Source: [Ruminococcus] torques ATCC 27756
GTDB taxonomy: Bacteria; Bacillota; Clostridia; Lachnospirales; Lachnospiraceae
Length of the DNA: 64,000 bases
NCBI RefSeq assembly: GCF_000153925.1
Contig: NZ_DS264344.1
Span: 62,001-126,000 of the forward strand
Reading direction: 5' to 3'
Part shown: one piece after another, positions 1 to 64,000 of the stretch
Position numbering within the stretch: position 1 is the stretch's first letter
Layout of the letters: each line of letters opens with the position of its first letter
The notes under the pieces: generated by a model
The model's input: the letters and a program-made list of their open reading frames with translations, nothing else
Told to the model about the DNA's origin: nothing
The model's database searches: none
Position numbers and translations under genes: made by a program

Positions 1-2
1 AG

Positions 3-1526
3 ATTTTGACCGGAAGAAAGAATGGATATATTTCCGATGAGCACTTTTCAGAGGATTCCGGTTATACAAATCCGGAAGAAAGTGAACATGACTTCTTCAA
101 TGTAGGTCACACTTCGACCTCAGTTTCTTTAGCTACGGGTCTGGCTAAGGCGAGAGATATAAAAGGAGATAAAGAAAATATTATTGCAATTATTGGTGAT
201 GGCTCCCTCTCAGGCGGTGAAGCACTAGAGGGATTGAATGTAGCTGGATCAGAGATTAACTCCAATTTAATTATTATAGTAAATGATAATGAGCAGTCGA
301 TTGCCGAAGTACATGGCGGAATGTATAAAAATCTTGCCGAATTAAGAGAGACAGGCGGAACTGCTTCCAATAATCTCTTCAAAGCGTTTGGATTAGATTA
401 TATATATGAGGAAAACGGCAATGACATAGCATCACTGATTTCCTTATTCCGCAAGGTGAAAGATACGGATCATCCAATCGTAGTCCATATCCATACACAA
501 AAAGGAAAGGGATATGAGATTGCTGAAAAAGACAAAGAGGGATGGCATTGGTGTATGCCATTTGACCGTGAAACAGGCAAACCAACAATCTCTTTTGGCG
601 ATGGAGAAGATTATACATCTATCACTGCTGAGTATATTATGCGAAAAGCAAAAAGTGATTCTGAGCTTCTTGTGATTACTCCTGCTATGCCGGGCAGTGC
701 AGGCTTAAATCAGGAACAGCGAAAGGAGCTTGGATTGCAGTATGTGGATGTAGGGATTGCGGAAGAACAGGCGGTTGCCATGGCATCTGGTGCTGCAAAA
801 AACGGTGCGAAGCCGCTTGTGGTTACAAACACAACCTTTATTCAAAGAGCGTATGACCAGATTTCCCATGATGTATGTATTAACAATAGTTCTGTCACGA
901 TTCTCTTAAACTACAATTCTTTTGATAGTTTGACAGATGTTACGCATCTTGGAATTTTTGGACTGGCGGCATACACGAATGTTCCGAATCTGGTAGTGCT
1001 TGCACCTACCTCAAAAGATGAATACCTTTCTATGCTTGATTGGTCAGTTGATCAAAGGGAACATCCTGTTATGATTCTCATCCCCGGAAATCAGGTAACC
1101 TATCGTGAAGCAGATAAGGATTTTGACAGACTGAATCATTTTAAAGTGGAAGAAGCTGGTGAAAAGGTTGCAATTCTGGCACTTGGTGATTTTTATCAGC
1201 GTGGTGAACAGCTCAGTGCAAAAATAAAAGCAGAACTTGGCTTTACGCCGACATTGATCAATCCTCGTTTTGCTTCTGGTATTGACAAAGAATTACTGGA
1301 AAGTCTTTCCGAAAGACATCAGATGGTAATAACCATGGAAGACGGTATTTTAAGCGGCGGTTTTGGCGAGAAAATAGCTTCCTTCTATGGTAGTTCTGAT
1401 ATGAAAGTGAAAAATTACGGACTTGATAAGAAATTTTATGACCGATATGACCCAAATGAATTACTGAAAGAGGTTGGTATGACACCGGTTCAGATTATTG
1501 CGGATATTTGCAATCAGATAAAATAG
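3..1526 (+). CDS. 1-deoxy-D-xylulose-5-phosphate synthase-like transketolase (5' end outside window)
   Basis: A thiamine-diphosphate enzyme of the DXS/transketolase superfamily, expected to condense pyruvate with an aldehyde acceptor such as glyceraldehyde 3-phosphate. The frame is open to the window edge, so the N-terminus is missing; DXS proteins of this type run near 580-620 residues and about 507 are seen. Visible are GHTSTSVS, the TPP-binding motif starting GDGSLSGGEALEGLN and continuing to VNDN, then the pyrimidine-binding half with the conserved Glu in DVGIAEEQAVAMASG, and the C-terminal transketolase domain. No isoprenoid gene is adjacent (ispH is 38 kb away), so this may be an accessory DXS-like copy rather than the housekeeping one. 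A specific substrate cannot be assigned. Confidence 0.8.
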   Translation: MLTGRKNGYISDEHFSEDSGYTNPEESEHDFFNVGHTSTSVSLATGLAKARDIKGDKENIIAIIGDGSLSGGEALEGLNVAGSEINSNLIIIVNDNEQSIAEVHGGMYKNLAELRETGGTASNNLFKAFGLDYIYEENGNDIASLISLFRKVKDTDHPIVVHIHTQKGKGYEIAEKDKEGWHWCMPFDRETGKPTISFGDGEDYTSITAEYIMRKAKSDSELLVITPAMPGSAGLNQEQRKELGLQYVDVGIAEEQAVAMASGAAKNGAKPLVVTNTTFIQRAYDQISHDVCINNSSVTILLNYNSFDSLTDVTHLGIFGLAAYTNVPNLVVLAPTSKDEYLSMLDWSVDQREHPVMILIPGNQVTYREADKDFDRLNHFKVEEAGEKVAILALGDFYQRGEQLSAKIKAELGFTPTLINPRFASGIDKELLESLSERHQMVITMEDGILSGGFGEKIASFYGSSDMKVKNYGLDKKFYDRYDPNELLKEVGMTPVQIIADICNQIK

Positions 1527-1554
1527 AAATTGGGAGGCTGGAAGTAGTGACACC

Positions 1555-1689
1555 AGAATTGTAATTCCGGGTTCAAGCAATACTGATCACATCATGGAGA
1601 ACACGCAGTTGTATGATTTTGAATTAACTGACGAAGAGATGGAGCAGATTGAGGCTTTGGAAAAAAATGAGAAGCATGACTGGTACTAA
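1555..1689 (+). pseudogene. Aldo/keto reductase, C-terminal remnant
   Basis: The frame reads RIVIPGSSNTDHIMENTQLY and then DFELTDEEMEQIEALEKNEK before HDWY and a stop. This is the typical end of an aldo/keto reductase: the VIPGSSN NADPH-binding segment followed by the LTDEEM helix. There is no start codon with a ribosome site and nothing of the barrel upstream; the preceding bases belong to the DXS-like gene. About 45 of roughly 280 residues survive, so this is a deletion remnant marking a past rearrangement immediately after the DXS-like gene. Confidence 0.75.
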
Positions 1690-1720
1690 GATTGAAGAAT
1701 AAAAAGATAAGGTGATGGAA

Positions 1721-2251
1721 ATGAAGATATTAGTATTAAATGGAAGTCCACATCCACAGGGAAGTACAAAAGATATGGTTAATGCATTTAAGAAAGGAGC
1801 TGAGAGTGCAGGATATATCGTTGATGTGGTGGATGTATGCAAAAAGAAGATAGGTGGGTGTTTGGCATGTGAATACTGTCATAGCAAAGGACACGGTGAG
1901 TGTATTCAGAAGGATGATATGCAGGAAGTATATAATCTTTTGAAAGAAGCAGAAATGCTTGTTATTGCATCGCCCATTTATTATCACGGCATATCCGGTC
2001 AGCTAAAATGTGTAATCGACAGATTTTATTCTGCGGCATATCCGAGAGGACCGAAGAATTTGAAAAAAGTTGCCATGATACTTAGCTCCGGAGATGCTAA
2101 TATGTATGAGGGTGCTCTTTTCTCGTTCAAAGGAGACTTTCTGGATTATCTTGGACTTGAAAACATGGGTGTGTTTACAGCACATGGGTCTGAAAACAAG
2201 AGCGAGAAAAAGAGAGAAGAACTAAGGGCGTTCGGGGCATCGCTGCGTTAG
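1721..2251 (+). CDS. Flavodoxin-fold NAD(P)H-dependent FMN reductase family protein
   Basis: A cytoplasmic FMN-binding oxidoreductase of the NADPH-dependent FMN reductase / iron-sulfur flavoprotein group. It opens with MKILVLNGSPHPQGST, the phosphate-binding loop of the family, and has a CxxC-type segment (GGCLACEYCHSKGHGEC, about residues 45-61) seen in flavoproteins that carry a cluster or redox cysteines. The motif ASPIYYHGISGQLKCVIDR binds the flavin ring. The start at 1721 is chosen because AAGGTG at 1709-1714 lies 6 nt upstream; ATG 1715 and GTG 1712 are too close to it. At 177 residues it is complete. Partner and substrate are unknown. Confidence 0.85.
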   Translation: MKILVLNGSPHPQGSTKDMVNAFKKGAESAGYIVDVVDVCKKKIGGCLACEYCHSKGHGECIQKDDMQEVYNLLKEAEMLVIASPIYYHGISGQLKCVIDRFYSAAYPRGPKNLKKVAMILSSGDANMYEGALFSFKGDFLDYLGLENMGVFTAHGSENKSEKKREELRAFGASLR

Positions 2252-2345
2252 GTAAATTCCATTTGGCGAGATGTCGATAGACCATAAAATTGTTTTTTTC
2301 TAAAGCAGACTATTGATTGTATTTATATTAAGTTTTCAACAACAA

Positions 2346-2382
2346 TGTAACCATTGAAATTACATCTGTTTTTTGATATGAT
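2346..2382 (+). promoter_or_regulatory. Promoter of the Rrf2 gene with overlapping TGTAA-N9-TTACA operator
   Basis: TGTAA at 2346-2350 and TTACA at 2360-2364 form an inverted repeat with a 9-nt spacer. A -35 TTGAAA (2354-2359) lies inside it, and 17 nt further is a -10 TATGAT (2377-2382). A repressor on this site would block RNA polymerase. The same operator recurs three times before the next gene, which suggests autoregulation by the Rrf2 protein encoded just downstream. The binding itself is inferred. Confidence 0.65.
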
Positions 2383-2406
2383 TACTGTCAAAGAGAGGTG
2401 TTTATA

Positions 2407-2841
2407 ATGCAGATTTCAAGCAGATTTACAATGGCAATCCATATGTTTGCCTGTATAGATACATTTTCAGATCAGAAGATGACTAGTGATTTTATGGCAG
2501 CAAGCATTGGAACTAATCCGGTGATTGTTCGTAAAATATTGCAACAATTAAAGGCTGCTGGTCTTATTGAAGTTGCAAGAGGGACAGGCGGTGTGACAAT
2601 TACCAGACCATTGGAGCAGATTACATTCCTTGATGTGTATAAAGCAGTGGAATGTGCACCAGATGAAGAACTGTTTCATTTTCATGAGAATCCCAATCAG
2701 AAATGTCCGGTAGGAAAGAATATTCACCATGTTCTTGATAAGAGACTGTTAGAAGTACAGAAGGCAATGGAGGAAAAACTTTCAGAAATGACACTTGCTG
2801 ATGTGAAAAAAGATATTGCAGTGTATACAGAGGAAGAGTAG
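2407..2841 (+). CDS. Rrf2 family transcriptional regulator
   Basis: A winged-helix repressor of the Rrf2/BadM family. The N-terminus MQISSRFTMAIHMF, the recognition region TNPVIVRKILQQLKAAGLIE and the wing GTGGVTIT are all present. Of the three cysteines that bind Fe-S clusters in IscR/NsrR-type members, only Cys83 and Cys100 are seen in the sensor loop, so it resembles the YwnA-like subgroup whose ligand is not a standard cluster, possibly a thiol or flavin redox signal. ATG 2407 is preferred over GTG 2398 because GAGAGGTG ends 6 nt before it. The protein is complete at 144 residues. TGTAA-N9-TTACA repeats at its own promoter and before the next gene suggest its regulon. Confidence 0.9.
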   Translation: MQISSRFTMAIHMFACIDTFSDQKMTSDFMAASIGTNPVIVRKILQQLKAAGLIEVARGTGGVTITRPLEQITFLDVYKAVECAPDEELFHFHENPNQKCPVGKNIHHVLDKRLLEVQKAMEEKLSEMTLADVKKDIAVYTEEE

Positions 2842-2848
2842 CCTACAG

Positions 2849-2900
2849 AAGGCTTCGGATGAGTGATTATACCATCACAATTTCCGGAGCCTTTTTGTTT
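2849..2900 (+). terminator. Rho-independent terminator after the Rrf2 gene
   Basis: AAGGCTTCGGA (2849-2859) pairs with TCCGGAGCCTT (2883-2893) with one mismatch, followed by TTTTTGTTTTT. Confidence 0.8.
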
Positions 2901-2932
2901 TTCATAATCAATGTAAAATCTTCAAAAGGAGT

Positions 2933-3029
2933 TGTAACAAAAAAAGTTACAAAAAGCTTGATGTAACTATTGACATTACATTAAACGAATGATATTGTAT
3001 AGCTACAAGATGTAATAATCATTGTTACA
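2933..3029 (+). promoter_or_regulatory. Three TGTAA-N9-TTACA operators around a TTGACA promoter
   Basis: Perfect TGTAA-N9-TTACA repeats occur at 2933-2951, 2962-2980 and 3011-3029. The middle one overlaps a consensus -35 TTGACA (2970-2975); 17 nt on is TATTGT (2993-2998) as -10. The third would sit just downstream of the transcription start. This triple arrangement is typical of a tightly repressed promoter. The same sequence on the Rrf2 gene promoter makes that regulator the likely binder. Confidence 0.7.
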
Positions 3030-3052
3030 ACATATCAAGGAGGTAATTTAAA

Positions 3053-3448
3053 ATGCAGAAAGTAGTAGAATTTTTACAGAAAAACCCGGTTCAGTATTTA
3101 GCAACCGTCGGAAGAGATGGAAAGGCAAAATGCCGTCCATTCATGTTCTGTTTTGAGCAGGACGGAAAGCTTTGGTTCTGTACTAACAACACAAAGGATG
3201 TTTACAAGGATATGTTAGCAAATCCTGAAGTAGAAGTATCAGTATCTTCCCCTGAATACGCATGGATTCGCCTTCATGGCAAAGCAGTATTTGAGGACAA
3301 CAAGAGTGTAAAGGAAGGATGCATGAACAATCCTATCGTTAAGGGACAGTATCAGACAGCAGATAATCCTATTTTTGAGGTATTCTATCTTGAAAATCCG
3401 CATGGTTTAATCGCAGATTTCTCTGGAAATCCACCTTATGAATTTTAA
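3053..3448 (+). CDS. Pyridoxamine 5'-phosphate oxidase (PPOX) family flavoprotein
   Basis: A 131-residue split-barrel flavin-binding protein. The N-terminal NPVQYLATVGRDGKAKCRPF is the usual first strands of the PPOX/general-stress FMN-binding fold, followed by LWFCTNNTKDVYKDM and the VSVSSPEYAWIRLHGKAVF strand. Such small members bind FMN, F420 or heme and reduce various substrates; the substrate here is unknown. A strong ribosome site AAGGAGG lies 8 nt before ATG 3053. It is monocistronic: an FMN riboswitch with its own terminator follows. The three presumed Rrf2 operators upstream indicate repression relieved by a redox or chemical signal. Confidence 0.88.
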   Translation: MQKVVEFLQKNPVQYLATVGRDGKAKCRPFMFCFEQDGKLWFCTNNTKDVYKDMLANPEVEVSVSSPEYAWIRLHGKAVFEDNKSVKEGCMNNPIVKGQYQTADNPIFEVFYLENPHGLIADFSGNPPYEF

Positions 3449-3473
3449 AGATAATTAACAGAAAAAATTACAG

Positions 3474-3576
3474 TCTTCGGGGCAAGGTGTAATTCCTGAC
3501 CGGCAGTATAGTCTGCGAGCAAAAGCTGATATGGTGCAATTCCATAACCGACGGTAAAGTCCGGATGAGAGAAGAT
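3474..3576 (+). ncRNA. FMN riboswitch (RFN element)
   Basis: The conserved blocks appear in order: TCTTCGGGGCAAGGTG, AATTCCTGACCGGC, the AGTATAGTCTGCGAGC arm, TATGGTGCAATTCC, ATAACCGACGGTAAAGTCC and GGATGAGAGAAGA. The closing helix joins TCTTC at 3474 to GAAGA near 3571. Binding of FMN normally favours the following terminator. It lies directly upstream of a RibU-type transporter gene, as expected for control of riboflavin uptake. Confidence 0.95.
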
Positions 3577-3590
3577 ATGATAAAACAAGT

Positions 3591-3622
3591 CCCGCAGGGA
3601 ATCCCGTCCTGCGGGCTGTTTT
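3591..3622 (+). terminator. Expression-platform terminator of the FMN riboswitch
   Basis: CCCGCAGG (3591-3598) and CCTGCGGG (3608-3615) form an 8-bp GC-rich stem followed by CTGTTTT. It lies between the aptamer and the ribU ribosome site, so the switch probably works by transcription attenuation of the whole downstream operon. Confidence 0.88.
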
Positions 3623-3654
3623 AAATTCAGGCATATCTCACAAAAAGGAGATTT

Positions 3655-4278
3655 ATGAGTAACAATACAGCAACTATTAAAACAAGAAAAAATTTAGTTT
3701 CTACAAGAACGATAACAATGACAGCTCTACTGGCAGCTATATCATATGTGTTGGCATTTTTAGAGTTTCCGGTTCCTTTGAGTCCATCATTTGCACGAAT
3801 GGATCTGTCAGATTTACCTGCACTGATTGGGACGTTTGCGTTTGGACCGGTTACAGGAGTGATGATAGAATTGATAAAAAATATATTACAGCTTCTGTCA
3901 ACATCAACAGGAGGAATTGGTGAACTTGCCAATTTCCTAATGGGGGCATCCTATGTACTGGCTGCCGGTTTTATATACAAATACAAAAAGACTAAGAAAA
4001 TGGCGAGGTGGGCATGTGTTATTTCAAGTGTGGTTATGGGAATAGCGGCAGCGATTGCAAATTATTTTATTCTACTTTCACTGTTTGAAACATTTATGCC
4101 TCTGGAGCAGCTGATTGCATCATTTGGCGAATTTCTGCCATTTATTAAGACTAAGCTGGACGTTGTTCTATTCAATGCATTGCCGTTTAATATCTTAAAA
4201 GGCTTGGTAATTGGAGCAATTACCATGATGATATATAAAAAACTTACACCGATACTGAAAGGAGAGACTTTGAAATGA
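3655..4278 (+). CDS. ribU: Riboflavin ECF transporter substrate-binding (S) component, RibU-like
   Basis: A 207-residue integral membrane protein with about six hydrophobic segments that captures riboflavin and works with a shared ECF energising module (EcfA/A'/T, not in this window). The segment ALLAAISYVLAFLEFPVPLS followed by PSFARMDLSDLPALIGTFAFG is characteristic of the RibU group of ECF S components. The FMN riboswitch directly upstream supports riboflavin as substrate. AAAAGGAG lies 5 nt before ATG 3655. It heads an operon: the next three genes each start within the last codons of the one before (ATGA overlaps), so the riboswitch should control all four. Confidence 0.9.
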   Translation: MSNNTATIKTRKNLVSTRTITMTALLAAISYVLAFLEFPVPLSPSFARMDLSDLPALIGTFAFGPVTGVMIELIKNILQLLSTSTGGIGELANFLMGASYVLAAGFIYKYKKTKKMARWACVISSVVMGIAAAIANYFILLSLFETFMPLEQLIASFGEFLPFIKTKLDVVLFNALPFNILKGLVIGAITMMIYKKLTPILKGETLK

Positions 4279-4889
4279 CAAAAATGGATTATCTTGAACT
4301 TCTGGTGGATGAAATTCATTCAACAACAGTTGCAACGATAGGTTCAGATGGACATCCTCAGACAAGAATCATAGATATGATGTACTATGATGAAGAAGGT
4401 GTGTATTTCCTTACAGCAACGGGAAAAACATTTTATGACCAGTTAATGGAGCAGCAGTATGTGGCAATATCCGCAACAAAAGACAAAATTGCGGTGTCTC
4501 TGCGTGGAAAAATAAAGAACATCGGAAAAAAGAATCTTGATATTATGTTTGAAAAAAATCCATATATGAAGAAAATCTATCCGGGAGATACGAAAGACGC
4601 AATCGAAGTGTTTCGGCTGTATGAGGCACAGGGAGAGTATTTTGATATCAGCAATCCATCAAATATTGTGAGGGATACTATAACAATTGGAAAAACCGAG
4701 GCAGTTCAGACAGGGTATTTTATTGGAAAAGAATGTATTGGATGCAAACTGTGTTACTCTGTATGTCCGCAAAAATGCATTGATATATCTTCAGTTCCGG
4801 TTACTATCAACCAGAATCATTGTCTGCATTGCGGAAGATGTGCAGAAATTTGTCCGAAGCAGTGTATTGAGAAAAGAGGTTCATTATGA
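4275..4889 (+). CDS. PPOX-family flavoprotein fused to a 2[4Fe-4S] ferredoxin domain
   Basis: The N-terminal ~140 residues are a PPOX split barrel that should bind a flavin (STTVATIGSDGHPQTRIIDM, then VYFLTATGKTFYDQLM). The C-terminal ~55 residues hold two 4Fe-4S binding motifs: CIGCKLCYSVCPQKC and CLHCGRCAEICPKQC. The fusion predicts electron transfer from ferredoxin clusters to a flavin-bound substrate. It overlaps ribU by 4 nt and the sirtuin gene by 4 nt, so it is translationally coupled inside the FMN-riboswitch operon. Its flavin demand fits the riboflavin transporter upstream. Its link to the ADP-ribosylation pair downstream is inferred from context only. Confidence 0.87.
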   Translation: MTKMDYLELLVDEIHSTTVATIGSDGHPQTRIIDMMYYDEEGVYFLTATGKTFYDQLMEQQYVAISATKDKIAVSLRGKIKNIGKKNLDIMFEKNPYMKKIYPGDTKDAIEVFRLYEAQGEYFDISNPSNIVRDTITIGKTEAVQTGYFIGKECIGCKLCYSVCPQKCIDISSVPVTINQNHCLHCGRCAEICPKQCIEKRGSL

Positions 4890-5830
4890 TTTTTAAGAAA
4901 ATCAGAAAAGGGTATGCTGACTGGAGAAACTTTTTATGTAGTACTCCGGCAAGGGATTATGTATTCCAAAAGGATGCATATGAAGACCAGATTGACAGGG
5001 CAGCAAAGAATATAAGAAATACAGACTGTGTTATAATCGGGGCAGGAGCCGGGGCATCGACAGCTGCGGGAATCCAATATGGTGGTAAAAGGTTTACAGA
5101 CAATTTTGCAGAATTTATAAAAAAATACGGTGAGTACTACATGACAGATATGTATGCAGCCGGATTTTATCCATATCCGTCTGAGGAGGCAAAGTGGGGA
5201 TACTGGTCAAAACATGCATTGATGAACCGCTTTGATCCTCCGGCATTGCCGCTTTATACAGAGCTTTATGATCTTGTAAAGAATAAAGAATATTTTGTAC
5301 TTACAACCAATGTGGATCATCAGTTTTATAAAGCGGGATTCGATGAAAAAAGAATATTTGCAACACAGGGAGATTATGGGAAAATCCAGTGCCAGAAAGC
5401 CTGTCATTCAAAGACTTACGATGCAAAAGACCTGTTTCGTAAAATGGATAAAGCAAGAAGAGACTGCCTGATTCCATCAGAACTTGTACCAAAATGTCCG
5501 GTGTGTGGCGGCAATATGGCTATGAATCTCCGTTGTGATAATTATTTTGTGGAAGATGAAGCGTGGCATGAGGCAGCCGACAGGTATGCGGGGTTTCTGG
5601 AACAGTATAAAGATAAAAAGGTTGTTCTTTTGGAACTTGGAGTTGGATTTAATACGCCGATTATTATACGTTTCCCTTTTGAAAAGATGGTGAGGGAGAA
5701 CTCGTCTTATAGTTTGATACGCCTGAATATGGATGAAGCGGTAGTTCCGGAAAGCTTCGGGGAACGTGCAATCGGTATTGGCGGTGATATGGCAAAGGCA
5801 ATTACTGATATAAGGGGGCTGGTATTATGA
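4886..5830 (+). CDS. SirTM-type (class M) sirtuin, probable protein ADP-ribosyltransferase
   Basis: A 314-residue Sir2-fold protein that uses NAD+. The nucleotide loop is IIGAGAGASTAAGI (residues 50-63). The second NAD motif is TTNVDHQFYKAG (140-151). The catalytic His of deacetylase sirtuins (the HG motif) is replaced by Gln161 in FATQGDYG, as in the SirTM class, which ADP-ribosylates proteins rather than deacetylating them. Cys169, Cys173, Cys204 and Cys207 form the zinc ribbon. The next gene is the zinc macrodomain hydrolase that always pairs with SirTM. In known clusters the target is a lipoylated GcvH-like protein made beside a lipoate ligase; neither is found here, so the target in this operon is open. 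Confidence 0.88.
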   Translation: MIFKKIRKGYADWRNFLCSTPARDYVFQKDAYEDQIDRAAKNIRNTDCVIIGAGAGASTAAGIQYGGKRFTDNFAEFIKKYGEYYMTDMYAAGFYPYPSEEAKWGYWSKHALMNRFDPPALPLYTELYDLVKNKEYFVLTTNVDHQFYKAGFDEKRIFATQGDYGKIQCQKACHSKTYDAKDLFRKMDKARRDCLIPSELVPKCPVCGGNMAMNLRCDNYFVEDEAWHEAADRYAGFLEQYKDKKVVLLELGVGFNTPIIIRFPFEKMVRENSSYSLIRLNMDEAVVPESFGERAIGIGGDMAKAITDIRGLVL

Positions 5831-6603
5831 CACAGGATGAGCGAAGAGAATATCTGATTCAGTATCTTTTAAAAGAAGAAATACCGTTTGGCAGACAGAA
5901 CATTCCTACGGATAAGCAGGGGCAGGAAAATCTGCTCCGCTCACTTATGAATGTCAGACCGCCAAGACCAATCAGTAATGATTTTTTGAAAATACAGGAT
6001 GAGTATCTTACAGAAAGAAATATAGAGCGTGGAATTACAGATGTTGACACGCTTGCACCTGTAAAATCCGATTCGAGATTATATATCTGGCAGGGGGATA
6101 TTACCACTTTGAAATGTGATGCGATCGTGAATGCGTGTAACTCACAGATGCTTGGTTGTTTTTCACCGATGCATGCCTGTATTGATAACTTTATTCATAC
6201 TTATGCTGGAATGGAACTGCGTCTGAAAATGCATGAAATTATGGCAAAGCAGGGGCAGGAAGAAGAGACCGGCAAAGCAAAGATAACATCGGGATACAAT
6301 CTTCCGACAAAATATATTCTTCATACGGTAGGACCTATTATACAATGGAAAGTCACAAAAGAAGATGAAGACCTGTTGGCAAGCTGCTACACAGAGTGCC
6401 TAAAGCTTGCAGCTGATACTGGTGTGGAATCTATTGCATTCTGTTGTTTGTCTACAGGTGTATTCCGTTTTCCACAGCAACGAGCTGCCGAGATTGCAAC
6501 GAACACTGTAAAGCAGTATCTTAACAAAGACAGCAGAATAAAAAAGGTAATCTTTAATGTGTTTAAAGATGAAGATTTAAAAATATACAGTGGATTGTTA
6601 TAA
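5827..6603 (+). CDS. Zinc-containing macrodomain protein-ADP-ribose hydrolase (SirTM partner)
   Basis: A 258-residue macrodomain of the type coded next to SirTM sirtuins, expected to remove ADP-ribose from the sirtuin's target. The ADP-ribose-binding motifs are WQGDITTLKCDAIVNACNS (residues 88-106) and STGVFRFP (209-216). Between them GCFSPMHACID supplies Cys111, His116 and Cys118, the zinc ligands and active-site loop of this subclass. An N-terminal ~80-residue helical extension is also a family trait. It overlaps the sirtuin gene by 4 nt and is the last gene of the FMN-riboswitch operon, giving a write-and-erase pair in one transcript. Confidence 0.9.
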   Translation: MTQDERREYLIQYLLKEEIPFGRQNIPTDKQGQENLLRSLMNVRPPRPISNDFLKIQDEYLTERNIERGITDVDTLAPVKSDSRLYIWQGDITTLKCDAIVNACNSQMLGCFSPMHACIDNFIHTYAGMELRLKMHEIMAKQGQEEETGKAKITSGYNLPTKYILHTVGPIIQWKVTKEDEDLLASCYTECLKLAADTGVESIAFCCLSTGVFRFPQQRAAEIATNTVKQYLNKDSRIKKVIFNVFKDEDLKIYSGLL

Positions 6604-6716
6604 GCGTTTGTTGAAATATCCGATAAATCTTATTGTACTGTTACTGCCTGAGAATGTGATTTATATTGGAATCCGATGTTAAGTGAACGACTGGTGGGAA
6701 GAGCGAGAATATTATT

Positions 6717-6754
6717 AAAAAAAGTGGACAGTTCACCAATTGGGGGCTGTCCAC
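6717..6754 (-). terminator. Terminator for the minus-strand small gene
   Basis: GTGGACAG (6724-6731) and CTGTCCAC (6747-6754) form a perfect 8-bp stem. Read on the minus strand it is followed by seven T (complement of A 6717-6723). It lies about 50 bp past the stop of the minus-strand gene. Confidence 0.85.
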
Positions 6755-6806
6755 TGAGAGGACGGCGGTTAGTCACTGCCTCCTACTCAATTTTTAACAG
6801 GAAATA

Positions 6807-7043
6807 TTAAAGTTCAAGTGAATCTTCTGCATCAACCCACATCTGTAAATTTCCATCAAGATATAATCTTGCATATTCCAGTGGTTCGTCAATAGCAAGT
6901 GTATTTAATGCACAGTCTGATCCAGGCGTGATTTTTAAGTCCTTCTCAGCTTCCCAGCAGTCAATGCGAAGCATATAGCCGGCACTGGTATAAACATCAA
7001 TACTGTTGCATTGTGGATTATATTCTGCAAATATTGTTCTCAT
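6807..7043 (-). CDS. Small uncharacterized protein, resembling the DUF6061 group
   Basis: A 78-residue acidic soluble protein with no signal peptide or membrane segment. Its second half (ITPGSDCALNTLAIDEPLEY followed by ARLYLDGNLQMWVDAEDSLEL) resembles small clostridial proteins I recall under the name DUF6061, which have no known function. AAGGAGA lies about 11 nt upstream of the ATG on the minus strand, and a rho-independent terminator follows. It is the only minus-strand gene in the first 15 kb and is often found in accessory regions. The family name is from memory. Confidence 0.65.
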   Translation of the reverse strand: MRTIFAEYNPQCNSIDVYTSAGYMLRIDCWEAEKDLKITPGSDCALNTLAIDEPLEYARLYLDGNLQMWVDAEDSLEL

Positions 7044-7158
7044 CGTATCTTATCTCCTTATCGATCAATAAATCATCAGTTATAAAAATCAGAAGCATTT
7101 CAATCAGTTCACCATGTCACTTTTATTTTGTGTTATACTGTTTTATATGATTTTCTTG

Positions 7159-7310
7159 CCCTTGTATTTTCCCTTATCAGAGTTTGTAAACACTGGCGGG
7201 ACGATATAACACAAGGGAAACAATAAGGGAAAGCTCACCTGCGACAAATCCAGTGTTTTCAAGGGTTTACAGAGAATTTAATAACAAAATATAACAGTTA
7301 TTAAATCTCT
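7159..7310. repeat. Intergenic nested inverted repeats upstream of the PepE-like gene
   Basis: The 312-bp gap from 7044 to 7355 has no gene but is rich in structure. CCCTTGT (7159-7165) and CCCTTAT (7171-7177) match the complements ACAAGGG (7211-7217) and ATAAGGG (7223-7229). CACTGG (7191-7196) pairs with CCAGTG (7250-7255). A long hairpin joins AGAGAATTTAATAAC (7271-7285) with GTTATTAAATCTCT (7297-7310), one base unpaired. The hairpin ends 46 nt before the ATG of the peptidase gene and has no U-run. The function is unknown; it may be a regulatory leader or a mobile-element scar. Confidence 0.6.
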
Positions 7311-7355
7311 TAAAACAGGTGAAATCTCAATCGGAATTTATAAAGGAGAATATTG

Positions 7356-7958
7356 ATGAAACTATTTTTATGTTCGCACTTTTCAAGTGTAGGAAGTCTG
7401 ATAAAGGAAGAAATTGAAAATAAGAAAGTCGCATTTATTCCAACAGCTTCACTGCGTGAAGGCTACACCGGTTATGTCGGCTCGGCTCGAAAATTATTCA
7501 AAAAGTTGGGAGCAATCGTAACTGAAATTGATATTTCAACGGAGGCTTATTCAACGATACAGTCTGTTTTTGAAGAAGCAGATGTGATATATTTTACCGG
7601 CGGAAATTCTTTCTTCCTTATGGACCAGCTCCGTAAAACGGGAACGGATGAGCTATTGAAGAAGGAATTGGAAAAGGGAAAACTGATGATCGGTGAATCG
7701 GCAGGTGCGATTATATGCGCTCCAACTATCCAATATATTGAACAAATGGATGAAAAGCCGGAGGACTACTCACAAGAAGATGATGCAGGGCTTGATTTGA
7801 TTGATTTCTATGTTCTTCCGCATTATCTTACAGCACCATTTAAGAAAGTTACCGAGAAAATAATAACTGAGTTTTCGGATTTGAATCTATACCCAATTAA
7901 CAACAGTCAGGGAATTGTAATTGATGGTGAAGATTCAAAGGTTATTTGCAAAGACTAA
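7356..7958 (+). CDS. Peptidase S51 (PepE / cyanophycinase-like) family protein
   Basis: A 200-residue class I glutamine-amidotransferase-like serine peptidase related to alpha-aspartyl dipeptidase PepE. The motif VIYFTGGNSFFLMDQLR and the nucleophile elbow IGESAGAII (Ser in GESAG) are clear; a downstream PHYLTAPF segment may supply the His. The family cleaves Asp-X dipeptides, but close paralogues have other roles, so the substrate is uncertain. ATG 7356 is chosen over TTG 7353 because AAAGGAG (7342-7348) lies 7 nt upstream. It is followed 59 nt later by an acetyltransferase gene, and one transcript may carry both up to the terminator near 8617. Confidence 0.85.
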   Translation: MKLFLCSHFSSVGSLIKEEIENKKVAFIPTASLREGYTGYVGSARKLFKKLGAIVTEIDISTEAYSTIQSVFEEADVIYFTGGNSFFLMDQLRKTGTDELLKKELEKGKLMIGESAGAIICAPTIQYIEQMDEKPEDYSQEDDAGLDLIDFYVLPHYLTAPFKKVTEKIITEFSDLNLYPINNSQGIVIDGEDSKVICKD

Positions 7959-8017
7959 TTTGAAAATTCAAGTTTGTTAAATTGGAAAACTAGAATTTTT
8001 GAGGAGATAGATATAAA

Positions 8018-8533
8018 ATGACCTTCCAATTAGTTTGTATAGAACCAAAAGAATTAACGCAATACAAGGCGGCTATGCAGGAAGCATTTCAGAAAGGTTT
8101 TGAAGATGCTTTTGGGAAAACAGATGCTGTTATTCTGCCTGAAAAGGACATTGACCAGTCGCTGAATGCGGAGGGTTCTGCTGTCTATAAAGCCGTTGTC
8201 GATGGAGAAATGGTGGGCGGTGCTGTTGTTATTATCAATGAGAGTACACAGCATAACCATCTTGACCTGCTTTTTGTAAAGAACGGAGTTCAGAGCAATG
8301 GTATCGGTAAGAAGATATGGTTTGAATTGGAACGAATATATCCGAACACGAAAGTATGGGAAACCTGTACGCCGTACTTTGATAAGCGCAACATTCATTT
8401 TTATGTGAATGTCTGCGGCTTTCATATTACAGAATTTTTTAATGAAAAACATCCTATGCCGGATACACCGGACGATTTTGTCGGTGATGGCAATGAGGGA
8501 ATGTTTGCGTTTAAGAAGCAAATGCGTTTATGA
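8018..8533 (+). CDS. GNAT family N-acetyltransferase
   Basis: A 171-residue acetyl-CoA-dependent acetyltransferase. The central strand and acetyl-CoA loop LDLLFVKNGVQSNGIGKKI (V-Q-S-N-G-I-G fits the Q/R-x-x-G-x-G/A signature) are seen at about residues 84-102, preceded by AVVDGEMVGGAVVIIN and followed by the YFDKRNIHFYVNVCGF segment typical of the GNAT C-terminal half. GAGGAG lies 9 nt before ATG 8018. The substrate cannot be told. It shares an apparent transcript with the PepE-like peptidase. Confidence 0.85.
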   Translation: MTFQLVCIEPKELTQYKAAMQEAFQKGFEDAFGKTDAVILPEKDIDQSLNAEGSAVYKAVVDGEMVGGAVVIINESTQHNHLDLLFVKNGVQSNGIGKKIWFELERIYPNTKVWETCTPYFDKRNIHFYVNVCGFHITEFFNEKHPMPDTPDDFVGDGNEGMFAFKKQMRL

Positions 8534-8616
8534 AATTTCAGCTTGTCGAACTGAAAAACACTGTAATGACATGTGTAAAACAAAATATAAAACACCCCAC
8601 TGAGTAGGTAGGACTA

Positions 8617-8661
8617 AATACTCCTATGATTTCGATTTTGAAGTCATAGGGGTATTTTTTT
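8617..8661 (+). terminator. Rho-independent terminator after the GNAT gene
   Basis: AATACTCCTATGA (8617-8629) pairs with TCATAGGGGTATT (8643-8655; one mismatch) and runs into a T7 tract. It closes the left accessory block before the mobilizable element. Confidence 0.85.
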
Positions 8662-8704
8662 GTGCAGAAAAATAAAAAATTTCCTTTTCCACCCTGTATT
8701 TTCC

Positions 8705-8798
8705 CCTCTGAACCTTTCGTTATATGAGGGCAAATAAATAAAATTCCTTTTTTATTTGTAAAAAGTCCTCTCTACGTTCTGATATATGAGGAACAAAT
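8705..8798. repeat. Two imperfect ~31-bp repeats near the left end of the mobile element
   Basis: Copies at 8705-8735 and 8767-8798 share CCTCT, then TATATGAGG, then a CAAAT ending. Each copy also has internal CCTC/GAGG complementarity. The 336-bp gap from 8534 to 8869 otherwise holds only the terminator and an imperfect palindrome near 8815 (GAATCGGGCCTGATTC). They could be recombinase or replication-protein binding sites at the element end. TGTATTTTCCC at 8695-8705 repeats 7163-7173. Confidence 0.45.
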
Positions 8799-8869
8799 TA
8801 CATTTGCCTTAAAAGAATCGGGCCTGATTCAAGAACAAAGAAAAAACGAAAAGAGAAAGGAGAAACTAC

Positions 8870-9274
8870 ATGAACAAAACAATCTTAATGGGAAGACTGA
8901 CAAAAGATCCAGAGGTGAAATATCTCCAGGATGAAAACAGTACTGCAATGGCACGATACACGCTGGCAGTAGACAGACGATATCGAAAGGATGGAAAGGC
9001 AGAAACAGATTTTATTTCTTGTGCCACCTTTGGGAAGAATGCTGAGTTTGCAGAAAAATATCTGAAAAAAGGTTTGAAGATTTTAGTAAGCGGACGGATC
9101 CAGACAGGAAGCTATGTGAATCAGGAGGGGAATAAAGTTTATGCCACCAACGTGATTGTAGAAGAACATTATTTCGCAGAAGGGAAGAAACTGTCAGGAG
9201 CAGAAAAGAAAGAAGATACCGATCCAGATGGATTTATGCATCTTCCAGACGGAGAGGAACTTCCGTTTAAGTAA
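8870..9274 (+). CDS. ssb: Single-stranded DNA-binding protein (mobile-element copy)
   Basis: A 134-residue OB-fold SSB. It starts MNKTILMGRLTKDPEVKY and has the conserved ARYTLAVDR...DFISCATFGKNAEFAEKYL...LVSGRIQTGSY...YATNVIVEEHYF core. The C-terminus ends DGEELPFK, close to the usual acidic DDDIPF tip that recruits partner proteins. It would coat single-stranded element DNA during transfer and replication. GAAAGGAG lies 8 nt upstream of ATG 8870. As first gene of the element it is separated from the DUF3847-like gene by a 200-bp gap that contains the candidate oriT. Confidence 0.93.
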   Translation: MNKTILMGRLTKDPEVKYLQDENSTAMARYTLAVDRRYRKDGKAETDFISCATFGKNAEFAEKYLKKGLKILVSGRIQTGSYVNQEGNKVYATNVIVEEHYFAEGKKLSGAEKKEDTDPDGFMHLPDGEELPFK

Positions 9275-9302
9275 GAAAAACTCGGATGCTGAAAGCAAAA
9301 GA

Positions 9303-9340
9303 GCGCACTTATATACCTTACAAGGTATGTGCGTCCTACG
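9303..9340 (+). other. Candidate origin of transfer (oriT) with hairpin and MobQ-like nick sequence
   Basis: ATACCTT-AC-AAGGTAT (9313-9328) is a perfect 7-bp inverted repeat. It is flanked by GCGCAC (9303-9308) and GTGCGT (9329-9334), which extend the pairing. Immediately after the stem comes GTGCGTCCT (9329-9337). The RSF1010/MobQ-type oriT likewise has an inverted repeat followed by a GTGCGCCCT-like nick region. It lies in the gene-free gap upstream of a relaxase of that family, where an oriT is expected. Confidence 0.6.
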
Positions 9341-9476
9341 GAAGTAGCATCTTTCTGAAGGGGAATTCCGAAAGTGTTTGCGGATGCTCCATCCGAAGAA
9401 GGGTTCCCCTTCCGGCAGAAATGCCTATCCCATAACAGAGAAAATTGAAGAGTTGAAAAAGGAGAAAAAGAACGAT

Positions 9477-9899
9477 ATGGCGAAGAAGAAAACATTTCAG
9501 GAATATACTCAGGAAGCGCTTCTTGAGATTGAAAAAACAGAAGCTGCATTGAAACAGGCAAAGCTTGAGAAGGAACAGGCAGAGCATAGGATCCAGAGAT
9601 CCTTGAACTATCTAGATACACAGAAAAAGAAAAAACGAAAGGCACGAACCCATCTGTTGATTCAGAAAGGAGCAGCCATAGAAGCAATCTGTAAAGATAC
9701 CAAATATCTGACAGAGGCAGAATTTTATCAGTTGATGGATGAACTTCTTCATGATCCCGCTTGTAAGTTTTGTGATGTCGTTCATGAAATGGTTCGTGGA
9801 CGGGCGGAAACTGCAGAAGCAAAAGAACGAGAATTAGCAGAAGAGGAAGCATTATTAAAGGCGATGCAACGAGGTGAACTGCCACAGGGAGATGAGTAA
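9477..9899 (+). CDS. DUF3847-like coiled-coil protein preceding the relaxase
   Basis: A 140-residue charged protein. Residues ~5-60 form a long Lys/Glu-rich coiled coil (LEKEQAEHRIQRSLNYL is part of it). The C-terminal half has the block KGAAIEAICKDTKYLTEAEF and an acidic helical tail. It matches, from memory, the DUF3847 proteins found just before MobA/MobL relaxases in clostridial elements and could be an accessory protein of the relaxosome; that role is inferred from position. ATG 9477 is used because it follows an AAAAAGGAG site; the frame extends upstream, across the area after the candidate oriT, without a good start. Its stop lies 2 nt before the relaxase start. Confidence 0.75.
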   Translation: MAKKKTFQEYTQEALLEIEKTEAALKQAKLEKEQAEHRIQRSLNYLDTQKKKKRKARTHLLIQKGAAIEAICKDTKYLTEAEFYQLMDELLHDPACKFCDVVHEMVRGRAETAEAKERELAEEEALLKAMQRGELPQGDE

Positions 9900-9900
9900 G

Positions 9901-11448
9901 ATGGGATGTTATCACTTTCATCTGAATCAATTATCCAGAGGAAAAGGACAGTCTGCCATTGCCAGTGCTGCTTACCGAGCCGGTACAAAACTGGAATGTA
10001 CGTATTATGGAGAAGTAAGTGATTATACGAGAAAAGGCGGTGTGGTATTAGCGGAGATCCATCTTCCCAAACAGGCTCCGGAGAGATTCAAAGACAGGGA
10101 GACCCTTTGGAATGAGGTGGAATGGATTGAAGGAAACAAGAAAGCACAGCTGGCACACAGCTTTGATATTGCCTTGATGAATGAGTTTTCTATGGAAGAA
10201 AATATTGAGCTTGCAAGAAGATTTGTGGAAGAACAGTTAGTTGCAAGAGGGATGATCGCAGATCTGGCAATCCATGATCCGAAGAAGGCAAAGGATAAAA
10301 TTCCCAATCCCCATATGCACATCATGGTTCCCATCCGCCCTTTAAAGGAAGATGGCACCTGGGGACAAAAACAAAAAAAGGTTCCAGTACTGACACCGGA
10401 TGGACAGCCGGTTCTGAATCAGAAAGGACAACTGGTATTTCGGGCGGTACATACAACGGATTGGAGCAGGAAAGAAACCTTGGAAGAATTGAGAAGTGCC
10501 TGGGCGAAGATGTGCAATGAACTGTATGAAGAAAAAGGACTTACAGAAAGAGTCGATGCCAGATCTTATGAGGAACGGGGGATTGATAAGATCCCGATGG
10601 TGCATGAAGGACCGAATGTACAAGCAATGGAAGCACGAGGAATTTCCACTGCACCGGGAAGTTTAAACCGACTCATCCGAGCCTTAAATGATATGAAAGA
10701 ACGGGCAAAGAATCTTCTTCAATGGTCTTTGCTTCGACAAAGCCAGTTGATGGAACGGATGCTGTTCTTACATCAGCCAACCTTAGCGGATTATCTAAGA
10801 AACTATTATGACAAGAGAAATGCAGTCGCAGAATCCTACGCTTATGGAACACAAAAGGCGAAGAATACAAATCTGAAACAATTTGCAGAGACGATTCGCT
10901 TTCTGGAAGAGCAGGATGTGAGAACCCCGGAACAGCTGACAGAGAAAATCCAGGAATTCGATACGCAGCTGAATGAAGTGAGCCAGCGGTTGAAAAAACA
11001 ACTGGCTGCTTTACAAAGGGTCAATGTTAACCTTTATGCAATGAAAGAGTATTTTGAAACGAGACCTGTTTATCTGGAATTAAAGAACAAATATTTTGGC
11101 AGGGAAAAATTCAAAGAGGAACATAAGAAGGAACTTAGCGGATATTATCGTTCGGAAAGGATCTTAAAAGAAAATCTGGATGCGAATGGAAAAATACCAG
11201 AAGGAAAATGGAAGCGAGAAGCAGATTGTTTATCGGAAGAGATTGCTGCTTTACGAAAAGAAGATAAACGGATCCATGCCATGTTACGAAAGTATGAGAA
11301 AGTCAAAAATCATGTGGAAGTTTTGATGGCAGAGGAAGGAGAAGGTGTCTCTCTTCCAGAAACAAACAAACGGGAGCAATCCACAGAAACAAAAGAAGCA
11401 GTGAGAACCATGAAACCAAAGAAGAAACATCATGGAATGGAATTATAG
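9901..11448 (+). CDS. mobA: MobA/MobL family relaxase (MobQ class)
   Basis: A 515-residue mobilization relaxase that nicks oriT and leads the transferred strand. The N-terminal HUH-type domain is clear: CYHFHLNQLSRGKGQSAIA and SAAYRAGTKL (with the candidate catalytic tyrosine), the long helix ending LARRFVEEQLVARGM, and the metal-binding HMHIMVPIRPL. The C-terminal ~250 residues are helical and charged and lack a recognisable helicase or primase fold, unlike RSF1010 MobA. GGGAG at 9887-9891 supports ATG 9901; ATG 9892 in the same frame is an alternative that overlaps the upstream gene. The candidate oriT lies 560 bp upstream. No type IV secretion genes are nearby. Confidence 0.92.
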   Translation: MGCYHFHLNQLSRGKGQSAIASAAYRAGTKLECTYYGEVSDYTRKGGVVLAEIHLPKQAPERFKDRETLWNEVEWIEGNKKAQLAHSFDIALMNEFSMEENIELARRFVEEQLVARGMIADLAIHDPKKAKDKIPNPHMHIMVPIRPLKEDGTWGQKQKKVPVLTPDGQPVLNQKGQLVFRAVHTTDWSRKETLEELRSAWAKMCNELYEEKGLTERVDARSYEERGIDKIPMVHEGPNVQAMEARGISTAPGSLNRLIRALNDMKERAKNLLQWSLLRQSQLMERMLFLHQPTLADYLRNYYDKRNAVAESYAYGTQKAKNTNLKQFAETIRFLEEQDVRTPEQLTEKIQEFDTQLNEVSQRLKKQLAALQRVNVNLYAMKEYFETRPVYLELKNKYFGREKFKEEHKKELSGYYRSERILKENLDANGKIPEGKWKREADCLSEEIAALRKEDKRIHAMLRKYEKVKNHVEVLMAEEGEGVSLPETNKREQSTETKEAVRTMKPKKKHHGMEL

Positions 11449-11463
11449 GAGGAATTTTAGAAG

Positions 11464-13371
11464 ATGGAAGAATATACAAGAGAACAGCTTCAAAGAGCAG
11501 ATGATACCGATTTATATGTTTTTCTTTCTGGGAGAGGAGAACAGTTCAAACGATGTGGAAAGGAATACCGGTGGTTACGACATGACAGTGTGATGATCAA
11601 CAAGAACGAATGGTATCGTTTTAGTCAGAATAAAGGCGGTCATGCCATCGATTTTATGAAAGAATTCTACGGTCTTTCTTTTGCAGAGGCAGTCAAAGAA
11701 TTATTAGGAGAAGAGGGAGTTGGAGAAACCAACAGAAGAACGGCGAAGGAAGATGCAGGCAGACAGAAGGTCTGCCCCATCCCCTTGCCTGGATTGGAAT
11801 TGCCAGAAAGAAATGAAAGCTGTGAGATTGCAAGGAAGTATCTCATTGAACAGAGAAAACTATCGGAACAACTGGTAGATCAGATGATTGAAAAGGGGGA
11901 TATTTATGAAAGTAAAAACTATCACAATGTGGTGTTCGTTGGAAGAGATAAAGAACAGAATCCCAGATATGCAGCTATGCGTGGAACTGATGAGAACAGA
12001 TATCGTGGGGAGGCAAGAGGTTCGGAAAAAGCCTATGGATTTGGCCATATAGGAACGGATGAAAAACTGTTTGTGTTTGAATCTCCCATTGATCTTTTGT
12101 CTTATATCACTGCAGTTCCAGAAGAATGGGAAAAGCATAGTTATATTTCCCTGGGAGGATTGAGTGAAAAAGCAATGAAACGGATGTATACAGAATATCC
12201 TCATATCCATTCCATCTACTTGTGTCTGGATAATGATGAGCCTGGAAATGAGAGATGCAGGCAGTTTGTTTCTCTTATTCCGGAGGAACTGAGTGTGTAC
12301 CGATTAGAACCGGTGAAGAAAGACTGGAATGAATGTCTGGTAGCAGAAGTTCCGGTAGAAAATATGGCAAAGCAGATGTGTTGGAGAGATGCCAGGGAAA
12401 AACCAGTTCCGGTCATGAAGATGTCGGAGGTTGAGGAAACGGTGGTTCAGTGGTTATGGTATCCGTTCATTCCCTTTGGAAAGGTTACTTTGATCCAGGG
12501 GAATCCGGGAAAAGGAAAAACATGGCTTGCAATGGCAATCGCCGCATACTGTACGAATGGAAAAGAACTTCCCAATGCACTTCCCATAGAACCCTTTAAT
12601 GTGTTGTATCAAACAGCAGAGGATGGGATAGCAGATACCATTAAGCCTAGATTAGCGAAATGTGGTGCAGATATGACAAGGGTGCGATTCATCAATGAAG
12701 AAGAAAAACAGCTTTCTATGACGGACGATCGGATTGAAAAAGCCATCCGCCAGAACAATGTACGACTCATGATCATGGATCCCATACAGGCTTATCTGGG
12801 ATCCAATGTGGATATGAACCGGGCAAATGAGATCCGTCCCTTATTCCGGCATCTCAGTACGATTGCAGAGAGAACTGGATGTGCCATTGTTCTCATTGGA
12901 CATTTGAATAAGTCATCGGGAAGTCAGAGCGATTACCGTTCCCTGGGATCCATTGATATTGCAGCGGCAGTACGAAGCATCTTATTTGTAGAAAAGGTGG
13001 AAAAAGAGAAGGAACAGGATATCCGAGTAGTATATCAGCAAAAGGATTCTCTTGCTAAGAAGGAAAATCCGGTAGCGTTTTCTTTAGGAGAAGGAGGCTT
13101 AAAATGGTTAGGAGAATACGATATATCCATTGAAGATCTGCTGATGGGGAAAGCAGGAACGAAAAAGGAAACGAAACTGGAAAAGGCACAGAAGTTGATC
13201 CTGGAGTTATTAACCAAACGAAAAGTAATGTGTTTAGAAGAATTAGAGGCAGAACTACTAGCCTATGGGATTTCTTCCAGAACAGGAAGAGATGCAAGAA
13301 AACAGTTGGAAAACAGATTGAGCTACGACTGGTGTCAGGGAAGAAAAACAGTTGCGTTAATCACAGAATAA
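11464..13371 (+). CDS. Toprim-domain / RepA-like helicase replication protein
   Basis: A 635-residue two-part protein. The N-terminal half is DUF3991/Toprim-like: residues ~1-85 resemble a CHC2-type primase zinc region without the usual cysteines (ending GHAIDFMKEFYGLSFAEA), and the Toprim core is seen as FVFESPIDLLSYIT...SLGGLSEKA...YLCLDNDEPGNE. The C-terminal half is a RecA/RepA-like ATPase with Walker A GNPGKGKTWLA, a Walker B region LMIMDPIQAYLG and VLIGHLNKSSGSQSDYRSLG. The last ~70 residues look like a winged helix. It probably primes and unwinds element DNA after transfer. AGGAGG lies 14 nt upstream and 15 nt separate it from the relaxase, so the two are co-transcribed. Confidence 0.87.
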   Translation: MEEYTREQLQRADDTDLYVFLSGRGEQFKRCGKEYRWLRHDSVMINKNEWYRFSQNKGGHAIDFMKEFYGLSFAEAVKELLGEEGVGETNRRTAKEDAGRQKVCPIPLPGLELPERNESCEIARKYLIEQRKLSEQLVDQMIEKGDIYESKNYHNVVFVGRDKEQNPRYAAMRGTDENRYRGEARGSEKAYGFGHIGTDEKLFVFESPIDLLSYITAVPEEWEKHSYISLGGLSEKAMKRMYTEYPHIHSIYLCLDNDEPGNERCRQFVSLIPEELSVYRLEPVKKDWNECLVAEVPVENMAKQMCWRDAREKPVPVMKMSEVEETVVQWLWYPFIPFGKVTLIQGNPGKGKTWLAMAIAAYCTNGKELPNALPIEPFNVLYQTAEDGIADTIKPRLAKCGADMTRVRFINEEEKQLSMTDDRIEKAIRQNNVRLMIMDPIQAYLGSNVDMNRANEIRPLFRHLSTIAERTGCAIVLIGHLNKSSGSQSDYRSLGSIDIAAAVRSILFVEKVEKEKEQDIRVVYQQKDSLAKKENPVAFSLGEGGLKWLGEYDISIEDLLMGKAGTKKETKLEKAQKLILELLTKRKVMCLEELEAELLAYGISSRTGRDARKQLENRLSYDWCQGRKTVALITE

Positions 13372-13376
13372 AAGAT

Positions 13377-13442
13377 GACATTGGCAAAAAACTACGTTGG
13401 CATTGGCAGTCTTTATAGATACCTTTGCCAGCCGCCAATGTC
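13377..13442. repeat. Inverted repeat between the replication gene and xis
   Basis: GACATTGGC (13377-13385) and GCCAATGTC (13434-13442) are perfectly complementary, with TTGGCA/TGCCA further inside. It begins within 6 nt of the replication-protein stop and ends before the xis ribosome site. There is no U-run, so it is more likely a protein-binding or recombination site, or a leader structure, than a terminator. Confidence 0.55.
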
Positions 13443-13473
13443 AAAAACAAAGATAATAGAAGGAGGCATACAA

Positions 13474-13677
13474 ATGACAAGTTATGATATACCTTATTGG
13501 AAGAAGTATACATTATCTATTGAAGAGGCAGCATCCTATTTTCGTATTGGAGAAGGAAAGCTTCGTAAGTTAGTCAGTGACAATCCAAATGCAGAGTATT
13601 TACTTTGGAATGGGAATCGTGTACAGATAAAACGAACAAGATTTGAAAAATTTATTGATACACTCAGTGCGATATAA
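13474..13677 (+). CDS. xis: Excisionase (Tn916 Xis-like)
   Basis: A 67-residue basic winged-helix DNA-binding protein directing excision by the adjacent integrase. The start [20 protein letters not shown] and the segment [11 protein letters not shown] with a C-terminal [11 protein letters not shown] match the Tn916-type Xis family. ATG 13474 is chosen because AGGAGG lies 8 nt before it; the same frame is open upstream over the inverted repeat but with no ribosome site. It is followed 86 nt later by int, the standard arrangement in Tn916-like modules. Confidence 0.88.
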
Positions 13678-13710
13678 AATGAAATTTAAAATAAGGAGGT
13701 GTTCGAATTA

Positions 13711-13748
13711 GGGGTTACATGATATACTAACAATATCATGTTGCGTCC
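13711..13748 (+). promoter_or_regulatory. Stem-loop between xis and int
   Basis: ACATGATAT (13717-13725) and ATATCATGT (13733-13741) form a perfect 9-bp stem with a 7-nt loop, flanked by GGGG (13711-13714) and CCCC (13745-13748). It ends 15 nt before the int start and directly before GGAGG. It could modulate int translation or bind a recombination protein. An AAGGAGG at 13693 just upstream has no long reading frame behind it. Confidence 0.5.
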
Positions 13749-13763
13749 CCTTGGAGGTAGGAT

Positions 13764-15026
13764 ATGATTTCAAAGAGACGTGATGATAAAGGCAGAGTTC
13801 TCCAGCAAGGAGAATGGCAGGAACCAAGTGGACGTTATCGCTATAAATATACAGATTCACTTGGTAAGCGTAAAATATTATATAGTTGGAGATTGACAGA
13901 AGCAGATAAGATGCCGGAAGGTAAACGGGCAGATCTTTCTCTCAGGGAAAAAGAAAGAAAAGTTCAGTCCTTACAGATGCAAGGGATTACAGGAAGTAAC
14001 ATTACAGTGATTGAACTTGTGGAACGATATCTTTCCCTGAAAACAGGAGTAAAGCATAATACATTAGCGAATTACAAATTTGTGGTGAATGTATTGAAAA
14101 AGGAAGAATTTGCGTATAAGAAAGTGGATGATGTGAAACTCTCTGATGCAAAGATTTTTCTGATAAAACTACAGAGAGATGGTAGAGGATATAGTTCCAT
14201 TCATTCCATCAGAGGTGTTTTAAGACCTGCTTTTCAGATGGCTGTGGATGATGACTTGATTCTAAAAAATCCATTTGGATTTGAATTAGGTACAGTACTT
14301 GTTAATGACAGTCAGAAAAGACAAGCTGTTTCTCTGGAAGATGAAGCAAAATTTCTCGAGTTTGTAAAGAATGATCCACATTATAATCAGTATTATGATG
14401 CATTTTATATCTTATTCAAGACAGGTCTTAGAATATCTGAATTTTGTGGGTTTACTGTAAAAGACTTGGACTTTAAAGAAGATATTATCAATGTGAATCA
14501 TCAGTTGCAAAGAACTCGAGAAATGAAGTATATCATCGTATCTACAAAGACAACAAGTGGTACTCGGTTACTTCCAATGGAAGCGGATGTAAAAGAAGCA
14601 TTTCTTCGAATCTTGAAGAATAGAAGGAAACCAAAACGTGAGCCGATGGTGGATGGATATGGAGGGTTTCTGTTTCTGGACAAGAATGGAAGGCCAATGG
14701 TTGCACTTCACTGGGAAAAGTACATGCAGCATGCAAGAGAAAAATATAATCGTGAGCATTTGTTGCAATTGCCGCCAATTACTCCTCATGTATGCAGGCA
14801 TACTTATTGTACCAATATGGCCAATTCAGGGATGAACCCAAAGACACTGCAATATCTGATGGGACATTCAGATATATCTGTAACACTCAATATTTATACG
14901 CACACCGGCTATGATGATGCAAAGAAAGAACTTTCCAGATTAAAAGAAGCAAGGGATGAACTGGAAAAGAAAAAGTTTGTAACCCAAAAACATGCACAAA
15001 TAACTCATGTAAGCCTTATTTCATAA
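13764..15026 (+). CDS. int: Tyrosine recombinase / integrase, Tn916 family
   Basis: A complete 420-residue integrase. The N-terminal arm-type DNA-binding domain begins SKRRDDKGRVLQQGEWQEPS and continues with GRYRYKYTDSLGKRK, as in Tn916 Int. The core-binding domain follows (about 75-165). The catalytic residues are visible: Arg in FKTGLRISEFCGF, Lys in IIVSTKTTSGTRLLP, His-x-x-Arg in TPHVCRHTYCTNMA, His in YLMGHSDISVT and the nucleophile in IYTHTGY. GGAGG lies 9 nt before ATG 13764. As last gene it marks the right end of the element and presumably sits next to the right attachment site. Confidence 0.95.
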   Translation: MISKRRDDKGRVLQQGEWQEPSGRYRYKYTDSLGKRKILYSWRLTEADKMPEGKRADLSLREKERKVQSLQMQGITGSNITVIELVERYLSLKTGVKHNTLANYKFVVNVLKKEEFAYKKVDDVKLSDAKIFLIKLQRDGRGYSSIHSIRGVLRPAFQMAVDDDLILKNPFGFELGTVLVNDSQKRQAVSLEDEAKFLEFVKNDPHYNQYYDAFYILFKTGLRISEFCGFTVKDLDFKEDIINVNHQLQRTREMKYIIVSTKTTSGTRLLPMEADVKEAFLRILKNRRKPKREPMVDGYGGFLFLDKNGRPMVALHWEKYMQHAREKYNREHLLQLPPITPHVCRHTYCTNMANSGMNPKTLQYLMGHSDISVTLNIYTHTGYDDAKKELSRLKEARDELEKKKFVTQKHAQITHVSLIS

Positions 15027-15186
15027 GGAATTTGGGACTTTAAAAATAACCCATTTGTACCACAAATGCCCGAAAAAACATGAGAAAATACAAGAATTTA
15101 TAAGAAAAAGAACCTTTCAAGAAAAAATGCACAAAAGGCTGAAAAGCCAGTATTTATAAGGCTTTGAGAGGATATGAGGAGATAAA
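15027..15186. other. Right flank of the integrase: probable attachment region
   Basis: This 160-bp A-rich stretch has no gene. It contains CATTTGT-ACC-ACAAATG (15052-15068), a 7-bp inverted repeat of the kind recombinases bind, two copies of ATTTATAAG, and AAAAGGCTGAAAAGCC. The element-chromosome junction should lie here, but the left junction could not be matched, so the exact site is not defined. Confidence 0.4.
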
Positions 15187-15657
15187 ATGGAGAAAATAAA
15201 GGTACTATTTATCTGCCACGGCAATATCTGTCGTTCTACTATGGCAGAATATGTAATGAAGGCATTAGTTAATAAATCTGGTTTATCGGATACTTTTTTC
15301 ATTGACTCTGCGGCTACAAGTCGCGAGGAGATCGGTAATCCGGTTCACTACGGAACGCGTCATAAGTTAGAAGAAGTCGGAATTTATTGCGGAAATCATA
15401 AAGCGCGTCAAATGCAGAAACATGAATATGATGAATATGATTATATTATTGGTATGGATTCATGGAATATTAGAAATATAAACAGAATTATAGGTAATTC
15501 AGATCCTGAAGGGAAAGTATCGAAGCTGCTTGATTTTACAGAGGAAAAAGGAAAAGACATTGCAGATCCGTGGTATACAGGTGACTTTGATACGACTTAC
15601 AGAGATGTAAAAAAGGGTTGCGAGGCTCTTTTGAATGACTGCCTCTTACGCTTTTAA
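15187..15657 (+). CDS. Low-molecular-weight protein-tyrosine phosphatase
   Basis: A 156-residue cytoplasmic phosphatase. The catalytic P-loop is CHGNICRST with Cys10 and Arg16, and the general-acid loop is IADPWYTGDFDTTY near residues 118-131. The length is standard. It could act on tyrosine-phosphorylated proteins such as capsule regulators, but no tyrosine kinase or polysaccharide gene is adjacent. A GAGGAG site precedes ATG 15187. Its last codons overlap the 3' end of the convergent J-domain gene by 12 bp, and a terminator hairpin is built into this overlap. It is the first chromosomal gene right of the mobile element. Confidence 0.93.
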   Translation: MEKIKVLFICHGNICRSTMAEYVMKALVNKSGLSDTFFIDSAATSREEIGNPVHYGTRHKLEEVGIYCGNHKARQMQKHEYDEYDYIIGMDSWNIRNINRIIGNSDPEGKVSKLLDFTEEKGKDIADPWYTGDFDTTYRDVKKGCEALLNDCLLRF

Positions 15658-15679
15658 AGCGTAGGAGAGCAGTTTTTTT
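15639..15679 (+). terminator. Terminator embedded in the convergent 3' ends of two genes
   Basis: CTGCCTCTTACGCT (15639-15652) pairs with AGCGTAGGAGAGCAG (15658-15672, small mismatches), followed by T7. The phosphatase stop codon is in the loop and the stop of the opposite J-domain gene is in the left arm, so the hairpin is partly coding for both. Confidence 0.85.
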
Positions 15680-16356
15680 AAATTGTGATGAAAACGTTTG
15701 TTTTGATTTTTTAATCGAATTTTTTCGGAATTTGACAATGTTTCTTCTACATAATCATCATAGCGTGAAAAGAGAGTATGATAATCGACAGATTGTTTTT
15801 GCCCCCAACGTACAAGTATCCAATTCATTGCATCGGAACTCCAGTAATCCATCGGAATTCCAGCCATTTTAAGAGCGGTAATATATTGGACGGCCTGTGT
15901 GGATAATTTTGCGATCTGCTGATTGCGGATCGTTTCTTCTTTTTGATATTTGCCCCATTTCTGAAAAACGCGTTGGGTCAGTGTTTTCTTTTGTGTTTCC
16001 TGCTTCATCAACCGAATGCTTTTATTGAGTATAGTTCTAAGCTGATTAGACATATTCCAATATGTGACAAAAGAACCTGTATTTTCTTCTTCGTTTTCCG
16101 GAGTTAATGTAAATGTTTTGAAAACGCGTTCGGTTTCGCCGAATGTTTCTTGGTTATATTTGCGGCGCTTTTCCGGATTCGATAAAACCCGGTATGCCTC
16201 AAGTATCTCCTGCATAAAAGCGGTTGTGTCAATATTTTTATGTGCATTTGCATCTGGATGATATACTTTCGCCAGTGCATTTTTAGCAGTTGTGATCTCG
16301 TCTAAAGTCGCATCTCTTGAAACACCTAAAATATCATAATAAGTATGAGACTTCAT
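15646..16356 (-). CDS. J-domain (DnaJ-like) co-chaperone protein
   Basis: A 236-residue protein with an N-terminal J domain (residues ~5-68): YYDILGVSRDAT, the Hsp70-activating HPD at 33-35 in KVYHPDAN, and EAYRVLSNPEKRRKYN. It lacks the Gly/Phe region and zinc fingers of DnaJ proper, so it is a type III J protein with a specialised client. The remaining ~160 residues are basic, helical and unassigned. The start has AAGGAGG 8 nt upstream on the minus strand, and a TTGACT-N17-TATATT promoter lies further up. It converges on the phosphatase gene with a 12-bp overlap. Confidence 0.9.
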   Translation of the reverse strand: MKSHTYYDILGVSRDATLDEITTAKNALAKVYHPDANAHKNIDTTAFMQEILEAYRVLSNPEKRRKYNQETFGETERVFKTFTLTPENEEENTGSFVTYWNMSNQLRTILNKSIRLMKQETQKKTLTQRVFQKWGKYQKEETIRNQQIAKLSTQAVQYITALKMAGIPMDYWSSDAMNWILVRWGQKQSVDYHTLFSRYDDYVEETLSNSEKIRLKNQNKRFHHNLKKLLSYALKA

Positions 16357-16399
16357 TAGTGACCTCCTTATTAATTTTCCCGTTGATTCTCCCTTGCTT

Positions 16400-16428
16400 A
16401 ATATACTCTACGGATTGATAAAAGTCAA
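16400..16428 (-). promoter_or_regulatory. Promoter of the J-domain gene
   Basis: On the minus strand TTGACT (16428-16423) is followed by a 17-nt spacer and TATATT (16405-16400), a near-consensus sigma-A promoter 44 bp before the start codon. Confidence 0.75.
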
Positions 16429-16598
16429 TGAAACAGGTAAAAATGAGCAAGATTTGAGAGGCTTTTATAGGATAGTTATTTTTAGTCAGCGCAGTTATAT
16501 GCTGAAATCTATCTTGAGGAAAAAGAGAGATTAAGTAATACTTTTTGCAGGATTTGCTTATATTTATAATAGATGAAATTTTGGAGAGTGGATCAAAA

Positions 16599-17903
16599 AT
16601 GAGAAATGCAAGAACGGTAATCGCAGGTGTTTTATGTGCATTGATGATCTGTTGCATGTTGGGAAACGCATATACGGTAAAAGGCAAGGAAATGTTATTA
16701 GCGCCGGAAAATAAAGAAACAAAAGATCAAAATACAGAAAACAGCAAGATAGAAGATAACAATACAGAGAATGAAGAAGAACTAAATAAAGGCGCAAAAA
16801 AGGAGGATACAAGTATGCAAATCGGTGCTCCTTCAGCTCTTTTGATGGAAGCATCTACCGGAACGGTATTGTTTGAACAGGATGCGGATACGAAACGTCC
16901 ACCTGCAAGTGTTACGAAAATTATGACAATGCTTCTTATTTTTGATGCTGTTGAAAGTAAAAAAATTTCTTTGGAAGATAAAGTTCCCGTATCGGAATTT
17001 GCAGCGTCTATGGGCGGCTCTCAGGTGTTTTTAGAGACAGGGGAAACTCAGACGGTCGATACAATGCTAAAGTGCATTTCAATCGCAAGTGCAAACGATG
17101 CTTGTGTGGCAATGGCAGAGTATATAAGCGGCAGTGAAGAGGCTTTTGTACAAGAAATGAACAAGCGGGCAAAAGCATTGGGGATGCATAATACAAATTT
17201 TGTAAATTGCAACGGTTTAGATGCACAGGGGCATGTGACGACTGCAAGAGATATTGCGCTGATGTCGCGGGAATTAATTACGAAATATCCTCAGATTCAT
17301 GAGTATGCGATGACATGGATGGAAAATATTACTCATGAAACGAAGAAAGGTACTTCGGAATTTGGACTTACAAATACAAATAAACTTGTAAGGCAGTATG
17401 AATATGCTACCGGTTTGAAAACAGGGTCGACAGGAGAAGCAAAATTTTGCGTTTCGGCAACGGGAAAGAAGGATGATGTGGAGTTGATCGCGGTTGTTAT
17501 GGCTGCCGATACATCGAAGGAGAGATTTGCGGATGCGGTTAAAATGATGAATTACGGTTTTGGAAAATGTCAGGTGTATTCGGACGAGAAACCGATGAAA
17601 ACAAAATATGCAGTTGTAAAAAATGGAGTCGAAGAAAATATAGAAGTAGAGCGCGGAGAAAAGTTTACTTATCTAGATGTAAAAGGAAAGGATATGAAGA
17701 AAATTAAAAAAATTGAGAAAATAAATAAAAAGATATTAGCGCCGGTTCGAAAAGGAGATGTTGTAGGCTCGATCGTTTATACTCTGGATGGAAATGAAAT
17801 CGGGCGCAGCGATATCATAGCAAAAAGAGGTGTACAAAAAGCAGGATTTTCGGATTATTTAATAAAGGTATCGGCAAAATTTTTGATTGGAGAAAAGAAT
17901 TAA
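16599..17903 (+). CDS. D-alanyl-D-alanine carboxypeptidase (serine-type, PBP5/DacA family)
   Basis: A 434-residue exported enzyme that trims the terminal D-Ala from peptidoglycan stem peptides. A signal segment (VIAGVLCALMICCMLGNAY) is followed by an unusually charged Glu/Asn/Lys linker (about 30-72). The three penicillin-binding motifs are SVTK (Ser104), SAN in SIASANDACVAMAEY, and KTGST. The C-terminal ~100 residues are the PBP5-type beta domain. The N-terminal frame extends further, but GGAGAG at 16583-16588 and the signal peptide fix ATG 16599. A second carboxypeptidase lies 2.8 kb downstream; one of the two may serve spore cortex synthesis. Confidence 0.92.
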   Translation: MRNARTVIAGVLCALMICCMLGNAYTVKGKEMLLAPENKETKDQNTENSKIEDNNTENEEELNKGAKKEDTSMQIGAPSALLMEASTGTVLFEQDADTKRPPASVTKIMTMLLIFDAVESKKISLEDKVPVSEFAASMGGSQVFLETGETQTVDTMLKCISIASANDACVAMAEYISGSEEAFVQEMNKRAKALGMHNTNFVNCNGLDAQGHVTTARDIALMSRELITKYPQIHEYAMTWMENITHETKKGTSEFGLTNTNKLVRQYEYATGLKTGSTGEAKFCVSATGKKDDVELIAVVMAADTSKERFADAVKMMNYGFGKCQVYSDEKPMKTKYAVVKNGVEENIEVERGEKFTYLDVKGKDMKKIKKIEKINKKILAPVRKGDVVGSIVYTLDGNEIGRSDIIAKRGVQKAGFSDYLIKVSAKFLIGEKN

Positions 17904-17973
17904 TAAAAGCTGCTTTAGATCTGCGGAATAATTTCACACAAAAAGTTGTTTACGTGCTGATGTGAAGAAATAC

Positions 17974-18003
17974 TTGAGTTTCAGAATACCGCTGTTTTAT
18001 AAT
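17974..18003 (+). promoter_or_regulatory. Promoter of the metallophosphoesterase gene
   Basis: TTGAGT (17974-17979), an 18-nt spacer and TATAAT (17998-18003) lie about 50 bp before the start codon. Confidence 0.65.
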
Positions 18004-18056
18004 GAGAGAAAATGAGGAAAGTTTTTTATAGGAATATCGTTAAAGGAGTTTTATAA

Positions 18057-18932
18057 ATGAATAATACAGCATGGTGGATAATTATTTTTATCCTTATTTT
18101 GCTCATTTTAGCGGCAGGAGAAATTTATCGGGAAACTCATACATTCCGGGTGAGAAAATATAAAGTAAAAACGAAAAAAAACATCGGCATTCAAAACTGT
18201 GTAAAAGTGATTTTTTTAAGTGACCTTCATAACTGTGTATACGGAAATAAAAACGATAAATTGTATAAGGCGATTCAGGCAGAAATGCCGGATATGATTT
18301 TAATCGGAGGGGATATGCTGGTCGCAAAAGAAGGCAGTTCCGTACAGGAAGCTCTTGAGTTTGTGAAGAAATTACCGCATATTTGTCAGGTGTATTACAC
18401 AAATGGCAACCATGAACAGAGAATGAAAGAAAATACAGATATATACGGGGATACATACGAACGATACAAAGCAAAGCTGGAAAATTGTGGAGTATGCTTT
18501 TTGGAGAATAAAGCCGAAAATATAGAAAAAAACGGTATGAAGTTTAGTATCTATGGCCTGGAACTGGATTCGTCTGTGAATAGAAAATTTAAAAAAGCAG
18601 ATGTTACGGAGAAAACGGTTGAAGAAAAAATCGGAAAAAAGGGAAAAGATTATTCGATATTGATGGCGCATAACCCGGCATATATGGATGCTTATAAAAA
18701 ATGGGGAGCCGATTTGATCCTATCCGGACACTTGCATGGAGGATTAGTGCGGTGTCCGGGGATTGGGGCAGTTGTGACGCCGCAGGGGTTTCTCTTTCCG
18801 AAATATTCAGGGGAAATGCGCAGAGAAGGAGAACAGACGATAGTTGTAAGTAGAGGACTGGGAAGTCATACGATCAATATTCGTTTGTTTAATATGCCGG
18901 AGGTTATCGCAATCGAGGTCTGTGTCCGGTAA
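18057..18932 (+). CDS. Membrane-anchored metallophosphoesterase (YkuE-like)
   Basis: A 291-residue calcineurin-like phosphoesterase held to the membrane by one N-terminal helix (AWWIIIFILILLILAAG). All metal-binding motifs are present: SDLHN, GGDML, the GNHEQR block, a later MAHNPAY and GHLHGG. Proteins of this type hydrolyse phospho-lipids or nucleotides at the cell surface; the YkuE branch is related to lipid-intermediate metabolism. GGAG lies 9 nt before ATG 18057. It sits between the first carboxypeptidase and scpAB and has its own promoter. Confidence 0.9.
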   Translation: MNNTAWWIIIFILILLILAAGEIYRETHTFRVRKYKVKTKKNIGIQNCVKVIFLSDLHNCVYGNKNDKLYKAIQAEMPDMILIGGDMLVAKEGSSVQEALEFVKKLPHICQVYYTNGNHEQRMKENTDIYGDTYERYKAKLENCGVCFLENKAENIEKNGMKFSIYGLELDSSVNRKFKKADVTEKTVEEKIGKKGKDYSILMAHNPAYMDAYKKWGADLILSGHLHGGLVRCPGIGAVVTPQGFLFPKYSGEMRREGEQTIVVSRGLGSHTINIRLFNMPEVIAIEVCVR

Positions 18933-19033
18933 TAAGGCGGCAAGCTGACGAAGTAAAAAATATATGATCCGGCAGGGAAAACAATGACGGGAAAACGAGG
19001 CGGAAAAACGATAAAGACGATAAAAGAAAAACA

Positions 19034-19062
19034 TTGTCAAAAGTAAAAAGCTCCTTTATAAT
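19034..19062 (+). promoter_or_regulatory. Promoter of scpAB
   Basis: TTGTCA (19034-19039), a 17-nt spacer and TATAAT (19057-19062) form a near-consensus promoter about 98 bp before the scpA start. Confidence 0.75.
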
Positions 19063-19159
19063 GTAGAGTTGGCGTTAGAAATTTCTGCGATTTTCTTTTG
19101 TTGCGGAAATGGTGAACTGGCGAAATGTTAAGCAGCTGTTTAAATGATGGAGATAATTT

Positions 19160-19918
19160 ATGGGAATTCCGGTAAAACTTGAAGTTTTTGAAGGTCCGTT
19201 GGATCTTCTGCTTCATTTGATCGATAAAAATAAAATAGATATTTATGATATTCCAATCGTAGAAATTACGAATCAATATATGGAATATATAAGGAATATG
19301 CAAAAAGAAGATCTGAATATTATGAGTGAATTCCTTGTTATGGCAGCTACGCTTTTGGATATAAAATGTCGAATGCTGCTTCCGAAAGAGGAAACGGAAG
19401 AGGGGGAGGAAGAAGATCCGCGGCGTGAGCTTGTAGAACAGCTTTTACAGTATAAAATGTATAAGTATATGGCGTATGAGCTGAAGGACAGGCAGACGGA
19501 TGCAGACATGATACTTTATAAAGATCCGACAATACCGGAAGAAGTGAAAGAATATGCAGAACCGGTTGATCTGGATGAACTTCTTGGAGATCTTACATTG
19601 AAAAAATTAAATGAGATATTTAAAGAAGTGATGAAAAGGCAGGTTGATAAGATCGATCCGGTTCGGAGCAAGTTCGGAAAAATAGAAAAAGAAGAAGTCA
19701 CCGTATCAGACAAGTTTATATATATACACGAATACATGCATACACATCATAAGTTCTCCTTCCGACAGCTACTCGAGAAGCAAAAGAGCAAGATGCATAT
19801 TGTAGTGACATTTCTGGCGGTTTTAGAAATGATGAAGCTGGGAGAAATTCGTGTGGAACAGGAAGAAACATGCGGCGAGATCATGATTGAAAGGGTGGAA
19901 GAGGCGTATGGAAATTGA
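19160..19918 (+). CDS. scpA: Segregation and condensation protein A
   Basis: The kleisin subunit of the SMC-ScpAB condensin that compacts and separates chromosomes. The 252-residue protein starts with the family hallmark LEVFEGPLDLLLHLIDKNKIDIYDIPI, contacts the SMC head through its N- and C-terminal domains, and has an acidic linker rich in Glu (TEEGEEEDPRRE). The C-terminal winged helix (VVTFLAVLEMMKLGEIRVEQ) is complete. It overlaps scpB by 11 nt, showing translational coupling. The smc gene itself is not in this window. Confidence 0.95.
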   Translation: MGIPVKLEVFEGPLDLLLHLIDKNKIDIYDIPIVEITNQYMEYIRNMQKEDLNIMSEFLVMAATLLDIKCRMLLPKEETEEGEEEDPRRELVEQLLQYKMYKYMAYELKDRQTDADMILYKDPTIPEEVKEYAEPVDLDELLGDLTLKKLNEIFKEVMKRQVDKIDPVRSKFGKIEKEEVTVSDKFIYIHEYMHTHHKFSFRQLLEKQKSKMHIVVTFLAVLEMMKLGEIRVEQEETCGEIMIERVEEAYGN

Positions 19919-20477
19919 AAAACTTCAAAGTGCGATTGAAGCAATCTTGTTTACGATGGGAGATTCTGTTGAAATAAGTAAACTTGCATTTGCAATCGGA
20001 CATGATGAAGAAACGACCAAAAAACTTGTTCGGAATATGATGGAGCGTTATGAAAAAGAGGATAGAGGAATCCGTATTATTGAGTTGGAAGATTCTTTTC
20101 AGTTATGTACAAAAAAGGAAATGTACGAATATTTAATTCGTGTAGCGAAACAGCCAAAGCGCTATGCTCTTACGGATGTACTCTTAGAAACACTTTCAAT
20201 CGTTGCCTATAAGCAGCCTGTAACAAAATTAGAAATAGAAAAAATCAGAGGTGTTAAATCGGATCATGCAGTAAATAAACTCGTTGAATATGGATTAATT
20301 GAAGAGACGGGAAGATTGGATGCCCCCGGAAGACCTCTTTTGTTTGGAACAACAGAAGAGTTTCTTCGTCGGTTCAGCGTGCAGTCGTTAGATGATCTTC
20401 CGATGCTGAATCCGGAGCAGATCGAGCATTTTAAAGAAGAAGCCGAAGATGAAGCACAGTTGAAATTAGATATTTAA
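19908..20477 (+). CDS. scpB: Segregation and condensation protein B
   Basis: A 189-residue partner of ScpA made of two winged-helix domains. It begins MEIEKLQSAIEAILFTMGD and carries the diagnostic segments LLETLSIVAYKQPVTKLEIE, IRGVKSDHAVNKLVEYGLI and GRPLLFGTTEEFLRRF. ATG 19908 is supported by GGAAGAGG 4-11 nt upstream and by the conserved N-terminus; the frame is open upstream within scpA but those residues are not part of the family. A rho-independent terminator follows 15 bp after the stop. Confidence 0.95.
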   Translation: MEIEKLQSAIEAILFTMGDSVEISKLAFAIGHDEETTKKLVRNMMERYEKEDRGIRIIELEDSFQLCTKKEMYEYLIRVAKQPKRYALTDVLLETLSIVAYKQPVTKLEIEKIRGVKSDHAVNKLVEYGLIEETGRLDAPGRPLLFGTTEEFLRRFSVQSLDDLPMLNPEQIEHFKEEAEDEAQLKLDI

Positions 20478-20491
20478 AAACAGGTTGAAAA

Positions 20492-20529
20492 AACAGGGAT
20501 GGCATAAGCGGTGCACATCCTGTTTTTTT
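20492..20529 (+). terminator. Terminator of scpAB
   Basis: AACAGGGATG (20492-20501) pairs with CATCCTGTT (one bulge) near 20515-20523, followed by a T8 run. Confidence 0.88.
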
Positions 20530-20658
20530 TGCAACAGTGACCGTCTACAATCTCGAAATGTGTTTTTTGTACTGTGGATGATGATAATATTTGTAGGAAT
20601 AAGCTTGTATGGGAGGGCATATAGATAGAAAGACTATCGGCATAGAAGGTGTTTCGGA

Positions 20659-21939
20659 ATGGAAAGAAAGAAATTTAAAAAGAGATTTAAGATGAATACA
20701 AGAAGTATACTGTCATTCATAATGTTGTTTGCGTTATGTCTGTCGGCAGTCTGGAATATTTCATGGGCTGATTGCAGGGCACAAGAGAAAATTATGGATG
20801 AAAGTCACAAGAGTATTAAGGTCAAGCCTTCTGATCTATACGCCCGTTCGGCCGTTTTAATGGACGCCGAGACAGGGCGTATTTTGTTTGGAAAAAATAA
20901 AGACGAACAGATGCCGATGGCGAGTACGACGAAAATTATGACATGTATTCTGGCGCTTGAAAACGGAAATTTATCTGATAAAGCAGAAGTTAGCAGCGTC
21001 GCGTCTGCACAACCGAAAGTAAAGCTTGGAATGACACAAGGGCAGACTTTTTATTTAAAAGATCTTCTCTATTCGCTTATGCTTGAATCGCATAATGATT
21101 CAGCCGTCGCAATAGCAGAATGTATTGCGGGAAATGTTGATAAATTTGCGGATATGATGAATAAAAAAGCTTCTCAGTTAGGCTGCAATTCTACATATTT
21201 TATTACTCCGAACGGGCTTGACGGACAGGATGAAAACGGAATTCATCATACGACGGCAGAAGAGTTGGCGAGGATAATGAGATATTGCATTATGGAATCT
21301 CCGCAAAAGGAAAAATTTTTAGAAATCACACGGGCAGATGCGTATACATTTACCGATTGCAAAGGAGAAAAAAGTTATTCCTGTGTAAATCATAATACAT
21401 TTTTAAAAATGATGGATGGAGCTCTCAGCGGAAAAACAGGGTTTACGCAAGATGCAGGATATTGTTATGTCGGAGCGCTGCGAAAAGACGGAAAAACATT
21501 GATTGTGGCGCTTCTTGCATGTGGATGGCCGAATAATAAAGGGTATAAATGGTCGGATACAAAGAAATTAATGACATACGGAATGGAAAATTATTGTTAT
21601 AAAGAGATTTCTCCGGATAAGATAGACAGAACAGAAAAAATCTATATAAAAAACGGATATACAGGAGGGTTTCCTAAAAAAGGAAAAGATCTTTTAGAAG
21701 TAGAGATCTCAGGGGAATCTAAAAAAATTTTAGTAGGAGCAGATGATAAAGATGAGATAGAAATAAAAATTAAGAAGGAAATTTGTGCTCCGATAAAAAA
21801 GGGAACTGTAATAGGAGAGATTGTTTATCGTGTAAATGGAGAGCGGATCATATCATATGAGGTTGTTGCGGGAAAAACAGTAAAAGAAAGAACACTTTGG
21901 ATATGTGCAGAATATCTACGAAGAAAATTTCTTCTGTAA
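20659..21939 (+). CDS. D-alanyl-D-alanine carboxypeptidase (second PBP5-family copy)
   Basis: A 426-residue exported peptidoglycan carboxypeptidase. The N-terminus has a basic stretch then a hydrophobic signal (SILSFIMLFALCLSAVW). Catalytic motifs are STTK (Ser89), SHN in MLESHNDSAVAIAE, and KTGFTQDAG. The C-terminal PBP5-type beta domain ends with a hydrophobic/basic segment (LWICAEYLRRKFLL) that could be an amphipathic membrane anchor. It differs from the first copy in having SHN rather than SAN, lacking the acidic linker and being better anchored. The SHN motif also occurs in sporulation-linked DacB/DacF enzymes, but that role is inferred. Confidence 0.92.
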   Translation: MERKKFKKRFKMNTRSILSFIMLFALCLSAVWNISWADCRAQEKIMDESHKSIKVKPSDLYARSAVLMDAETGRILFGKNKDEQMPMASTTKIMTCILALENGNLSDKAEVSSVASAQPKVKLGMTQGQTFYLKDLLYSLMLESHNDSAVAIAECIAGNVDKFADMMNKKASQLGCNSTYFITPNGLDGQDENGIHHTTAEELARIMRYCIMESPQKEKFLEITRADAYTFTDCKGEKSYSCVNHNTFLKMMDGALSGKTGFTQDAGYCYVGALRKDGKTLIVALLACGWPNNKGYKWSDTKKLMTYGMENYCYKEISPDKIDRTEKIYIKNGYTGGFPKKGKDLLEVEISGESKKILVGADDKDEIEIKIKKEICAPIKKGTVIGEIVYRVNGERIISYEVVAGKTVKERTLWICAEYLRRKFLL

Positions 21940-22074
21940 AGTATGAAAATACGAAACATTAAAAAAAATCAATATAAATGATTAAATTTGTCACTAGAAT
22001 GAGTAAATATAATGTGATAGTATGTGAATGATAAAAAAAAGCAATATCATTGATATAATATAAGGAGAACTGTA

Positions 22075-24069
22075 ATGATGACAACGAGAGAAAATTGGAA
22101 AAAATATGAAAAAACTTATTTTATGCCTCCGACACCTTGTTACGACTGGGTAAAAAAAGATTGTGTTGATAAGGCGCCGATCTGGTGCAGCGTAGATCTT
22201 AGAGACGGAAATCAGGCGTTGATCGAACCGATGAGTCTTGATGAGAAATTGGAGTTTTTTCAGCTTCTCGTTGACGTTGGTTTTAAGGTGATCGAAGTTG
22301 GTTTTCCGGCGGCGTCTGAGACAGAATATCAGTTTATCAGAGCATTGATCGAGCAAAATATGATTCCGGATGACGTTACGATCCAGGTTCTTACTCAAGC
22401 GAGAGAACATATTATCAAAAGAACATTTGAAGCTGTGCAGGGCGCGCCTCATGCGATCATACATGTATACAATTCTACTTCTGTTGCACAGAGAGAACAA
22501 GTATTTAAAAAGAGTAAAGAAGAGATTAAGCAAATTGCGGTCGATGGTGCGAAATTGTTGAAAAAACTGGCAAAAGAGACGACCGGTAATTTTACATTTG
22601 AATATAGTCCGGAAAGTTTTCAGGGAACAGAAGTTGACTACGCACTTGAAGTGTGTAATGCTGTTTTGGATATATGGGAGCCGACTTCAGATAATAAGGC
22701 AATCATCAACCTGCCGACCACAGTAGAAAATGCAATGCCTCATGTTTTCGCAAGTCAGGTAGAGTACTTTAATAAATATCTCCTTCACAGAGAAAATGTA
22801 TTACTGTCCTTGCATCCTCATAACGACAGAGGATCAGGTATCAGTGATGCGGAGCTCGGTATTTTGGCAGGAGCAGATAGGATTGAAGGAACATTGTTCG
22901 GCAATGGAGAAAGAACCGGAAATGTTGATATTATTACATTGGCAATGAATATGTTTTCTCAAGGTGTAGATCCTGAATTAGATTTTTCAAATATGAGTGA
23001 TATATGTGAAGTGTATGAACGAGTGACGCGTATGCATGTCTCTCCAAGACAGCCTTATGCAGGAGAACTTGTATTTACGGCTTTTTCCGGATCTCATCAA
23101 GACGCGATCGCAAAAGGTATGGCATGGAGAGAAGATCGGCAGTGTGATAAGTGGAACGTGCCGTATTTACCGATCGATCCGCAGGATGTCGGAAGACGGT
23201 ATGATTCTGACGTTATAAGAATCAATAGTCAGTCAGGCAAGGGCGGCGTGAACTATATCTTGAAACAGAGCTTTGGAATCAGCCTGCCGGAGAAGATGAA
23301 AGAAGAAGTCGGTTATCTTGTCAAAGACGTTTCCGACAAAGCGCATAAAGAACTTACGCCGGACTGGGTATATCATATTTTTGAAGATAACTATATTACG
23401 GCAAAGACGATTTTTACAGTTGATGAATGTCATTTCAAACAGGAAAACGGAATGGTGGCTGATGCGGTGATCCATCATAACGGTAATGACCGAAGAATTG
23501 TGGGTGTAGGAAACGGTCGGTTAGATGCGGTGAGCAATGCGATAAAACATTATTTTGATGTGGATTATCAGTTGGCATTTTATGAAGAGCATTCCTTGAC
23601 AAAAGGCTCTTCTTCGAGAGCTGTCGCTTATGTCGGCATAATATACAATAAAAAGAAATACTGGGGAGTCGGAATAGATGCGGATATTATAAAAGCGTCG
23701 ATAGAAGCGCTTGTAGTTGCTGTAAATAAATTGAGTGAAATTGTGGATGGCGGAAAAGATGAAAGACTGCTGGAGATTACAAATTATATTTATGCAAATT
23801 ATAAAAATGTGACATTAGAAGATCTTTCGGAAAAATTCTTTCTGTCAAAACCATATTTGTCAAAATATATTAAAGAAAAGTCAGGCATGACATTCGGCGA
23901 TATTCTCAAACAGATCCGAATGAAAAAAGCGCGTGCAATGCTTAGAAGCGGGAATGCCACTGTAGAAAGCATTGCAGAGATGGTCGGGTATCAGAATGTA
24001 GAACATTTCAATCGAGTGTTCAAAAAAATGTATCATACAACACCGGTACAATATCGGAATAAAAAGTAA
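22075..24069 (+). CDS. leuA: 2-isopropylmalate synthase fused to a C-terminal AraC-type HTH domain
   Basis: The first committed enzyme of leucine synthesis: acetyl-CoA plus 2-oxoisovalerate to 2-isopropylmalate. Residues 1-558 are a complete long-form LeuA: catalytic barrel with [16 protein letters not shown] and [11 protein letters not shown] (metal-binding His pair), the NGERTGNVD segment, and the C-terminal leucine-binding regulatory domain ([12 protein letters not shown]). From about residue 559, without stop or frameshift, follow ~105 residues of a two-helix-turn-helix AraC domain: [20 protein letters not shown] and then [20 protein letters not shown] with the closing TTPVQYR. AAGGAG lies 8 nt before ATG 22075. 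The fusion suggests an enzyme that also acts as a leucine-sensing regulator; DNA binding is inferred. Confidence 0.92.
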
Positions 24070-24102
24070 AATGATAAAAACAGCATGATAGCAGGGGATA
24101 GG

Positions 24103-24152
24103 AGGAACTATCGCTTTGGTGACTAATAAATCTCAAAGCGATAGTTCCTTTT
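24103..24152 (+). terminator. Terminator of leuA
   Basis: AGGAACTATCGCTTTG (24103-24118) and CAAAGCGATAGTTCCT (24134-24149) form a perfect 16-bp stem ending in TTTT. Confidence 0.9.
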
Positions 24153-24235
24153 GTGTAATTATAAATATTTTTGAAAATAAAGGATTGTTTATGATGCACA
24201 AAAAAATAAGAAATAAAGATTATTATATATTTATA

Positions 24236-24266
24236 TTGACAGAAATATGCGGGGGGGGGGTATACT
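24236..24266 (+). promoter_or_regulatory. Promoter with a G10 tract in its spacer (possible phase-variable switch)
   Basis: A consensus -35 TTGACA (24236-24241) and -10 TATACT (24261-24266) are separated by 19 nt, ten of which are an uninterrupted G run (24251-24260) touching the -10. Loss of two G would give the optimal 17-nt spacer. This is the layout of slipped-strand phase-variable promoters. It drives the large secreted protein gene and probably the small peptide gene after it. The rest of the gap (24153-24398) contains an inverted repeat but no gene. Confidence 0.65.
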
Positions 24267-24280
24267 TATGCTGACATTAT

Positions 24281-24350
24281 GTAAACATTGTGCGTTTTTG
24301 AAAAAAGAAAAAATAAGTGTTTTATATATAATACTTTAAGCAATGTTTAC
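24281..24350. repeat. 10-bp inverted repeat in the leader of the secreted protein gene
   Basis: GTAAACATTG (24281-24290) and CAATGTTTAC (24341-24350) are perfectly complementary across a 50-nt A/T-rich loop that contains TATATAATAC. The repeat lies downstream of the poly-G promoter and ends 48 nt before the start codon. It may be an mRNA-stabilising stem, a regulator site, or the ends of a very small invertible segment. Confidence 0.55.
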
Positions 24351-24398
24351 GAAGTTAAATTTATGAAATAAACGGGTGGGAAGAAGGAGGAAAAAAGA

Positions 24399-26852
24399 AT
24401 GAAAATGAAAAGAGTTCTGGCGTGTGCTTTATCAGCGGCCATGATTGTGACATTCGTGTCATTTGGCAATATGGGAGTTGGAATGGTACATGCTGCTGTA
24501 GATATCGAGAACGAGTCTGTAACTGTAGAAGAAAAAGTTTTAAAGGAGATTGAGTCAGAAGTTCTGAAGGCAAATGCAAAAGCAAATTCGGAGCAGAAAC
24601 CGGCAGCTTGGGATAATGATGGTGAAGCTGGGTGGGCATTTGATGATGAGAATCATTGGTGGCATTCTAGATATCAGGGAAATCCTGTAGAAGGGGAAGT
24701 AAACAGTGGATTAGTAAGCGCAAGCAATCCTATTTGGATTCAGACAGGATTTGGAGAAGCAAAAAAAATTAAGAAAATAACTTATCTGTCAAGAGACAAT
24801 GGTATGGGTTCTATTAATGCATATAAGGTTCAATATGCCAATGTTCAGCAGGGCGAACCGAGAGATGATGATTTTCATGATATTGCAGGTGCGGCCGGAA
24901 ATTTGCAGAATGCTCGTACTGCACAGGAGATTGTATTTAACGAAGCAGTAACCGCAACGCATATCCGTCTTGTTGCAACATCGATTTATGCGAATGGCGG
25001 ACAACAGTATGTGGCGGCAAAGCGCATTCGTGTGTTTGAAGAAACTGAGGGAACAGAAGGAGTAACTTATAATTTCTATAAACAATCAGATTTTTGGGAT
25101 TATGAAGTTGCATATGGCAATTTGGCTGATCAGACAGAGAATGCAGATAGATGGCATTATCAGATTAAGAAGCCTTCAGAAGGAGGGTGGATTGATATTC
25201 CGGCAAATGCATTAAAAACAAAAGATAACGGTGAAAAAAGCTGGATGAATGATGATAAGGGCTTGGATGGCACATATTATTACGCAAAGCTGAATAAGGA
25301 TGAAATTACATCTACATTTCAAGGTGAGGCGTATACAGCAGTAGCATATGCGTGGAAAGCTCCAAAGAATGGTTATTTTAAGATGACATTGGAAAGTCCG
25401 ATAACACAGGCAAGCAGTCCGGCACCGAGTTTCTTTGTTTGCCACTCAAGTGATAATCAGGATGGCAAAGATTTATTCCGTAATATCGTTGGTGCAAATA
25501 GTACAATTACAAGTAAAATTGCAAGAGTCCACACAGGAGAATGGCTTCGTTTAGGAGCAACTACAAAGAATGCATGGGCAAGTGGTTTGAAACCGGTAGT
25601 GATGGAAGTTACTGCAAAAGATTATGCAGTTCAGTATTTAGAAGAAGTAAGTGGTATTGAAGAAGGGAACAGTTATACAGAAGCTTCCAAACAGGCAGTT
25701 AAAGAGGCACGATCAGCATTACAAGAAGCGATTCTGCCGGAAGTTCCGGATATGGTAGTTGTTGAGCAGAAGATTACAGCGTTAGAACAGGCGATTGCAG
25801 GATTGCAAGAGTATGTTCCGGTAACAGAAGTTACATTAAATGTAACTGAGGCCAATTTGAAAGTCGGTGAGACAGTACAATTAACGGCTACAGTTGCACC
25901 GGATAATGCTAGCCAAGAAGTTCTCTGGGTATCTGATGCAGAGGGTATCGCTTCTGTTGATAGTGCAACTGGATTAGTTACAGCTAATAGTGCGGGAACG
26001 GCGATTATTACAGCAACTTCCACAATGAATCCGGAAAAGAAAGCACAATGTACAGTTGTTGTTACTCGTGATGATACAACATTAGATGTAGCAATCAAAG
26101 CAGCAGAAGAGAAAATACGGGAAGAGAATTTTGAAAATAAATATACAGAAGCTTCAAAAACAGCTCTTAGAGAAAATTTGGAGAATGCGAAACTTGCGAA
26201 AGAGAACGCGAACCTTTCTGTGGAAGATGTGAAATTAGTTGTTGATGCATTAAACGCTTCAATCGAAGAATTACAATTAAAAGCAGTAGTTACAATCAAT
26301 AATAACGATCAGATAGAAACAAAATACTGTGAAATCGGAGATCAGGTGACTGTTGTTGCACAGAATGTGGAAAATAAGAAGTTTTCACACTGGACATTCA
26401 ATGGAACACCTATCTGTTATTCAAGTCCGTATACTTTTACAGTATATGGAGATGCAACAATAGAGGCGGTTTACGTTAATGCTGAAGAAGAAGTAACTCC
26501 GCAGGCAGCTATGATGTGCAGCGTGTCATACAATAAATCTACGCAGACTATTAAATTTACAGCAAAACGTTCCGTACCTGAAGGATGTAAGATTGTAAAA
26601 CATGGAATGATTTTAACAAGCAGAACTGCATGGAATGATTTGTATGCAGAGAATCCAGAAAATTTTGTGTTAGGAGCAAGCAGAATTCTTACAAAAGAAG
26701 CAACGACTACAGGTTTAGCAGGAAATTACTCTGTTAATGTAAAATGCACAAAGCCGAATATTTGGTATGCAAAAGGTTACGTTGTGTATACTGATAAGAA
26801 CGGTGAGGAACAGACTGTATATAGTGATGTTGTGAGTTATGAAGTAAAATAA
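24399..26852 (+). CDS. Secreted multidomain surface protein (F5/8-type discoidin, Big_2 Ig-like, FIVAR repeats)
   Basis: An 817-residue exported protein. A signal peptide (residues 1-33, cut near VHA-AVD) is followed by a discoidin-like carbohydrate-binding domain (~65-225: WDNDGEAGWAFDDENHWWHS, ITYLSRDNGMGSINAYKVQY), an unassigned beta region (~230-415), a helical FIVAR segment, a group 2 bacterial Ig-like domain (VTEVTLNVTEANLKVGETVQL...), a second FIVAR helical pair, an InlB-type beta repeat and a C-terminal beta domain. No catalytic site, LPxTG anchor or membrane anchor is present, so it is released or held by sugar binding. AAGAAGGAGG precedes ATG 24399. Its promoter has a G10 spacer; the peptide gene begins 24 nt after its stop. 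Confidence 0.88.
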   Translation: MKMKRVLACALSAAMIVTFVSFGNMGVGMVHAAVDIENESVTVEEKVLKEIESEVLKANAKANSEQKPAAWDNDGEAGWAFDDENHWWHSRYQGNPVEGEVNSGLVSASNPIWIQTGFGEAKKIKKITYLSRDNGMGSINAYKVQYANVQQGEPRDDDFHDIAGAAGNLQNARTAQEIVFNEAVTATHIRLVATSIYANGGQQYVAAKRIRVFEETEGTEGVTYNFYKQSDFWDYEVAYGNLADQTENADRWHYQIKKPSEGGWIDIPANALKTKDNGEKSWMNDDKGLDGTYYYAKLNKDEITSTFQGEAYTAVAYAWKAPKNGYFKMTLESPITQASSPAPSFFVCHSSDNQDGKDLFRNIVGANSTITSKIARVHTGEWLRLGATTKNAWASGLKPVVMEVTAKDYAVQYLEEVSGIEEGNSYTEASKQAVKEARSALQEAILPEVPDMVVVEQKITALEQAIAGLQEYVPVTEVTLNVTEANLKVGETVQLTATVAPDNASQEVLWVSDAEGIASVDSATGLVTANSAGTAIITATSTMNPEKKAQCTVVVTRDDTTLDVAIKAAEEKIREENFENKYTEASKTALRENLENAKLAKENANLSVEDVKLVVDALNASIEELQLKAVVTINNNDQIETKYCEIGDQVTVVAQNVENKKFSHWTFNGTPICYSSPYTFTVYGDATIEAVYVNAEEEVTPQAAMMCSVSYNKSTQTIKFTAKRSVPEGCKIVKHGMILTSRTAWNDLYAENPENFVLGASRILTKEATTTGLAGNYSVNVKCTKPNIWYAKGYVVYTDKNGEEQTVYSDVVSYEVK

Positions 26853-26876
26853 TAAAATTAAGAGGAGAAGAGAAAG

Positions 26877-27005
26877 ATGAAAAGAGCATTTTTAGAGCCG
26901 GAGATGGAAGTTGTTAAATTTCAGGACGAGGATATCATTACAACTTCTATTATAGAAGATAACGAAACAAGTGGTGACATTATCGATGGAGATGAGAATC
27001 TGTAA
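26877..27005 (+). CDS. Short acidic peptide, candidate precursor of a modified peptide (RiPP-like)
   Basis: A 42-residue reading frame with a strong GAGGAG site 7-12 nt upstream of its ATG. It opens MKRAFLEPEMEVVKFQDEDI, then ITTSIIEDNETSGDIIDGDENL. The K-x-F-x-x-P-E-M-E-V-V-K-F pattern followed by ED-I-I-T-T-S is, as I recall, common to families of tiny Firmicutes peptides coded beside PqqD-like and HprK-like proteins. The N-terminal half would be the leader and the acidic Ser/Thr/Asp-rich half the core. It has no hydrophobic segment. It is 24 nt after the secreted protein gene and ends at its own terminator, so it shares the phase-variable promoter. Confidence 0.75.
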   Translation: MKRAFLEPEMEVVKFQDEDIITTSIIEDNETSGDIIDGDENL

Positions 27006-27031
27006 AGTAACATTTCTGGCAGAAGTAATGT

Positions 27032-27066
27032 GGGGTATCGTACAAGATGCGATACCCTTGCTTTTT
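27032..27066 (+). terminator. Terminator after the small peptide gene
   Basis: GGGTATCG (27033-27040) and CGATACCC (27050-27057) form a perfect 8-bp stem, followed by TTGCTTTTTATT. It separates the secreted protein/peptide transcript from the maturation genes. Confidence 0.88.
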
Positions 27067-27122
27067 ATTACTATATTTGGTTAAATGTTATGTTTTTTGA
27101 ACAGGAAAAAAGGATATATCCG

Positions 27123-27151
27123 TTGTATTGGGATCAGGATAAAATTAAAAT
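27123..27151 (+). promoter_or_regulatory. Promoter of the S24/S26 peptidase gene
   Basis: TTGTAT (27123-27128), a 17-nt spacer and TAAAAT (27146-27151) lie 30 bp before the start codon. Confidence 0.5.
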
Positions 27152-27181
27152 AGAAAAGTAAGCGTTTGGGGCAATGAATTT

Positions 27182-27610
27182 ATGCGTAATACATCTTTAG
27201 AAGAAGAACTTCGATCTGGAAAAACCTGTGTCTCCACAACCGTTGGAGACAGCATGGAACCGATGTTGCGTAATCGAAAGGATACAATTATTATAGAACC
27301 GGTTCATGGAAGACTGAAGCGATATGACCTTCCACTTTATCGAAGACCGGACGGGAAATATGTACTGCATCGTATTCTGCATGTGAAGAAGAATGGGTAT
27401 GTTATCTGTGGGGACAATCGTTGGTGGAAAGAGAATGTGCCGGATGAATGGATAGTCGGTGTAGTGACAGAGTTTTATCGTGGAGAAGAGCATATATATA
27501 TAACAGATCGGAAGTATCGTCTGTATGTTCATTTATGGTGCGACTTCTTTTGGATTCGTGTGTTGATCCTTCGAGTGAAACATATTTTACAGCGAATAAA
27601 GAAGAAATGA
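27182..27610 (+). CDS. S24/S26 family (signal-peptidase-like) protein with Ser/His dyad
   Basis: A 142-residue peptidase of the signal peptidase fold. The nucleophile motif is VGDSMEPML with Ser24. The second catalytic segment reads KYVLHRILHV: His63 occupies the place of Lys in ordinary bacterial type I signal peptidases, as in SipW/Sec11-type enzymes. The third family motif GDNRWWKE follows. Unusually it lacks the N-terminal membrane anchor; a hydrophobic stretch near the C-terminus (LWCDFFWIRVLILRVKHIL) may attach it to the membrane. The ribosome site is weak. Its position between a tiny peptide gene and HprK-like/PqqD-like genes suggests leader removal, an inference from context. Confidence 0.82.
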   Translation: MRNTSLEEELRSGKTCVSTTVGDSMEPMLRNRKDTIIIEPVHGRLKRYDLPLYRRPDGKYVLHRILHVKKNGYVICGDNRWWKENVPDEWIVGVVTEFYRGEEHIYITDRKYRLYVHLWCDFFWIRVLILRVKHILQRIKKK

Positions 27611-27635
27611 ATACAGGAAAAAAGTAAGAAAAAGT

Positions 27636-27680
27636 AGGTTTGCGAGAATAGAGAGTCTTGTCGAACCTTTCTTTTTTTTG
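27636..27680 (+). terminator. Terminator after the S24/S26 peptidase gene
   Basis: AGGTT (27636-27640) and AACCT (27664-27668) close an imperfect stem with further G-U pairs inside (GAGA/TCTT), followed by TTCTTTTTTTT. Confidence 0.7.
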
Positions 27681-27741
27681 TATACTTTAGTAGATTATAA
27701 ATTATGAGAGAGTGTGAAAAGTAGCAGGGAAGGGAAATGAT

Positions 27742-28464
27742 ATGAAGAAGAAAACACTGCTTATTAAAACAGCAGATTTATGTATCCGAATTCATTATAA
27801 ATATCCGTATATTGAACAACAATGTGAAACATGGAGGGTGAATGAAGGATACGAACCGGATATTGAAGTGTCTGTTACAGATGAAGAAATTGAAACGGAA
27901 TACGCGGGGTATCGTGCAGAAAGCGTGAGCAGAGCTTTGTGTGAGAGTACATGTATTTACCGTGCGATCGCAAGAAAGCTGATTGCCTTTCAGGCATTTG
28001 TTATGCACGGCGCCGTATTGGAGTTAGACGGAAAAGCGTATGTATTTACCGCGAAGAGCGGAGTCGGAAAGACAACACATACGAAGCTGTGGGTCGAGTA
28101 TTTTGAAGGCAGAGCAAGTTATATTAACGGGGATAAGCCGATCATCAGATGTAAAGACGGCGTATGGTATGCATATGGCACACCGTGGATGGGAAAAGAA
28201 AAGTTTGGAAGTCAAAGTTCTGCGCCGATTCAGGCAGTTTGCTTTATTGAACGGGGAGAAGAAAATAAGATTCAAAAGATTGCTGATAAGGAAGTTATAG
28301 ACAGAGTGTTTCATCAACTGTTTTTCCCTGAAGATCCTGAGACGTTGATCGAGTTCATGGGATTGGCAGACGATTTTGTTCAAAAGCTTCCGTTTTTTGT
28401 ATTAAAGTGCAATATTTCAGCAGAAGCTGTACGGGTGGCTTATGAGACTTTGAGTAAAGTATAA
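27742..28464 (+). CDS. HPr kinase-like P-loop protein of a peptide-modification cassette
   Basis: A 240-residue HprK/PEPCK-fold kinase-like protein. The Walker A loop is TAKSGVGKTTHT (residues 103-114), preceded by the FQAFVMHGAVLELDGKAYVF strand pair typical of HprK-like proteins and followed by NGDKPIIR (Asp131 as metal/base residue). It lacks the N-terminal domain of true HprK and no ptsH is nearby, so HPr is an unlikely target. Relatives sit in RiPP clusters such as the paeninodin lasso peptide, where they phosphorylate the precursor at a Ser. It is 57 nt ahead of the PqqD-like gene and likely co-transcribed. The peptide target is inferred. Confidence 0.85.
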   Translation: MKKKTLLIKTADLCIRIHYKYPYIEQQCETWRVNEGYEPDIEVSVTDEEIETEYAGYRAESVSRALCESTCIYRAIARKLIAFQAFVMHGAVLELDGKAYVFTAKSGVGKTTHTKLWVEYFEGRASYINGDKPIIRCKDGVWYAYGTPWMGKEKFGSQSSAPIQAVCFIERGEENKIQKIADKEVIDRVFHQLFFPEDPETLIEFMGLADDFVQKLPFFVLKCNISAEAVRVAYETLSKV

Positions 28465-28521
28465 GTTTGAAGAAACACAATTAAGGCGATAAAAAAGAAA
28501 TAAAATCAGGAGAATACGAAG

Positions 28522-28788
28522 ATGAAAATAAAAGAAGGATTTATCAAACGTCAGGTAGGAGAACGCGTCGTAGTCGTTCCAATTGGAGAAGCGGCAAAAA
28601 ACTTTCATGGTATGATCAACCTTAATGAGACAGGCGGAGAATTGTGGGATCTTCTGAAAGAAAATACAGATGAGGATAAGTTGTTAGAGTCCATGCTGGA
28701 GATTTATGAGATTGAACCTGAGCAGGCGCAAAAAAGCATGAAAACTTTTCTGAGAAAATTAAGAGAGGCGGGGGTTTTGGAGGAATAA
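28522..28788 (+). CDS. PqqD family peptide-binding (RRE) protein
   Basis: An 88-residue PqqD-like winged-helix protein, the RiPP recognition element that binds leader peptides and presents them to modifying enzymes. The usual beta-strands (FIKRQVGERVVVVPIGE), the MINLNETGGELWDLL segment and the helical C-terminal half (TDEDKLLESMLEIYEIEPEQ) are present at full length. CAGGAG lies 8 nt before ATG 28522. It follows the HprK-like gene and closes the cassette; no radical SAM, cyclase or lasso enzyme is found within the neighbouring kilobases, so kinase-type or unknown chemistry is the most likely modification. Confidence 0.9.
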   Translation: MKIKEGFIKRQVGERVVVVPIGEAAKNFHGMINLNETGGELWDLLKENTDEDKLLESMLEIYEIEPEQAQKSMKTFLRKLREAGVLEE

Positions 28789-28814
28789 AGAGAAAGCCTT
28801 GCAGTAAGTTTTAA

Positions 28815-28843
28815 TTGAAATCTTATAGATGTTAGTATATACT
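28815..28843 (+). promoter_or_regulatory. Promoter of the decarboxylase operon
   Basis: TTGAAA (28815-28820), a 17-nt spacer and TATACT (28838-28843) lie 58 bp before mmdA. Confidence 0.75.
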
Positions 28844-28901
28844 AAAATAGGCAGAAATTTTGGTTTATTTAAACAAATTTATTTATATGGAGGGCTAAAA
28901 T

Positions 28902-30341
28902 ATGAGCTACAATGCAACAGGAAACTCAGCGGGCAGAAGAATTGCTACATTGCTTGATGAGGGAAGCTTTGTTGAGATCGGCGGCGCAGTTACTGCCAGA
29001 AGCACAGATTTCAACTTGCAGGAAAAAGAAACTCCGGCTGATGGTGTTATTACCGGTTATGGAGTGATTGACGGCAATCTTGTGTATGTGTACAGTCAGG
29101 ATGCCGCAGTGCTCAACGGAGCGATTGGAGAGATGCATGCAAAGAAGATCGCAAATATCTATGATATGGCGATGAAGATGGGAGCTCCTGTCATCGGTCT
29201 TATCGATTGTGCCGGATTGAGACTTCAGGAAGCTACGGATGCTTTAGAAGCTTTTGGAAGTGTTTACTACAAGCAGGCAATGGCATCGGGAGTTGTTCCG
29301 CAGATTGCGGCGATTTTCGGTATGTGCGGCGGCGGACTTGCAGTTGTTCCGGGACTTGCTGACTTTACATTCATGGAAGAAAAAAGCGGAAAGCTTTTTG
29401 TAAATTCTCCGAATGCGCTTGCAGGAAACGAGATTTCAAGATGTGATACTTCCGCTGCAAAATACCAGAGTGAGACGGCAGGTCTTGTCGACGGTATCGG
29501 AACAGAAGCGGATATTTTAAATGAAATTCGTTCTTTGATCTGCATGATCCCGGCAAATAATGAAGATGATCTGTCCTATGAAGAATGTATGGACGATCTG
29601 AATCGTATTTGTCCGGATGTTGAAAATGCGGCAGCCGATACTGCAATCGTTCTTTCACAGATTGCAGATGATCAGATTTTTACAGAGATGAAGAAAGATT
29701 ACGCAAAAGAAATGGTGACAGGGTTTATTCGTCTGAACGGTATGACGGTCGGGGCTGTTGCGAATCGTACAAAAGTTTACGCAGAAGACGGAACAGAGGC
29801 AGCATCATTTGATTGTGCACTTACAGTGGATGGCTGTAAGAAAGCGGTTGACTTTGTGAATTTCTGTGATGCATTCTCGATTCCGGTGCTCACATTGACA
29901 AATGTAGAAGGATTTTCAGCTACGCTCGACTCTGAAAAAGATATGGCAAGAGCTGTGGCAAGAATGACTTATGCGTTTGCTGAGGCAACAGTGCCGAAAG
30001 TGAATGTAATTATAGGAAATGCTTATGGAAGCGCGTACATCGCGATGAACAGCAAATCAATCGGTGCGGACATGGTATATGCATGGGAAAATGCAAAGAT
30101 CGGTATGATGGATGCAAACCTTGCGGCTCGTATCATGTATGATGACGCGGATATGGAAACACAAAAAGAGAAAGCGGCAGAATATGAAAAAATCCAATCC
30201 AGTGCTAAATCAGCGGCTCGCAGAGGATATGTTGATGCGATCATCACGCCTGCCGATACGAGAAAATATGTGATCGGCGCATTTGAGATGCTGTTTACAA
30301 AGAGAGAGGATCGTCCGAATAAGAAACACGGTACGGTTTAG
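28902..30341 (+). CDS. mmdA: Acyl-CoA carboxyltransferase subunit (methylmalonyl-CoA decarboxylase alpha-like, 12S-like)
   Basis: A 479-residue biotin-dependent carboxyltransferase of the crotonase fold with N- and C-terminal halves. ETPADGVITGYGVIDGNLVY, the oxyanion segment MCGGGLAVVPGLADF and the second-half GNAYGSAYIAMNSKSIGADM are recognisable. It moves carboxyl from an acyl-CoA such as methylmalonyl-CoA to carrier biotin. It is ~30 residues shorter than typical MmdA and its second half is divergent, so the exact acyl-CoA is uncertain. It starts the operon mmdA-oadG-BCCP-oadB-oadA and is separated from oadG by only 14 nt. Confidence 0.85.
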   Translation: MSYNATGNSAGRRIATLLDEGSFVEIGGAVTARSTDFNLQEKETPADGVITGYGVIDGNLVYVYSQDAAVLNGAIGEMHAKKIANIYDMAMKMGAPVIGLIDCAGLRLQEATDALEAFGSVYYKQAMASGVVPQIAAIFGMCGGGLAVVPGLADFTFMEEKSGKLFVNSPNALAGNEISRCDTSAAKYQSETAGLVDGIGTEADILNEIRSLICMIPANNEDDLSYEECMDDLNRICPDVENAAADTAIVLSQIADDQIFTEMKKDYAKEMVTGFIRLNGMTVGAVANRTKVYAEDGTEAASFDCALTVDGCKKAVDFVNFCDAFSIPVLTLTNVEGFSATLDSEKDMARAVARMTYAFAEATVPKVNVIIGNAYGSAYIAMNSKSIGADMVYAWENAKIGMMDANLAARIMYDDADMETQKEKAAEYEKIQSSAKSAARRGYVDAIITPADTRKYVIGAFEMLFTKREDRPNKKHGTV

Positions 30342-30355
30342 TGAGGTGAGGCGAA

Positions 30356-31135
30356 GTGAAGAAAAAAATCAGTTTATTAGGGCTTATCCTCATTCTTGTT
30401 TTTAGTTTTTCGGGATGCGGAAAGTCTGATGATACAGTAGAATATGATCAGGAACAGCTTGAGCAGTATGCCGATTTTATAGTTCAGAATTTCAGTATGA
30501 TGGGAGAGGCGGATTTTCAGAACTTTTCCGATATGTCTGATCTTGAACTTGAAATGACTCTTCTTCAGGCAGGCGTACCTGTAACAGGAGAAAATTTCCT
30601 GACGATGATGGGGGCGTGGGATGCCGGAGAACAAGAATGCGGAGAGTTTGTCGGCTTAAAAGACGGTTATACAATGGAAACAACAAATGAAGGCGCACTT
30701 CTGACTGTTGAAGGAGATTTTGCGGAAAGAGACGGAGCGCTTGAATTTGCGTTTGATAAGAAAGGAAATATCGAGAGTCTGACGATCGGAGCACATTACA
30801 GTACGGCGGAGATTTTGAAAAAAGCAGGACTTAATACGATTCTCGGAATGGGAACGGTTTTTGTTGTATTGATCTTTATTTCATTTATTATTTCACTGTT
30901 TAAATTTATTCCGGCGCTTGAACAGAAGTTTAAAAAGAGTGCAAAAACAGAGATTGTAAATGAAAAACCAACGGCAGCTTTGAAAACGGAGATGCCGGAA
31001 GTGTCGGAAGATGTTACGGAGGATACAGAGCTTGCAGCGGTAATTGCGGCGGCAATCGCGGCATCTGAAGGAACATCGGCAGACGGATTTATCGTTCGTT
31101 CTATAAAGAGAAGAAAATCAAATAAATGGAATTAA
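30356..31135 (+). CDS. OadG-like gamma subunit with an N-terminal lipoprotein domain
   Basis: A 259-residue protein. Residues 1-22 are a lipoprotein signal with lipobox FSGCG. Residues ~25-155 form an acidic extracytoplasmic domain. A single membrane helix (TILGMGTVFVVLIFISFIIS, residues ~161-182) is followed by a charged cytoplasmic tail ending RRKSNKWN. The helix and the motif before it (LGMGTVFVVLIFI) are those of OadG, the gamma subunit holding decarboxylase complexes at the membrane; usual OadG proteins are only 80-130 residues. The start is GTG with GAGGTGAGG upstream. The lipid-anchored outer domain is the odd part and its role is unknown. Confidence 0.82.
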   Translation: MKKKISLLGLILILVFSFSGCGKSDDTVEYDQEQLEQYADFIVQNFSMMGEADFQNFSDMSDLELEMTLLQAGVPVTGENFLTMMGAWDAGEQECGEFVGLKDGYTMETTNEGALLTVEGDFAERDGALEFAFDKKGNIESLTIGAHYSTAEILKKAGLNTILGMGTVFVVLIFISFIISLFKFIPALEQKFKKSAKTEIVNEKPTAALKTEMPEVSEDVTEDTELAAVIAAAIAASEGTSADGFIVRSIKRRKSNKWN

Positions 31136-31153
31136 AGAAAAGGAGATAAGAAA

Positions 31154-31522
31154 ATGAAAAATTATACAATTACAGTAAATGGGAATGTATATGATGTAAC
31201 AGTGGAAGAAAAAGGCGCAGGCGCTGTTCCGGCTTTGAAACCGGCTCCGAAAGCAGCTCCGGCTCCGAAAGCGGCACCTGCTCCAGTGGCAAAAGCAGCG
31301 GGCGCAGGAAACATTCAGGTGAAAGCAGGCGCGGCAGGAAAAGTATTCCAGATCCCGACAAGCGTAGGTCAGAGTGTTCAACAGGGTGATACAGTGATCG
31401 TGATCGAGGCAATGAAGATGGAAATTCCGGTTGTTGCACCGGAAGCGGGAACGATCGCAAGTATTGATGTGGCTGTAGGAGATGCGATAGAATCAGGAGC
31501 AGTATTAGCTACGTTAAATTAG
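31154..31522 (+). CDS. Biotin carboxyl carrier subunit
   Basis: A 122-residue biotinyl protein. The short N-terminal region (NYTITVNGNVYDVTVEEKG) is that of MmdC/OadA-type carriers, followed by an Ala/Pro/Lys swinging linker of KAAPAP repeats (~30-52) and the biotinyl domain with the modified lysine in EAMKMEIP. It ferries carboxyl between the carboxyltransferases (MmdA, OadA) and the membrane decarboxylase OadB. AAAGGAG lies 6 nt before ATG 31154. It is the only biotin carrier of the operon, so both carboxyltransferases must share it. Confidence 0.93.
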   Translation: MKNYTITVNGNVYDVTVEEKGAGAVPALKPAPKAAPAPKAAPAPVAKAAGAGNIQVKAGAAGKVFQIPTSVGQSVQQGDTVIVIEAMKMEIPVVAPEAGTIASIDVAVGDAIESGAVLATLN

Positions 31523-31545
31523 TTACTGACGGAGGTTTTTAACAA

Positions 31546-32697
31546 ATGGAATATATTTCAAATACACTGGGAAACCTCATTGAACAGACAGCGTTTATGA
31601 ATCTTACGGTCGGAAACCTGATCATGATCGCAGTTGCGTGTGTGTTTCTCTATTTAGCAATCAGACACGGCTTTGAGCCGCTTCTGCTTGTACCGATTGC
31701 TTTCGGTATGCTGCTTGTAAATATCTATCCTGATATTATGCTTCATGCCGAGGACTCAGCGAATGGTACGGGTGGATTACTTTATTACTTCTATGTCCTT
31801 GACGAGTGGTCGATCCTTCCGTCTTTGATCTTCCTCGGTGTAGGAGCAATGACGGATTTCGGACCTTTGATCGCGAACCCGAAAAGTTTCCTTCTCGGAG
31901 CTGCCGCTCAGTTTGGTATCTTTGCTGCATATTTAGGCGCTATGGCAATGGGATTTTCAGATAAAGCTGCCGCAGCGATCTCCATTATCGGAGGAGCTGA
32001 CGGACCGACATCTATTTTCCTTGCCGGAAAACTGCAACAGACAGCGATTCTCGGACCGATCGCGGTAGCGGCATATTCTTATATGTCACTTGTACCGATC
32101 ATCCAGCCGCCGATCATGAAACTTCTTACGACGGAGAAAGAACGTAAGATCAAGATGGAGCAGCTTCGTCCGGTATCAAAATTAGAGAGAATTCTTTTCC
32201 CGATCATTGTAACGATCGTTGTTTGTACGATTCTTCCGACGACAGCTCCTCTTGTAGGTATGCTTATGCTCGGAAACTTGTTTAAAGAGTCCGGTGTTGT
32301 AAGACAGCTTACAGAGACCGCTTCTAATGCGTTGATGTATATCGTTGTAATTTTGCTCGGAACATCTGTGGGAGCGACAACAAGCGCTGAGGCGTTCTTG
32401 AATTGGGATACTTTAAAAATCGTTGCTCTCGGACTGATTGCATTTGCGTTCGGTACAGCGGCGGGAGTGTTGTTCGGTAAAATCATGTGCTGGGCAACGA
32501 AAGGAAAAGTCAATCCGCTGATTGGGTCTGCGGGCGTATCTGCAGTTCCTATGGCGGCGCGTGTTTCACAGAAAGTGGGAGCCGAGGCTGATCCGACTAA
32601 CTTCTTATTGATGCATGCGATGGGTCCGAATGTCGCGGGTGTTATCGGTACTGCGGTTGCAGCCGGAACATTTATGGCAATCTTTGGCGTTAAGTAA
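31546..32697 (+). CDS. oadB: Sodium-pumping decarboxylase beta subunit (OadB/MmdB)
   Basis: A 383-residue polytopic membrane protein that decarboxylates carboxybiotin and pumps Na+ outward. About nine to ten hydrophobic segments are seen. The family signature in the middle is [19 protein letters not shown] followed by [15 protein letters not shown], and the C-terminal [20 protein letters not shown] carries the residues tied to Na+ coupling. The length is slightly short of typical OadB but complete. It is 23 nt after the carrier gene with a GGAGG site. Confidence 0.95.
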
Positions 32698-32715
32698 TTG
32701 ATGGAGGAAAAATAA

Positions 32716-34131
32716 ATGGCAGAAATTGAAAAAAAACCGGTTAAAATAGTAGAAACGATTCTGCGTGACGCGCATCAGTCATTGATCGCTACAAGAATGA
32801 CTACAGAACAGATGCTTCCGATCATTGAAAAGATGGATCAGGTCGGTTATCATGCAGTTGAATGCTGGGGAGGAGCTACGTTTGATGCGTCTTTGCGCTT
32901 CCTGAAAGAAGATCCATGGGAGAGGCTTCGTAAATTCCGTGACGGATTTAAAAATACAAAACTTCAGATGCTGTTCCGCGGACAAAATATTCTGGGGTAT
33001 CGCCCGTACGCAGATGATGTAGTAGAATACTTTGTACAAAAATCAGCGGCAAATGGAATTGATATTATCCGAATTTTTGATTGTCTGAATGATATCAGAA
33101 ACTTGAAGACAGCAGTGACGGCCGCAAATAAAGAAAAAGCACATGCACAGGTAGCGATGTCTTATACACTTGGCGATGCGTATACTCTTGATTACTGGGT
33201 GGATCTTGCAAAGAGAATCGAAGATATGGGAGCGAATTCTATTTGCGTTAAAGATATGGCAGGACTTCTTGTTCCGTATGAAGCGACAGAACTTGTCACA
33301 GCGCTGAAAGAGGCAGTAAATATCCCGATTGAAATGCATACGCATTATACATCGGGAGTTGCTTCGATGACTTATATGAAATCTGTAGAGGCAGGAGCTG
33401 ATATCATTGACACCGCAATGTCTCCGTTTGCTCTCGGAACGTCGCAGCCGGCAACGGAAGTGATGGTGGAAACGTTCAAAGGTACGCCGTATGATACTGG
33501 ATTAGATCAGAAACTGTTATCTGAGATTGCGGATTATTTCCGTCCGATCAGAGATGAAGCGCTTGAAAGCGGACTGCTTAATCCGAAAAACCTCGGAGTT
33601 AATATTAAGACTTTATTATATCAGGTTCCGGGAGGAATGCTTTCTAATCTGACATCTCAGTTAAAAGAACAGGGAGCGGAAGAAAAATTCTATGAAGTGC
33701 TTGAGGAAGTACCACGCGTGCGTAAAGATCTTGGCGAGCCGCCGCTTGTTACTCCGTCTTCTCAGATTGTCGGAACACAGGCTGTATTTAATGTTCTGAT
33801 GGGTGAGAGATATAAGATGGCGACAAAAGAGACAAAAGATATTCTTGCAGGAAAATATGGCGCGACTGTAAAACCGGTTGACGCTCAGCTTCAGAAAAAG
33901 ATTTTAGGTGAGAATGCAGAGATCATCACATGTCGTCCGGCAGATTTGATCCCGAATGAGCTCGATACACTTCGCAAAGAGTGCGAGCAGTGGATACAGC
34001 AGGATGAAGATGTTCTTACGTATGCATTATTCCCGCAGGTTGCCGTTGATTTCTTTAAATACAGACAGGCACAGCAGACAAAAGTTGACGCTGCAGTAGC
34101 AGATACTAAGAACGGAGCATATCCGGTATAG
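32716..34131 (+). CDS. oadA: Oxaloacetate decarboxylase alpha / pyruvate carboxyltransferase (5S-like) subunit
   Basis: A 471-residue carboxyltransferase of the DRE-TIM barrel fold. VETILRDAHQSLIATRM (metal and substrate residues), the VECWGGATFDASLRFL segment, the carboxylated-lysine region ICVKDMAGLL and the metal site IEMHTHYTSGVASM are present. It ends after the post-barrel domain without a biotinyl domain, so it depends on the separate carrier. It transfers carboxyl between oxaloacetate/pyruvate and biotin. With MmdA and the carrier the operon has all three catalytic classes of a methylmalonyl-CoA:pyruvate transcarboxylase plus a Na+ pump. A terminator follows 16 bp after the stop. Confidence 0.93.
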   Translation: MAEIEKKPVKIVETILRDAHQSLIATRMTTEQMLPIIEKMDQVGYHAVECWGGATFDASLRFLKEDPWERLRKFRDGFKNTKLQMLFRGQNILGYRPYADDVVEYFVQKSAANGIDIIRIFDCLNDIRNLKTAVTAANKEKAHAQVAMSYTLGDAYTLDYWVDLAKRIEDMGANSICVKDMAGLLVPYEATELVTALKEAVNIPIEMHTHYTSGVASMTYMKSVEAGADIIDTAMSPFALGTSQPATEVMVETFKGTPYDTGLDQKLLSEIADYFRPIRDEALESGLLNPKNLGVNIKTLLYQVPGGMLSNLTSQLKEQGAEEKFYEVLEEVPRVRKDLGEPPLVTPSSQIVGTQAVFNVLMGERYKMATKETKDILAGKYGATVKPVDAQLQKKILGENAEIITCRPADLIPNELDTLRKECEQWIQQDEDVLTYALFPQVAVDFFKYRQAQQTKVDAAVADTKNGAYPV

Positions 34132-34146
34132 ATAAAAGGAATAGTG

Positions 34147-34192
34147 ACAGGATCGAACGATTGAATTTATTCAGGAGATCGATCCTGTTTTA
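34147..34192 (+). terminator. Terminator of the decarboxylase operon
   Basis: ACAGGATCGA (34147-34156) and TCGATCCTGT (34179-34188) are a perfect 10-bp stem followed by TTTATTT. Confidence 0.88.
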
Positions 34193-34193
34193 T

Positions 34194-34222
34194 TTGTACT
34201 CTTTTTCGTTTAGTGGTATCAT
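34194..34222 (+). promoter_or_regulatory. Promoter of the aminopeptidase gene
   Basis: TTGTAC (34194-34199), a 17-nt spacer and TATCAT (34217-34222), 33 bp before the start codon and starting right at the previous terminator. Confidence 0.65.
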
Positions 34223-34254
34223 AAAAAGGAATTTTGAGAAGCGGGAGGTCTTGA

Positions 34255-36054
34255 ATGAAATATTCGGGAAGCATTTCAGATAGAATTAAGGCTCTTAGAG
34301 CCGAGATGAGACGGGAGAAGATAGATCTTTATATTATTCCGTCAACAGATTATCATAACAGTGAATATATAGGTGAATATTTTAAGGAACGTCAATATAT
34401 GACCGGATTTACAGGTTCTGCGGGAACTGTAGTGTTTACAGAGGAGAAAGCGGGGCTTTGGACAGACGGGCGCTATTTTATACAGGCAGAACAAGAACTG
34501 CAGGGCAGTGAGATCATCCTTTTTAAAGCAGGGGAGCCGGGCTGTCCGGAAATCGAAGAATTTATACGGACAGAATTGCCGGAAGGCGGAAAGATCGGAT
34601 TTGATGGCCGTACGATTCGGGTAGAACAAGGAAAAGAATTTGAAAAGATTGCCGAAGAAAAATGCGGAGCGCTGTCTTATCTTTCGGATCTTGTCGATGT
34701 TGTCTGGAAAGACAGACCGCCTTTGCCGACGGAAAAAGCGTTCTTTTTGGATGAATTTTACTCGGGAGAAACAGCAGCTTCTAAGTTGGAAAGAGTAAGG
34801 TGTAAGATGGATGAATCAGGAGCTGATGTACATCTGTTATCAAGTCTTGATGATATTGCGTGGCTATTAAACATCAGAGGAAACGATATCTTGTGTTGTC
34901 CTCTTGTTTTGGCATATTTAATAATCTATAAGGATCATGTTGAATTGTTTGCAGATGAAGAAAAGTTCTCCGATGATATGAAACGGGAATTTGCGAAAAA
35001 TCATGTTGCTCTAAGACCATATACAGAAATCGAAAATGCGGTCGGAAAACTAAGCGGCAGGAAGAAAATGCTGATAGATCCCGAGCGTCTTAGCTATGCT
35101 TTATATAAATTGATACCGGATGAAACTGAAATGATAGAGAAAGAGAATCCGGAAATCATAATGAAATCTGTAAAAAATGATATTGAAACAGAGCATATTC
35201 GCAGGGCGCATTTAAAGGATGCGGCTGCACATACAAAATTTATATATTGGCTGAAAGAAAATATCGGGAAAACAGAGATTACCGAACGGTCAGCTTCCGC
35301 TCGTTTAGAAGAGTTTAGAAAAGAGCAGGATGGATATTTAGGACCAAGTTTTGAACCAATCAGCGCATACTACGAACATGGAGCGATTGTCCATTACAGT
35401 GCATCGAAGGAAAGCGACGCACGATTAGAAAAGGGGCATTTTCTTTTAACAGATACCGGAGGACATTATAAGGATGGATCGACTGATATTACAAGAACCG
35501 TGGCTTTAGGTGAAGTGAGTTATCAGGAAAAAGAAGATTTCACTCTTGTTTTGCGTTCGATGCTCAGACTTATGAACGCTGTGTTTTTGGAAGGGTGCAG
35601 CGGTGCGAATTTAGACTGTCTTGCAAGAGAAGTGTTTTGGAAGGAAAGGCTGAATTTTAATCATGGCACGGGTCATGGGGTTGGATATCTTTTGAATATT
35701 CACGAGCCTCCGATTAATTTCAGATGGAAGGAAGGCAAAAATGCTGCGCCGGCTCTTCAAAAAAATATGATAATTACAGATGAACCTGGGATTTACAGAG
35801 CAGGCCGACATGGCGTCAGAATTGAAAATGAGCTTCTTGTCGTAGAAGATACGCAGAACGAGTTCGGAAAGTTTTTGAAATTTGAGCCGCTTACCTATGT
35901 TCCGATTGATCTTGATGCAATTCTCCCTGAAAAAATGAGTGATGAAGAAAAAAAGATGCTGAACGAATATCATGCTGCCGTTTATGAAAAAGTCGGAATG
36001 TATTTAGAGGAGAACGAGCGAGAGTGGCTGAAGCGATATACAAGACCGATATAA
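34255..36054 (+). CDS. Xaa-Pro aminopeptidase (M24B, long APP1-like form)
   Basis: A 599-residue cytoplasmic metallopeptidase removing N-terminal residues before proline. Two creatinase-like N-terminal domains precede the pita-bread catalytic domain, as in eukaryote-like aminopeptidase P1. Metal ligands lie in LLTDTGGHYKDGSTDITRT (two Asp), NHGTGHGVGYLLNIHEPP (His), ITDEPGIYR (Glu) and GVRIENELLV (Glu). GGGAGG lies 8 nt before ATG 34255. It is a single gene between two promoters. Confidence 0.93.
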   Translation: MKYSGSISDRIKALRAEMRREKIDLYIIPSTDYHNSEYIGEYFKERQYMTGFTGSAGTVVFTEEKAGLWTDGRYFIQAEQELQGSEIILFKAGEPGCPEIEEFIRTELPEGGKIGFDGRTIRVEQGKEFEKIAEEKCGALSYLSDLVDVVWKDRPPLPTEKAFFLDEFYSGETAASKLERVRCKMDESGADVHLLSSLDDIAWLLNIRGNDILCCPLVLAYLIIYKDHVELFADEEKFSDDMKREFAKNHVALRPYTEIENAVGKLSGRKKMLIDPERLSYALYKLIPDETEMIEKENPEIIMKSVKNDIETEHIRRAHLKDAAAHTKFIYWLKENIGKTEITERSASARLEEFRKEQDGYLGPSFEPISAYYEHGAIVHYSASKESDARLEKGHFLLTDTGGHYKDGSTDITRTVALGEVSYQEKEDFTLVLRSMLRLMNAVFLEGCSGANLDCLAREVFWKERLNFNHGTGHGVGYLLNIHEPPINFRWKEGKNAAPALQKNMIITDEPGIYRAGRHGVRIENELLVVEDTQNEFGKFLKFEPLTYVPIDLDAILPEKMSDEEKKMLNEYHAAVYEKVGMYLEENEREWLKRYTRPI

Positions 36055-36079
36055 ATTATGCACATCTGCAAATCGGACA

Positions 36080-36108
36080 ATGACAGTAAAGAAAAAATAA
36101 GATATAAT
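36080..36108 (+). promoter_or_regulatory. Promoter of the RpiR-type regulator gene
   Basis: ATGACA (36080-36085), a 17-nt spacer and TATAAT (36103-36108), 37 bp before the start codon. Confidence 0.6.
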
Positions 36109-36144
36109 CAGTTGGTGATAATTGAGAAAAAGTAGGAAACAAAA

Positions 36145-37080
36145 ATGGGACAAAATGAAACAACGACAAATGAACTTTTATTAAGAATTAAAGAAAAATA
36201 TAAAAAAATGAGTAAAGGACAGCGGCGTCTTGCAGATTATGTATGCAATGATTACGACAAAGCGGTTTTTTTGACGGCTGCCAAATTAGGAGAGATCGTC
36301 GGGGTCAGTGAGTCAACTGTAGTGCGATTCGCTACACAGCTTGGCTATAAAGGATATCCGGGATTTCAAAAGGCATTAGAAGAACTTGTCCGTAATAAGC
36401 TGAATTCGATCCAGAGGATGGAAGTGACGTATGGAAGAATCAGCCAAAGTGAAATACTGGAAACTGTTCTTCAATCCGATATAGATAAGATTAAGATGAC
36501 TCTTGCAGATATCGACCATAAAGCATTTGATCTTGCGATTGACACGCTCCTGAATGCGAGGAGAGTTTATGTAATAGGGATCAGAAGCTGCGCTCCGTTA
36601 GCATCATTTTTAGGATTTTACTTAAATCTTGTTTGTGATAACGTATCTGTTGTCGATGTAAACAGTTCCAGTGAAATATTTGAACAGTTGATCAGAATTA
36701 ACGAACATGATGTTATCATAGGGATCAGTTTTCCGAGATATTCTATGCGGACATTAAAAGCATTGGAGTTTGCAAGTAACCGAAAGGCAAAAGTGATCAC
36801 TTTAACGGACAGCGTCCATTCGCCTATGAATCTGTATTCATCGTGCAATCTGATTGCAAGAAGTGATATGGCGTCGATCGTAGACTCTCTTGTAGCGCCG
36901 TTAAGCGTAGTGAATGCTCTCGTAGTGGCGCTTTGCATGAAGAGACAAAAAGAAGTTGTATCAACACTTGAGACGTTAGAGGAAATATGGGGAGAATATG
37001 AAGTGTACAGCAGAGATGAATTAGATCCTATGAAACGTTCGTTTTTCCCGGATGAAACGGCAGGAGGAAAAGATGAGTAA
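36145..37080 (+). CDS. MurR/RpiR family transcriptional regulator
   Basis: A 311-residue regulator. The N-terminal RpiR-type HTH (~residues 20-95: SKGQRRLADYV, VGVSESTVVRFATQLGYKGY, PGFQKALEEL) is followed by a SIS sugar-phosphate-binding domain (~125-260: ARRVYVIGIRSCAPLASFLG, DVIIGISFPRYSMRTLKALE). The effector is probably a phosphorylated sugar or amino sugar, but no sugar pathway gene is adjacent, so the regulon is unknown. The ribosome site is weak (GTAGGA). It overlaps the FAD oxidoreductase gene by 8 nt. Confidence 0.9.
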   Translation: MGQNETTTNELLLRIKEKYKKMSKGQRRLADYVCNDYDKAVFLTAAKLGEIVGVSESTVVRFATQLGYKGYPGFQKALEELVRNKLNSIQRMEVTYGRISQSEILETVLQSDIDKIKMTLADIDHKAFDLAIDTLLNARRVYVIGIRSCAPLASFLGFYLNLVCDNVSVVDVNSSSEIFEQLIRINEHDVIIGISFPRYSMRTLKALEFASNRKAKVITLTDSVHSPMNLYSSCNLIARSDMASIVDSLVAPLSVVNALVVALCMKRQKEVVSTLETLEEIWGEYEVYSRDELDPMKRSFFPDETAGGKDE

Positions 37081-38329
37081 AGTGATAGTTGTCGGAGGCG
37101 GAGCCGCAGGAATGATGGCGGCTGTATTTGCCGCCGAAAACGGGCATCATGTTCAGATTTATGAGAAAAATGACAGATTGGGCAGGAAATTATTTATAAC
37201 GGGAAAGGGACGCTGTAATATTACAAATGCATCGGATGTTGAAGAATTATTTCAGGCGGTAGTTAGTAACCCAAAGTTTTTATATAGTGCATTTTACAGT
37301 TTTACGAATGAACAGGTGATCGACTTTTTTGAAAATCTCGGTGTGAAGACGAAGGTTGAAAGAGGAAACAGAGTCTTTCCTGTTTCCGATCATTCGTCGG
37401 ATATAATCGGGGCGCTTCAAAGAGAACTGCACCGTCTCGGCGTTCAGATATCTCTTTGTACGGAAGTGGAAAAAATATGTGTAGAAAACGAGAAAATAAC
37501 AGGAATCATTATTTCTGATGATTCCCAAAAACAAAAGCAGCATTTTGTTGACGCAGATGCGGTGATCATAGCGACTGGAGGGATTTCTTATCCTGCTACA
37601 GGATCGACAGGAGACGGATACCGATTTGCAAAAACATGCGGGCATAAGGTTACCGAACTTTTTCCGGCTCTCGTTCCGATGGAAGTAAAAGAATGGTATG
37701 CAAAACAGCTTCAGGGTCTGTCGCTTCGGAACGTATGTATCCGTGTGACCGACGGAAAAAGGAAATTATATGAAGAATTCGGAGAGATGCTGTTTACCCA
37801 TTATGGAGTGACAGGTCCGGTTATTTTAAGCGCTAGCAGTATTGTAGGAAAAAGGCTGAAAGAAAAAGAGCTGACTTTACATATCGACTTAAAACCGGCG
37901 CTTACAGAAGAACAGCTCGACAAACGGATTCTCAGAGAGTTCGATGCGAATCATAACAAACAGTTTAAAAATGCAGTCGATAGTTTGTTTCCGGCAAAAC
38001 TAAAACCTGTTATGACAGAACTTTCAGGTATTGCGGAAGAAAAGAAAGTAAATGAGATTACAAAAGAAGAAAGAATGCGGTTTGTACGTCTGATCAAAGA
38101 TTTTAAAATGACGCTTACAAGTTTAAGAAGCTATAGCGAGGCGATCATTACAAAAGGCGGAGTAAGCGTAAAAGAGATCCATCCGGGAACAATGGAGTCA
38201 AAGTTTGTTAAAAATTTATATTTTTCGGGAGAAGTTTTGGATCTTGATGCTCTTACAGGAGGTTATAATCTTCAGATTGCATGGTCTACGGCATATCTTG
38301 CGGGAATGAATGCCGGAAGAGAAGAATAA
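37073..38329 (+). CDS. HI0933-family FAD-dependent oxidoreductase
   Basis: A 418-residue flavoprotein with a two-dinucleotide-binding Rossmann fold. The FAD motif VIVVGGGAAGMMAAVFAAE sits at the N-terminus, with YEKNDRLGRKLFITGKGRCNITN as the HI0933 signature, ATGGISYPATGSTGDGYRFA midway and the closing YFSGEVLDLDALTGGYNLQ with AWSTAYLAG. The family is often named aminoacetone oxidase or YhiN; its true substrate is not settled. ATG 37073 is chosen since AGGAGG ends 6 nt before it; an in-frame ATG at 37052 lacks a site. It leads the core cmk-ispH-rpsA run. Confidence 0.9.
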   Translation: MSKVIVVGGGAAGMMAAVFAAENGHHVQIYEKNDRLGRKLFITGKGRCNITNASDVEELFQAVVSNPKFLYSAFYSFTNEQVIDFFENLGVKTKVERGNRVFPVSDHSSDIIGALQRELHRLGVQISLCTEVEKICVENEKITGIIISDDSQKQKQHFVDADAVIIATGGISYPATGSTGDGYRFAKTCGHKVTELFPALVPMEVKEWYAKQLQGLSLRNVCIRVTDGKRKLYEEFGEMLFTHYGVTGPVILSASSIVGKRLKEKELTLHIDLKPALTEEQLDKRILREFDANHNKQFKNAVDSLFPAKLKPVMTELSGIAEEKKVNEITKEERMRFVRLIKDFKMTLTSLRSYSEAIITKGGVSVKEIHPGTMESKFVKNLYFSGEVLDLDALTGGYNLQIAWSTAYLAGMNAGREE

Positions 38330-38359
38330 AAGAAAAAGCAGTAAGAAAGGGGAAAGAAA

Positions 38360-39016
38360 ATGGGATATAATGTGGCGGTGGACGGCCCGGCAGGAGCCGG
38401 AAAAAGTACGATAGCAAAACTGGTGGCGAAAGAAAAAGGATATATATATGTAGATACAGGAGCAATGTATAGAGGATTGGCGATCCATTTTCTGAAAAAA
38501 GGAATTTCGCCGGAAGACAAAGAGGCTGTTGCAAAAGCGTGCATAGATGCAGATGTAAGTATTGTGTACGAAAACGGAGTACAGCAGGTTTATTTAAACG
38601 GTGAAAATATTACAGGCATGCTTCGTACAGAAGAAGTTGGAAATATGGCGTCAAAAACGTCGGCTATCCCGGCGGTTAGGGAAAAGCTTTTAGAATTGCA
38701 GAAAACGCTGGCACGCGAAAAAGATGTGATCATGGACGGACGGGATATCGGAACAAATATTCTTCCGAATGCAGATGTGAAAATCTATCTGACTGCCAGC
38801 GTAGAAACAAGAGCAAAACGTAGATATGATGAGCTTGCGTCAAAAGGAGAATCATGTGACTTTGACGAGATTGCACGGGATATCAAGGAAAGAGATGAAC
38901 GTGACATGACAAGAGAAATTGCACCGTTGAAAAAAGCAGAGGATGCGATCTTAGTAGACAGTTCGGATATGACGATTGATGAAGTGGTAAGTAAAATATG
39001 CAGCTTCTGTAATTAG
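38360..39016 (+). CDS. cmk: Cytidylate kinase
   Basis: A 218-residue (d)CMP kinase making (d)CDP with ATP. The Walker A is DGPAGAGKSTIAK at residues 8-20, then the CMP-binding segment DTGAMYRGLAIHF, the bacterial CMP insert, and MDGRDIGTNILPNADVKIYL (catalytic Asp-Arg). LID: RRYDELASKGE. It is complete. GGGG-type ribosome site 8 nt upstream. Stands ahead of ispH and rpsA, a gene order conserved in Clostridia. Confidence 0.95.
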   Translation: MGYNVAVDGPAGAGKSTIAKLVAKEKGYIYVDTGAMYRGLAIHFLKKGISPEDKEAVAKACIDADVSIVYENGVQQVYLNGENITGMLRTEEVGNMASKTSAIPAVREKLLELQKTLAREKDVIMDGRDIGTNILPNADVKIYLTASVETRAKRRYDELASKGESCDFDEIARDIKERDERDMTREIAPLKKAEDAILVDSSDMTIDEVVSKICSFCN

Positions 39017-39031
39017 TGAGAGGAAAATACA

Positions 39032-39883
39032 GTGAAAGTGATAAAAGCAAAGACTGCCGGATTTTGTTTCGGAGTAAAGCGGGCGGTTGACACGGTATAT
39101 AAGCAGGTAGATACAAAGTGTGGACAGATTTATACGTATGGTCCGATTATCCACAATGAAGAAGTTATCAAAGATATGAGGGATAAAGGGGTTATCGTAC
39201 TACGTTCTGAAGAAGATTTGGATATGATCAGTCAAGGTACGGTCATTATCCGGTCTCACGGAGTGGAAAAACGCATTTATGAAAAGATCGAACAAAAAGG
39301 TCTTAGAATTGTAGATGCTACCTGCCCATTTGTGAAAAAGATTCATAATATTGTATCTGAAAAGAGCGGAGAGGGATTTCATATTATTATAATCGGAAAC
39401 CCGGAACATCCTGAAGTTGTAGGGATAAAAGGATGGGCGAAAGACAATGTAACCGTCATACAAAGTGCGGAAGATGCGGAATGTTTTACAGCGGATCGAA
39501 AAGAGAAAATCTGCATTGTTTCCCAGACGACATTTAATTACAATAAATTTAAAGATTTAGTTGAAATTATAATGAAAAAGAGTTATGATGTAAGTGTTTT
39601 AAATACAATCTGTAATGCTACAAAAGAGCGTCAGACTGAAGCTGAAAGCATTGCAGAGTCGGTGGATGCTATGATCGTTATTGGAGATAAACATAGTTCC
39701 AATACTCAGAAATTAGTTGAGATCTGCCGCAAAGCATGTGACAATACGTACTATATACAGACACTTGACGATTTGGATTTGAATCAATTAGGGTCAGTGG
39801 AAACAGTAGGTATTACAGCAGGGGCATCCACGCCCAACAATATAATTGAGGAGGTTCAAAATAATGTCAGAATTATCTTTTGA
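39032..39883 (+). CDS. ispH: 4-hydroxy-3-methylbut-2-enyl diphosphate reductase
   Basis: A 283-residue [4Fe-4S] enzyme, last step of the MEP isoprenoid pathway, giving IPP and DMAPP. The three cluster cysteines are seen in KTAGFCFGVKRAVD (Cys near 12), VDATCPFVKKIH (~95) and LNTICNATKERQ (~190); the catalytic Glu-containing region TTFNYNKF and the closing TAGASTPNNIIEEV are present. The start is GTG 39032 after GAGAGG. Its last 20 nt overlap the rpsA start in a different frame. In several Clostridia IspH and S1 are one fused protein; here they are split but still overlapping. Confidence 0.95.
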   Translation: MKVIKAKTAGFCFGVKRAVDTVYKQVDTKCGQIYTYGPIIHNEEVIKDMRDKGVIVLRSEEDLDMISQGTVIIRSHGVEKRIYEKIEQKGLRIVDATCPFVKKIHNIVSEKSGEGFHIIIIGNPEHPEVVGIKGWAKDNVTVIQSAEDAECFTADRKEKICIVSQTTFNYNKFKDLVEIIMKKSYDVSVLNTICNATKERQTEAESIAESVDAMIVIGDKHSSNTQKLVEICRKACDNTYYIQTLDDLDLNQLGSVETVGITAGASTPNNIIEEVQNNVRIIF

Positions 39884-40967
39884 ACAGATGTTAGACGAGT
39901 CATTTAAAACGATTCACAATGGAGAAGTAGTTGAGGGAACGGTAATCGATGTAAAACCGGAAGAGATTATCCTGAATATCGGTTATAAGGCAGACGGTAT
40001 CATTACAAAGAATGAATACTCCAACGATCCGTCAGTTGACCTCACAAAAGTAGTATCCGTAGGTGATACGATGACAGTCAAAGTTTTGAAAGTAAACGAC
40101 GGAGAGGGTCAGGTTCTTCTTACATATAAGAGACTTGCAGCCGAGAAAGGAAATGAGAGACTGCGTGAAGCGTTTGAGAACAAAGAAGTCCTCAAAGCTA
40201 CAGTTACACAGATTCTCGGAGGCGGCATTTGCGCTACAGTTGATGAAGTCAGAGTGTTTATCCCGGCAAGCCTTGTATCTGATTCTTATGAGAAAGATCT
40301 TGGAAAATATGAAGGTCAGGAAATTGAATTCGTAATCAGCGAGTTCAATCCGAGAAGAAACCGTGTGATCGGAGACAGAAGACAGCTTCTTGTTGCAGAA
40401 CGTGCCGAGAAACAGAAAGAACTGTTTGCAAGATTACAAGTCGGAGACAGAGTAGACGGCGTGATCAAAAATGTGACGGATTTCGGAGCGTTTGTTGATC
40501 TTGGCGGAGTTGACGGACTTCTCCATATTTCTGAAATGTCATGGGGAAGAATTGATAATCCGAAGAAAAACTTCCACGTAGGTGATACTCTTACTGTTCT
40601 TGTGAAAGACATTCACGATACAAAAGTTGCCTTAAGTTTGAAGTTCCCGGAGACAAACCCGTGGGCGAATGCTTCAGAGAACTTTGCAGTAGGTACAGTG
40701 ATCACAGGCAAAGTTGCACGTATGACAGATTTCGGTGCATTTGTTGAACTTGCACCGGGAGTTGATGCGCTTCTTCATGTATCTCAGATTTCGAGAGAAC
40801 ATGTTGAGAAACCATCGGATGTTCTTTCTGTAGGTCAGGAGATTACAGCTAAGATTGTTGACCTGAACGAAGAAGAGAAGAAGATCAGCCTGAGCATGAA
40901 AGCATTGGAAGCTGATCGTGATGAAGAAGATGCAGTATCTGTTGATTACGAAGCAGATGCTGAGTAA
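39864..40967 (+). CDS. rpsA: Ribosomal protein S1 (four S1 domains)
   Basis: A 367-residue RNA-binding protein with four OB-fold S1 motifs (approx. residues 15-85, 100-170, 190-258, 274-345), for example [20 protein letters not shown] and [20 protein letters not shown]. Domains 3 and 4 are the best conserved. It has the shorter Firmicutes form rather than the six-domain proteobacterial S1, and probably assists translation initiation. GAGGAGG lies 8 nt before ATG 39864, all within the ispH coding region. An acidic tail ([17 protein letters not shown]) ends the protein. Confidence 0.93.
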
Positions 40968-40999
40968 TTATCTTTTGTATTTTATATAATGGATAAGAT

Positions 41000-41037
41000 A
41001 GGGGACGATACTTGCATAGAGTGTCGTTCTCTTTATT
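41000..41037 (+). terminator. Terminator after rpsA
   Basis: AGGGGACGATACT (41000-41012) pairs with AGAGTGTCGTTCTCT near 41018-41032 using several G-U pairs, followed by TTATT. The rest of the 238-bp gap to rnfC holds no gene and no clear promoter. Confidence 0.75.
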
Positions 41038-41205
41038 ATGTTAAAAAGATAACATTCTTCTGAAAATACAGAATTGTATGATTTTGTCGTTTGAATGACT
41101 GGATTTTTATGCTTCATTCTAGTAAAATAACGTAATATGAAAATAATGCGGGAATAGAGTGTGATAAGTAGATTCTGTTTCGGCGGGAAAGAAAGGAAGA
41201 ATATC

Positions 41206-42525
41206 ATGGGACTTCTGACATTTAAAGGCGGTATCCATCCGGATGACGGAAAGCGTTTTTCAAAAGACAGTGAAATACGTACATTACTGCCGAAAGGGGA
41301 ACTGGCGTATCCGCTTTCACAGCATATCGGAGCGCCTGCGAATCCGATCGTAAAAAAAGGAGATCATGTTTTAAAAGGACAGAAGATTGCGGAAGCAGGA
41401 GGTTTTGTGTCATCACCGATCCATGCTTCTGTATCCGGAACTGTGAAAGGAATTGAATATCGGTTTAATCCGGCAGGTACAAAAACAGAATGTATCATCA
41501 TTGAAAATGATGGAGAATACGCGGAAATAAACGATCTTACGGTGAAACCTTTTGGTGAGATGACAAGAGAAGAGATCATTGAGAGAATCGGTGAAGCCGG
41601 TATTGTCGGAATGGGAGGCGCAGGTTTTCCTACGAGGGTAAAGCTTTCTCCGAAAGAACCTGAAAAGATAGAATATATTATTGCGAACTGTGCAGAGTGT
41701 GAACCGTATATTACGGCAGATTACAGAAGGATGTTGGAGAATACCGGACAACTGGTGAACGGTATGCGTATAATCCTTTCGCTGTTTCCGAATGCAAAAG
41801 GAATCTTTGCGGTAGAAGATAATAAAAAAGACTGTATTGAAAAATTAAACAAAGAAACAGAAAATGACCCGAATATGGAAGTGAAGGCACTCATGACAAA
41901 ATATCCTCAGGGAGCGGAACGTCAGTTGATCTATGCAGTGACAAAACGTGCGATCAATTCATCTATGCTCCCGGCAGATGCGGGTTGTATTGTTGATAAT
42001 GTGGAAACATTGATCGGGATTCATATGGCAGTAGCTGAGGGGAAACCTCTTACGGAACGTGTTGTTACTGTAAGCGGAGACGCCATAAATTCTCCGGGAA
42101 ACTTTAAAGTTCTTCTTGGAACAAACCATATGGAATTAATTGAAGCGGCGGGTGGATTTTCTCAACAGCCGGAAAAATTGATATCCGGAGGGCCTATGAT
42201 GGGATTCGCCATGGTAAGTGCAGAAGCTCCGGTAACAAAAACATCTTCTTCTATTCTTGCGTTTAAGGAAGATATAGTTTCAAAAAGCGTGGAGACGGCA
42301 TGTATCAACTGTGCAAGATGCGTTGATGTCTGTCCGAGTCGTATTATACCTTCACGATTAGCCGATCTTGCCCAAAGACATGATGAAAAGGCTTTTGTTG
42401 CGATGAATGGACTTGAATGTGTGGAATGTGGATCATGCAGTTATGTGTGTCCGGCGAAAAGACCTTTGAAACAGGCTATCGGTTCTATGAGAAAAATTGC
42501 GCTTGCAAATAAAAGAAAGAAGTAA
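41206..42525 (+). CDS. rnfC: Rnf complex subunit C
   Basis: A 439-residue peripheral subunit of the Rnf complex that oxidises reduced ferredoxin and reduces NAD+ while pumping Na+ or H+. The flavin/NADH region starts FKGGIHPDDGKRFSKD and includes GIVGMGGAGFPTRVKL. Two cluster motifs CINCARCVDVCP and CVECGSCSYVCP lie near the C-terminus. The start at ATG 41206 follows GAAAGGAAG; an upstream in-frame extension lacks a site. It heads rnfCDGEAB, with gaps of 18 nt or fewer. Confidence 0.96.
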   Translation: MGLLTFKGGIHPDDGKRFSKDSEIRTLLPKGELAYPLSQHIGAPANPIVKKGDHVLKGQKIAEAGGFVSSPIHASVSGTVKGIEYRFNPAGTKTECIIIENDGEYAEINDLTVKPFGEMTREEIIERIGEAGIVGMGGAGFPTRVKLSPKEPEKIEYIIANCAECEPYITADYRRMLENTGQLVNGMRIILSLFPNAKGIFAVEDNKKDCIEKLNKETENDPNMEVKALMTKYPQGAERQLIYAVTKRAINSSMLPADAGCIVDNVETLIGIHMAVAEGKPLTERVVTVSGDAINSPGNFKVLLGTNHMELIEAAGGFSQQPEKLISGGPMMGFAMVSAEAPVTKTSSSILAFKEDIVSKSVETACINCARCVDVCPSRIIPSRLADLAQRHDEKAFVAMNGLECVECGSCSYVCPAKRPLKQAIGSMRKIALANKRKK

Positions 42526-42543
42526 GTGAGAGGTGAGAGAAAA

Positions 42544-43476
42544 GTGAATGAAAATTATCATGTATCAGCATCCCCGCATATTCGGGATAAGATAAAAAGC
42601 AGCAATATCATGCTTCTTGTTGTGATTGCCCTGCTCCCTGCTACTGTATTCGGAATTTGGAATTTTAGACATGAAAATGCGTGGATCTTAGTTGTTGCTA
42701 CAACGGCGGCTGCTGTGCTTGCAGAGTATATCTATGAAAAATTAATGCATAAACCGGTTACAATCGGTGATTTCAGCGCAGTTGTTACAGGTCTTTTACT
42801 TGCATTGAATCTTCCGCCGACGCTTCCGTGGTGGATGGGGGTACTCGGAGCCGTATTTGCAATCGTTGTTGTAAAACAGCTTTTCGGTGGATTGGGACAA
42901 AATTTTATGAATCCGGCCTTAGCTGCAAGATGCTTTCTTCTAATCTGTTTTACGCAAAAAATGACGTATTTTGTGTATGACGGCGTGACAGGCGCAACTC
43001 CGCTTGCACAATTAAAGAGCGGCAATGTAGTAAATACGATGGATATGCTTCTTGGAAATGTCCGGGGAACGATCGGAGAGACATCGGTGATCGCGATTAT
43101 GATCGGAGCGATGTTCTTAATATTGACAGGAGTGATAGATCTTAGAATTCCGGGATCTTATATCGTATCATTTGTTATTTTTATCACGCTTTTCGGCGGC
43201 AATGGATTTGATCCGTGGTACATAACCGCTCATTTATGCGGCGGCGGTCTGATGCTTGGAGCATGGTTTATGGCAACAGATTATGTGACTGCTCCGATTA
43301 CGAGCAAAGGAAAGATTTTGTATGGCATTTGTATGGGAATCTTAACCGGACTGTTCCGTTTGTTCGGAGCTTCGGCAGAAGGGGTATCTTATGCAATCAT
43401 CATCAGTAACCTTTTGGTTCCGTTGATCGAGAAGGTTACTCTTCCGAAACCTTTCGGTAAAGGAGGAGAAAAGTAA
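42544..43476 (+). CDS. rnfD: Rnf complex subunit D
   Basis: A 310-residue integral membrane subunit with about nine helices that carries covalently bound FMN in the family. SPHIRDKIKSSNIMLLVVIA opens the protein; the flavinylation region TGATPLAQLK (Thr in GATP) and AARCFLLICFT are seen, and DYVTAPITSKGKILYGICMG closes it. GTG 42544 is preferred since GAGGTGAGAG lies just upstream; the earlier in-frame GTG 42526 has none. It shares one base with the rnfG start. Confidence 0.95.
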   Translation: MNENYHVSASPHIRDKIKSSNIMLLVVIALLPATVFGIWNFRHENAWILVVATTAAAVLAEYIYEKLMHKPVTIGDFSAVVTGLLLALNLPPTLPWWMGVLGAVFAIVVVKQLFGGLGQNFMNPALAARCFLLICFTQKMTYFVYDGVTGATPLAQLKSGNVVNTMDMLLGNVRGTIGETSVIAIMIGAMFLILTGVIDLRIPGSYIVSFVIFITLFGGNGFDPWYITAHLCGGGLMLGAWFMATDYVTAPITSKGKILYGICMGILTGLFRLFGASAEGVSYAIIISNLLVPLIEKVTLPKPFGKGGEK

Positions 43477-44084
43477 TGAATAAAATTATAAAAAATACGT
43501 TGATCTTAACTGCAATAACAGTTGTTTCAGGACTTTTGCTCGGAATTGTTTACGATGTTACAAAAGAGCCGATTGCGCAGGCGCAGGAGCGTACAAAACA
43601 AAAGGCGTTTCAGACAGTGCTTCCCGAGGCTTCAGAGTTTACATCCAGCAATTTCGATGAAAAAGAGGCGGCAAAAATTTTAAAAGAAAACGGTTATACA
43701 GACGATATAACAGAAGTAGCGGAAGCGACAGATAAAAAAGGGAAAGTAATCGGTTACGTGATCAATGTCACTTCTCACGAAGGGTATGGCGGCGACATTG
43801 AAATTTCTGTAGGAATCGCCTCGGACGGAACAGTGAAAGGAATTGAGATGCTCTCCATCGGAGAGACGGCGGGATTAGGAATGAAAGCGAAAGACGCTGA
43901 ATTTAAAGATCAGTTTCGGGATAAAAAAGTGCAAAAATTCACTTATACGAAAAATGGAGAAAAAGGCGATGATAAGATCGATGCCATCAGCGGCGCTACG
44001 ATTACGACAAATGCAGTGACTAATGCCGTTGATTCAGCACTGATTTATTATCAAACGGAGTTAGGAGGCGGTATCAATGAATAA
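43476..44084 (+). CDS. rnfG: Rnf complex subunit G (FMN-carrying)
   Basis: A 202-residue subunit with one N-terminal membrane helix (LILTAITVVSGLLLGIVYDV) and an outer FMN-binding domain. The flavinylation motif SGATIT near residue 178 holds the Thr that ApbE links to FMN. The GYGGDIEISVGIASDGTVKG and GETAGLGMKA segments are family marks. No apbE gene is in the window. AGGAGGAG precedes its ATG inside the rnfD tail, and it overlaps rnfE by 8 nt. Confidence 0.95.
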   Translation: MNKIIKNTLILTAITVVSGLLLGIVYDVTKEPIAQAQERTKQKAFQTVLPEASEFTSSNFDEKEAAKILKENGYTDDITEVAEATDKKGKVIGYVINVTSHEGYGGDIEISVGIASDGTVKGIEMLSIGETAGLGMKAKDAEFKDQFRDKKVQKFTYTKNGEKGDDKIDAISGATITTNAVTNAVDSALIYYQTELGGGINE

Positions 44085-44814
44085 ATGTGCAGAACGTCTT
44101 TATAATGGCCTTGTGAAAGAAAATCCTACGTTCGTTCTCATGCTCGGTATGTGTCCGACTCTTGCGGTTACAACATCTGCGATCAACGGAATCGGTATGG
44201 GGCTTTCTACGACAGCGGTACTTGTGATGTCAAATATGTTGATTTCTATGTTGAGAAAAGTGATTCCGGCATCAGTGCGTATGCCTGCTTTTATCGTTGT
44301 TGTAGCTTCTTTTGTTACGATCGTTGATTTTTTGATGGCGGGATTTGTTCCCGGGCTTTATAAATCACTCGGATTGTATATCCCTTTGATCGTAGTAAAC
44401 TGTATTATTTTGGGGAGAGCGGAAAGCTATGCATCAAAAAATCCGGTGCTTCCTTCGATTTTCGACGGGATCGGTATGGGACTTGGATTCACGGTCGGTC
44501 TTACGGCAATCGGTATTGTGAGAGAACTGCTTGGTGCAGGCGAGGTGTTCGGCATTCGTGTTATGCCGCAGTCATATGAACCTCTTACGATTTTTGTTCT
44601 TGCCCCGGGTGCGTTTTTTGTATTGGCATGTCTTGTAGCTCTTCAGAATAAAGTGAAAGCGAATCTTGAGAAAAAAGGAAAAAAAGTTCCGGTATCGTCA
44701 GGATGCGGCGAAGGTTGCTCTGCATGTGCAAGCAAAGGAATCTGCGGAGGTCATCTCGCAGAAAACGAACCACATCATGAAGAGACGAATGTAAAAGAAG
44801 AGGAGGAGGCATAA
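44077..44814 (+). CDS. rnfE: Rnf complex subunit E with a cysteine-rich C-terminal tail
   Basis: A 245-residue membrane subunit with six helices, homologous to RnfA and to NqrD. NPTFVLMLGMCPTLAVTTSA and NCIILGRAESYASKN are the paired signature segments. RnfE normally ends soon after the last helix, near residue 200-210. Here an extra ~40 residues include SGCGEGCSACASKGICGGH (four Cys) and an acidic His/Glu tail. The cysteine spacing could bind a metal or cluster on the cytoplasmic side; this is inference. It abuts rnfA directly. Confidence 0.93.
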   Translation: MNKCAERLYNGLVKENPTFVLMLGMCPTLAVTTSAINGIGMGLSTTAVLVMSNMLISMLRKVIPASVRMPAFIVVVASFVTIVDFLMAGFVPGLYKSLGLYIPLIVVNCIILGRAESYASKNPVLPSIFDGIGMGLGFTVGLTAIGIVRELLGAGEVFGIRVMPQSYEPLTIFVLAPGAFFVLACLVALQNKVKANLEKKGKKVPVSSGCGEGCSACASKGICGGHLAENEPHHEETNVKEEEEA

Positions 44815-45426
44815 ATGCAGGAATTACTTTTGATTGCAGTCGGAGCTGCGTTTGTAAATAATGTTGTCCTTAGTCAGTTCCTCGGTATCTGTCCGTTTTT
44901 AGGTGTTTCTAAAAATGTAAAAACTGCAGCCGGAATGGGCGGAGCAGTTGTATTCGTTATCACAATCGCTTCGTTTGTAACAGGATTGATCTATAAATTC
45001 ATCCTTGGAAACCCGAAAATTTTAGGAGGAGAGCTCCAATATTTAAACACTATCGTATTTATCCTTGTCATAGCAGCTCTTGTACAGTTCGTAGAGATGT
45101 TTTTAAAGAAAGTGATGCCTCCGTTATATAATGCCCTCGGCGTTTATCTTCCGCTGATTACAACGAACTGCGCGGTTCTTGGCGTAGCGCTGACAAACGT
45201 ACAAAACGGATATTATGAAAAAGGTGTCGGGATCGGTTTGCTGACCGGTGTAGTGAACGGATTTGCGACAGCGGCGGGATTTTTTGTTGCGATTGTTCTT
45301 ATGGCCGGAATTCGGGAAAAAATCGAACACAATAATGTTCCCGAAGCATTTAAAGGAACTCCGATCGTTCTTGTGACAGCCGGACTGATGGCAATCGCAT
45401 TTTGCGGATTTTCAGGATTAATATAG
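44815..45426 (+). CDS. rnfA: Rnf complex subunit A
   Basis: A 203-residue six-helix membrane subunit paired with RnfE; the two inverted halves are thought to hold a membrane-embedded iron-sulfur site. VNNVVLSQFLGICPFLGVSK and LITTNCAVLGVALTN each provide one of the conserved cysteines. AGGAGGAGG lies 6 nt before ATG, in the end of rnfE, indicating coupling. Confidence 0.96.
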   Translation: MQELLLIAVGAAFVNNVVLSQFLGICPFLGVSKNVKTAAGMGGAVVFVITIASFVTGLIYKFILGNPKILGGELQYLNTIVFILVIAALVQFVEMFLKKVMPPLYNALGVYLPLITTNCAVLGVALTNVQNGYYEKGVGIGLLTGVVNGFATAAGFFVAIVLMAGIREKIEHNNVPEAFKGTPIVLVTAGLMAIAFCGFSGLI

Positions 45427-45439
45427 GAGGTGCGATAGA

Positions 45440-46246
45440 ATGAATATAACAGCGATTCTTTTGGCTGCCGCGATCGTCGGTGGAGCCGGATTATTTATCG
45501 GTATTTTCCTAGGTGTATCCGGAAAAAAATTCGCAGTTGAAGTTGATGAAAGAGAAGAGGCGATTCTCGATGTTTTACCTGGAAATAACTGTGGAGGCTG
45601 CGGTTATGCAGGATGTTCAGGCCTCGCTGCGGCGATTGCTCAGGGAAAAGCGGATGTAGGAGGATGCCCGGTCGGAGGCGCTTCTGTAGCTGGGAAGATC
45701 GGTGAGATTATGGGCGTAGACGCCTCGGCAAGCGAAAGAAAAACTGCATTTGTAAAATGCGGCGGAACATGTGAAAAGACAAAAAGTGAATATGAATATT
45801 ATGGAATCAAAGACTGTATCATGGCAAGTCAGATGCAGGATGGAGGAGCAAAAGGGTGTGCATACGGGTGTCTCGGATATGGCTCATGCGTGGATGCCTG
45901 TCCGTTTGATGCAATCCATATTGTAGATGGAATAGCAGTTGTTGATAAGGAAGCATGTAAAGCATGTGGAAAATGTGTGGATGCATGTCCGAAGCACCTG
46001 ATCGAATTGATCCCGTATAAGCAGAAAACATTTGTGCAGTGTAACTCAAATGAGAAAGGGAAAGCATTAATGGACGTCTGCCAAGTCGGATGTATCGGAT
46101 GTCGTCTCTGCGAGCGAAACTGCGAAGCCGGGGCTATTACAGTTAATAACTTTTTGGCTCATATAGATGCCGACAAATGCACAAATTGCGGCGTATGTGC
46201 AGAAAAATGTCCTCGAAAGATCATAACAGTACGGTTTGAAGCGTGA
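45440..46246 (+). CDS. rnfB: Rnf complex subunit B (ferredoxin-like)
   Basis: A 268-residue subunit that takes electrons from soluble ferredoxin. An N-terminal membrane helix (AILLAAAIVGGAGLFIGIFL) is followed by the Fe-S domain GNNCGGCGYAGCSGLAAAI and ferredoxin motifs CLGYGSCVDACP, CKACGKCVDACP, CIGCRLCERNCE and CTNCGVCAEKCP. The four cluster-type motifs match the longer clostridial RnfB. GGAGG lies 9 nt upstream. It is the last gene of the rnf operon. Confidence 0.96.
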   Translation: MNITAILLAAAIVGGAGLFIGIFLGVSGKKFAVEVDEREEAILDVLPGNNCGGCGYAGCSGLAAAIAQGKADVGGCPVGGASVAGKIGEIMGVDASASERKTAFVKCGGTCEKTKSEYEYYGIKDCIMASQMQDGGAKGCAYGCLGYGSCVDACPFDAIHIVDGIAVVDKEACKACGKCVDACPKHLIELIPYKQKTFVQCNSNEKGKALMDVCQVGCIGCRLCERNCEAGAITVNNFLAHIDADKCTNCGVCAEKCPRKIITVRFEA

Positions 46247-46307
46247 GTAAATGAAGCGTTAAAAGTGTAGTGTATCGCCGGGATTTTCAACGTGTGTGAG
46301 GTTAGAA

Positions 46308-46664
46308 ATGAAGAAAAACGATAACATTCTTATACTTGGCATCCTGTTCATTGCGCTGGTCGTGCTGGGAATTCAGCTATTACACTCGGCAAACGGTACG
46401 GAGAAAGTAAAAATTACTGTAGACGGGAAGGTTTTTGGCACATATCTGTTGTCTGAAGATCGAACTGTTTCAGTGAACGAAACGAATATAGTTTTAATTA
46501 CGGAGGGTACGGTTTCAATGGAGTCCGCTGATTGTCCGGATCAGATTTGTGTTCACCATCAGAGGATCAAAAGAAGTGGAGAAAGTATTATATGTCTTCC
46601 GAATAAAGTCGTTGTGTCGATAGAAGGCGGAGGCGAAGAAAAACTTGACGGAACTGTACAATAG
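46308..46664 (+). CDS. NusG domain II-containing exported protein
   Basis: A 118-residue membrane-anchored protein: one N-terminal helix (NILILGILFIALVVLGIQLL) and a NusG-domain-II-like beta domain with the signature ESADCPDQICVHHQ-RI...SIICLPNKVVVSIEG. The paired cysteines in CPDQIC and IICLP are conserved in the family. Such proteins accompany rnf and ApbE genes in Clostridia; the function is unknown, perhaps in flavin transfer. GTGAGG 6 nt upstream supports ATG 46308. Confidence 0.88.
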   Translation: MKKNDNILILGILFIALVVLGIQLLHSANGTEKVKITVDGKVFGTYLLSEDRTVSVNETNIVLITEGTVSMESADCPDQICVHHQRIKRSGESIICLPNKVVVSIEGGGEEKLDGTVQ

Positions 46665-46679
46665 TCAGGAGAGAGTGAT

Positions 46680-47177
46680 TTGAGAACCAGAGCTGCATAT
46701 TTCGGTATATTTACAGCGCTGGCATTGATTTTAGGTTATGTGGAACTGCTGATTCCCATTCACTTTGGGATTCCCGGAGCAAAACTGGGACTTGCGAATC
46801 TTATAACAATTCTTGTTCTATATAAAATGGGGTGGAAAGAAGCGTTTCTCTTATCTGTTGCCCGCGTTGTTTTAGGCGGTTTTATATTCAGTAATCTATT
46901 TTCTATTTTATATAGTCTGGCAGGCGGGATTTTAAGTCTGATCGTTATGGGAATATTGAAAAAAACAGGGAAATTTACTGTAGTCGGTGTCAGCGTCTGC
47001 GGCGGTGTTTTTCATAATGTCGGTCAGCTTGCGGTTGCCATGGCTGTGGTTCAGACATACGAAGTAGGATATTACTTCCCTGTACTTTTGATTGCGGGGC
47101 TTTTGACGGGAATGCTCATAGGAATGATATCTGCCGAAGTACTGAAACGAACTAAAAATTTACGATTAAAGGAATAA
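46680..47177 (+). CDS. Gx transporter family (HepS1-like) membrane protein
   Basis: A 165-residue integral membrane protein with five to six helices resembling ECF S components. The N-terminus AYFGIFTALALILGYVELLI and IPGAKLGLANLITILVLYK match the family once named heptaprenyl diphosphate synthase component I, now the Gx transporter family. It usually follows the NusG-II gene at the end of rnf operons, as here. The start is TTG 46680 after AGGAGAG. Its cargo is unknown. Confidence 0.85.
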   Translation: MRTRAAYFGIFTALALILGYVELLIPIHFGIPGAKLGLANLITILVLYKMGWKEAFLLSVARVVLGGFIFSNLFSILYSLAGGILSLIVMGILKKTGKFTVVGVSVCGGVFHNVGQLAVAMAVVQTYEVGYYFPVLLIAGLLTGMLIGMISAEVLKRTKNLRLKE

Positions 47178-47181
47178 AAAA

Positions 47182-47796
47182 ATGATTTCATATGTAAAAG
47201 GTGAATTAGCTGCGATCGAGGAACAAAAAGCAATTATTGATGTGGGCGGCATAGGGTATGGTGTGTTTATGCCACATCAGGCACTGGCGATGTTACCTTC
47301 TGTAGGAAATGAAGTGAAACTTTACACTTATCTGAATGTGCGGGAAGATGCCATGCAGCTTTTTGGATTTTTGACAAAAGATGATTTGGAAATATTCCGG
47401 CTTGTGATCGGAGTAAGCGGGATCGGGCCGAAAGGCGGTTTGAATATTTTGTCATGTATGTCTCCGGATGAACTGCGGTTTGCAATCATGTCGGGAGATG
47501 CAAAAATGATTTCGTCAGCGCCTGGAATCGGGAAAAAGACTGCCGAAAAACTAATTGTAGAACTTCGAGACAAAGTAGATATTGAAAAAATGCTTGATCA
47601 TGCTGCTCATCCGGAAGAAACAATACAGACAGATATGGCGAAAACATCGGCAAATGAAATGCAATCGGAGGCGGTACAGGCTCTTGTTGCGCTTGGTTAC
47701 GGGAGTGCGGAAAGCCTTCGCGCGGTAAAGAAAACTTCTGTACAATGTCAGACTGTAGAAGATATATTGAAAGAAGCGCTGCAGTATCTTTTCTGA
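47182..47796 (+). CDS. ruvA: Holliday junction branch migration protein RuvA
   Basis: A 204-residue protein that binds four-way DNA junctions as a tetramer and docks RuvB. The OB domain (MISYVKGELAAIEEQKAIID, YTYLNVREDAMQLFGF), the helix-hairpin-helix pair (LVIGVSGIGPKGGLNILS, ISSAPGIGKKTAEKLIVELRDK) and the C-terminal RuvB-binding domain (EAVQALVALGYGSAES) are complete. It starts 4 nt after the upstream gene. Confidence 0.96.
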   Translation: MISYVKGELAAIEEQKAIIDVGGIGYGVFMPHQALAMLPSVGNEVKLYTYLNVREDAMQLFGFLTKDDLEIFRLVIGVSGIGPKGGLNILSCMSPDELRFAIMSGDAKMISSAPGIGKKTAEKLIVELRDKVDIEKMLDHAAHPEETIQTDMAKTSANEMQSEAVQALVALGYGSAESLRAVKKTSVQCQTVEDILKEALQYLF

Positions 47797-47838
47797 TGAG
47801 AGGATGTGGATAAGGCGGAAAGGAAATAATGGACGGCA

Positions 47839-48843
47839 ATGGGAAAACGAATCATAACGACAGAAAACTTAGAGGAAGACATTAAGATTGAAGGAGAATT
47901 GCGTCCGCAATCTCTCGGCGAATATATCGGTCAGGAAAAGGCAAAAGAAACACTTGGCATCTATATAGAAGCTGCTAAAGCGCGCGGGGAAACACTTGAT
48001 CATGTGCTTTTTTACGGGCCTCCGGGACTTGGAAAAACAACGCTTGCCGGAATTATTGCGAATGAAATGGGTGTACACATGAAGGTAACGTCAGGACCTG
48101 CAATCGAAAAACCGGGAGAAATGGCGGCAATCTTAAATGGTCTTCAGGAAGGAGACGTTTTGTTTGTCGATGAGATTCACAGGTTAAACCGACAAGTAGA
48201 AGAGGTTCTTTATCCTGCTATGGAAGATTTTGCCATTGATATTATGATCGGAAAAGGGTCGGCCGCCCGCTCGATCCGTTTGAACCTGCCTAAATTTACA
48301 CTTGTCGGCGCAACAACGAGAGCGGGAATGTTAACAGCTCCTTTACGCGATCGTTTCGGTGTTATGCACCGTTTGGAATTATATACTCCGGAAGAACTAA
48401 AAACGATCATATTACGTTCGGCATCTGTGTTAAATGTAGAGATCGAAGAGGACGGGGCTTTAGAACTTGCTCGCCGATCCAGAGGAACTCCCCGCCTTGC
48501 AAACCGTCTGTTGAAACGTGTAAGAGATTTCGCTCAAGTAAAATACGATGGCAAAATCACGAAAAAAGTGGCAGATTATGCGCTTGACCTTCTTGATGTC
48601 GATAAGTATGGTCTGGATCATATCGATCGAACGATTCTGCTGACAATGATTGAAAAATTCCAAGGCGGTCCGGTTGGTTTGGATACACTGGCGGCGGCGA
48701 TTTCAGAAGATGCAGGAACATTGGAAGATGTGTATGAGCCGTATCTTTTGAAAAACGGATTTATACAGCGGACTCCGAGAGGACGCATAGTAACTGATCT
48801 GGCATACCGGCATCTCGGGATAGAATCTTTTGCGGATGAATAA
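47839..48843 (+). CDS. ruvB: Holliday junction DNA helicase RuvB
   Basis: A 334-residue AAA+ motor driving branch migration with RuvA. It shows [16 protein letters not shown], Walker [13 protein letters not shown], Walker [16 protein letters not shown], sensor 1 [19 protein letters not shown] and the C-terminal winged helix ([17 protein letters not shown]). It starts 42 nt after ruvA; the ribosome site AAAGGAAA is moderate. An in-frame start earlier is not available. A hairpin of TTTCGGAA/TTCCGAAA (48844-48877) follows without a U-run. Confidence 0.96.
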
Positions 48844-48884
48844 TTTCGGAATAGTTATGAAACGGATAGTTCCGAAAAAAGTAG

Positions 48885-48913
48885 TTGGTTTTTACCGCTA
48901 AATAGTTTATAAT
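48885..48913 (+). promoter_or_regulatory. Promoter of zapA
   Basis: TTGGTT (48885-48890), a 17-nt spacer and TATAAT (48908-48913), 29 bp before the start codon. Confidence 0.6.
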
Positions 48914-48941
48914 GAATTTTAAGAAACGCGAGGAGGAAGCT

Positions 48942-49352
48942 ATGAGTTCAGCAAAACATTTTACGGAAGTATTGATCGGAGGAAAAGTATATACTTTGAG
49001 CGGATTTGAGGGCGAAGAGTATCTGCAGAAAGTGTCTTCCTATTTGAATCATAAGATAACAGAATGTACAAATAGTGAAGGATACAGAAAACAGAGCGCT
49101 GACACAAGAAATGTACTTCTCGCTCTTAACATTGCCGATGATTACTTCAAAGCAAAAAAACAGGGTGATTCGCTGGAGAGTGACATTGAACTAAAAGATA
49201 AGGAAATGTATGATTTAAAGCATGAACTTATTTCAGCGCAGATCAAACTGGAGAATGCGGAAAAAGAGTTGGCAAAATTAAAAGAAGAGAACAACGATCT
49301 TCAAATGCAGATTGTGAAGCTCGAGACAGAAATGAAAAATCGCAGAAGATAA
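48942..49352 (+). CDS. zapA: Cell division protein ZapA
   Basis: A 136-residue FtsZ-associated protein. The N-terminal beta-rich part (FTEVLIGGKVYTLSGFEGEE, YLQKVSSYLNHKI) and the LLALNIADDYFKAKK segment are typical, followed by a long coiled coil (~75-134: LKHELISAQIKLENAEKEL). It bundles FtsZ filaments at midcell. ATG 48942 follows AGGAGG by 5-6 nt; an in-frame upstream ATG lacks a site. A terminator follows 6 bp after the stop. Confidence 0.9.
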   Translation: MSSAKHFTEVLIGGKVYTLSGFEGEEYLQKVSSYLNHKITECTNSEGYRKQSADTRNVLLALNIADDYFKAKKQGDSLESDIELKDKEMYDLKHELISAQIKLENAEKELAKLKEENNDLQMQIVKLETEMKNRRR

Positions 49353-49357
49353 AAATA

Positions 49358-49390
49358 AGGCTGTCAGTCATATGACAGCCTGTTTCTTTT
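49358..49390 (+). terminator. Terminator of zapA
   Basis: AGGCTGTCA (49358-49366) and TGACAGCCT (49373-49381), perfect 9 bp, then GTTTCTTTT. Confidence 0.88.
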
Positions 49391-49474
49391 GGATAGTGTC
49401 TTTTTAGATAGTTGTTGTTTTATATAAAGGGAAAACACCTGTATGTTAAAGGGGATGTAGGGAAAGGAGTCAGC

Positions 49475-51865
49475 ATGGAAAAACGCCGGATTGAAATATT
49501 GGCGCCTGCCGGATCTTATGCTTCTTTTAAAGCTGCGATCAACGCAGGAGCGGATGCTGTGTACGCCGGAGGTCCGAAATTTGGAGCAAGAGCATATGCG
49601 GATAATTTTACAAAAGAAGAGTTGATCGAAGCGATCAAAGAAGCTCATATATACGGAAGAAAGCTTTACCTTACGGTAAATACACTGCTGAAAAACAACG
49701 AAATTTCAGAGTTACCCGAATATCTGAGTCCGCTTTATGAAGCGGGGTTAGATGCGGTGATCGTTCAGGATATAGGAGTTCTCGAACTTGTAAGAGAGTA
49801 CTTTCCGAAGATGGATATTCATGCGAGTACGCAGATGACGATCACAGGGTATCGCGGAGCGGCATTTATGGAAGGGCAGGGAATCAGCCGTGTTGTTCCG
49901 GCAAGGGAATTATCTCTTGAAGAAGTGCGTATGATCAAAGAAAAAACAGGGTTGGAGATAGAATGTTTTGTACATGGTGCACTTTGTTACTGTTATTCCG
50001 GTCAATGCCTTTTAAGCAGCATGATCGGCGGACGCAGCGGGAACAGAGGTCAGTGTGCTCAGCCTTGCAGACTGCCGTATACAGTAGAAGGTGAAAAAAA
50101 ATATTATTTAAGTCCGAAAGATATTTGTACGCTGGATCTGATCCCGGAACTTGCGGAGGCGGGAATCGATTCGTTCAAGATCGAAGGTCGTATGAAAAAG
50201 CCGGAGTATGTAGCGGCAGTAACTGCAATGTACCGGAAATACACAGATTTATATATGCAAAACGGAAAAAAGGGATATAAAGTTTCTTCCGAGGATAAAC
50301 GTATACTGATGGATCTGTATAACAGAGGAGGATTTTCGGCAGGTTATTATCGACAGCATAACGGGCAGAATATGATAGCGTCGGATCGTCCAAACCACGC
50401 AGGCGTTCCGGCAGTAAAGGTAGAAAGCCAAAAAGGAAGATTGATCAAAGGAAAAATTCTTACAGACCTGCATGCAGGGGATGTGTTGGATATTTCAGGA
50501 AGCTATACTATTGGAAAAGATCAGAAAAAAGGGGAAGCTTTTTCAATGGTAGTGCAGAAACAAGTTTATATAAAACAGGGATCGACAATAAACAGAGTGA
50601 GAAACGAAAGTCTTATCACTTCGATTCATAAGCAGTATATCGGAGATTCAATCAGACAGAAGATAGACGGAAAACTTACGCTGGAAGTGGGAAAGCCGGC
50701 AAGTTTGAAATTGTACTGTAATGAAAGTACATATACTGCGTACTCAAAAGAAATTGTCGAACAGGCGCAGAACCGCCCGATGGAAAGAGAACGGATCGTT
50801 TCTCAAATAGAAAAATTAGGGAATACGCCCTTTGTTTTTGAAACTTTGGATATTAAGATGGATGAAGCGATTTTTCTCTCGATTAAAACACTTAATGATC
50901 TTCGCAGAGAAGCGGTAAGCGGATTGTGCGAGGCACTATCGGGGAAATATTACAGAAAAACAACAGATGAAAAAAAAGAAAAGAGAATTGCAGCTGAGGT
51001 TATAGAAGAAAAGAACAATACTTATGATCAATTTAAAAGAAAAGAAAACTTTTCTTATTCGGTTCTCGTGGAAAATAAAGAACAGCTTTCGGCAGTCTGC
51101 GCCTATTTGGAGAAAAGAGAAACGGAGAATATAAAAATCGCACGTATCTACGCCGAAAGCAATATTTTTCAGGAAGATATCCCGGGATACATCGAAAAAT
51201 TAAAAAAGAAAAAGATAGAATTTTATCTTGCTCTTCCGCATGTATTCAGAAAAGGAAGCGCAGAACGGATTGAAAAATGTATCAGTCGGTTTTCGGAAAA
51301 AGAGTTAGACGGCGTACTTATTAGGAATTGGGAACAGTATACGCTGCTTTGTCAATTACAATTTGACAAAAAAGTAATTTCGGATGATAATTTATATGTG
51401 TTTAATCGGTTTTCAAAAGAGTTTATGAAAAAAGCAGGTTTCTCTGAGTTTACAGCGCCGGCAGAATTAAATGAGAGTGAGCTTAAAATACTTGGACTTG
51501 AAACTGCGGAACTGACAGTATATGGTTATCGCCCGGTTATGATTTCGGCGCAATGTATTATGAAGACGAGAGGAAAATGTACAAAAAACTCTTCCTTTAC
51601 GCAGATGAAAGACAGGATAGGAGAAGAGTTTCTCGTTCAAAACCGATGTGATGAATGTTATAATATCGTTTATAACAGCGCTCCTTTATATTTGGGCACA
51701 CAAAAAGTAAAGATTCAAAAGCTTTCACCGAAAAGACTGAGGATTCGATTCGGAGCAGAGCGAAAGGAAGAAGTAAAGAAAGTATTAGAACAAGCAATCG
51801 ATGCATTTGGAGAAAAACCGCAGTTTGATTATACACAGGAGCATTTCAAACGCGGCGTACTGTAA
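49475..51865 (+). CDS. Peptidase U32 family protein (RlhA/TrhP-like RNA hydroxylation), DUF3656 type
   Basis: A 796-residue long-form U32 protein. The N-terminal half begins IEILAPAGSYASFKAAINAG and GADAVYAGGPKFGARAYADN, and has the cysteine region CFVHGALCYCYSGQCLLSS through GNRGQCAQPCRLPY, which in relatives binds an Fe-S cluster. A DUF3656-like middle and a C-terminal region with CDECYNIVYNSAPL follow. U32 relatives hydroxylate tRNA U34 (TrhP) or 23S rRNA C2501 (RlhA); the DUF3656 form fits the RlhA side. ATG 49475 is chosen for the GGAAAGGAG site and the conserved N-terminus. Confidence 0.88.
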   Translation: MEKRRIEILAPAGSYASFKAAINAGADAVYAGGPKFGARAYADNFTKEELIEAIKEAHIYGRKLYLTVNTLLKNNEISELPEYLSPLYEAGLDAVIVQDIGVLELVREYFPKMDIHASTQMTITGYRGAAFMEGQGISRVVPARELSLEEVRMIKEKTGLEIECFVHGALCYCYSGQCLLSSMIGGRSGNRGQCAQPCRLPYTVEGEKKYYLSPKDICTLDLIPELAEAGIDSFKIEGRMKKPEYVAAVTAMYRKYTDLYMQNGKKGYKVSSEDKRILMDLYNRGGFSAGYYRQHNGQNMIASDRPNHAGVPAVKVESQKGRLIKGKILTDLHAGDVLDISGSYTIGKDQKKGEAFSMVVQKQVYIKQGSTINRVRNESLITSIHKQYIGDSIRQKIDGKLTLEVGKPASLKLYCNESTYTAYSKEIVEQAQNRPMERERIVSQIEKLGNTPFVFETLDIKMDEAIFLSIKTLNDLRREAVSGLCEALSGKYYRKTTDEKKEKRIAAEVIEEKNNTYDQFKRKENFSYSVLVENKEQLSAVCAYLEKRETENIKIARIYAESNIFQEDIPGYIEKLKKKKIEFYLALPHVFRKGSAERIEKCISRFSEKELDGVLIRNWEQYTLLCQLQFDKKVISDDNLYVFNRFSKEFMKKAGFSEFTAPAELNESELKILGLETAELTVYGYRPVMISAQCIMKTRGKCTKNSSFTQMKDRIGEEFLVQNRCDECYNIVYNSAPLYLGTQKVKIQKLSPKRLRIRFGAERKEEVKKVLEQAIDAFGEKPQFDYTQEHFKRGVL

Positions 51866-51895
51866 GTGCGCTCGATTATCGTCAGGAGAAATAAC

Positions 51896-53368
51896 GTGGT
51901 AAATATTATCATTCAATTATCTAAATATGTAATTATCATACTTATGGCTGCTTATACGTTTTCCTGTTTCTCGATTTTTACGAGAAATTATGAAGATGAA
52001 GAAAAAAGAGTGCTTATCCGGCAGGATGTATTGATGTTTCTTTTGCAGTTTGCAGCGTTTGGTACAATGTATTTGGCAACAAAAGATATTCGGATCTTGT
52101 TTTTATATGCAGTATTGACGGTGATTCTTCTTGCGGTCATTCTTTTGTATAATTTGATTTATCCGAATGTGTCAAGGCTTGTTGTAAATAATATGTGTAT
52201 GCTGATCACTGTCGGGATGATCATGATCACGAGATTGTCCGCAGATAATCCGTCTCCTTACGGCACGGCGGTAAGACAGCTTGTATTTGTTGCTTTGGGA
52301 ATTACCTTTGGACTTGTTGTTCCGGTTTTGATCCGAAAAATGAAGTTCCTTGATCAGTGGACATATATTTATGCGGCAGTAGGAGGAGCAGCTCTTCTTG
52401 CAGTTGCATTGTTCGCACAGATTTCCGGCGGGGCAAAGCTGGGATTCGAAATTGCAGGCATAAATATACAGCCGTCTGAGTTCGTAAAAATTATTTTTGT
52501 ATTTTTTGTTGCAGCAAGTCTGAATAAATCAAAAGAATTTAAAAATATCGTTGTGACAACTGCGATTGCGGCAGCACATGTATTGATCTTAGTTCTCTCT
52601 ACGGATTTGGGAGCGGCACTGATCTTCTTTGTTGTTTATCTTGTTATGCTTTTTGTCGCGACAAGACAATGGCTGTATGCGATAGCGGGACTTGGAGCCG
52701 GAGCAGCCGCGGCAGTTGTCGGTTATCATTTGTTTTCGCATATTCAGGTCAGGGTAGAGGCGTGGCAGGATCCCATCGGGACGTACAGCGGAAGCGGTTA
52801 TCAAGTGGCACAATCGTTGTTTGCGATCGGTACGGGAAGCTGGTTTGGGACAGGACTTTTTAAAGGACAGCCGGATACGATACCTGTTTCGGAGACAGAT
52901 TTTATCTTTTCTGCTATTACAGAAGAAATGGGAGTGATTTACGCACTTTGTCTGATTTTGATCTGTGTAAGCTGTTATGTGATGTTTCTGAATATTGCAA
53001 TGGAATTGAGAAATAATTTTTATAAGTTAATCGCACTTGGATTGGGAACGTGTTATATTTTTCAGGTTTTCCTGCAAATAGGAGGCGTCACAAAATTTAT
53101 TCCGTCTACAGGAATGACTTTGCCGTTTGTAAGTTATGGCGGAAGTTCGATGTTAAGTACGATGATTATGTTTGGAATCATTCAGGGACTATATATTATA
53201 AGAGAAGATGAAGAAGAGGAACGGGAAAAAGAAAAACTAAGAAAAGAAAGGAAAAGAAAAAATGGCGTGGGAAGAACAGCGCCCCGAAAGACGGCAAAAA
53301 GCGGACCGAAATTCGAAGAAGTCCCAAGACAGAGGCCGCGGAAAAAAACGGGAACGCGCACAAAATAA
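51896..53368 (+). CDS. FtsW/RodA/SpoVE family peptidoglycan glycosyltransferase
   Basis: A 490-residue SEDS polymerase with about ten to twelve membrane helices that extends glycan strands from lipid II. Signature segments are IAGINIQPSEFVKIIFVFF, the large outer loop YSGSGYQVAQSLFAIGTGSW followed by FGTGLFKG, and the GGVTKFIPSTGMTLPFVSYG region with GGSSMLS. The C-terminal 60 residues are highly basic and hydrophilic. GTG 51896 follows CAGGAG. The last 107 nt overlap the start of the transpeptidase gene in another frame, so the pair is strongly coupled; such SEDS-PBP pairs work as one complex. Confidence 0.93.
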   Translation: MVNIIIQLSKYVIIILMAAYTFSCFSIFTRNYEDEEKRVLIRQDVLMFLLQFAAFGTMYLATKDIRILFLYAVLTVILLAVILLYNLIYPNVSRLVVNNMCMLITVGMIMITRLSADNPSPYGTAVRQLVFVALGITFGLVVPVLIRKMKFLDQWTYIYAAVGGAALLAVALFAQISGGAKLGFEIAGINIQPSEFVKIIFVFFVAASLNKSKEFKNIVVTTAIAAAHVLILVLSTDLGAALIFFVVYLVMLFVATRQWLYAIAGLGAGAAAAVVGYHLFSHIQVRVEAWQDPIGTYSGSGYQVAQSLFAIGTGSWFGTGLFKGQPDTIPVSETDFIFSAITEEMGVIYALCLILICVSCYVMFLNIAMELRNNFYKLIALGLGTCYIFQVFLQIGGVTKFIPSTGMTLPFVSYGGSSMLSTMIMFGIIQGLYIIREDEEEEREKEKLRKERKRKNGVGRTAPRKTAKSGPKFEEVPRQRPRKKTGTRTK

Positions 53369-54770
53369 AGATTTCGCTAAAATTACATATTTCTTTGTGA
53401 TCTTGTTTATTGCATTGATGGGGTACCTCGTTTATTTCACAACTGTAAAAGCCAAGACGTTTGTCAATAGTCCTTATAATCAAAGGCAGGATTCTTTTGC
53501 ACAAAGCGTTGTCAGAGGAGATATTACAGATAGAAATGGCAATGTACTTGCAACAACGGAAGTGGACGAAGACGGAACAGAGACAAGAACGTATCCGTAC
53601 GGCTCGCTGTTCTCCCATGTTATCGGATATAATGATTCACAGTTTGGAAAAACAGGACTTGAGTCCGCGCAGAATTTTGATCTTCTTACTTCAAATGCAT
53701 TTTTTATGGAAAAGATTCAAAATGAATTTAAAGGAGAAAAAGATCAGGGAGACACAGTTGTTACAACACTTGATGCAGAACTTCAGCAGGCTGCCTATGA
53801 TGCGCTCGGAGAGAACAAAGGAGCGGTTATTGTGATGGAGGCAGACACAGGGAAAATACTTACTCTTGTTTCAAAGCCTGATTTTGATCCGAATACGCTT
53901 GCTGAAAACTGGGAGATCCTAAATACGGATGAGGAAAACAGTCCGCTTTTGAATCGGGCTACGAACGGGTCTTATGCTCCGGGTTCTGTATTTAAAATTG
54001 TGACTGCTCTTGCTTATATGCGGCAGGATACGGATTATAACTCGTATTCTTATGACTGTCAGGGATCCATTACAGAAGACAATGTCACAATTCGCTGTTT
54101 TAACGGAACGGTACATGGATACGAAGATTTGAGAAGTTCTTTTGCAAACTCATGTAATGCATCATTTGCAAATATCGGCTTAAGCCTTGACGTGGACGGC
54201 TATCGGGAAACGGCGGAAAGCTTATTGTTCAATAAGAAACTTCCAAGCGTTATGGATTATACAAAAAGTTCCTTCGTGCTTGATTCGAAGTCCGGTTCCG
54301 CAGAAATTATGATGACGGCAATGGGACAGGGAAAAACAATGGTAAGTCCGTATCATATGGCGCTGATCACGGAGGCGATTGCAAACGGCGGTACATTGAT
54401 GCAGCCCTATTATGTAGATAAAGTGACCAATTACACCGGTACGGAAGTGAAAAAGAATGTTCCGAAAAGTTATAAACGGATCATGACGTCAGAAGAAGCG
54501 GCACAGTTAAAAGAGTACATGGCGGCTGTTGTAAGTGAAGGAACCGGTTCGGTATTAAGCGGAAGGTCATATACGGTCGCGGGAAAAACAGGAACGGCTG
54601 AATATAGTATGACAGACGGAGAAAAAACGCATTCATGGTTTACGGGATTTACAAATGTTGACAATCCGGAACTTGTGATCACTGTTATTACAGAAGGTTC
54701 CGACGGAAGTGCAGGAGGAAAAGCGGTATCTATCGCAGGAGCTGTTCTGGATTCTTATTATAATCGGTGA
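53262..54770 (+). CDS. Class B penicillin-binding protein (transpeptidase partner of the SEDS protein)
   Basis: A 502-residue bitopic transpeptidase. A basic, Arg/Lys-rich cytoplasmic tail (residues 1-40, coded in the overlap with the SEDS gene) is followed by one membrane helix (FFVILFIALMGYLVYF), a dimerisation domain and the transpeptidase domain. Active-site motifs are SVFK (serine nucleophile, in GSYAPGSVFKIVTALAY), SCN in SFANSCNASFANIG and KTGTAEY. It resembles the PbpA class that pairs with RodA. AAGAAAGGAAAAG lies 6 nt or more before ATG 53262. Confidence 0.93.
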   Translation: MAWEEQRPERRQKADRNSKKSQDRGRGKKRERAQNKDFAKITYFFVILFIALMGYLVYFTTVKAKTFVNSPYNQRQDSFAQSVVRGDITDRNGNVLATTEVDEDGTETRTYPYGSLFSHVIGYNDSQFGKTGLESAQNFDLLTSNAFFMEKIQNEFKGEKDQGDTVVTTLDAELQQAAYDALGENKGAVIVMEADTGKILTLVSKPDFDPNTLAENWEILNTDEENSPLLNRATNGSYAPGSVFKIVTALAYMRQDTDYNSYSYDCQGSITEDNVTIRCFNGTVHGYEDLRSSFANSCNASFANIGLSLDVDGYRETAESLLFNKKLPSVMDYTKSSFVLDSKSGSAEIMMTAMGQGKTMVSPYHMALITEAIANGGTLMQPYYVDKVTNYTGTEVKKNVPKSYKRIMTSEEAAQLKEYMAAVVSEGTGSVLSGRSYTVAGKTGTAEYSMTDGEKTHSWFTGFTNVDNPELVITVITEGSDGSAGGKAVSIAGAVLDSYYNR

Positions 54771-54775
54771 AGTTT

Positions 54776-55123
54776 ATGAGTCAGATAGAGTTTTATCATA
54801 ATCTATATGTTAGTGAATGCTGGCAGAAGAAAAAGGGAAAAATAGTAAAAAGGCTGAAGGAAAATAAACTTCAGCCGCAAGTATATGTTATTACATTATC
54901 TCAGGGAGAACAAAATCAACTGGAATTTTTTTCAAGCGTCTTGCTAAAACAATCCATATTTGAACATTCAAAGCTTTTTGTGATCGGAATTGCAGATGGA
55001 TATGATGAAGCGCTTTTCCTTGTTGAAAAAATTGTTCAAGACGTATATCAAGAAACCAAAAGTGCAAATGCAAGACAGTTTCTTTTAACAGATCAGGCTG
55101 AATACGAGAAAAAAGGGCGGTAG
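54776..55123 (+). CDS. Uncharacterized 115-residue protein between the PBP gene and a DUF2953 gene
   Basis: A small soluble basic protein without signal or membrane segment. It starts MSQIEFYHNLYVSECWQKKK and has an alternating alpha/beta pattern (VYVITLSQGEQNQLEFFSSV, LFVIGIADGYDEALFLVEKI). I do not recognise the family. It begins just after the PBP stop, with GTG 54767 an alternative start that overlaps it, and ends 4 nt before the next gene, so it belongs to the same operon as the SEDS-PBP pair and DUF2953. Confidence 0.75.
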   Translation: MSQIEFYHNLYVSECWQKKKGKIVKRLKENKLQPQVYVITLSQGEQNQLEFFSSVLLKQSIFEHSKLFVIGIADGYDEALFLVEKIVQDVYQETKSANARQFLLTDQAEYEKKGR

Positions 55124-55127
55124 GCAA

Positions 55128-56105
55128 ATGTTACATATCATACTCCTTATCTTAAAAATACTTGGATTTTTGATACTTGTTTTAGCAGGACTTATGTTAG
55201 TTGCAGTTATAACAGTTCTTTTTGCTCCGGCGGGGTATCGATTCGATTTAACTGCAGAAGAATTCGGGAAAAGTATTTTGGGAAAGCTGCGTTTCTATTG
55301 GATAAAACCGTTTATTTCGGGAGAAATCTGTTATGATAATGGGAATTTGACGTGGAATATAAGAGCGGCTTGGAAAAAGTTTGGAAATGCCGAAATACAA
55401 GGAAACGATAAAGACAAAAAAAATATAAGAAACGAAACCGATAGTTCAAAAAGAAAAGATCCGGAAAGAGAGAAAGATCAAGAGAAGGAAAAAAATTTTT
55501 CAAAGCCAGATGATACAAAGGGCGGGGAAGGCAGCGATACAAAAGTACTTCCCGAATCAAATACAATTGATACAAAAAGTATCCGTGAAATACAGACAGA
55601 TGAAAAAAATACAGGTTTTGAGAGGGAAGCGGATGAAGTAAAAAAAATTCCGAAAAATAGAAAAAGTTCTTCGAAGTCATTTGGAGAGAAGATTAAATAC
55701 ACATTTCGGAAATTATGTGATAATATAAAAACATTAATAAAGAAAAAAGAAGTTCTTGAACAGTTCTTGAAAAATGAGATTCACAAAAATGCATTTTCAA
55801 AACTTATTAAAGAAACAAAACAATTCGCAATAAAATTACGTCCCCGAAAAGCCGCAATAAAAGCGAAGTTTGGATTTGAAGATCCGTCAGTTACAGGCTA
55901 TATTCTCGCGTTAATAAGTATTATTTATCCTTTCTTGGAGGGGCAGACCGAGATTATACCGGATTTTGAACATAAAGTCTTTGAGATGGATCTGCATATT
56001 GAAGGAAAGATAAGACTTCTTTATTTGTTTTTATTTGCTTTTCATATGCTTATGGATAAGAATGTGAGAATAACGGTCACGCATTTGAAAAAATTAAAGT
56101 TATGA
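55128..56105 (+). CDS. DUF2953 domain-containing membrane protein
   Basis: A 325-residue protein with an N-terminal membrane helix (IILLILKILGFLILVLAGLM), a long charged Lys/Glu/Asp low-complexity stretch (~90-190) and a C-terminal DUF2953 domain (KLRPRKAAIKAKFGFEDPSV, TGYILALISIIYPFLEGQTE, IIPDFEHKVFEMDLHIEG). DUF2953 proteins (YtfI in Bacillus) precede the GerW/YtfJ sporulation protein, as here. Their molecular role is unknown. The charged insert is longer than in Bacillus. Confidence 0.88.
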   Translation: MLHIILLILKILGFLILVLAGLMLVAVITVLFAPAGYRFDLTAEEFGKSILGKLRFYWIKPFISGEICYDNGNLTWNIRAAWKKFGNAEIQGNDKDKKNIRNETDSSKRKDPEREKDQEKEKNFSKPDDTKGGEGSDTKVLPESNTIDTKSIREIQTDEKNTGFEREADEVKKIPKNRKSSSKSFGEKIKYTFRKLCDNIKTLIKKKEVLEQFLKNEIHKNAFSKLIKETKQFAIKLRPRKAAIKAKFGFEDPSVTGYILALISIIYPFLEGQTEIIPDFEHKVFEMDLHIEGKIRLLYLFLFAFHMLMDKNVRITVTHLKKLKL

Positions 56106-56138
56106 TATTTGGAAGTTCAAACAGGAGGAATGAAAAAA

Positions 56139-56534
56139 ATGGCAGACAGTAATAACAATTTTAAATCAACGGTAGAGGCTCTTTTTAAAGGTATGGATGC
56201 GGTCGTATCTTCAAAAACAGTTGTCGGAGATGCGATTCATATTAATGATACAATTATCCTTCCCCTTGTAGACGTTTCTTTTGGAATCGGTGCAGGTTCT
56301 TCTTCGGCAGATAAAAAAGAAAAAGGAATGGGGGGAATCGGAGGTAAAATGTCTCCGAGCGCCGTGATCGTTATACAGGGAGGGAAGACAAAGCTCGTAA
56401 ATGTGAAAAACCAGGATACAATCACAAAAATTCTTGATATGGTTCCTGATGTTGTCGATCGTTTTACGGGAAAAGATGAACGTATGACAGAGAAGGAAGT
56501 AAACGATATTCTTGATGCCGAAATAGAAAAATAA
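56139..56534 (+). CDS. ytfJ: GerW family sporulation protein (YtfJ)
   Basis: A 131-residue protein of the GerW/YtfJ group tied to spore germination. FKSTVEALFKGMDAVVSSKT, VVGDAIHINDTIILPLVDVS and FGIGAGSSSADKKEKG with GGIGGKMSPSAVIVIQGGKT are the family core. The length matches Bacillus YtfJ. ATG 56139 is favoured over ATG 56130 because AGGAGG ends 10 nt before it; the nearer ATG lies only 1 nt after the site. It follows DUF2953 by 33 nt in the same order as in Bacillus, supporting sporulation control, although no sigma-factor site was located. Confidence 0.9.
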   Translation: MADSNNNFKSTVEALFKGMDAVVSSKTVVGDAIHINDTIILPLVDVSFGIGAGSSSADKKEKGMGGIGGKMSPSAVIVIQGGKTKLVNVKNQDTITKILDMVPDVVDRFTGKDERMTEKEVNDILDAEIEK

Positions 56535-56641
56535 AAAAGAAAAGTAAGCGGTATATTATTTTGAATGATATAATATAGTTCTGGATTTATAGGAATGTGC
56601 ATAGGGTAGAATAAGAAGCTTCCCGAAAGTGAATACGATAT

Positions 56642-56782
56642 ATGAAAAAAATATGTGGCTTTGCATTATTTTGGATGGCGATCGGAATGTTTATAATGAT
56701 GATGCTTCCAAACGTTATTTGGGGAGTTATTTTGATTATTTTGTTTCTGCTTGTCGGATATCGGCTTTTTTGCTGTTGTTAA
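56642..56782 (+). CDS. Small hydrophobic membrane protein (46 residues)
   Basis: ATG 56642 to TAA 56782 codes for MKKICGFALFWMAIGMFIMM, then MLPNVIWGVILIILFLLVGY and RLFCCC. Two membrane helices are split by a Pro-Asn turn, a positive N-terminus and a terminal Cys triplet are present. Similar tiny clostridial proteins exist in my recollection, with no known role. The ribosome site is weak (GAAAGTG). A different frame over the same bases gives a less plausible peptide. It ends before a bidirectional terminator. Confidence 0.55.
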   Translation: MKKICGFALFWMAIGMFIMMMLPNVIWGVILIILFLLVGYRLFCCC

Positions 56783-56827
56783 AAAGAAAAATAAAGAAGC
56801 GGTATTATGTTTTTTCTTGAAACGTAA

Positions 56828-56887
56828 AAACAATGACATAAAAAACGGATCTGAATTTACAGATCCGCTTTTTCCGTGTCATTGTTT
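56828..56887. terminator. Bidirectional terminator between the small membrane protein gene and rpmB
   Basis: CGGATCTG (56846-56853) and CAGATCCG (56860-56867) form the inner stem, with A-run before and T-run after, so it works on both strands. An outer perfect pair AAACAATGACA (56828-56838) and TGTCATTGTTT (56877-56887) extends it to a very long hairpin. Confidence 0.88.
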
Positions 56888-56905
56888 CCGATGATGTGTG
56901 TCTGA

Positions 56906-57091
56906 TTAAGCGCGCTCAACGCGTCCGGACTTCAGACAAGATGTACAAACATACATTTTTTTGGAACCGCCTTCTGTTTTGACTCTGACGGATTTTACAT
57001 TTGATTTCCACATTTTCGGTGTTTTTCTATGAGAGTGGCTTACATTGTTACCAAAATGAGCACCCTTTTCACAAATAGCACATTTAGCCAT
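56906..57091 (-). CDS. rpmB: 50S ribosomal protein L28
   Basis: A 61-residue ribosomal protein: MAKCAICEKGAHFGNNVSHS, the HRKTPKMWKSNVKSVRV block and C-terminal MYVCTSCLKSGRVER. The CxxC pairs (CAIC, CTSC) mark the zinc-binding C+ form. On the minus strand AGGAGG lies 7 nt before the ATG at 57091. The frame runs further upstream but L28 starts here. It diverges from the yloU gene, as in many Firmicutes. Confidence 0.96.
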   Translation of the reverse strand: MAKCAICEKGAHFGNNVSHSHRKTPKMWKSNVKSVRVKTEGGSKKMYVCTSCLKSGRVERA

Positions 57092-57198
57092 GACTGCACC
57101 TCCTAACAATCTGAACTCGTCATATAGACTCATAACACTGATATTCTATCAGAAACATTTCAGTATTGCAAGTATTTTTTAAAAAAAACGAATGTATA

Positions 57199-57227
57199 TT
57201 GTAAAATGTTAGAAGTGATAGTATAAT
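57199..57227 (+). promoter_or_regulatory. Promoter of yloU-fakA
   Basis: TTGTAA (57199-57204), a 17-nt spacer and TATAAT (57222-57227), 50 bp before the start codon. Confidence 0.7.
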
Positions 57228-57277
57228 AAACATGTTATTTATGGCAAAATTGTGTGAAAGAACCGGAGGTATATATT

Positions 57278-57637
57278 ATGAAAGGAAGTATGAGCACAGA
57301 TCTTGGCATTATCACGGTCAATCCGGAAGTGATCGCCAAATATGCGGGTTCCGTTGCTGTTGAGTGTTTCGGAATTGTCGGAATGGCGGCTGTAAATATG
57401 AAGGACGGACTTGTGCGTCTTCTGAAAAAAGATAGTCTGACACATGGAATTCAAGTGACGATTTCTGATAATAATGAAATTACATTGAATTTTCATGTAA
57501 TCGTTGCATATGGCGTGAATATCCTTTCTGTTTCTGACAATCTTATGAGCAATGTAAAGTATAAGGTTGAGGAGTTTACCGGAATGGCGGTAGAAAAGAT
57601 CAACATCTTTGTTGAAGGTGTAAGAGTGATTGATTAA
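57278..57637 (+). CDS. yloU: Asp23/Gls24 family protein (YloU)
   Basis: A 119-residue Asp23/Gls24 protein. DLGIITVNPEVIAKYAGSVA, VECFGIVGMAAVNMKDGL and FHVIVAYGVNILSVSDNLMS with VKYKVEEFTGMAVEKINIFV are the family core. It is the usual partner gene of the fatty-acid kinase-like YloV. Its role is unknown; Gls24 relatives link to envelope stress. CGGAGG lies 8 nt before ATG 57278; an upstream GTG at 57254 has no site. The next gene starts 13 nt later. Confidence 0.93.
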   Translation: MKGSMSTDLGIITVNPEVIAKYAGSVAVECFGIVGMAAVNMKDGLVRLLKKDSLTHGIQVTISDNNEITLNFHVIVAYGVNILSVSDNLMSNVKYKVEEFTGMAVEKINIFVEGVRVID

Positions 57638-57650
57638 GGAGGATATTTTC

Positions 57651-59315
57651 GTGGCAGTGAAAACGATAAATACAGAGCTGTTCCGCAAGATGTTTCTTGC
57701 AGGTGCGGCCAATCTGGAAGCAAAAAAAGAATTTATAAATGAACTGAACGTATTCCCGGTTCCCGACGGCGATACGGGAACAAATATGACACTTACTATT
57801 ATGTCTGCGGCAAAAGAAGTACAATCTCTTGAAAATGCGGATATGTTGACAATCGCAAAGGCAATTTCTTCAGGATCTCTTAGAGGAGCTCGCGGTAATT
57901 CGGGAGTAATTTTATCACAGCTGCTCAGAGGGTTTACAAAAGAGATCAGAGAACATAAAGAGATCGATGCGGTGATTTTGGCAAAGGCATGTGAACGTGC
58001 AACAGCAACAGCTTATAAGGCGGTTATGAAACCGAAAGAAGGAACGATCCTTACTGTTGCAAAAGGAATCTCAAGGAAAGCGGAAGAACTTGCGGAGACG
58101 ACGGAAGATTTGGAAGTTTTCATTCCTGAAGTGATCAAATATGCGGAAGAAGTTTTGGCTCAGACACCGGAGATGCTCCCGGTATTAAAGGAAGCGGGAG
58201 TTGTAGATTCCGGAGGACAGGGATTGCTTGAAGTGATTCATGGGGCGTATGATGCATTTCTTGGAAAAGAAATAGATTATGCGGCAATCGAAGCAAGCGG
58301 CGGAACAAAAATGGTAAAACCTTCCCAGCAGGCGGAAGCGGATATTAAGTTTGGCTATTGTACAGAATTTATTATCATGACAGAAAAAGAATTTACAGAT
58401 AAGAATGAAGCAGAGTTTAAAGCTTATCTTGAATCGATCGGCGATTCGATCGTTTGTGTTGCCGATGATGATATTGTGAAAATTCATGTACACACGAACG
58501 ATCCGGGACTTGCGATTCAAAAAGCGCTCACATACGGTCAGCTTTCCAGAATGAAGATTGATAACATGAGGGAAGAGCATCAGGAAAAACTGATCAAAGA
58601 CGCAGAAAAAGCGGCAGCTCAACAGGCATCTGAGAAGAAGAAAAAAGAACCGAGAAAGCCGGTTGGTTTTATAGCCGTATCTATCGGTGAAGGAATGAAT
58701 GAGATTTTCAGAGAGCTCGGTGCAGATTATATCATTGAAGGCGGACAGACAATGAATCCGAGTACAGATGATATGCTCAGTGCGATCGATGAAGTGAATG
58801 CAGACCATATCTTTATTCTTCCGAACAATAAAAACATTATCCTTGCGGCGAATCAGGCACAGTCATTAACAGATGACAAAGATATTATTGTTATTCCGAC
58901 AAAGACTGTTCCACAGGGAATTACCGCAATTATCAGTTACATGCCGGAAGCGGACGTAGATACAAATATTGAAGCGTTAGAAGAAGCAATCAAAAACGTA
59001 AAGACCGGACAGGTCACATATGCAGTCCGTGATACGCACATTGATGACAAAGAAATACATGAAGGCGATATAATGGGAATCGGAGATCGGGGAATTCTCG
59101 CAGTCGGACAGTCTGTTGAAGAGACGACAAAAGAGATGCTTGCACAACTCGTCGATGAAGAATCCGAATTGATCAGCCTGTATTTCGGACAGGACGTTTT
59201 GGAAGAAGATGCGGAAAATTTTGCGCAGGAAGTGGAAGAGTTGTATCCTGATGTAGATGTGGATGTACACATGGGAGGACAGCCGATTTATTATTATGTG
59301 CTCTCCGTAGAATAA
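57651..59315 (+). CDS. fakA: Fatty acid kinase catalytic subunit FakA-like (DAK2/YloV)
   Basis: A 554-residue protein with an N-terminal DhaL-type kinase domain, NELNVFPVPDGDTGTNMTLT (Mg-ATP binding Asp cluster) and SLRGARGNSGVILSQLLRGF, a middle region and a C-terminal FakB-binding domain (FILPNNKNIILAANQAQ). FakA with FakB phosphorylates exogenous fatty acids for lipid synthesis. The start is GTG 57651, 9 nt after AAGGAGG. A hairpin of GAGGCG/CGCCTC (59358-59392) follows without a strong U-run. Confidence 0.92.
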   Translation: MAVKTINTELFRKMFLAGAANLEAKKEFINELNVFPVPDGDTGTNMTLTIMSAAKEVQSLENADMLTIAKAISSGSLRGARGNSGVILSQLLRGFTKEIREHKEIDAVILAKACERATATAYKAVMKPKEGTILTVAKGISRKAEELAETTEDLEVFIPEVIKYAEEVLAQTPEMLPVLKEAGVVDSGGQGLLEVIHGAYDAFLGKEIDYAAIEASGGTKMVKPSQQAEADIKFGYCTEFIIMTEKEFTDKNEAEFKAYLESIGDSIVCVADDDIVKIHVHTNDPGLAIQKALTYGQLSRMKIDNMREEHQEKLIKDAEKAAAQQASEKKKKEPRKPVGFIAVSIGEGMNEIFRELGADYIIEGGQTMNPSTDDMLSAIDEVNADHIFILPNNKNIILAANQAQSLTDDKDIIVIPTKTVPQGITAIISYMPEADVDTNIEALEEAIKNVKTGQVTYAVRDTHIDDKEIHEGDIMGIGDRGILAVGQSVEETTKEMLAQLVDEESELISLYFGQDVLEEDAENFAQEVEELYPDVDVDVHMGGQPIYYYVLSVE

Positions 59316-59431
59316 CAGAACAAAATTTTTATAACTAAGCAGTAATATATGATATAAAGAGGCGCTCTTCCATAAGGGGGAACGCCTCAAAATATATCAG
59401 ATCACATAGGCAGATAGAAAAATAGGCGGGA

Positions 59432-61495
59432 ATGAAAGTGGAAAAAAGAAAGATCAGTTCCTTAAAAGGAATCGGAGAAAAGACAGAAAAATTGTTTCAA
59501 AAAATCGGAGTAGATACAGTTGAAGATCTGATTCGTTATTATCCGAAAGGATTTGAGATTTTTGAAGATCCGATTTCTGTCGGTGAAGTAGAAGAAGGAA
59601 AAGTTTGTACAGTAGCAGGTATGGTTTTCGGCAGAATTCAAGTATCGACAAATTCTAAAATGCAGATAACAACATTACATTTAAAAGATGTGACCGGTAC
59701 TTTAAAAGTTATATGGTATCGAATGCCGTTTTTGAGGAATACACTCGCAAAAGGCGGGACACTTGTTCTGCGCGGTCGTATCGTAAGAAAGAAAAATGAA
59801 ATCGTAATGGAACATCCTGAAATATTCTATCCGTCATCAAAGTATGAGGAAAAAAGAGATACAATGCAGCCGGTATATAGCCTGACAGCCGGCTTGACGA
59901 ATAATTCTGTCATTAAAGCTGTAAAACAAGCACTGTCTTTTTTGGATGATGAACAGGATATTCTTCCGGAAGAGCTTCGGCTTAAATACTCTTTTCCGAA
60001 ATATGAAGAAGCAATTTACGCGATGCATTTTCCGAGAGAAAAAGAGGATTTTGTCCGGGCACGAAAACGGTTTGTGTTTGAAGAATTTCTTCTTTTTATT
60101 TTATCACTGCGTAGAATGAAGGAGTCCGAAAATCGCAGCGAAAATCCATTTCATTTTGCAGATCGTCCGGAGATAGAACAATTTTTAGGAGCTCTTCCAT
60201 ATCATCTTACAAATGCTCAGGAGAAAGTTTGGACGGAGATTAAAAGTGACATGCAAAGTGAAAACGTCATGTCGCGGCTTGTTCAAGGAGATGTCGGATC
60301 CGGAAAAACGATCATTGCATTTTTGGCGCTTTTGCTGTCAGCATTAAACGGATATCAAGGTGCGCTTATGGCGCCGACGGAAGTATTGGCGGTTCAGCAC
60401 TATGAAAACATATCTGAAATGTTGGAAAAATATAAAATCCCGCTTCAAGCAGAACTTTTGACAGGGTCAATGACAATGAGTCAGAAAAAGAAAGCTTATG
60501 CCCGAATTGAATCAGGAGAAGCCGCTATTATAATCGGAACCCACGCGCTTATACAGGAGAAGGTTTTATATCGTAATCTTGCGTTAGTTGTTACGGATGA
60601 GCAGCATCGATTCGGGGTAAGACAAAGGGAAACACTGGCGCAAAAAGGGAAGACACCTCATATTCTTGTAATGAGCGCGACTCCGATCCCGCGGACGCTT
60701 GCAATTATCTTATATGGCGATCTTGACATTTCTATTATCAATGAAATGCCAAAAAACAGATTGCCGATAAAAAATTGTGTCGTAAATACTGAATATCGGG
60801 AAAAAGCATATCGTTTTATGAGAAAACAGGTTTTAGAGGGACGACAATGCTATGTGATCTGTCCGATGGTAGAGGAAAGTGAAAGTCTGGATGCCGAAAA
60901 TGTTATCGACTACTCGCAAATGCTCGCAGAAGAATTGGGGGATGGTATTCATGTAGGCTGCCTTCACGGAAAAATGAAGCAGAAGGAAAAAGATGAGATA
61001 ATGTCTGCATTTGGGAAAAATGAAATTCAGATACTTGTATCTACAACTGTTGTTGAAGTTGGGATCGATGTGCCAAATGCAACAGTTATGCTTATTGAAA
61101 ATGCGGAGCGTTTCGGACTTGCCCAACTTCATCAGCTTCGCGGGCGTGTCGGAAGAGGCGGATATCAATCTTATTGTATTTTTATGTCTGCGTCTAAATC
61201 GGACGAGACAAAAGAAAGACTTGAAATCTTGAACCGCTCGAACGACGGTTTCTTTATCGCCGGGGAAGATCTGCGTCTTAGAGGACCGGGAGATCTGTTC
61301 GGAATACGTCAAAGCGGGATTCTTGACTTTAAGATTGCAGATGTGTTTCAGGATGCAGAAGTGTTAAAAATCGCCGGCGAAGAAGCAAATAAAATTTTAA
61401 AAAGAGATCCTGAATTAAAAGACCCTTCTTATAAAAAAATAAAAAATCATATCGATCATAAGATTCAACAGATTATGTTAGAAACGACGTTGTAA
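59432..61495 (+). CDS. recG: ATP-dependent DNA helicase RecG
   Basis: A 687-residue replication-fork and junction helicase. It has an N-terminal wedge/OB domain (GIGEKTEKLFQKIGVDTVED, ILVRKK-type strands), Walker A LVQGDVGSGKTIIAFLAL, the DEQH box VVTDEQHRFGVRQRE, motif III MSATPIPRTLAI and the C-terminal helicase motifs VSTTVVEVGIDVPNATVM and QLHQLRGRVGRG. It is complete with the usual length. The start at 59432 follows GGCGGG, a moderate site. Confidence 0.96.
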   Translation: MKVEKRKISSLKGIGEKTEKLFQKIGVDTVEDLIRYYPKGFEIFEDPISVGEVEEGKVCTVAGMVFGRIQVSTNSKMQITTLHLKDVTGTLKVIWYRMPFLRNTLAKGGTLVLRGRIVRKKNEIVMEHPEIFYPSSKYEEKRDTMQPVYSLTAGLTNNSVIKAVKQALSFLDDEQDILPEELRLKYSFPKYEEAIYAMHFPREKEDFVRARKRFVFEEFLLFILSLRRMKESENRSENPFHFADRPEIEQFLGALPYHLTNAQEKVWTEIKSDMQSENVMSRLVQGDVGSGKTIIAFLALLLSALNGYQGALMAPTEVLAVQHYENISEMLEKYKIPLQAELLTGSMTMSQKKKAYARIESGEAAIIIGTHALIQEKVLYRNLALVVTDEQHRFGVRQRETLAQKGKTPHILVMSATPIPRTLAIILYGDLDISIINEMPKNRLPIKNCVVNTEYREKAYRFMRKQVLEGRQCYVICPMVEESESLDAENVIDYSQMLAEELGDGIHVGCLHGKMKQKEKDEIMSAFGKNEIQILVSTTVVEVGIDVPNATVMLIENAERFGLAQLHQLRGRVGRGGYQSYCIFMSASKSDETKERLEILNRSNDGFFIAGEDLRLRGPGDLFGIRQSGILDFKIADVFQDAEVLKIAGEEANKILKRDPELKDPSYKKIKNHIDHKIQQIMLETTL

Positions 61496-61588
61496 TGGAT
61501 GAAAGGTGTAAAAAATTGCCAGTTTAAAAATTGTTGTCCTCCATATACTATGAGCGTAACAAAACAAACGGAAGCAAATGTATCGTAA

Positions 61589-61628
61589 CCGGCTGCATAG
61601 AAAGCAGATTACATACATGTGCAGCCGG
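61589..61628. repeat. Inverted repeat in the leader of the SASP gene
   Basis: CCGGCTGCA (61589-61597) and TGCAGCCGG (61620-61628) pair perfectly around a 22-nt loop. It sits in the 196-bp gap after recG and 64 nt before the SASP start, without a U-run. It may be an mRNA leader stem; the spore-specific promoter was not located with confidence. Confidence 0.55.
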
Positions 61629-61691
61629 AAGAATTGTTACAACAAACGAAAACGATAAATGTCGTTAAAATGCAAAAGGAGGAAATTGATC

Positions 61692-61898
61692 ATGGCAAAT
61701 CGTTCATCTAACAGAGCAGCAGTACCGGAGGCAAAGGGCGCTCTGGACAAATTCAAGTATGAAGTGGCAAGTGAGTTAGGAGTACCGTTGACAGACGGTT
61801 ATAACGGAGACCTCACATCGAAACAGAACGGATCTGTTGGCGGATATATGGTCAAGAAAATGATCGAGCAGCAGGAAAAACAGATGGCAGGCAAATAA
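61692..61898 (+). CDS. Alpha/beta-type small acid-soluble spore protein
   Basis: A 68-residue SASP that coats and protects spore DNA. LDKFKYEVASELGVPL holds the GPR protease cleavage-site segment (KYEVASE-LG), followed by GDLTSKQNGSVGGYMVKKMI. AAAGGAGG lies 10 nt before ATG 61692. It is a single gene ended by a perfect hairpin. Its presence shows the host carries spore-coat functions and very likely sporulates. Confidence 0.96.
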   Translation: MANRSSNRAAVPEAKGALDKFKYEVASELGVPLTDGYNGDLTSKQNGSVGGYMVKKMIEQQEKQMAGK

Positions 61899-61937
61899 CA
61901 TCGTTTTTTCGATAAAAAAGCTCGTCCCTATTACAAA

Positions 61938-61978
61938 GAAAAAGACGTCCGGGATTGACCCGGACGTCTTTTTCTGAT
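61938..61978 (+). terminator. Terminator of the SASP gene
   Basis: GAAAAAGACGTCCGGG (61938-61953) and CCCGGACGTCTTTTTC (61959-61974), a perfect 16-bp stem with a 5-nt loop and U-run inside the right arm. Confidence 0.92.
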
Positions 61979-62019
61979 AAAATTTTGCGTAGTTGTTAAA
62001 GAAAACGAGGTGTCATTTT

Positions 62020-62589
62020 ATGCGTGTAATTGCAGGAAGTGCAAGAAGTCTCAGATTAAAAACTTTAGACGGGATGGACACAAGACCAACGACTGACCGT
62101 ATCAAAGAAACACTGTTCAATATGATCGGTCCGTCAATGTTTGACTGTGTATTTCTTGATCTCTTTGCGGGAAGCGGCGGGATCGGAATTGAAGCGCTCA
62201 GCAGAGGAGCTCGCGAAGCTGTTTTTGTAGAGAATAATCCGAAGGCAATGATGTGTGTTAAAGACAATCTGAAGTTTACCAAATTAGAAGGCAAGGCGGT
62301 TACATTGACTACAGATGTTATGAATGCGCTTTACAAGCTGGAAGGTGAAAAGGTATTTGATTATATTTTTTTGGATCCTCCGTATGACAGAGGATTCGAA
62401 AAGAGGGTATTAGAATATTTATCGGATTCAAGTCTTGTCTATGAAGATACCCAGATCATTGTGGAAGCGTCAAAAGAAACTGATTTTTCGTATTTACAGG
62501 ATTTGGGATTTGAAATTATCAGAGAAAAAACGTATAAAACGAATAAGCACCTGTTTATCGAGAAGGCGGGGAAAGAGGAAGTATGTTAA
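62020..62589 (+). CDS. rsmD: 16S rRNA (guanine966-N2)-methyltransferase RsmD
   Basis: A 189-residue SAM-dependent methyltransferase acting on G966 of 16S r[18 protein letters not shown] opens, [20 protein letters not shown] follows, the SAM motif is [20 protein letters not shown] and the catalytic motif is [11 protein letters not shown] (DPPY). CGAGGTG precedes ATG 62020; an earlier in-frame start is out of family. It overlaps coaD by 7 nt, the usual coupling. Confidence 0.95.
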
Positions 62590-63080
62590 GAGCAATTTAT
62601 CCGGGCAGTTTTGATCCGGTTACTTACGGTCATATAGATATTATGCGAAGATCATGCAAAATTGTTGACGAATTAATTGTCGGCGTATTGAGCAATAAAG
62701 CAAAAATCCCGTTGTTTTCTGTAGAAGAACGTGTTAAAATGTTAAAAGAAGTGACAAAAGATCTTGATAATATCCGAATCGTTCCGTTTGATGGACTTTT
62801 AGTGGAGTTCGCTTCGCGTATGAATGCCGGACTTGTGATAAGAGGACTGCGGGCAATCACAGATTTTGAATATGAACTTCAGATGTCACAGACAAATCAA
62901 AAACTGGATCCGAATATTGAGACGATGTTTTTGACGACGAGTATTGAATATTCTTATTTAAGTTCTACAACAGTAAGAGAGATTGCTGCTTTTGGGGGAG
63001 ATTTAACACAATTCGTGCCGGAGGCGGTAGCTTTGGAACTTGAAAAAAAGATGAATACAAAAGGAGAGTGTAACAAATGA
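62583..63080 (+). CDS. coaD: Phosphopantetheine adenylyltransferase
   Basis: A 165-residue nucleotidyltransferase making dephospho-CoA, a regulated step of CoA synthesis. [20 protein letters not shown] holds the T/HxGH-type motif, [20 protein letters not shown] binds the substrate and [20 protein letters not shown] is the ISST-like signature. Complete and of standard size. GGAAAGAGGAAG upstream lies in rsmD. It overlaps the next gene by 4 nt. Confidence 0.96.
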
Positions 63081-63664
63081 GCAGCCGTATTGAGCAGATT
63101 ATCGAAGAGATTGAAGAGTATATTGACCGAGACTGTAAATTCCAGCCGCTGTCAACTACCAAGATTATTGTGAATAAAGAACATTTAGAAGAGCTTTTGA
63201 GAGAACTTCGTCTGAAAACTCCTGACGAGATTAAACGTTATCAGAAGATTATCGCAAACAGAGATGCGATTCTTGCGGATGCACAGGCAAAGGCGGATGC
63301 GATGATTGAAGAAGCGCAGGTACAGACGACAGAGCTTGTCAGCGAGCATGAGATCATGCAGCAGGCTTATGCGCAGGCAAATGAGATTGTAACGCAGGCT
63401 ACGGCACAGGCTCAGGAGATTATAGATAACGCAACGAGTGATGCAAATGCAATCAGGATCGGAGCAATCCAGTATACAGATGATCTTATGGCAAATGCCG
63501 AAAGTATTATCGGACATACACTTGATAGTTATACAACAAAATACGATGGTCTGATCAGCTCCCTCCAGGAATGTTATGAAACCGTTCGCGCAAATCGCGC
63601 AGAACTTGATATCCCAACAGAAGAAGAGTCCGGAATATATAATTCTCAGGACGATTTATTCTAG
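63077..63664 (+). CDS. Coiled-coil protein, ATP-synthase-b/ATPase-like
   Basis: A 195-residue acidic protein dominated by a helical coiled coil (~40-160, Ala/Gln/Glu-rich: [20 protein letters not shown] and [20 protein letters not shown]). No membrane segment is present, unlike true ATP synthase b. Proteins of this look follow coaD in Lachnospiraceae and are unassigned; a scaffold or DivIVA-like role is possible but unsupported. It overlaps coaD by an ATGA and is the last gene before a terminator. Confidence 0.8.
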
Positions 63665-63733
63665 GGTGACGGATATTTCGACTATTTTTAATTATATATG
63701 ATACAATAAAAGCAGACGCTTTTAAGAAAAAAG

Positions 63734-63773
63734 AGATGCCTTTCAAGCAAGATTGTTTGGAAGGCATCTTTTG
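63734..63773 (+). terminator. Terminator after the coaD operon
   Basis: AGATGCCTT (63734-63742) and AAGGCATCT (63761-63769) form a perfect 9-bp stem followed by TTTTG. Confidence 0.85.
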
Positions 63774-64000
63774 TACCGGAAAGCAGCGGTATTGAAAGCC
63801 GATGTGCACATGTTCGACTTCCGGAGGACATCTTTTCGAAATGTGACAGATCTAGTGTCGGAAAGTGTTCAAAAATGGGAACTTTTGCAGTTATCTGGAT
63901 GTAGCGTCCATTCATCTGAAATACATTTTCAAGAAGTATTAAAAATAGAAGAACTCTGTTCATTTGTCTGAAAAAGCGTTACAATCGTTTCAGAAGGACG
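63774..64000. other. Window end, no assigned gene
   Basis: After the terminator, about 230 bases show no convincing gene. A 72-residue plus-strand frame (63753-63971) starts inside the terminator and lacks a ribosome site, and a 91-residue minus-strand frame covers the same bases with a low-complexity product. This may be the promoter region of the next gene beyond the window. Confidence 0.5.

Follow-up and report, generated by a model that had tools for sequence, protein, structure and literature searches.

Which signal calls up a class M sirtuin (SirTM) and its zinc macrodomain (Zn-Macro) when the two lie among flavin-type genes, and which proteins do they act on? According to PMC11490716, no SirTM target other than GcvH-L is known, and both the physiological role of the other SirTM/Zn-Macro systems and the proteins that they modify are elusive. 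In the 64-kb window (the whole stretch of DNA analysed), an FMN riboswitch and a terminator are followed by ribU, a PPOX-ferredoxin fusion (PPOX-Fd), SirTM and Zn-Macro, with a 4-nt overlap at each junction between the four ORFs, which confirms the layout given in the initial annotation. An Rrf2 gene, an upstream PPOX gene (PPOX1) and four Rrf2-type operator sites had been overlooked there (Table 1).

Table 1. Features of the SirTM/Zn-Macro locus, in window coordinates
Feature	Position	Strand	Basis
Block common to several genera	2294..6625 (approximate)	+	boundaries in relatives
Rrf2-type operator TGTAACCATTGAAATTACA before the Rrf2 gene; spacer contains -35-like TTGAAA	2346..2364	+	exact TGTAA-N9-TTACA
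Rrf2-family repressor, YwnA/SifR/HypR-like, Cys100 in KCPVG motif	2407..2841	+	Pfam Rrf2, PDB matches
Second exact operator-like repeat	2933..2951	+	TGTAA-N9-TTACA
Operator TGTAACTATTGACATTACA covering -35-like TTGACA of probable PPOX1 promoter	2962..2980	+	exact TGTAA-N9-TTACA
Fourth exact operator-like repeat	3011..3029	+	TGTAA-N9-TTACA
PPOX1, single-domain PNPOx-fold protein, first gene of probable operon	3053..3448	+	PNPOx_N, 50.9 bits
FMN riboswitch aptamer (RFN element)	3469..3580	+	RF00050 covariance model, 109.2 bits (gathering cut-off 66.2)
Terminator hairpin with T tail, probable expression platform	3591..3615	+	sequence
ribU, ECF riboflavin transporter S component	3655..4278	+	PDB match 3p5n ('Riboflavin uptake protein'), the best, E 1e-34
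PPOX-ferredoxin (PPOX-Fd) fusion	4275..4889	+	PNPOx-type split barrel and two 4Fe-4S motifs
SirTM, class M sirtuin	4886..5830	+	best PDB match 5a3a, E 7.5e-53
Zn-macrodomain, predicted ADP-ribose hydrolase	5827..6603	+	NF003163, 358.8 bits (cut-off 272); PDB match 8rsi, E 1e-79

The replacement of the catalytic His of SirTM by Gln161, as first annotated, was borne out, with Asn142 and Arg216 conserved beside it, and all three residues agree in 111/111 aligned SirTM rows. The protein is a SirTM by its sequence, and is predicted to be an ADP-ribosyltransferase without deacylase activity. The macrodomain protein, whose gene is linked to that of SirTM by one of the 4-nt overlaps, has an N-terminal extension ahead of the macrodomain (residues 1-258 align to 8rsi), and the zinc loop described earlier (Cys111/His116/Cys118) is present in 88/88 aligned macrodomain rows. 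The genome holds two ribU-like genes, the other copy (on C37) being 32% identical to this one, and the AF2 model of PPOX-Fd (pLDDT 90) has a PNPOx-related protein, 2hhz, as its best fold match.

The gene order is not unique to this genome, given that the same order is present in other genera; the stretch from Rrf2 to the macrodomain shows 94-99% identity in several of them and probably moves as a unit. In six relatives the block starts at 2294-2337, and it ends at 6625 in two, at 6728 in one, further on in two and earlier in one.

Probable Rrf2-type regulation and the neighbours of SirTM

The Rrf2 protein scores 111.6 bits against Pfam Rrf2 (ORF taken from start 2398), its best PDB matches are 1ylf and 1xd7 (ywnA), and its score against NCBIfam HypR, 55.7 bits, is under the cut-off of 180. 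Cys100, in a CPV-type motif, aligns with YwnA 1xd7 and is invariant in 41/41 Rrf2 neighbours; Cys83 is found in 33/41, and Cys16 is invariant as well (41/41), so that the 41 aligned proteins depart from the SifR/YwnA class in its criterion of a single conserved Cys.

Exact TGTAA-N9-TTACA repeats number four in the window against 0.07 expected, a count reached in 0/100 shuffles, and all four precede the Rrf2 and PPOX1 genes; genome-wide there are 10 such sites, these included, and the backward control gives 5. The repeat is the published SifR/HypR operator, and quinone sensing by SifR passes through one Cys, as described in PMC9218516. Matching the operator of the SifR/YwnA class, the four repeats are predicted binding sites. 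An operator is present in 40/41 Rrf2-bearing loci near SirTM, several of which are near-copies of each other, compared with 19/80 other loci, and in 39 of the 41 it lies at, or at most 300 bp from, an Rrf2 gene end. One promoter-like site (2354-2382) overlaps the first operator and none is listed on the + strand between 2998 and 3718, such sites being no commoner than in shuffles (19 vs 17.9). The riboswitch starts 20 nt past the stop of PPOX1 and downstream of the Rrf2 gene, contrary to the earlier view that it leads the operon, and it is most likely internal to an operon starting upstream at an Rrf2-type operator/promoter.

Our survey covered 200 genera, and its 85 SirTM genomes exclude divergent sirtuins of about 29-36% identity (the best matches of G027, G058, G102, G118, G159 and G195). 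Draft contigs hide some linkages, and since genera and loci are not independent the p-values given below are guides only. Regulators of the Rrf2 or HxlR type recur near SirTM, whereas the enzymes encoded there differ from locus to locus (PPOX, nitroreductase, NAD(P)H-binding reductase, radical SAM). Many SirTM loci other than the Rrf2-bearing ones have an HxlR-type regulator, and of 65 HxlR cases, in 30 of the 80 SirTM genomes, 17 stand at most 6 kb from SirTM against 0.24 expected, 7/72 rows under 60 bits having been dropped. Neither type of regulator occurs within 6 kb of SirTM in 33 of the 76 panel loci that were left when 6/82 with no SirTM ORF of 250 aa had been removed.

Changing enzymes beside recurring regulators would fit a SirTM that, in electrophile stress, modifies cysteines or some other general target, the neighbouring enzymes being parallel detoxifiers and not substrates. 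The persistence of SirTM without an intact PPOX-Fd in several genomes points the same way, whereas the known SirTM site described in PMC11490716 is Asp27 of S. pyogenes GcvH-L; we regard such a general target as possible, if on the unlikely side.

The FMN riboswitch

The initial annotation suggested that ADP-ribosylation is tied to flavin status. A riboswitch above cut-off stands beside SirTM in only 3/80 SirTM genomes, as counted with stricter filters and on draft contigs, and the proposition that riboswitch-led SirTM operons are general was rejected on this count. In G046, outside those three, a riboswitch about 6 kb off precedes a ribU that is oriented away from SirTM. Either ribU or the riboswitch is deleted or decayed in several relatives (the riboswitch in G019 and G171), and both look to have been lost repeatedly. 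These results, and the internal position of the riboswitch, do not support the tie to flavin status as first proposed. The operators, regulators and accompanying reductases of the locus suggest that the FMN riboswitch is a lineage-specific addition rather than the core of the system.

The riboswitch could also serve ribU only, SirTM and Zn-Macro having come to lie downstream through cassette assembly with no flavin input needed. ribU is a usual riboswitch-controlled gene, and several relatives that retain the rest lack the riboswitch or carry it in decayed form. However, the 4-nt overlaps join the four genes, so termination after the riboswitch should act on every one of them. Moreover, locus L051 keeps riboswitch and terminator intact despite an in-frame 333-bp deletion in ribU, and in G132 an intact aptamer precedes PPOX-Fd, Macro and SirTM with only remnants of ribU (the 3' half of the terminator was not seen there by eye). 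A riboswitch devoted to ribU seems rather doubtful to us.

PPOX-ferredoxin and GcvH as candidate targets

The genes for PPOX-Fd and SirTM adjoin and overlap, and their association extends to other genera. In 30/200 sampled genera the distance between PPOX-Fd and SirTM is at most 3 kb, with linkage in both gene orders, and 31 of 52 strong matches (those under 94 bits were dropped) are as close. SirTM is carried by 47/48 PPOX-Fd genomes (one per genus; p 5e-21) and by 17/18 genomes whose strong PPOX-Fd is more than 3 kb from any SirTM, or 16/17 (binomial p 1e-5) when G179, with a gap of 3.6 kb, is set aside. These figures would fit PPOX-Fd as the SirTM substrate, with flavin status as the main signal for reversible ADP-ribosylation, an explanation that we nevertheless consider unlikely. 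Fifteen SirTM genomes, nearly all of them MAGs with completeness not given, were picked for the apparent lack of an intact PPOX-Fd next to SirTM; a near-full-length match lies elsewhere in only 3 of them, PPOX-Fd remnants are present in 4, and the other 8 give general ferredoxin-type matches only. The persistence of SirTM in several genomes lacking an intact PPOX-Fd weakens the initial suggestion of PPOX-Fd as a possible target and makes it unlikely to be an obligate one. On the SirTM tree, linkage to PPOX-Fd changed at least 26 times (19 changes are forced by well-supported branches), hardly below the shuffles (mean 29.4; 38/500 as low), and the riboswitch, which would carry the flavin signal, is not generally conserved. 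Four natural fusions among the protein matches (P0004, P0020, P0094 and P0120) resemble, by eye, frameshift, deletion or chimeric products on one contig each, and were not used as evidence.

A GcvH-like protein and a lipoate ligase had both been reported as missing. PF01597 (GcvH) indeed finds no match in this genome, and LplA2 is not among the operon proteins. Across the 200 genera no association between GcvH and SirTM was seen (12/27, Fisher p 0.84), the count being of the 27 genomes with E <= 5.7e-30 and weaker matches being uncounted. GcvH was therefore rejected as the target here. The initial model is thus partly supported: the recurrent gene order and the lack of GcvH stand, whereas flavin as the main signal is not supported in the form first given and PPOX-Fd as the target is weakened. 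An anti-phage or other defence role, to which the sharing of the cassette by several genera might point, is very improbable and was rejected, given that PADLOC gives no match for SirTM, the macrodomain or PPOX-Fd and that redox genes, with their regulators, make up most of the recurring neighbourhood.

Proposed switch and known systems

This writer/eraser operon of Lachnospiraceae gut bacteria looks like a stress-response unit. Reading gene order, motifs, operator sites, riboswitch and conservation together, we infer as follows how the operon is repressed and gated, which signal it answers, what its enzymes do and what they modify. The Rrf2 repressor, of the YwnA/SifR/HypR group, would bind TGTAA-N9-TTACA over its own promoter and that of PPOX1, and modification of Cys100 would free it from the DNA, so that PPOX1 and all downstream genes would be transcribed. 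The FMN riboswitch, between PPOX1 and the later genes, would terminate transcription when FMN is plentiful; with release and gate combined, full output of RibU, PPOX-Fd, SirTM and Zn-Macro would thus require stress and scarce FMN together. Since the riboswitch is internal and the operon most likely starts at the upstream operator/promoter, flavin status would act as a secondary gate. In the stress response PPOX1 and PPOX-Fd may serve as reductases of the flavin or flavin/Fe-S kind; SirTM would place a mono-ADP-ribose mark on at least one protein, and Zn-Macro would take it off.

A thiol-based redox repressor probably switches the operon, joined in this lineage by an FMN-sensing RNA. We lean, if only slightly, towards a reversible ADP-ribosylation pair within a thiol-redox or electrophile (e.g. 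quinone) stress operon that has a lineage-specific internal FMN gate. A wider proposal is more speculative and we would not expect it to hold in full: a two-input switch, with thiol or electrophile stress read by Rrf2 and low FMN by the riboswitch, would control writer and eraser together with flavin/Fe-S partners, and reversible ADP-ribosylation would then be a general arm of Lachnospiraceae quinone/thiol-stress regulons, acting on redox proteins or on their cysteines. From the operators, the regulators and the accompanying reductases come a testable candidate signal, thiol or quinone stress, a few possible partners, and gut-commensal loci in which SirTM/Zn-Macro signalling can be examined; Coprococcus comes is one such commensal with the block.

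SirTMs were already recorded in Lachnospiraceae (PMC4518038). The extended SirTM operon of Staphylococcaceae/Lactobacillales, as described in PMC4518038 and PMC11490716, holds GcvH-L, Zn-Macro, SirTM and LplA2, with OYE and LLM. The present locus resembles it in the Gln-for-His SirTM, the adjoining Zn-macrodomain, the flavin-type oxidoreductases nearby and the proposed oxidative-stress role, but its operon genes include neither GcvH nor LplA, its flavoproteins belong to other families (PPOX, PPOX-Fd), and it carries Rrf2-type operators and an FMN riboswitch. SirTM/Zn-Macro pairs also occur as independent operons whose substrate is elusive, according to PMC11490716; the same two enzymes adjoin here, although as part of a block of seven genes that has its own regulator, PPOX-type proteins and a riboswitch. 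The SifR/YwnA quinone-sensor regulons, as described in PMC9218516, share the Rrf2 repressor with a conserved CPV-type Cys, the TGTAA-N9-TTACA operators and the reductase genes, and differ in that the operon controlled here includes the SirTM/Zn-Macro pair and Cys16 is a further invariant residue of the repressor. Finally, aptamer, terminator and ribU are arranged as in FMN riboswitch-ribU units (RF00050), but here three further genes, PPOX-Fd, SirTM and Zn-Macro, come after ribU, and the probable operon is longer and has the aptamer within it.

The overlapping genes and their probable upstream regulators

The initial annotation described a riboswitch-terminator-ribU-PPOX-Fd-SirTM-Zn-macrodomain layout with 4-nt overlaps, and this layout is real. 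The FMN riboswitch RF00050 was the sole RNA family match above cut-off in the 64 kb (cmscan), and 3′ of its terminator lie four ORFs that overlap by 4 nt at each junction. They encode an S component resembling RibU (3p5n, E 1e-34), a PPOX domain joined to two 4Fe-4S motifs (PPOX-Fd; structure model with pLDDT 90 and the PNPOx-related 2hhz as top fold match), the class M sirtuin SirTM, with Gln161, and a Zn-macrodomain. Although those four genes were correctly listed, a single-domain PPOX gene (PPOX1), an Rrf2-family repressor gene and operator-type sites upstream had been overlooked. The same genome has another riboswitch 5′ of riboflavin biosynthesis genes (recognised by eye) and a further one 5′ of a second ribU-like gene, 32% identical.

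Four exact TGTAA-N9-TTACA sites stand in the 64 kb against 0.07 expected, and the whole 2.7 Mb genome has 10, these four included, the backward control giving 5. The available portion of PMC9218516 gives this motif as the operator of SifR and HypR. The closest solved relatives of the Rrf2 protein are 1ylf and YwnA (1xd7), and HypR is its top NCBIfam match, with a score under that model's cut-off. The operator motif was present in 40 of the 41 loci with Rrf2 versus 19 of the 80 other loci; in 39 of the 41 it falls on one or other end of the Rrf2 gene or no more than 300 bp away, some loci being near-copies of each other. The -35-like hexamers TTGAAA and TTGACA of promoter-like sites fall inside the sites at 2346 and 2962, respectively, the frequency of promoter-like calls by themselves being not above that in shuffles.

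Positions of genes, regulatory elements and flanking repeats (in the window unless a relative's locus is named)
Feature	Position	Remark
TGTAA-N9-TTACA site, exact	2346	before Rrf2 gene
Rrf2-family repressor gene	2407-2841	upstream of PPOX1
TGTAA-N9-TTACA sites, exact	2933, 2962, 3011	before PPOX1
PPOX1, single-domain PPOX gene	3053-3448	stop 20 nt 5′ of riboswitch start
FMN riboswitch RF00050	3469-3580	109.2 bits
Terminator hairpin	3591-3615	after riboswitch
Repeat copies around block, L052 (labelled Coprococcus catus)	2424-2533 and 6890-6999	
Repeat copies around block, L054	3267-3371 and 7733-7837	

Companions of SirTM in the Lachnospiraceae

Among 200 sampled genera of the Lachnospiraceae, 85 have a SirTM of the window's type and 48 a strong PPOX-Fd, 47 of the latter also having SirTM (Fisher p 5e-21); SirTM lies within 3 kb of 31 of the 52 strong PPOX-Fd matches, spread over 30 genera. 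GcvH showed no association with SirTM in these 200 genera (12 of 27 GcvH genomes with SirTM, p 0.84). We examined 16 further genomes: 15 picked for showing no intact PPOX-Fd close to SirTM, and that of L058, which has one. Of the 15, three have a near-full-length PPOX-Fd match elsewhere in the genome (G268, G269, G272), four have remnants (G257, G259, G260, G263) and eight have general ferredoxin-type matches only (E 4.6e-8 or weaker); a macrodomain match is near SirTM in 14 of these 15 loci, the exception being L071. On the SirTM tree (111 rows), PPOX-Fd linkage requires at least 26 changes, 19 of them forced by well-supported branches, and shuffles gave a mean of 29.4, with 38/500 as low as 26. 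PPOX-Fd is thus a frequent but intermittent companion of SirTM and not an obligate one. It is unlikely to be an obligate target of SirTM, but in the window's own lineage it is still a candidate for the possible target that the initial annotation suggested.

The 80 SirTM regions retrieved from 78 SirTM genomes, with L001 and L052, form a panel of 82 loci, 76 of which have a SirTM ORF of at least 250 aa. Within 6 kb of SirTM, Rrf2 occurs in 15 of these 76, HxlR in 30, one or both in 43 and both together in two; an intact PPOX-Fd stands within 4 kb in 22. Of the 65 HxlR genes (a family which we take to be the same as DUF24) in 30 of the SirTM genomes, 17 lie within 6 kb of SirTM, against 0.24 expected. 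Among the other genes that recur near SirTM are those for nitroreductase, NAD(P)H-binding reductase, flavin reductase-like, radical SAM/SPASM, DUF1848, ABC transporter and LysR-type proteins. In a second arrangement (L140, L146, L180, L169), SirTM is preceded by genes for radical SAM/SPASM and nitroreductase proteins; PPOX-Fd is also present in L140, L146 and L180, DUF1848 in L169 and L180, and HxlR in L140 and L146. Divergent sirtuins, about 30% identical to the window's SirTM, form two to three tandem genes at G118:C14:36958-39531, and likewise stand in tandem in G025:C18, G102:C1 and G026:C44.

Apparent riboswitch turnover and probable mobility of the block

An above-cut-off riboswitch adjoins SirTM in 3 of 80 SirTM genomes (the window's own G000, G025 and G132). 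The riboswitch is intact in the loci L051, L052, L053, L055 and L056 and in G132 by covariance model, and in L054 by pattern. L051 retains riboswitch and terminator with an in-frame 333-bp deletion in ribU; G132 retains the aptamer, with ribU reduced to remnants and the terminator 3′ half not seen; L057 and L058 retain only stretches from beyond the aptamer. Half an aptamer (29.6 bits) precedes PPOX-Fd-Macro-SirTM in G019, and a decayed one (48.9 bits) precedes PPOX-Fd in G171, without ribU between, the sole SirTM match there being on a different contig. Two distant SirTM lineages have the riboswitch on the SirTM tree and, given these aptamer and ribU states, it seems to have been lost repeatedly.

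The highly similar block from the Rrf2 gene to the macrodomain gene probably moves as one unit. Its left edge is at window 2294-2337 in L051-L056. The right edge, shortly beyond the macrodomain gene end at 6603, is 6625 for L053 and L056, and 6728 for L054; in L051 and L052 the similarity extends as far as about 7340, and in L055 it ends within the macrodomain gene. Upstream, a match to the window is absent in L052, L055 and L056 and only 176 bases long in L053, the flank being partly common to L051 (window 1-1686) and L054 (window 1684-2301). Direct repeats, 83-85% alike, stand either side of the block in L051 (68 nt), L052 (110 nt) and L054 (105 nt); a pair of this kind was sought in window 1600-7400 and not found. 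Window 6619-6723, just 3′ of the block, is 83% like the sequence just 5′ of it in relatives, whose pattern is as if the block were flanked by direct repeats at a spacing of about 4.5 kb.

Mobile-element-like genes (single-strand binding protein, relaxase, primase and integrase, by eye) occupy window 8870-15026, beginning 2.3 kb 3′ of the macrodomain gene. In L053, the block has 96.7% identity to that of the window and belongs to a MAG labelled Paenibacillaceae, possibly as a mis-binned contig. In L055 (6935-10297) the truncated macrodomain gene of the block is directly followed by another pair of Macro and SirTM genes, with identities of 55% and 42%.

A redox reading and known systems

The flavin-tied interpretation of the initial annotation, whose layout is confirmed, is supported in part; the better-supported reading is of a module for thiol-redox/electrophile stress whose FMN gate is lineage-specific. 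According to the portions available, SirTMs in Lachnospiraceae have already been noted, and SirTM/macrodomain pairs form independent operons (PMC4518038); GcvH-L is the only known SirTM target, and Cys-ADP-ribose is cleavable by Zn-Macros (PMC11490716); and the S. aureus sirTM operon has a likely role in intracellular survival and oxidative stress (PMC12710355). By word search, PMC11490716 contains none of 'ferredoxin', 'flav' and 'pyridoxamine', and PMC4518038 has no 'ferredoxin' and 'flav' three times. Among the open-licence papers listed by the searches, none was on SirTM control by an FMN riboswitch, Rrf2 or HxlR. SifR senses quinones via one Cys, at the position of the CPV Cys of YwnA (PMC9218516, in the portion available), and Cys100 in the KCPVG motif is invariant in 41/41 Rrf2 neighbours. 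Unlike the single-Cys SifR-type class, however, the window's Rrf2 has a second invariant cysteine, Cys16, likewise in 41/41.
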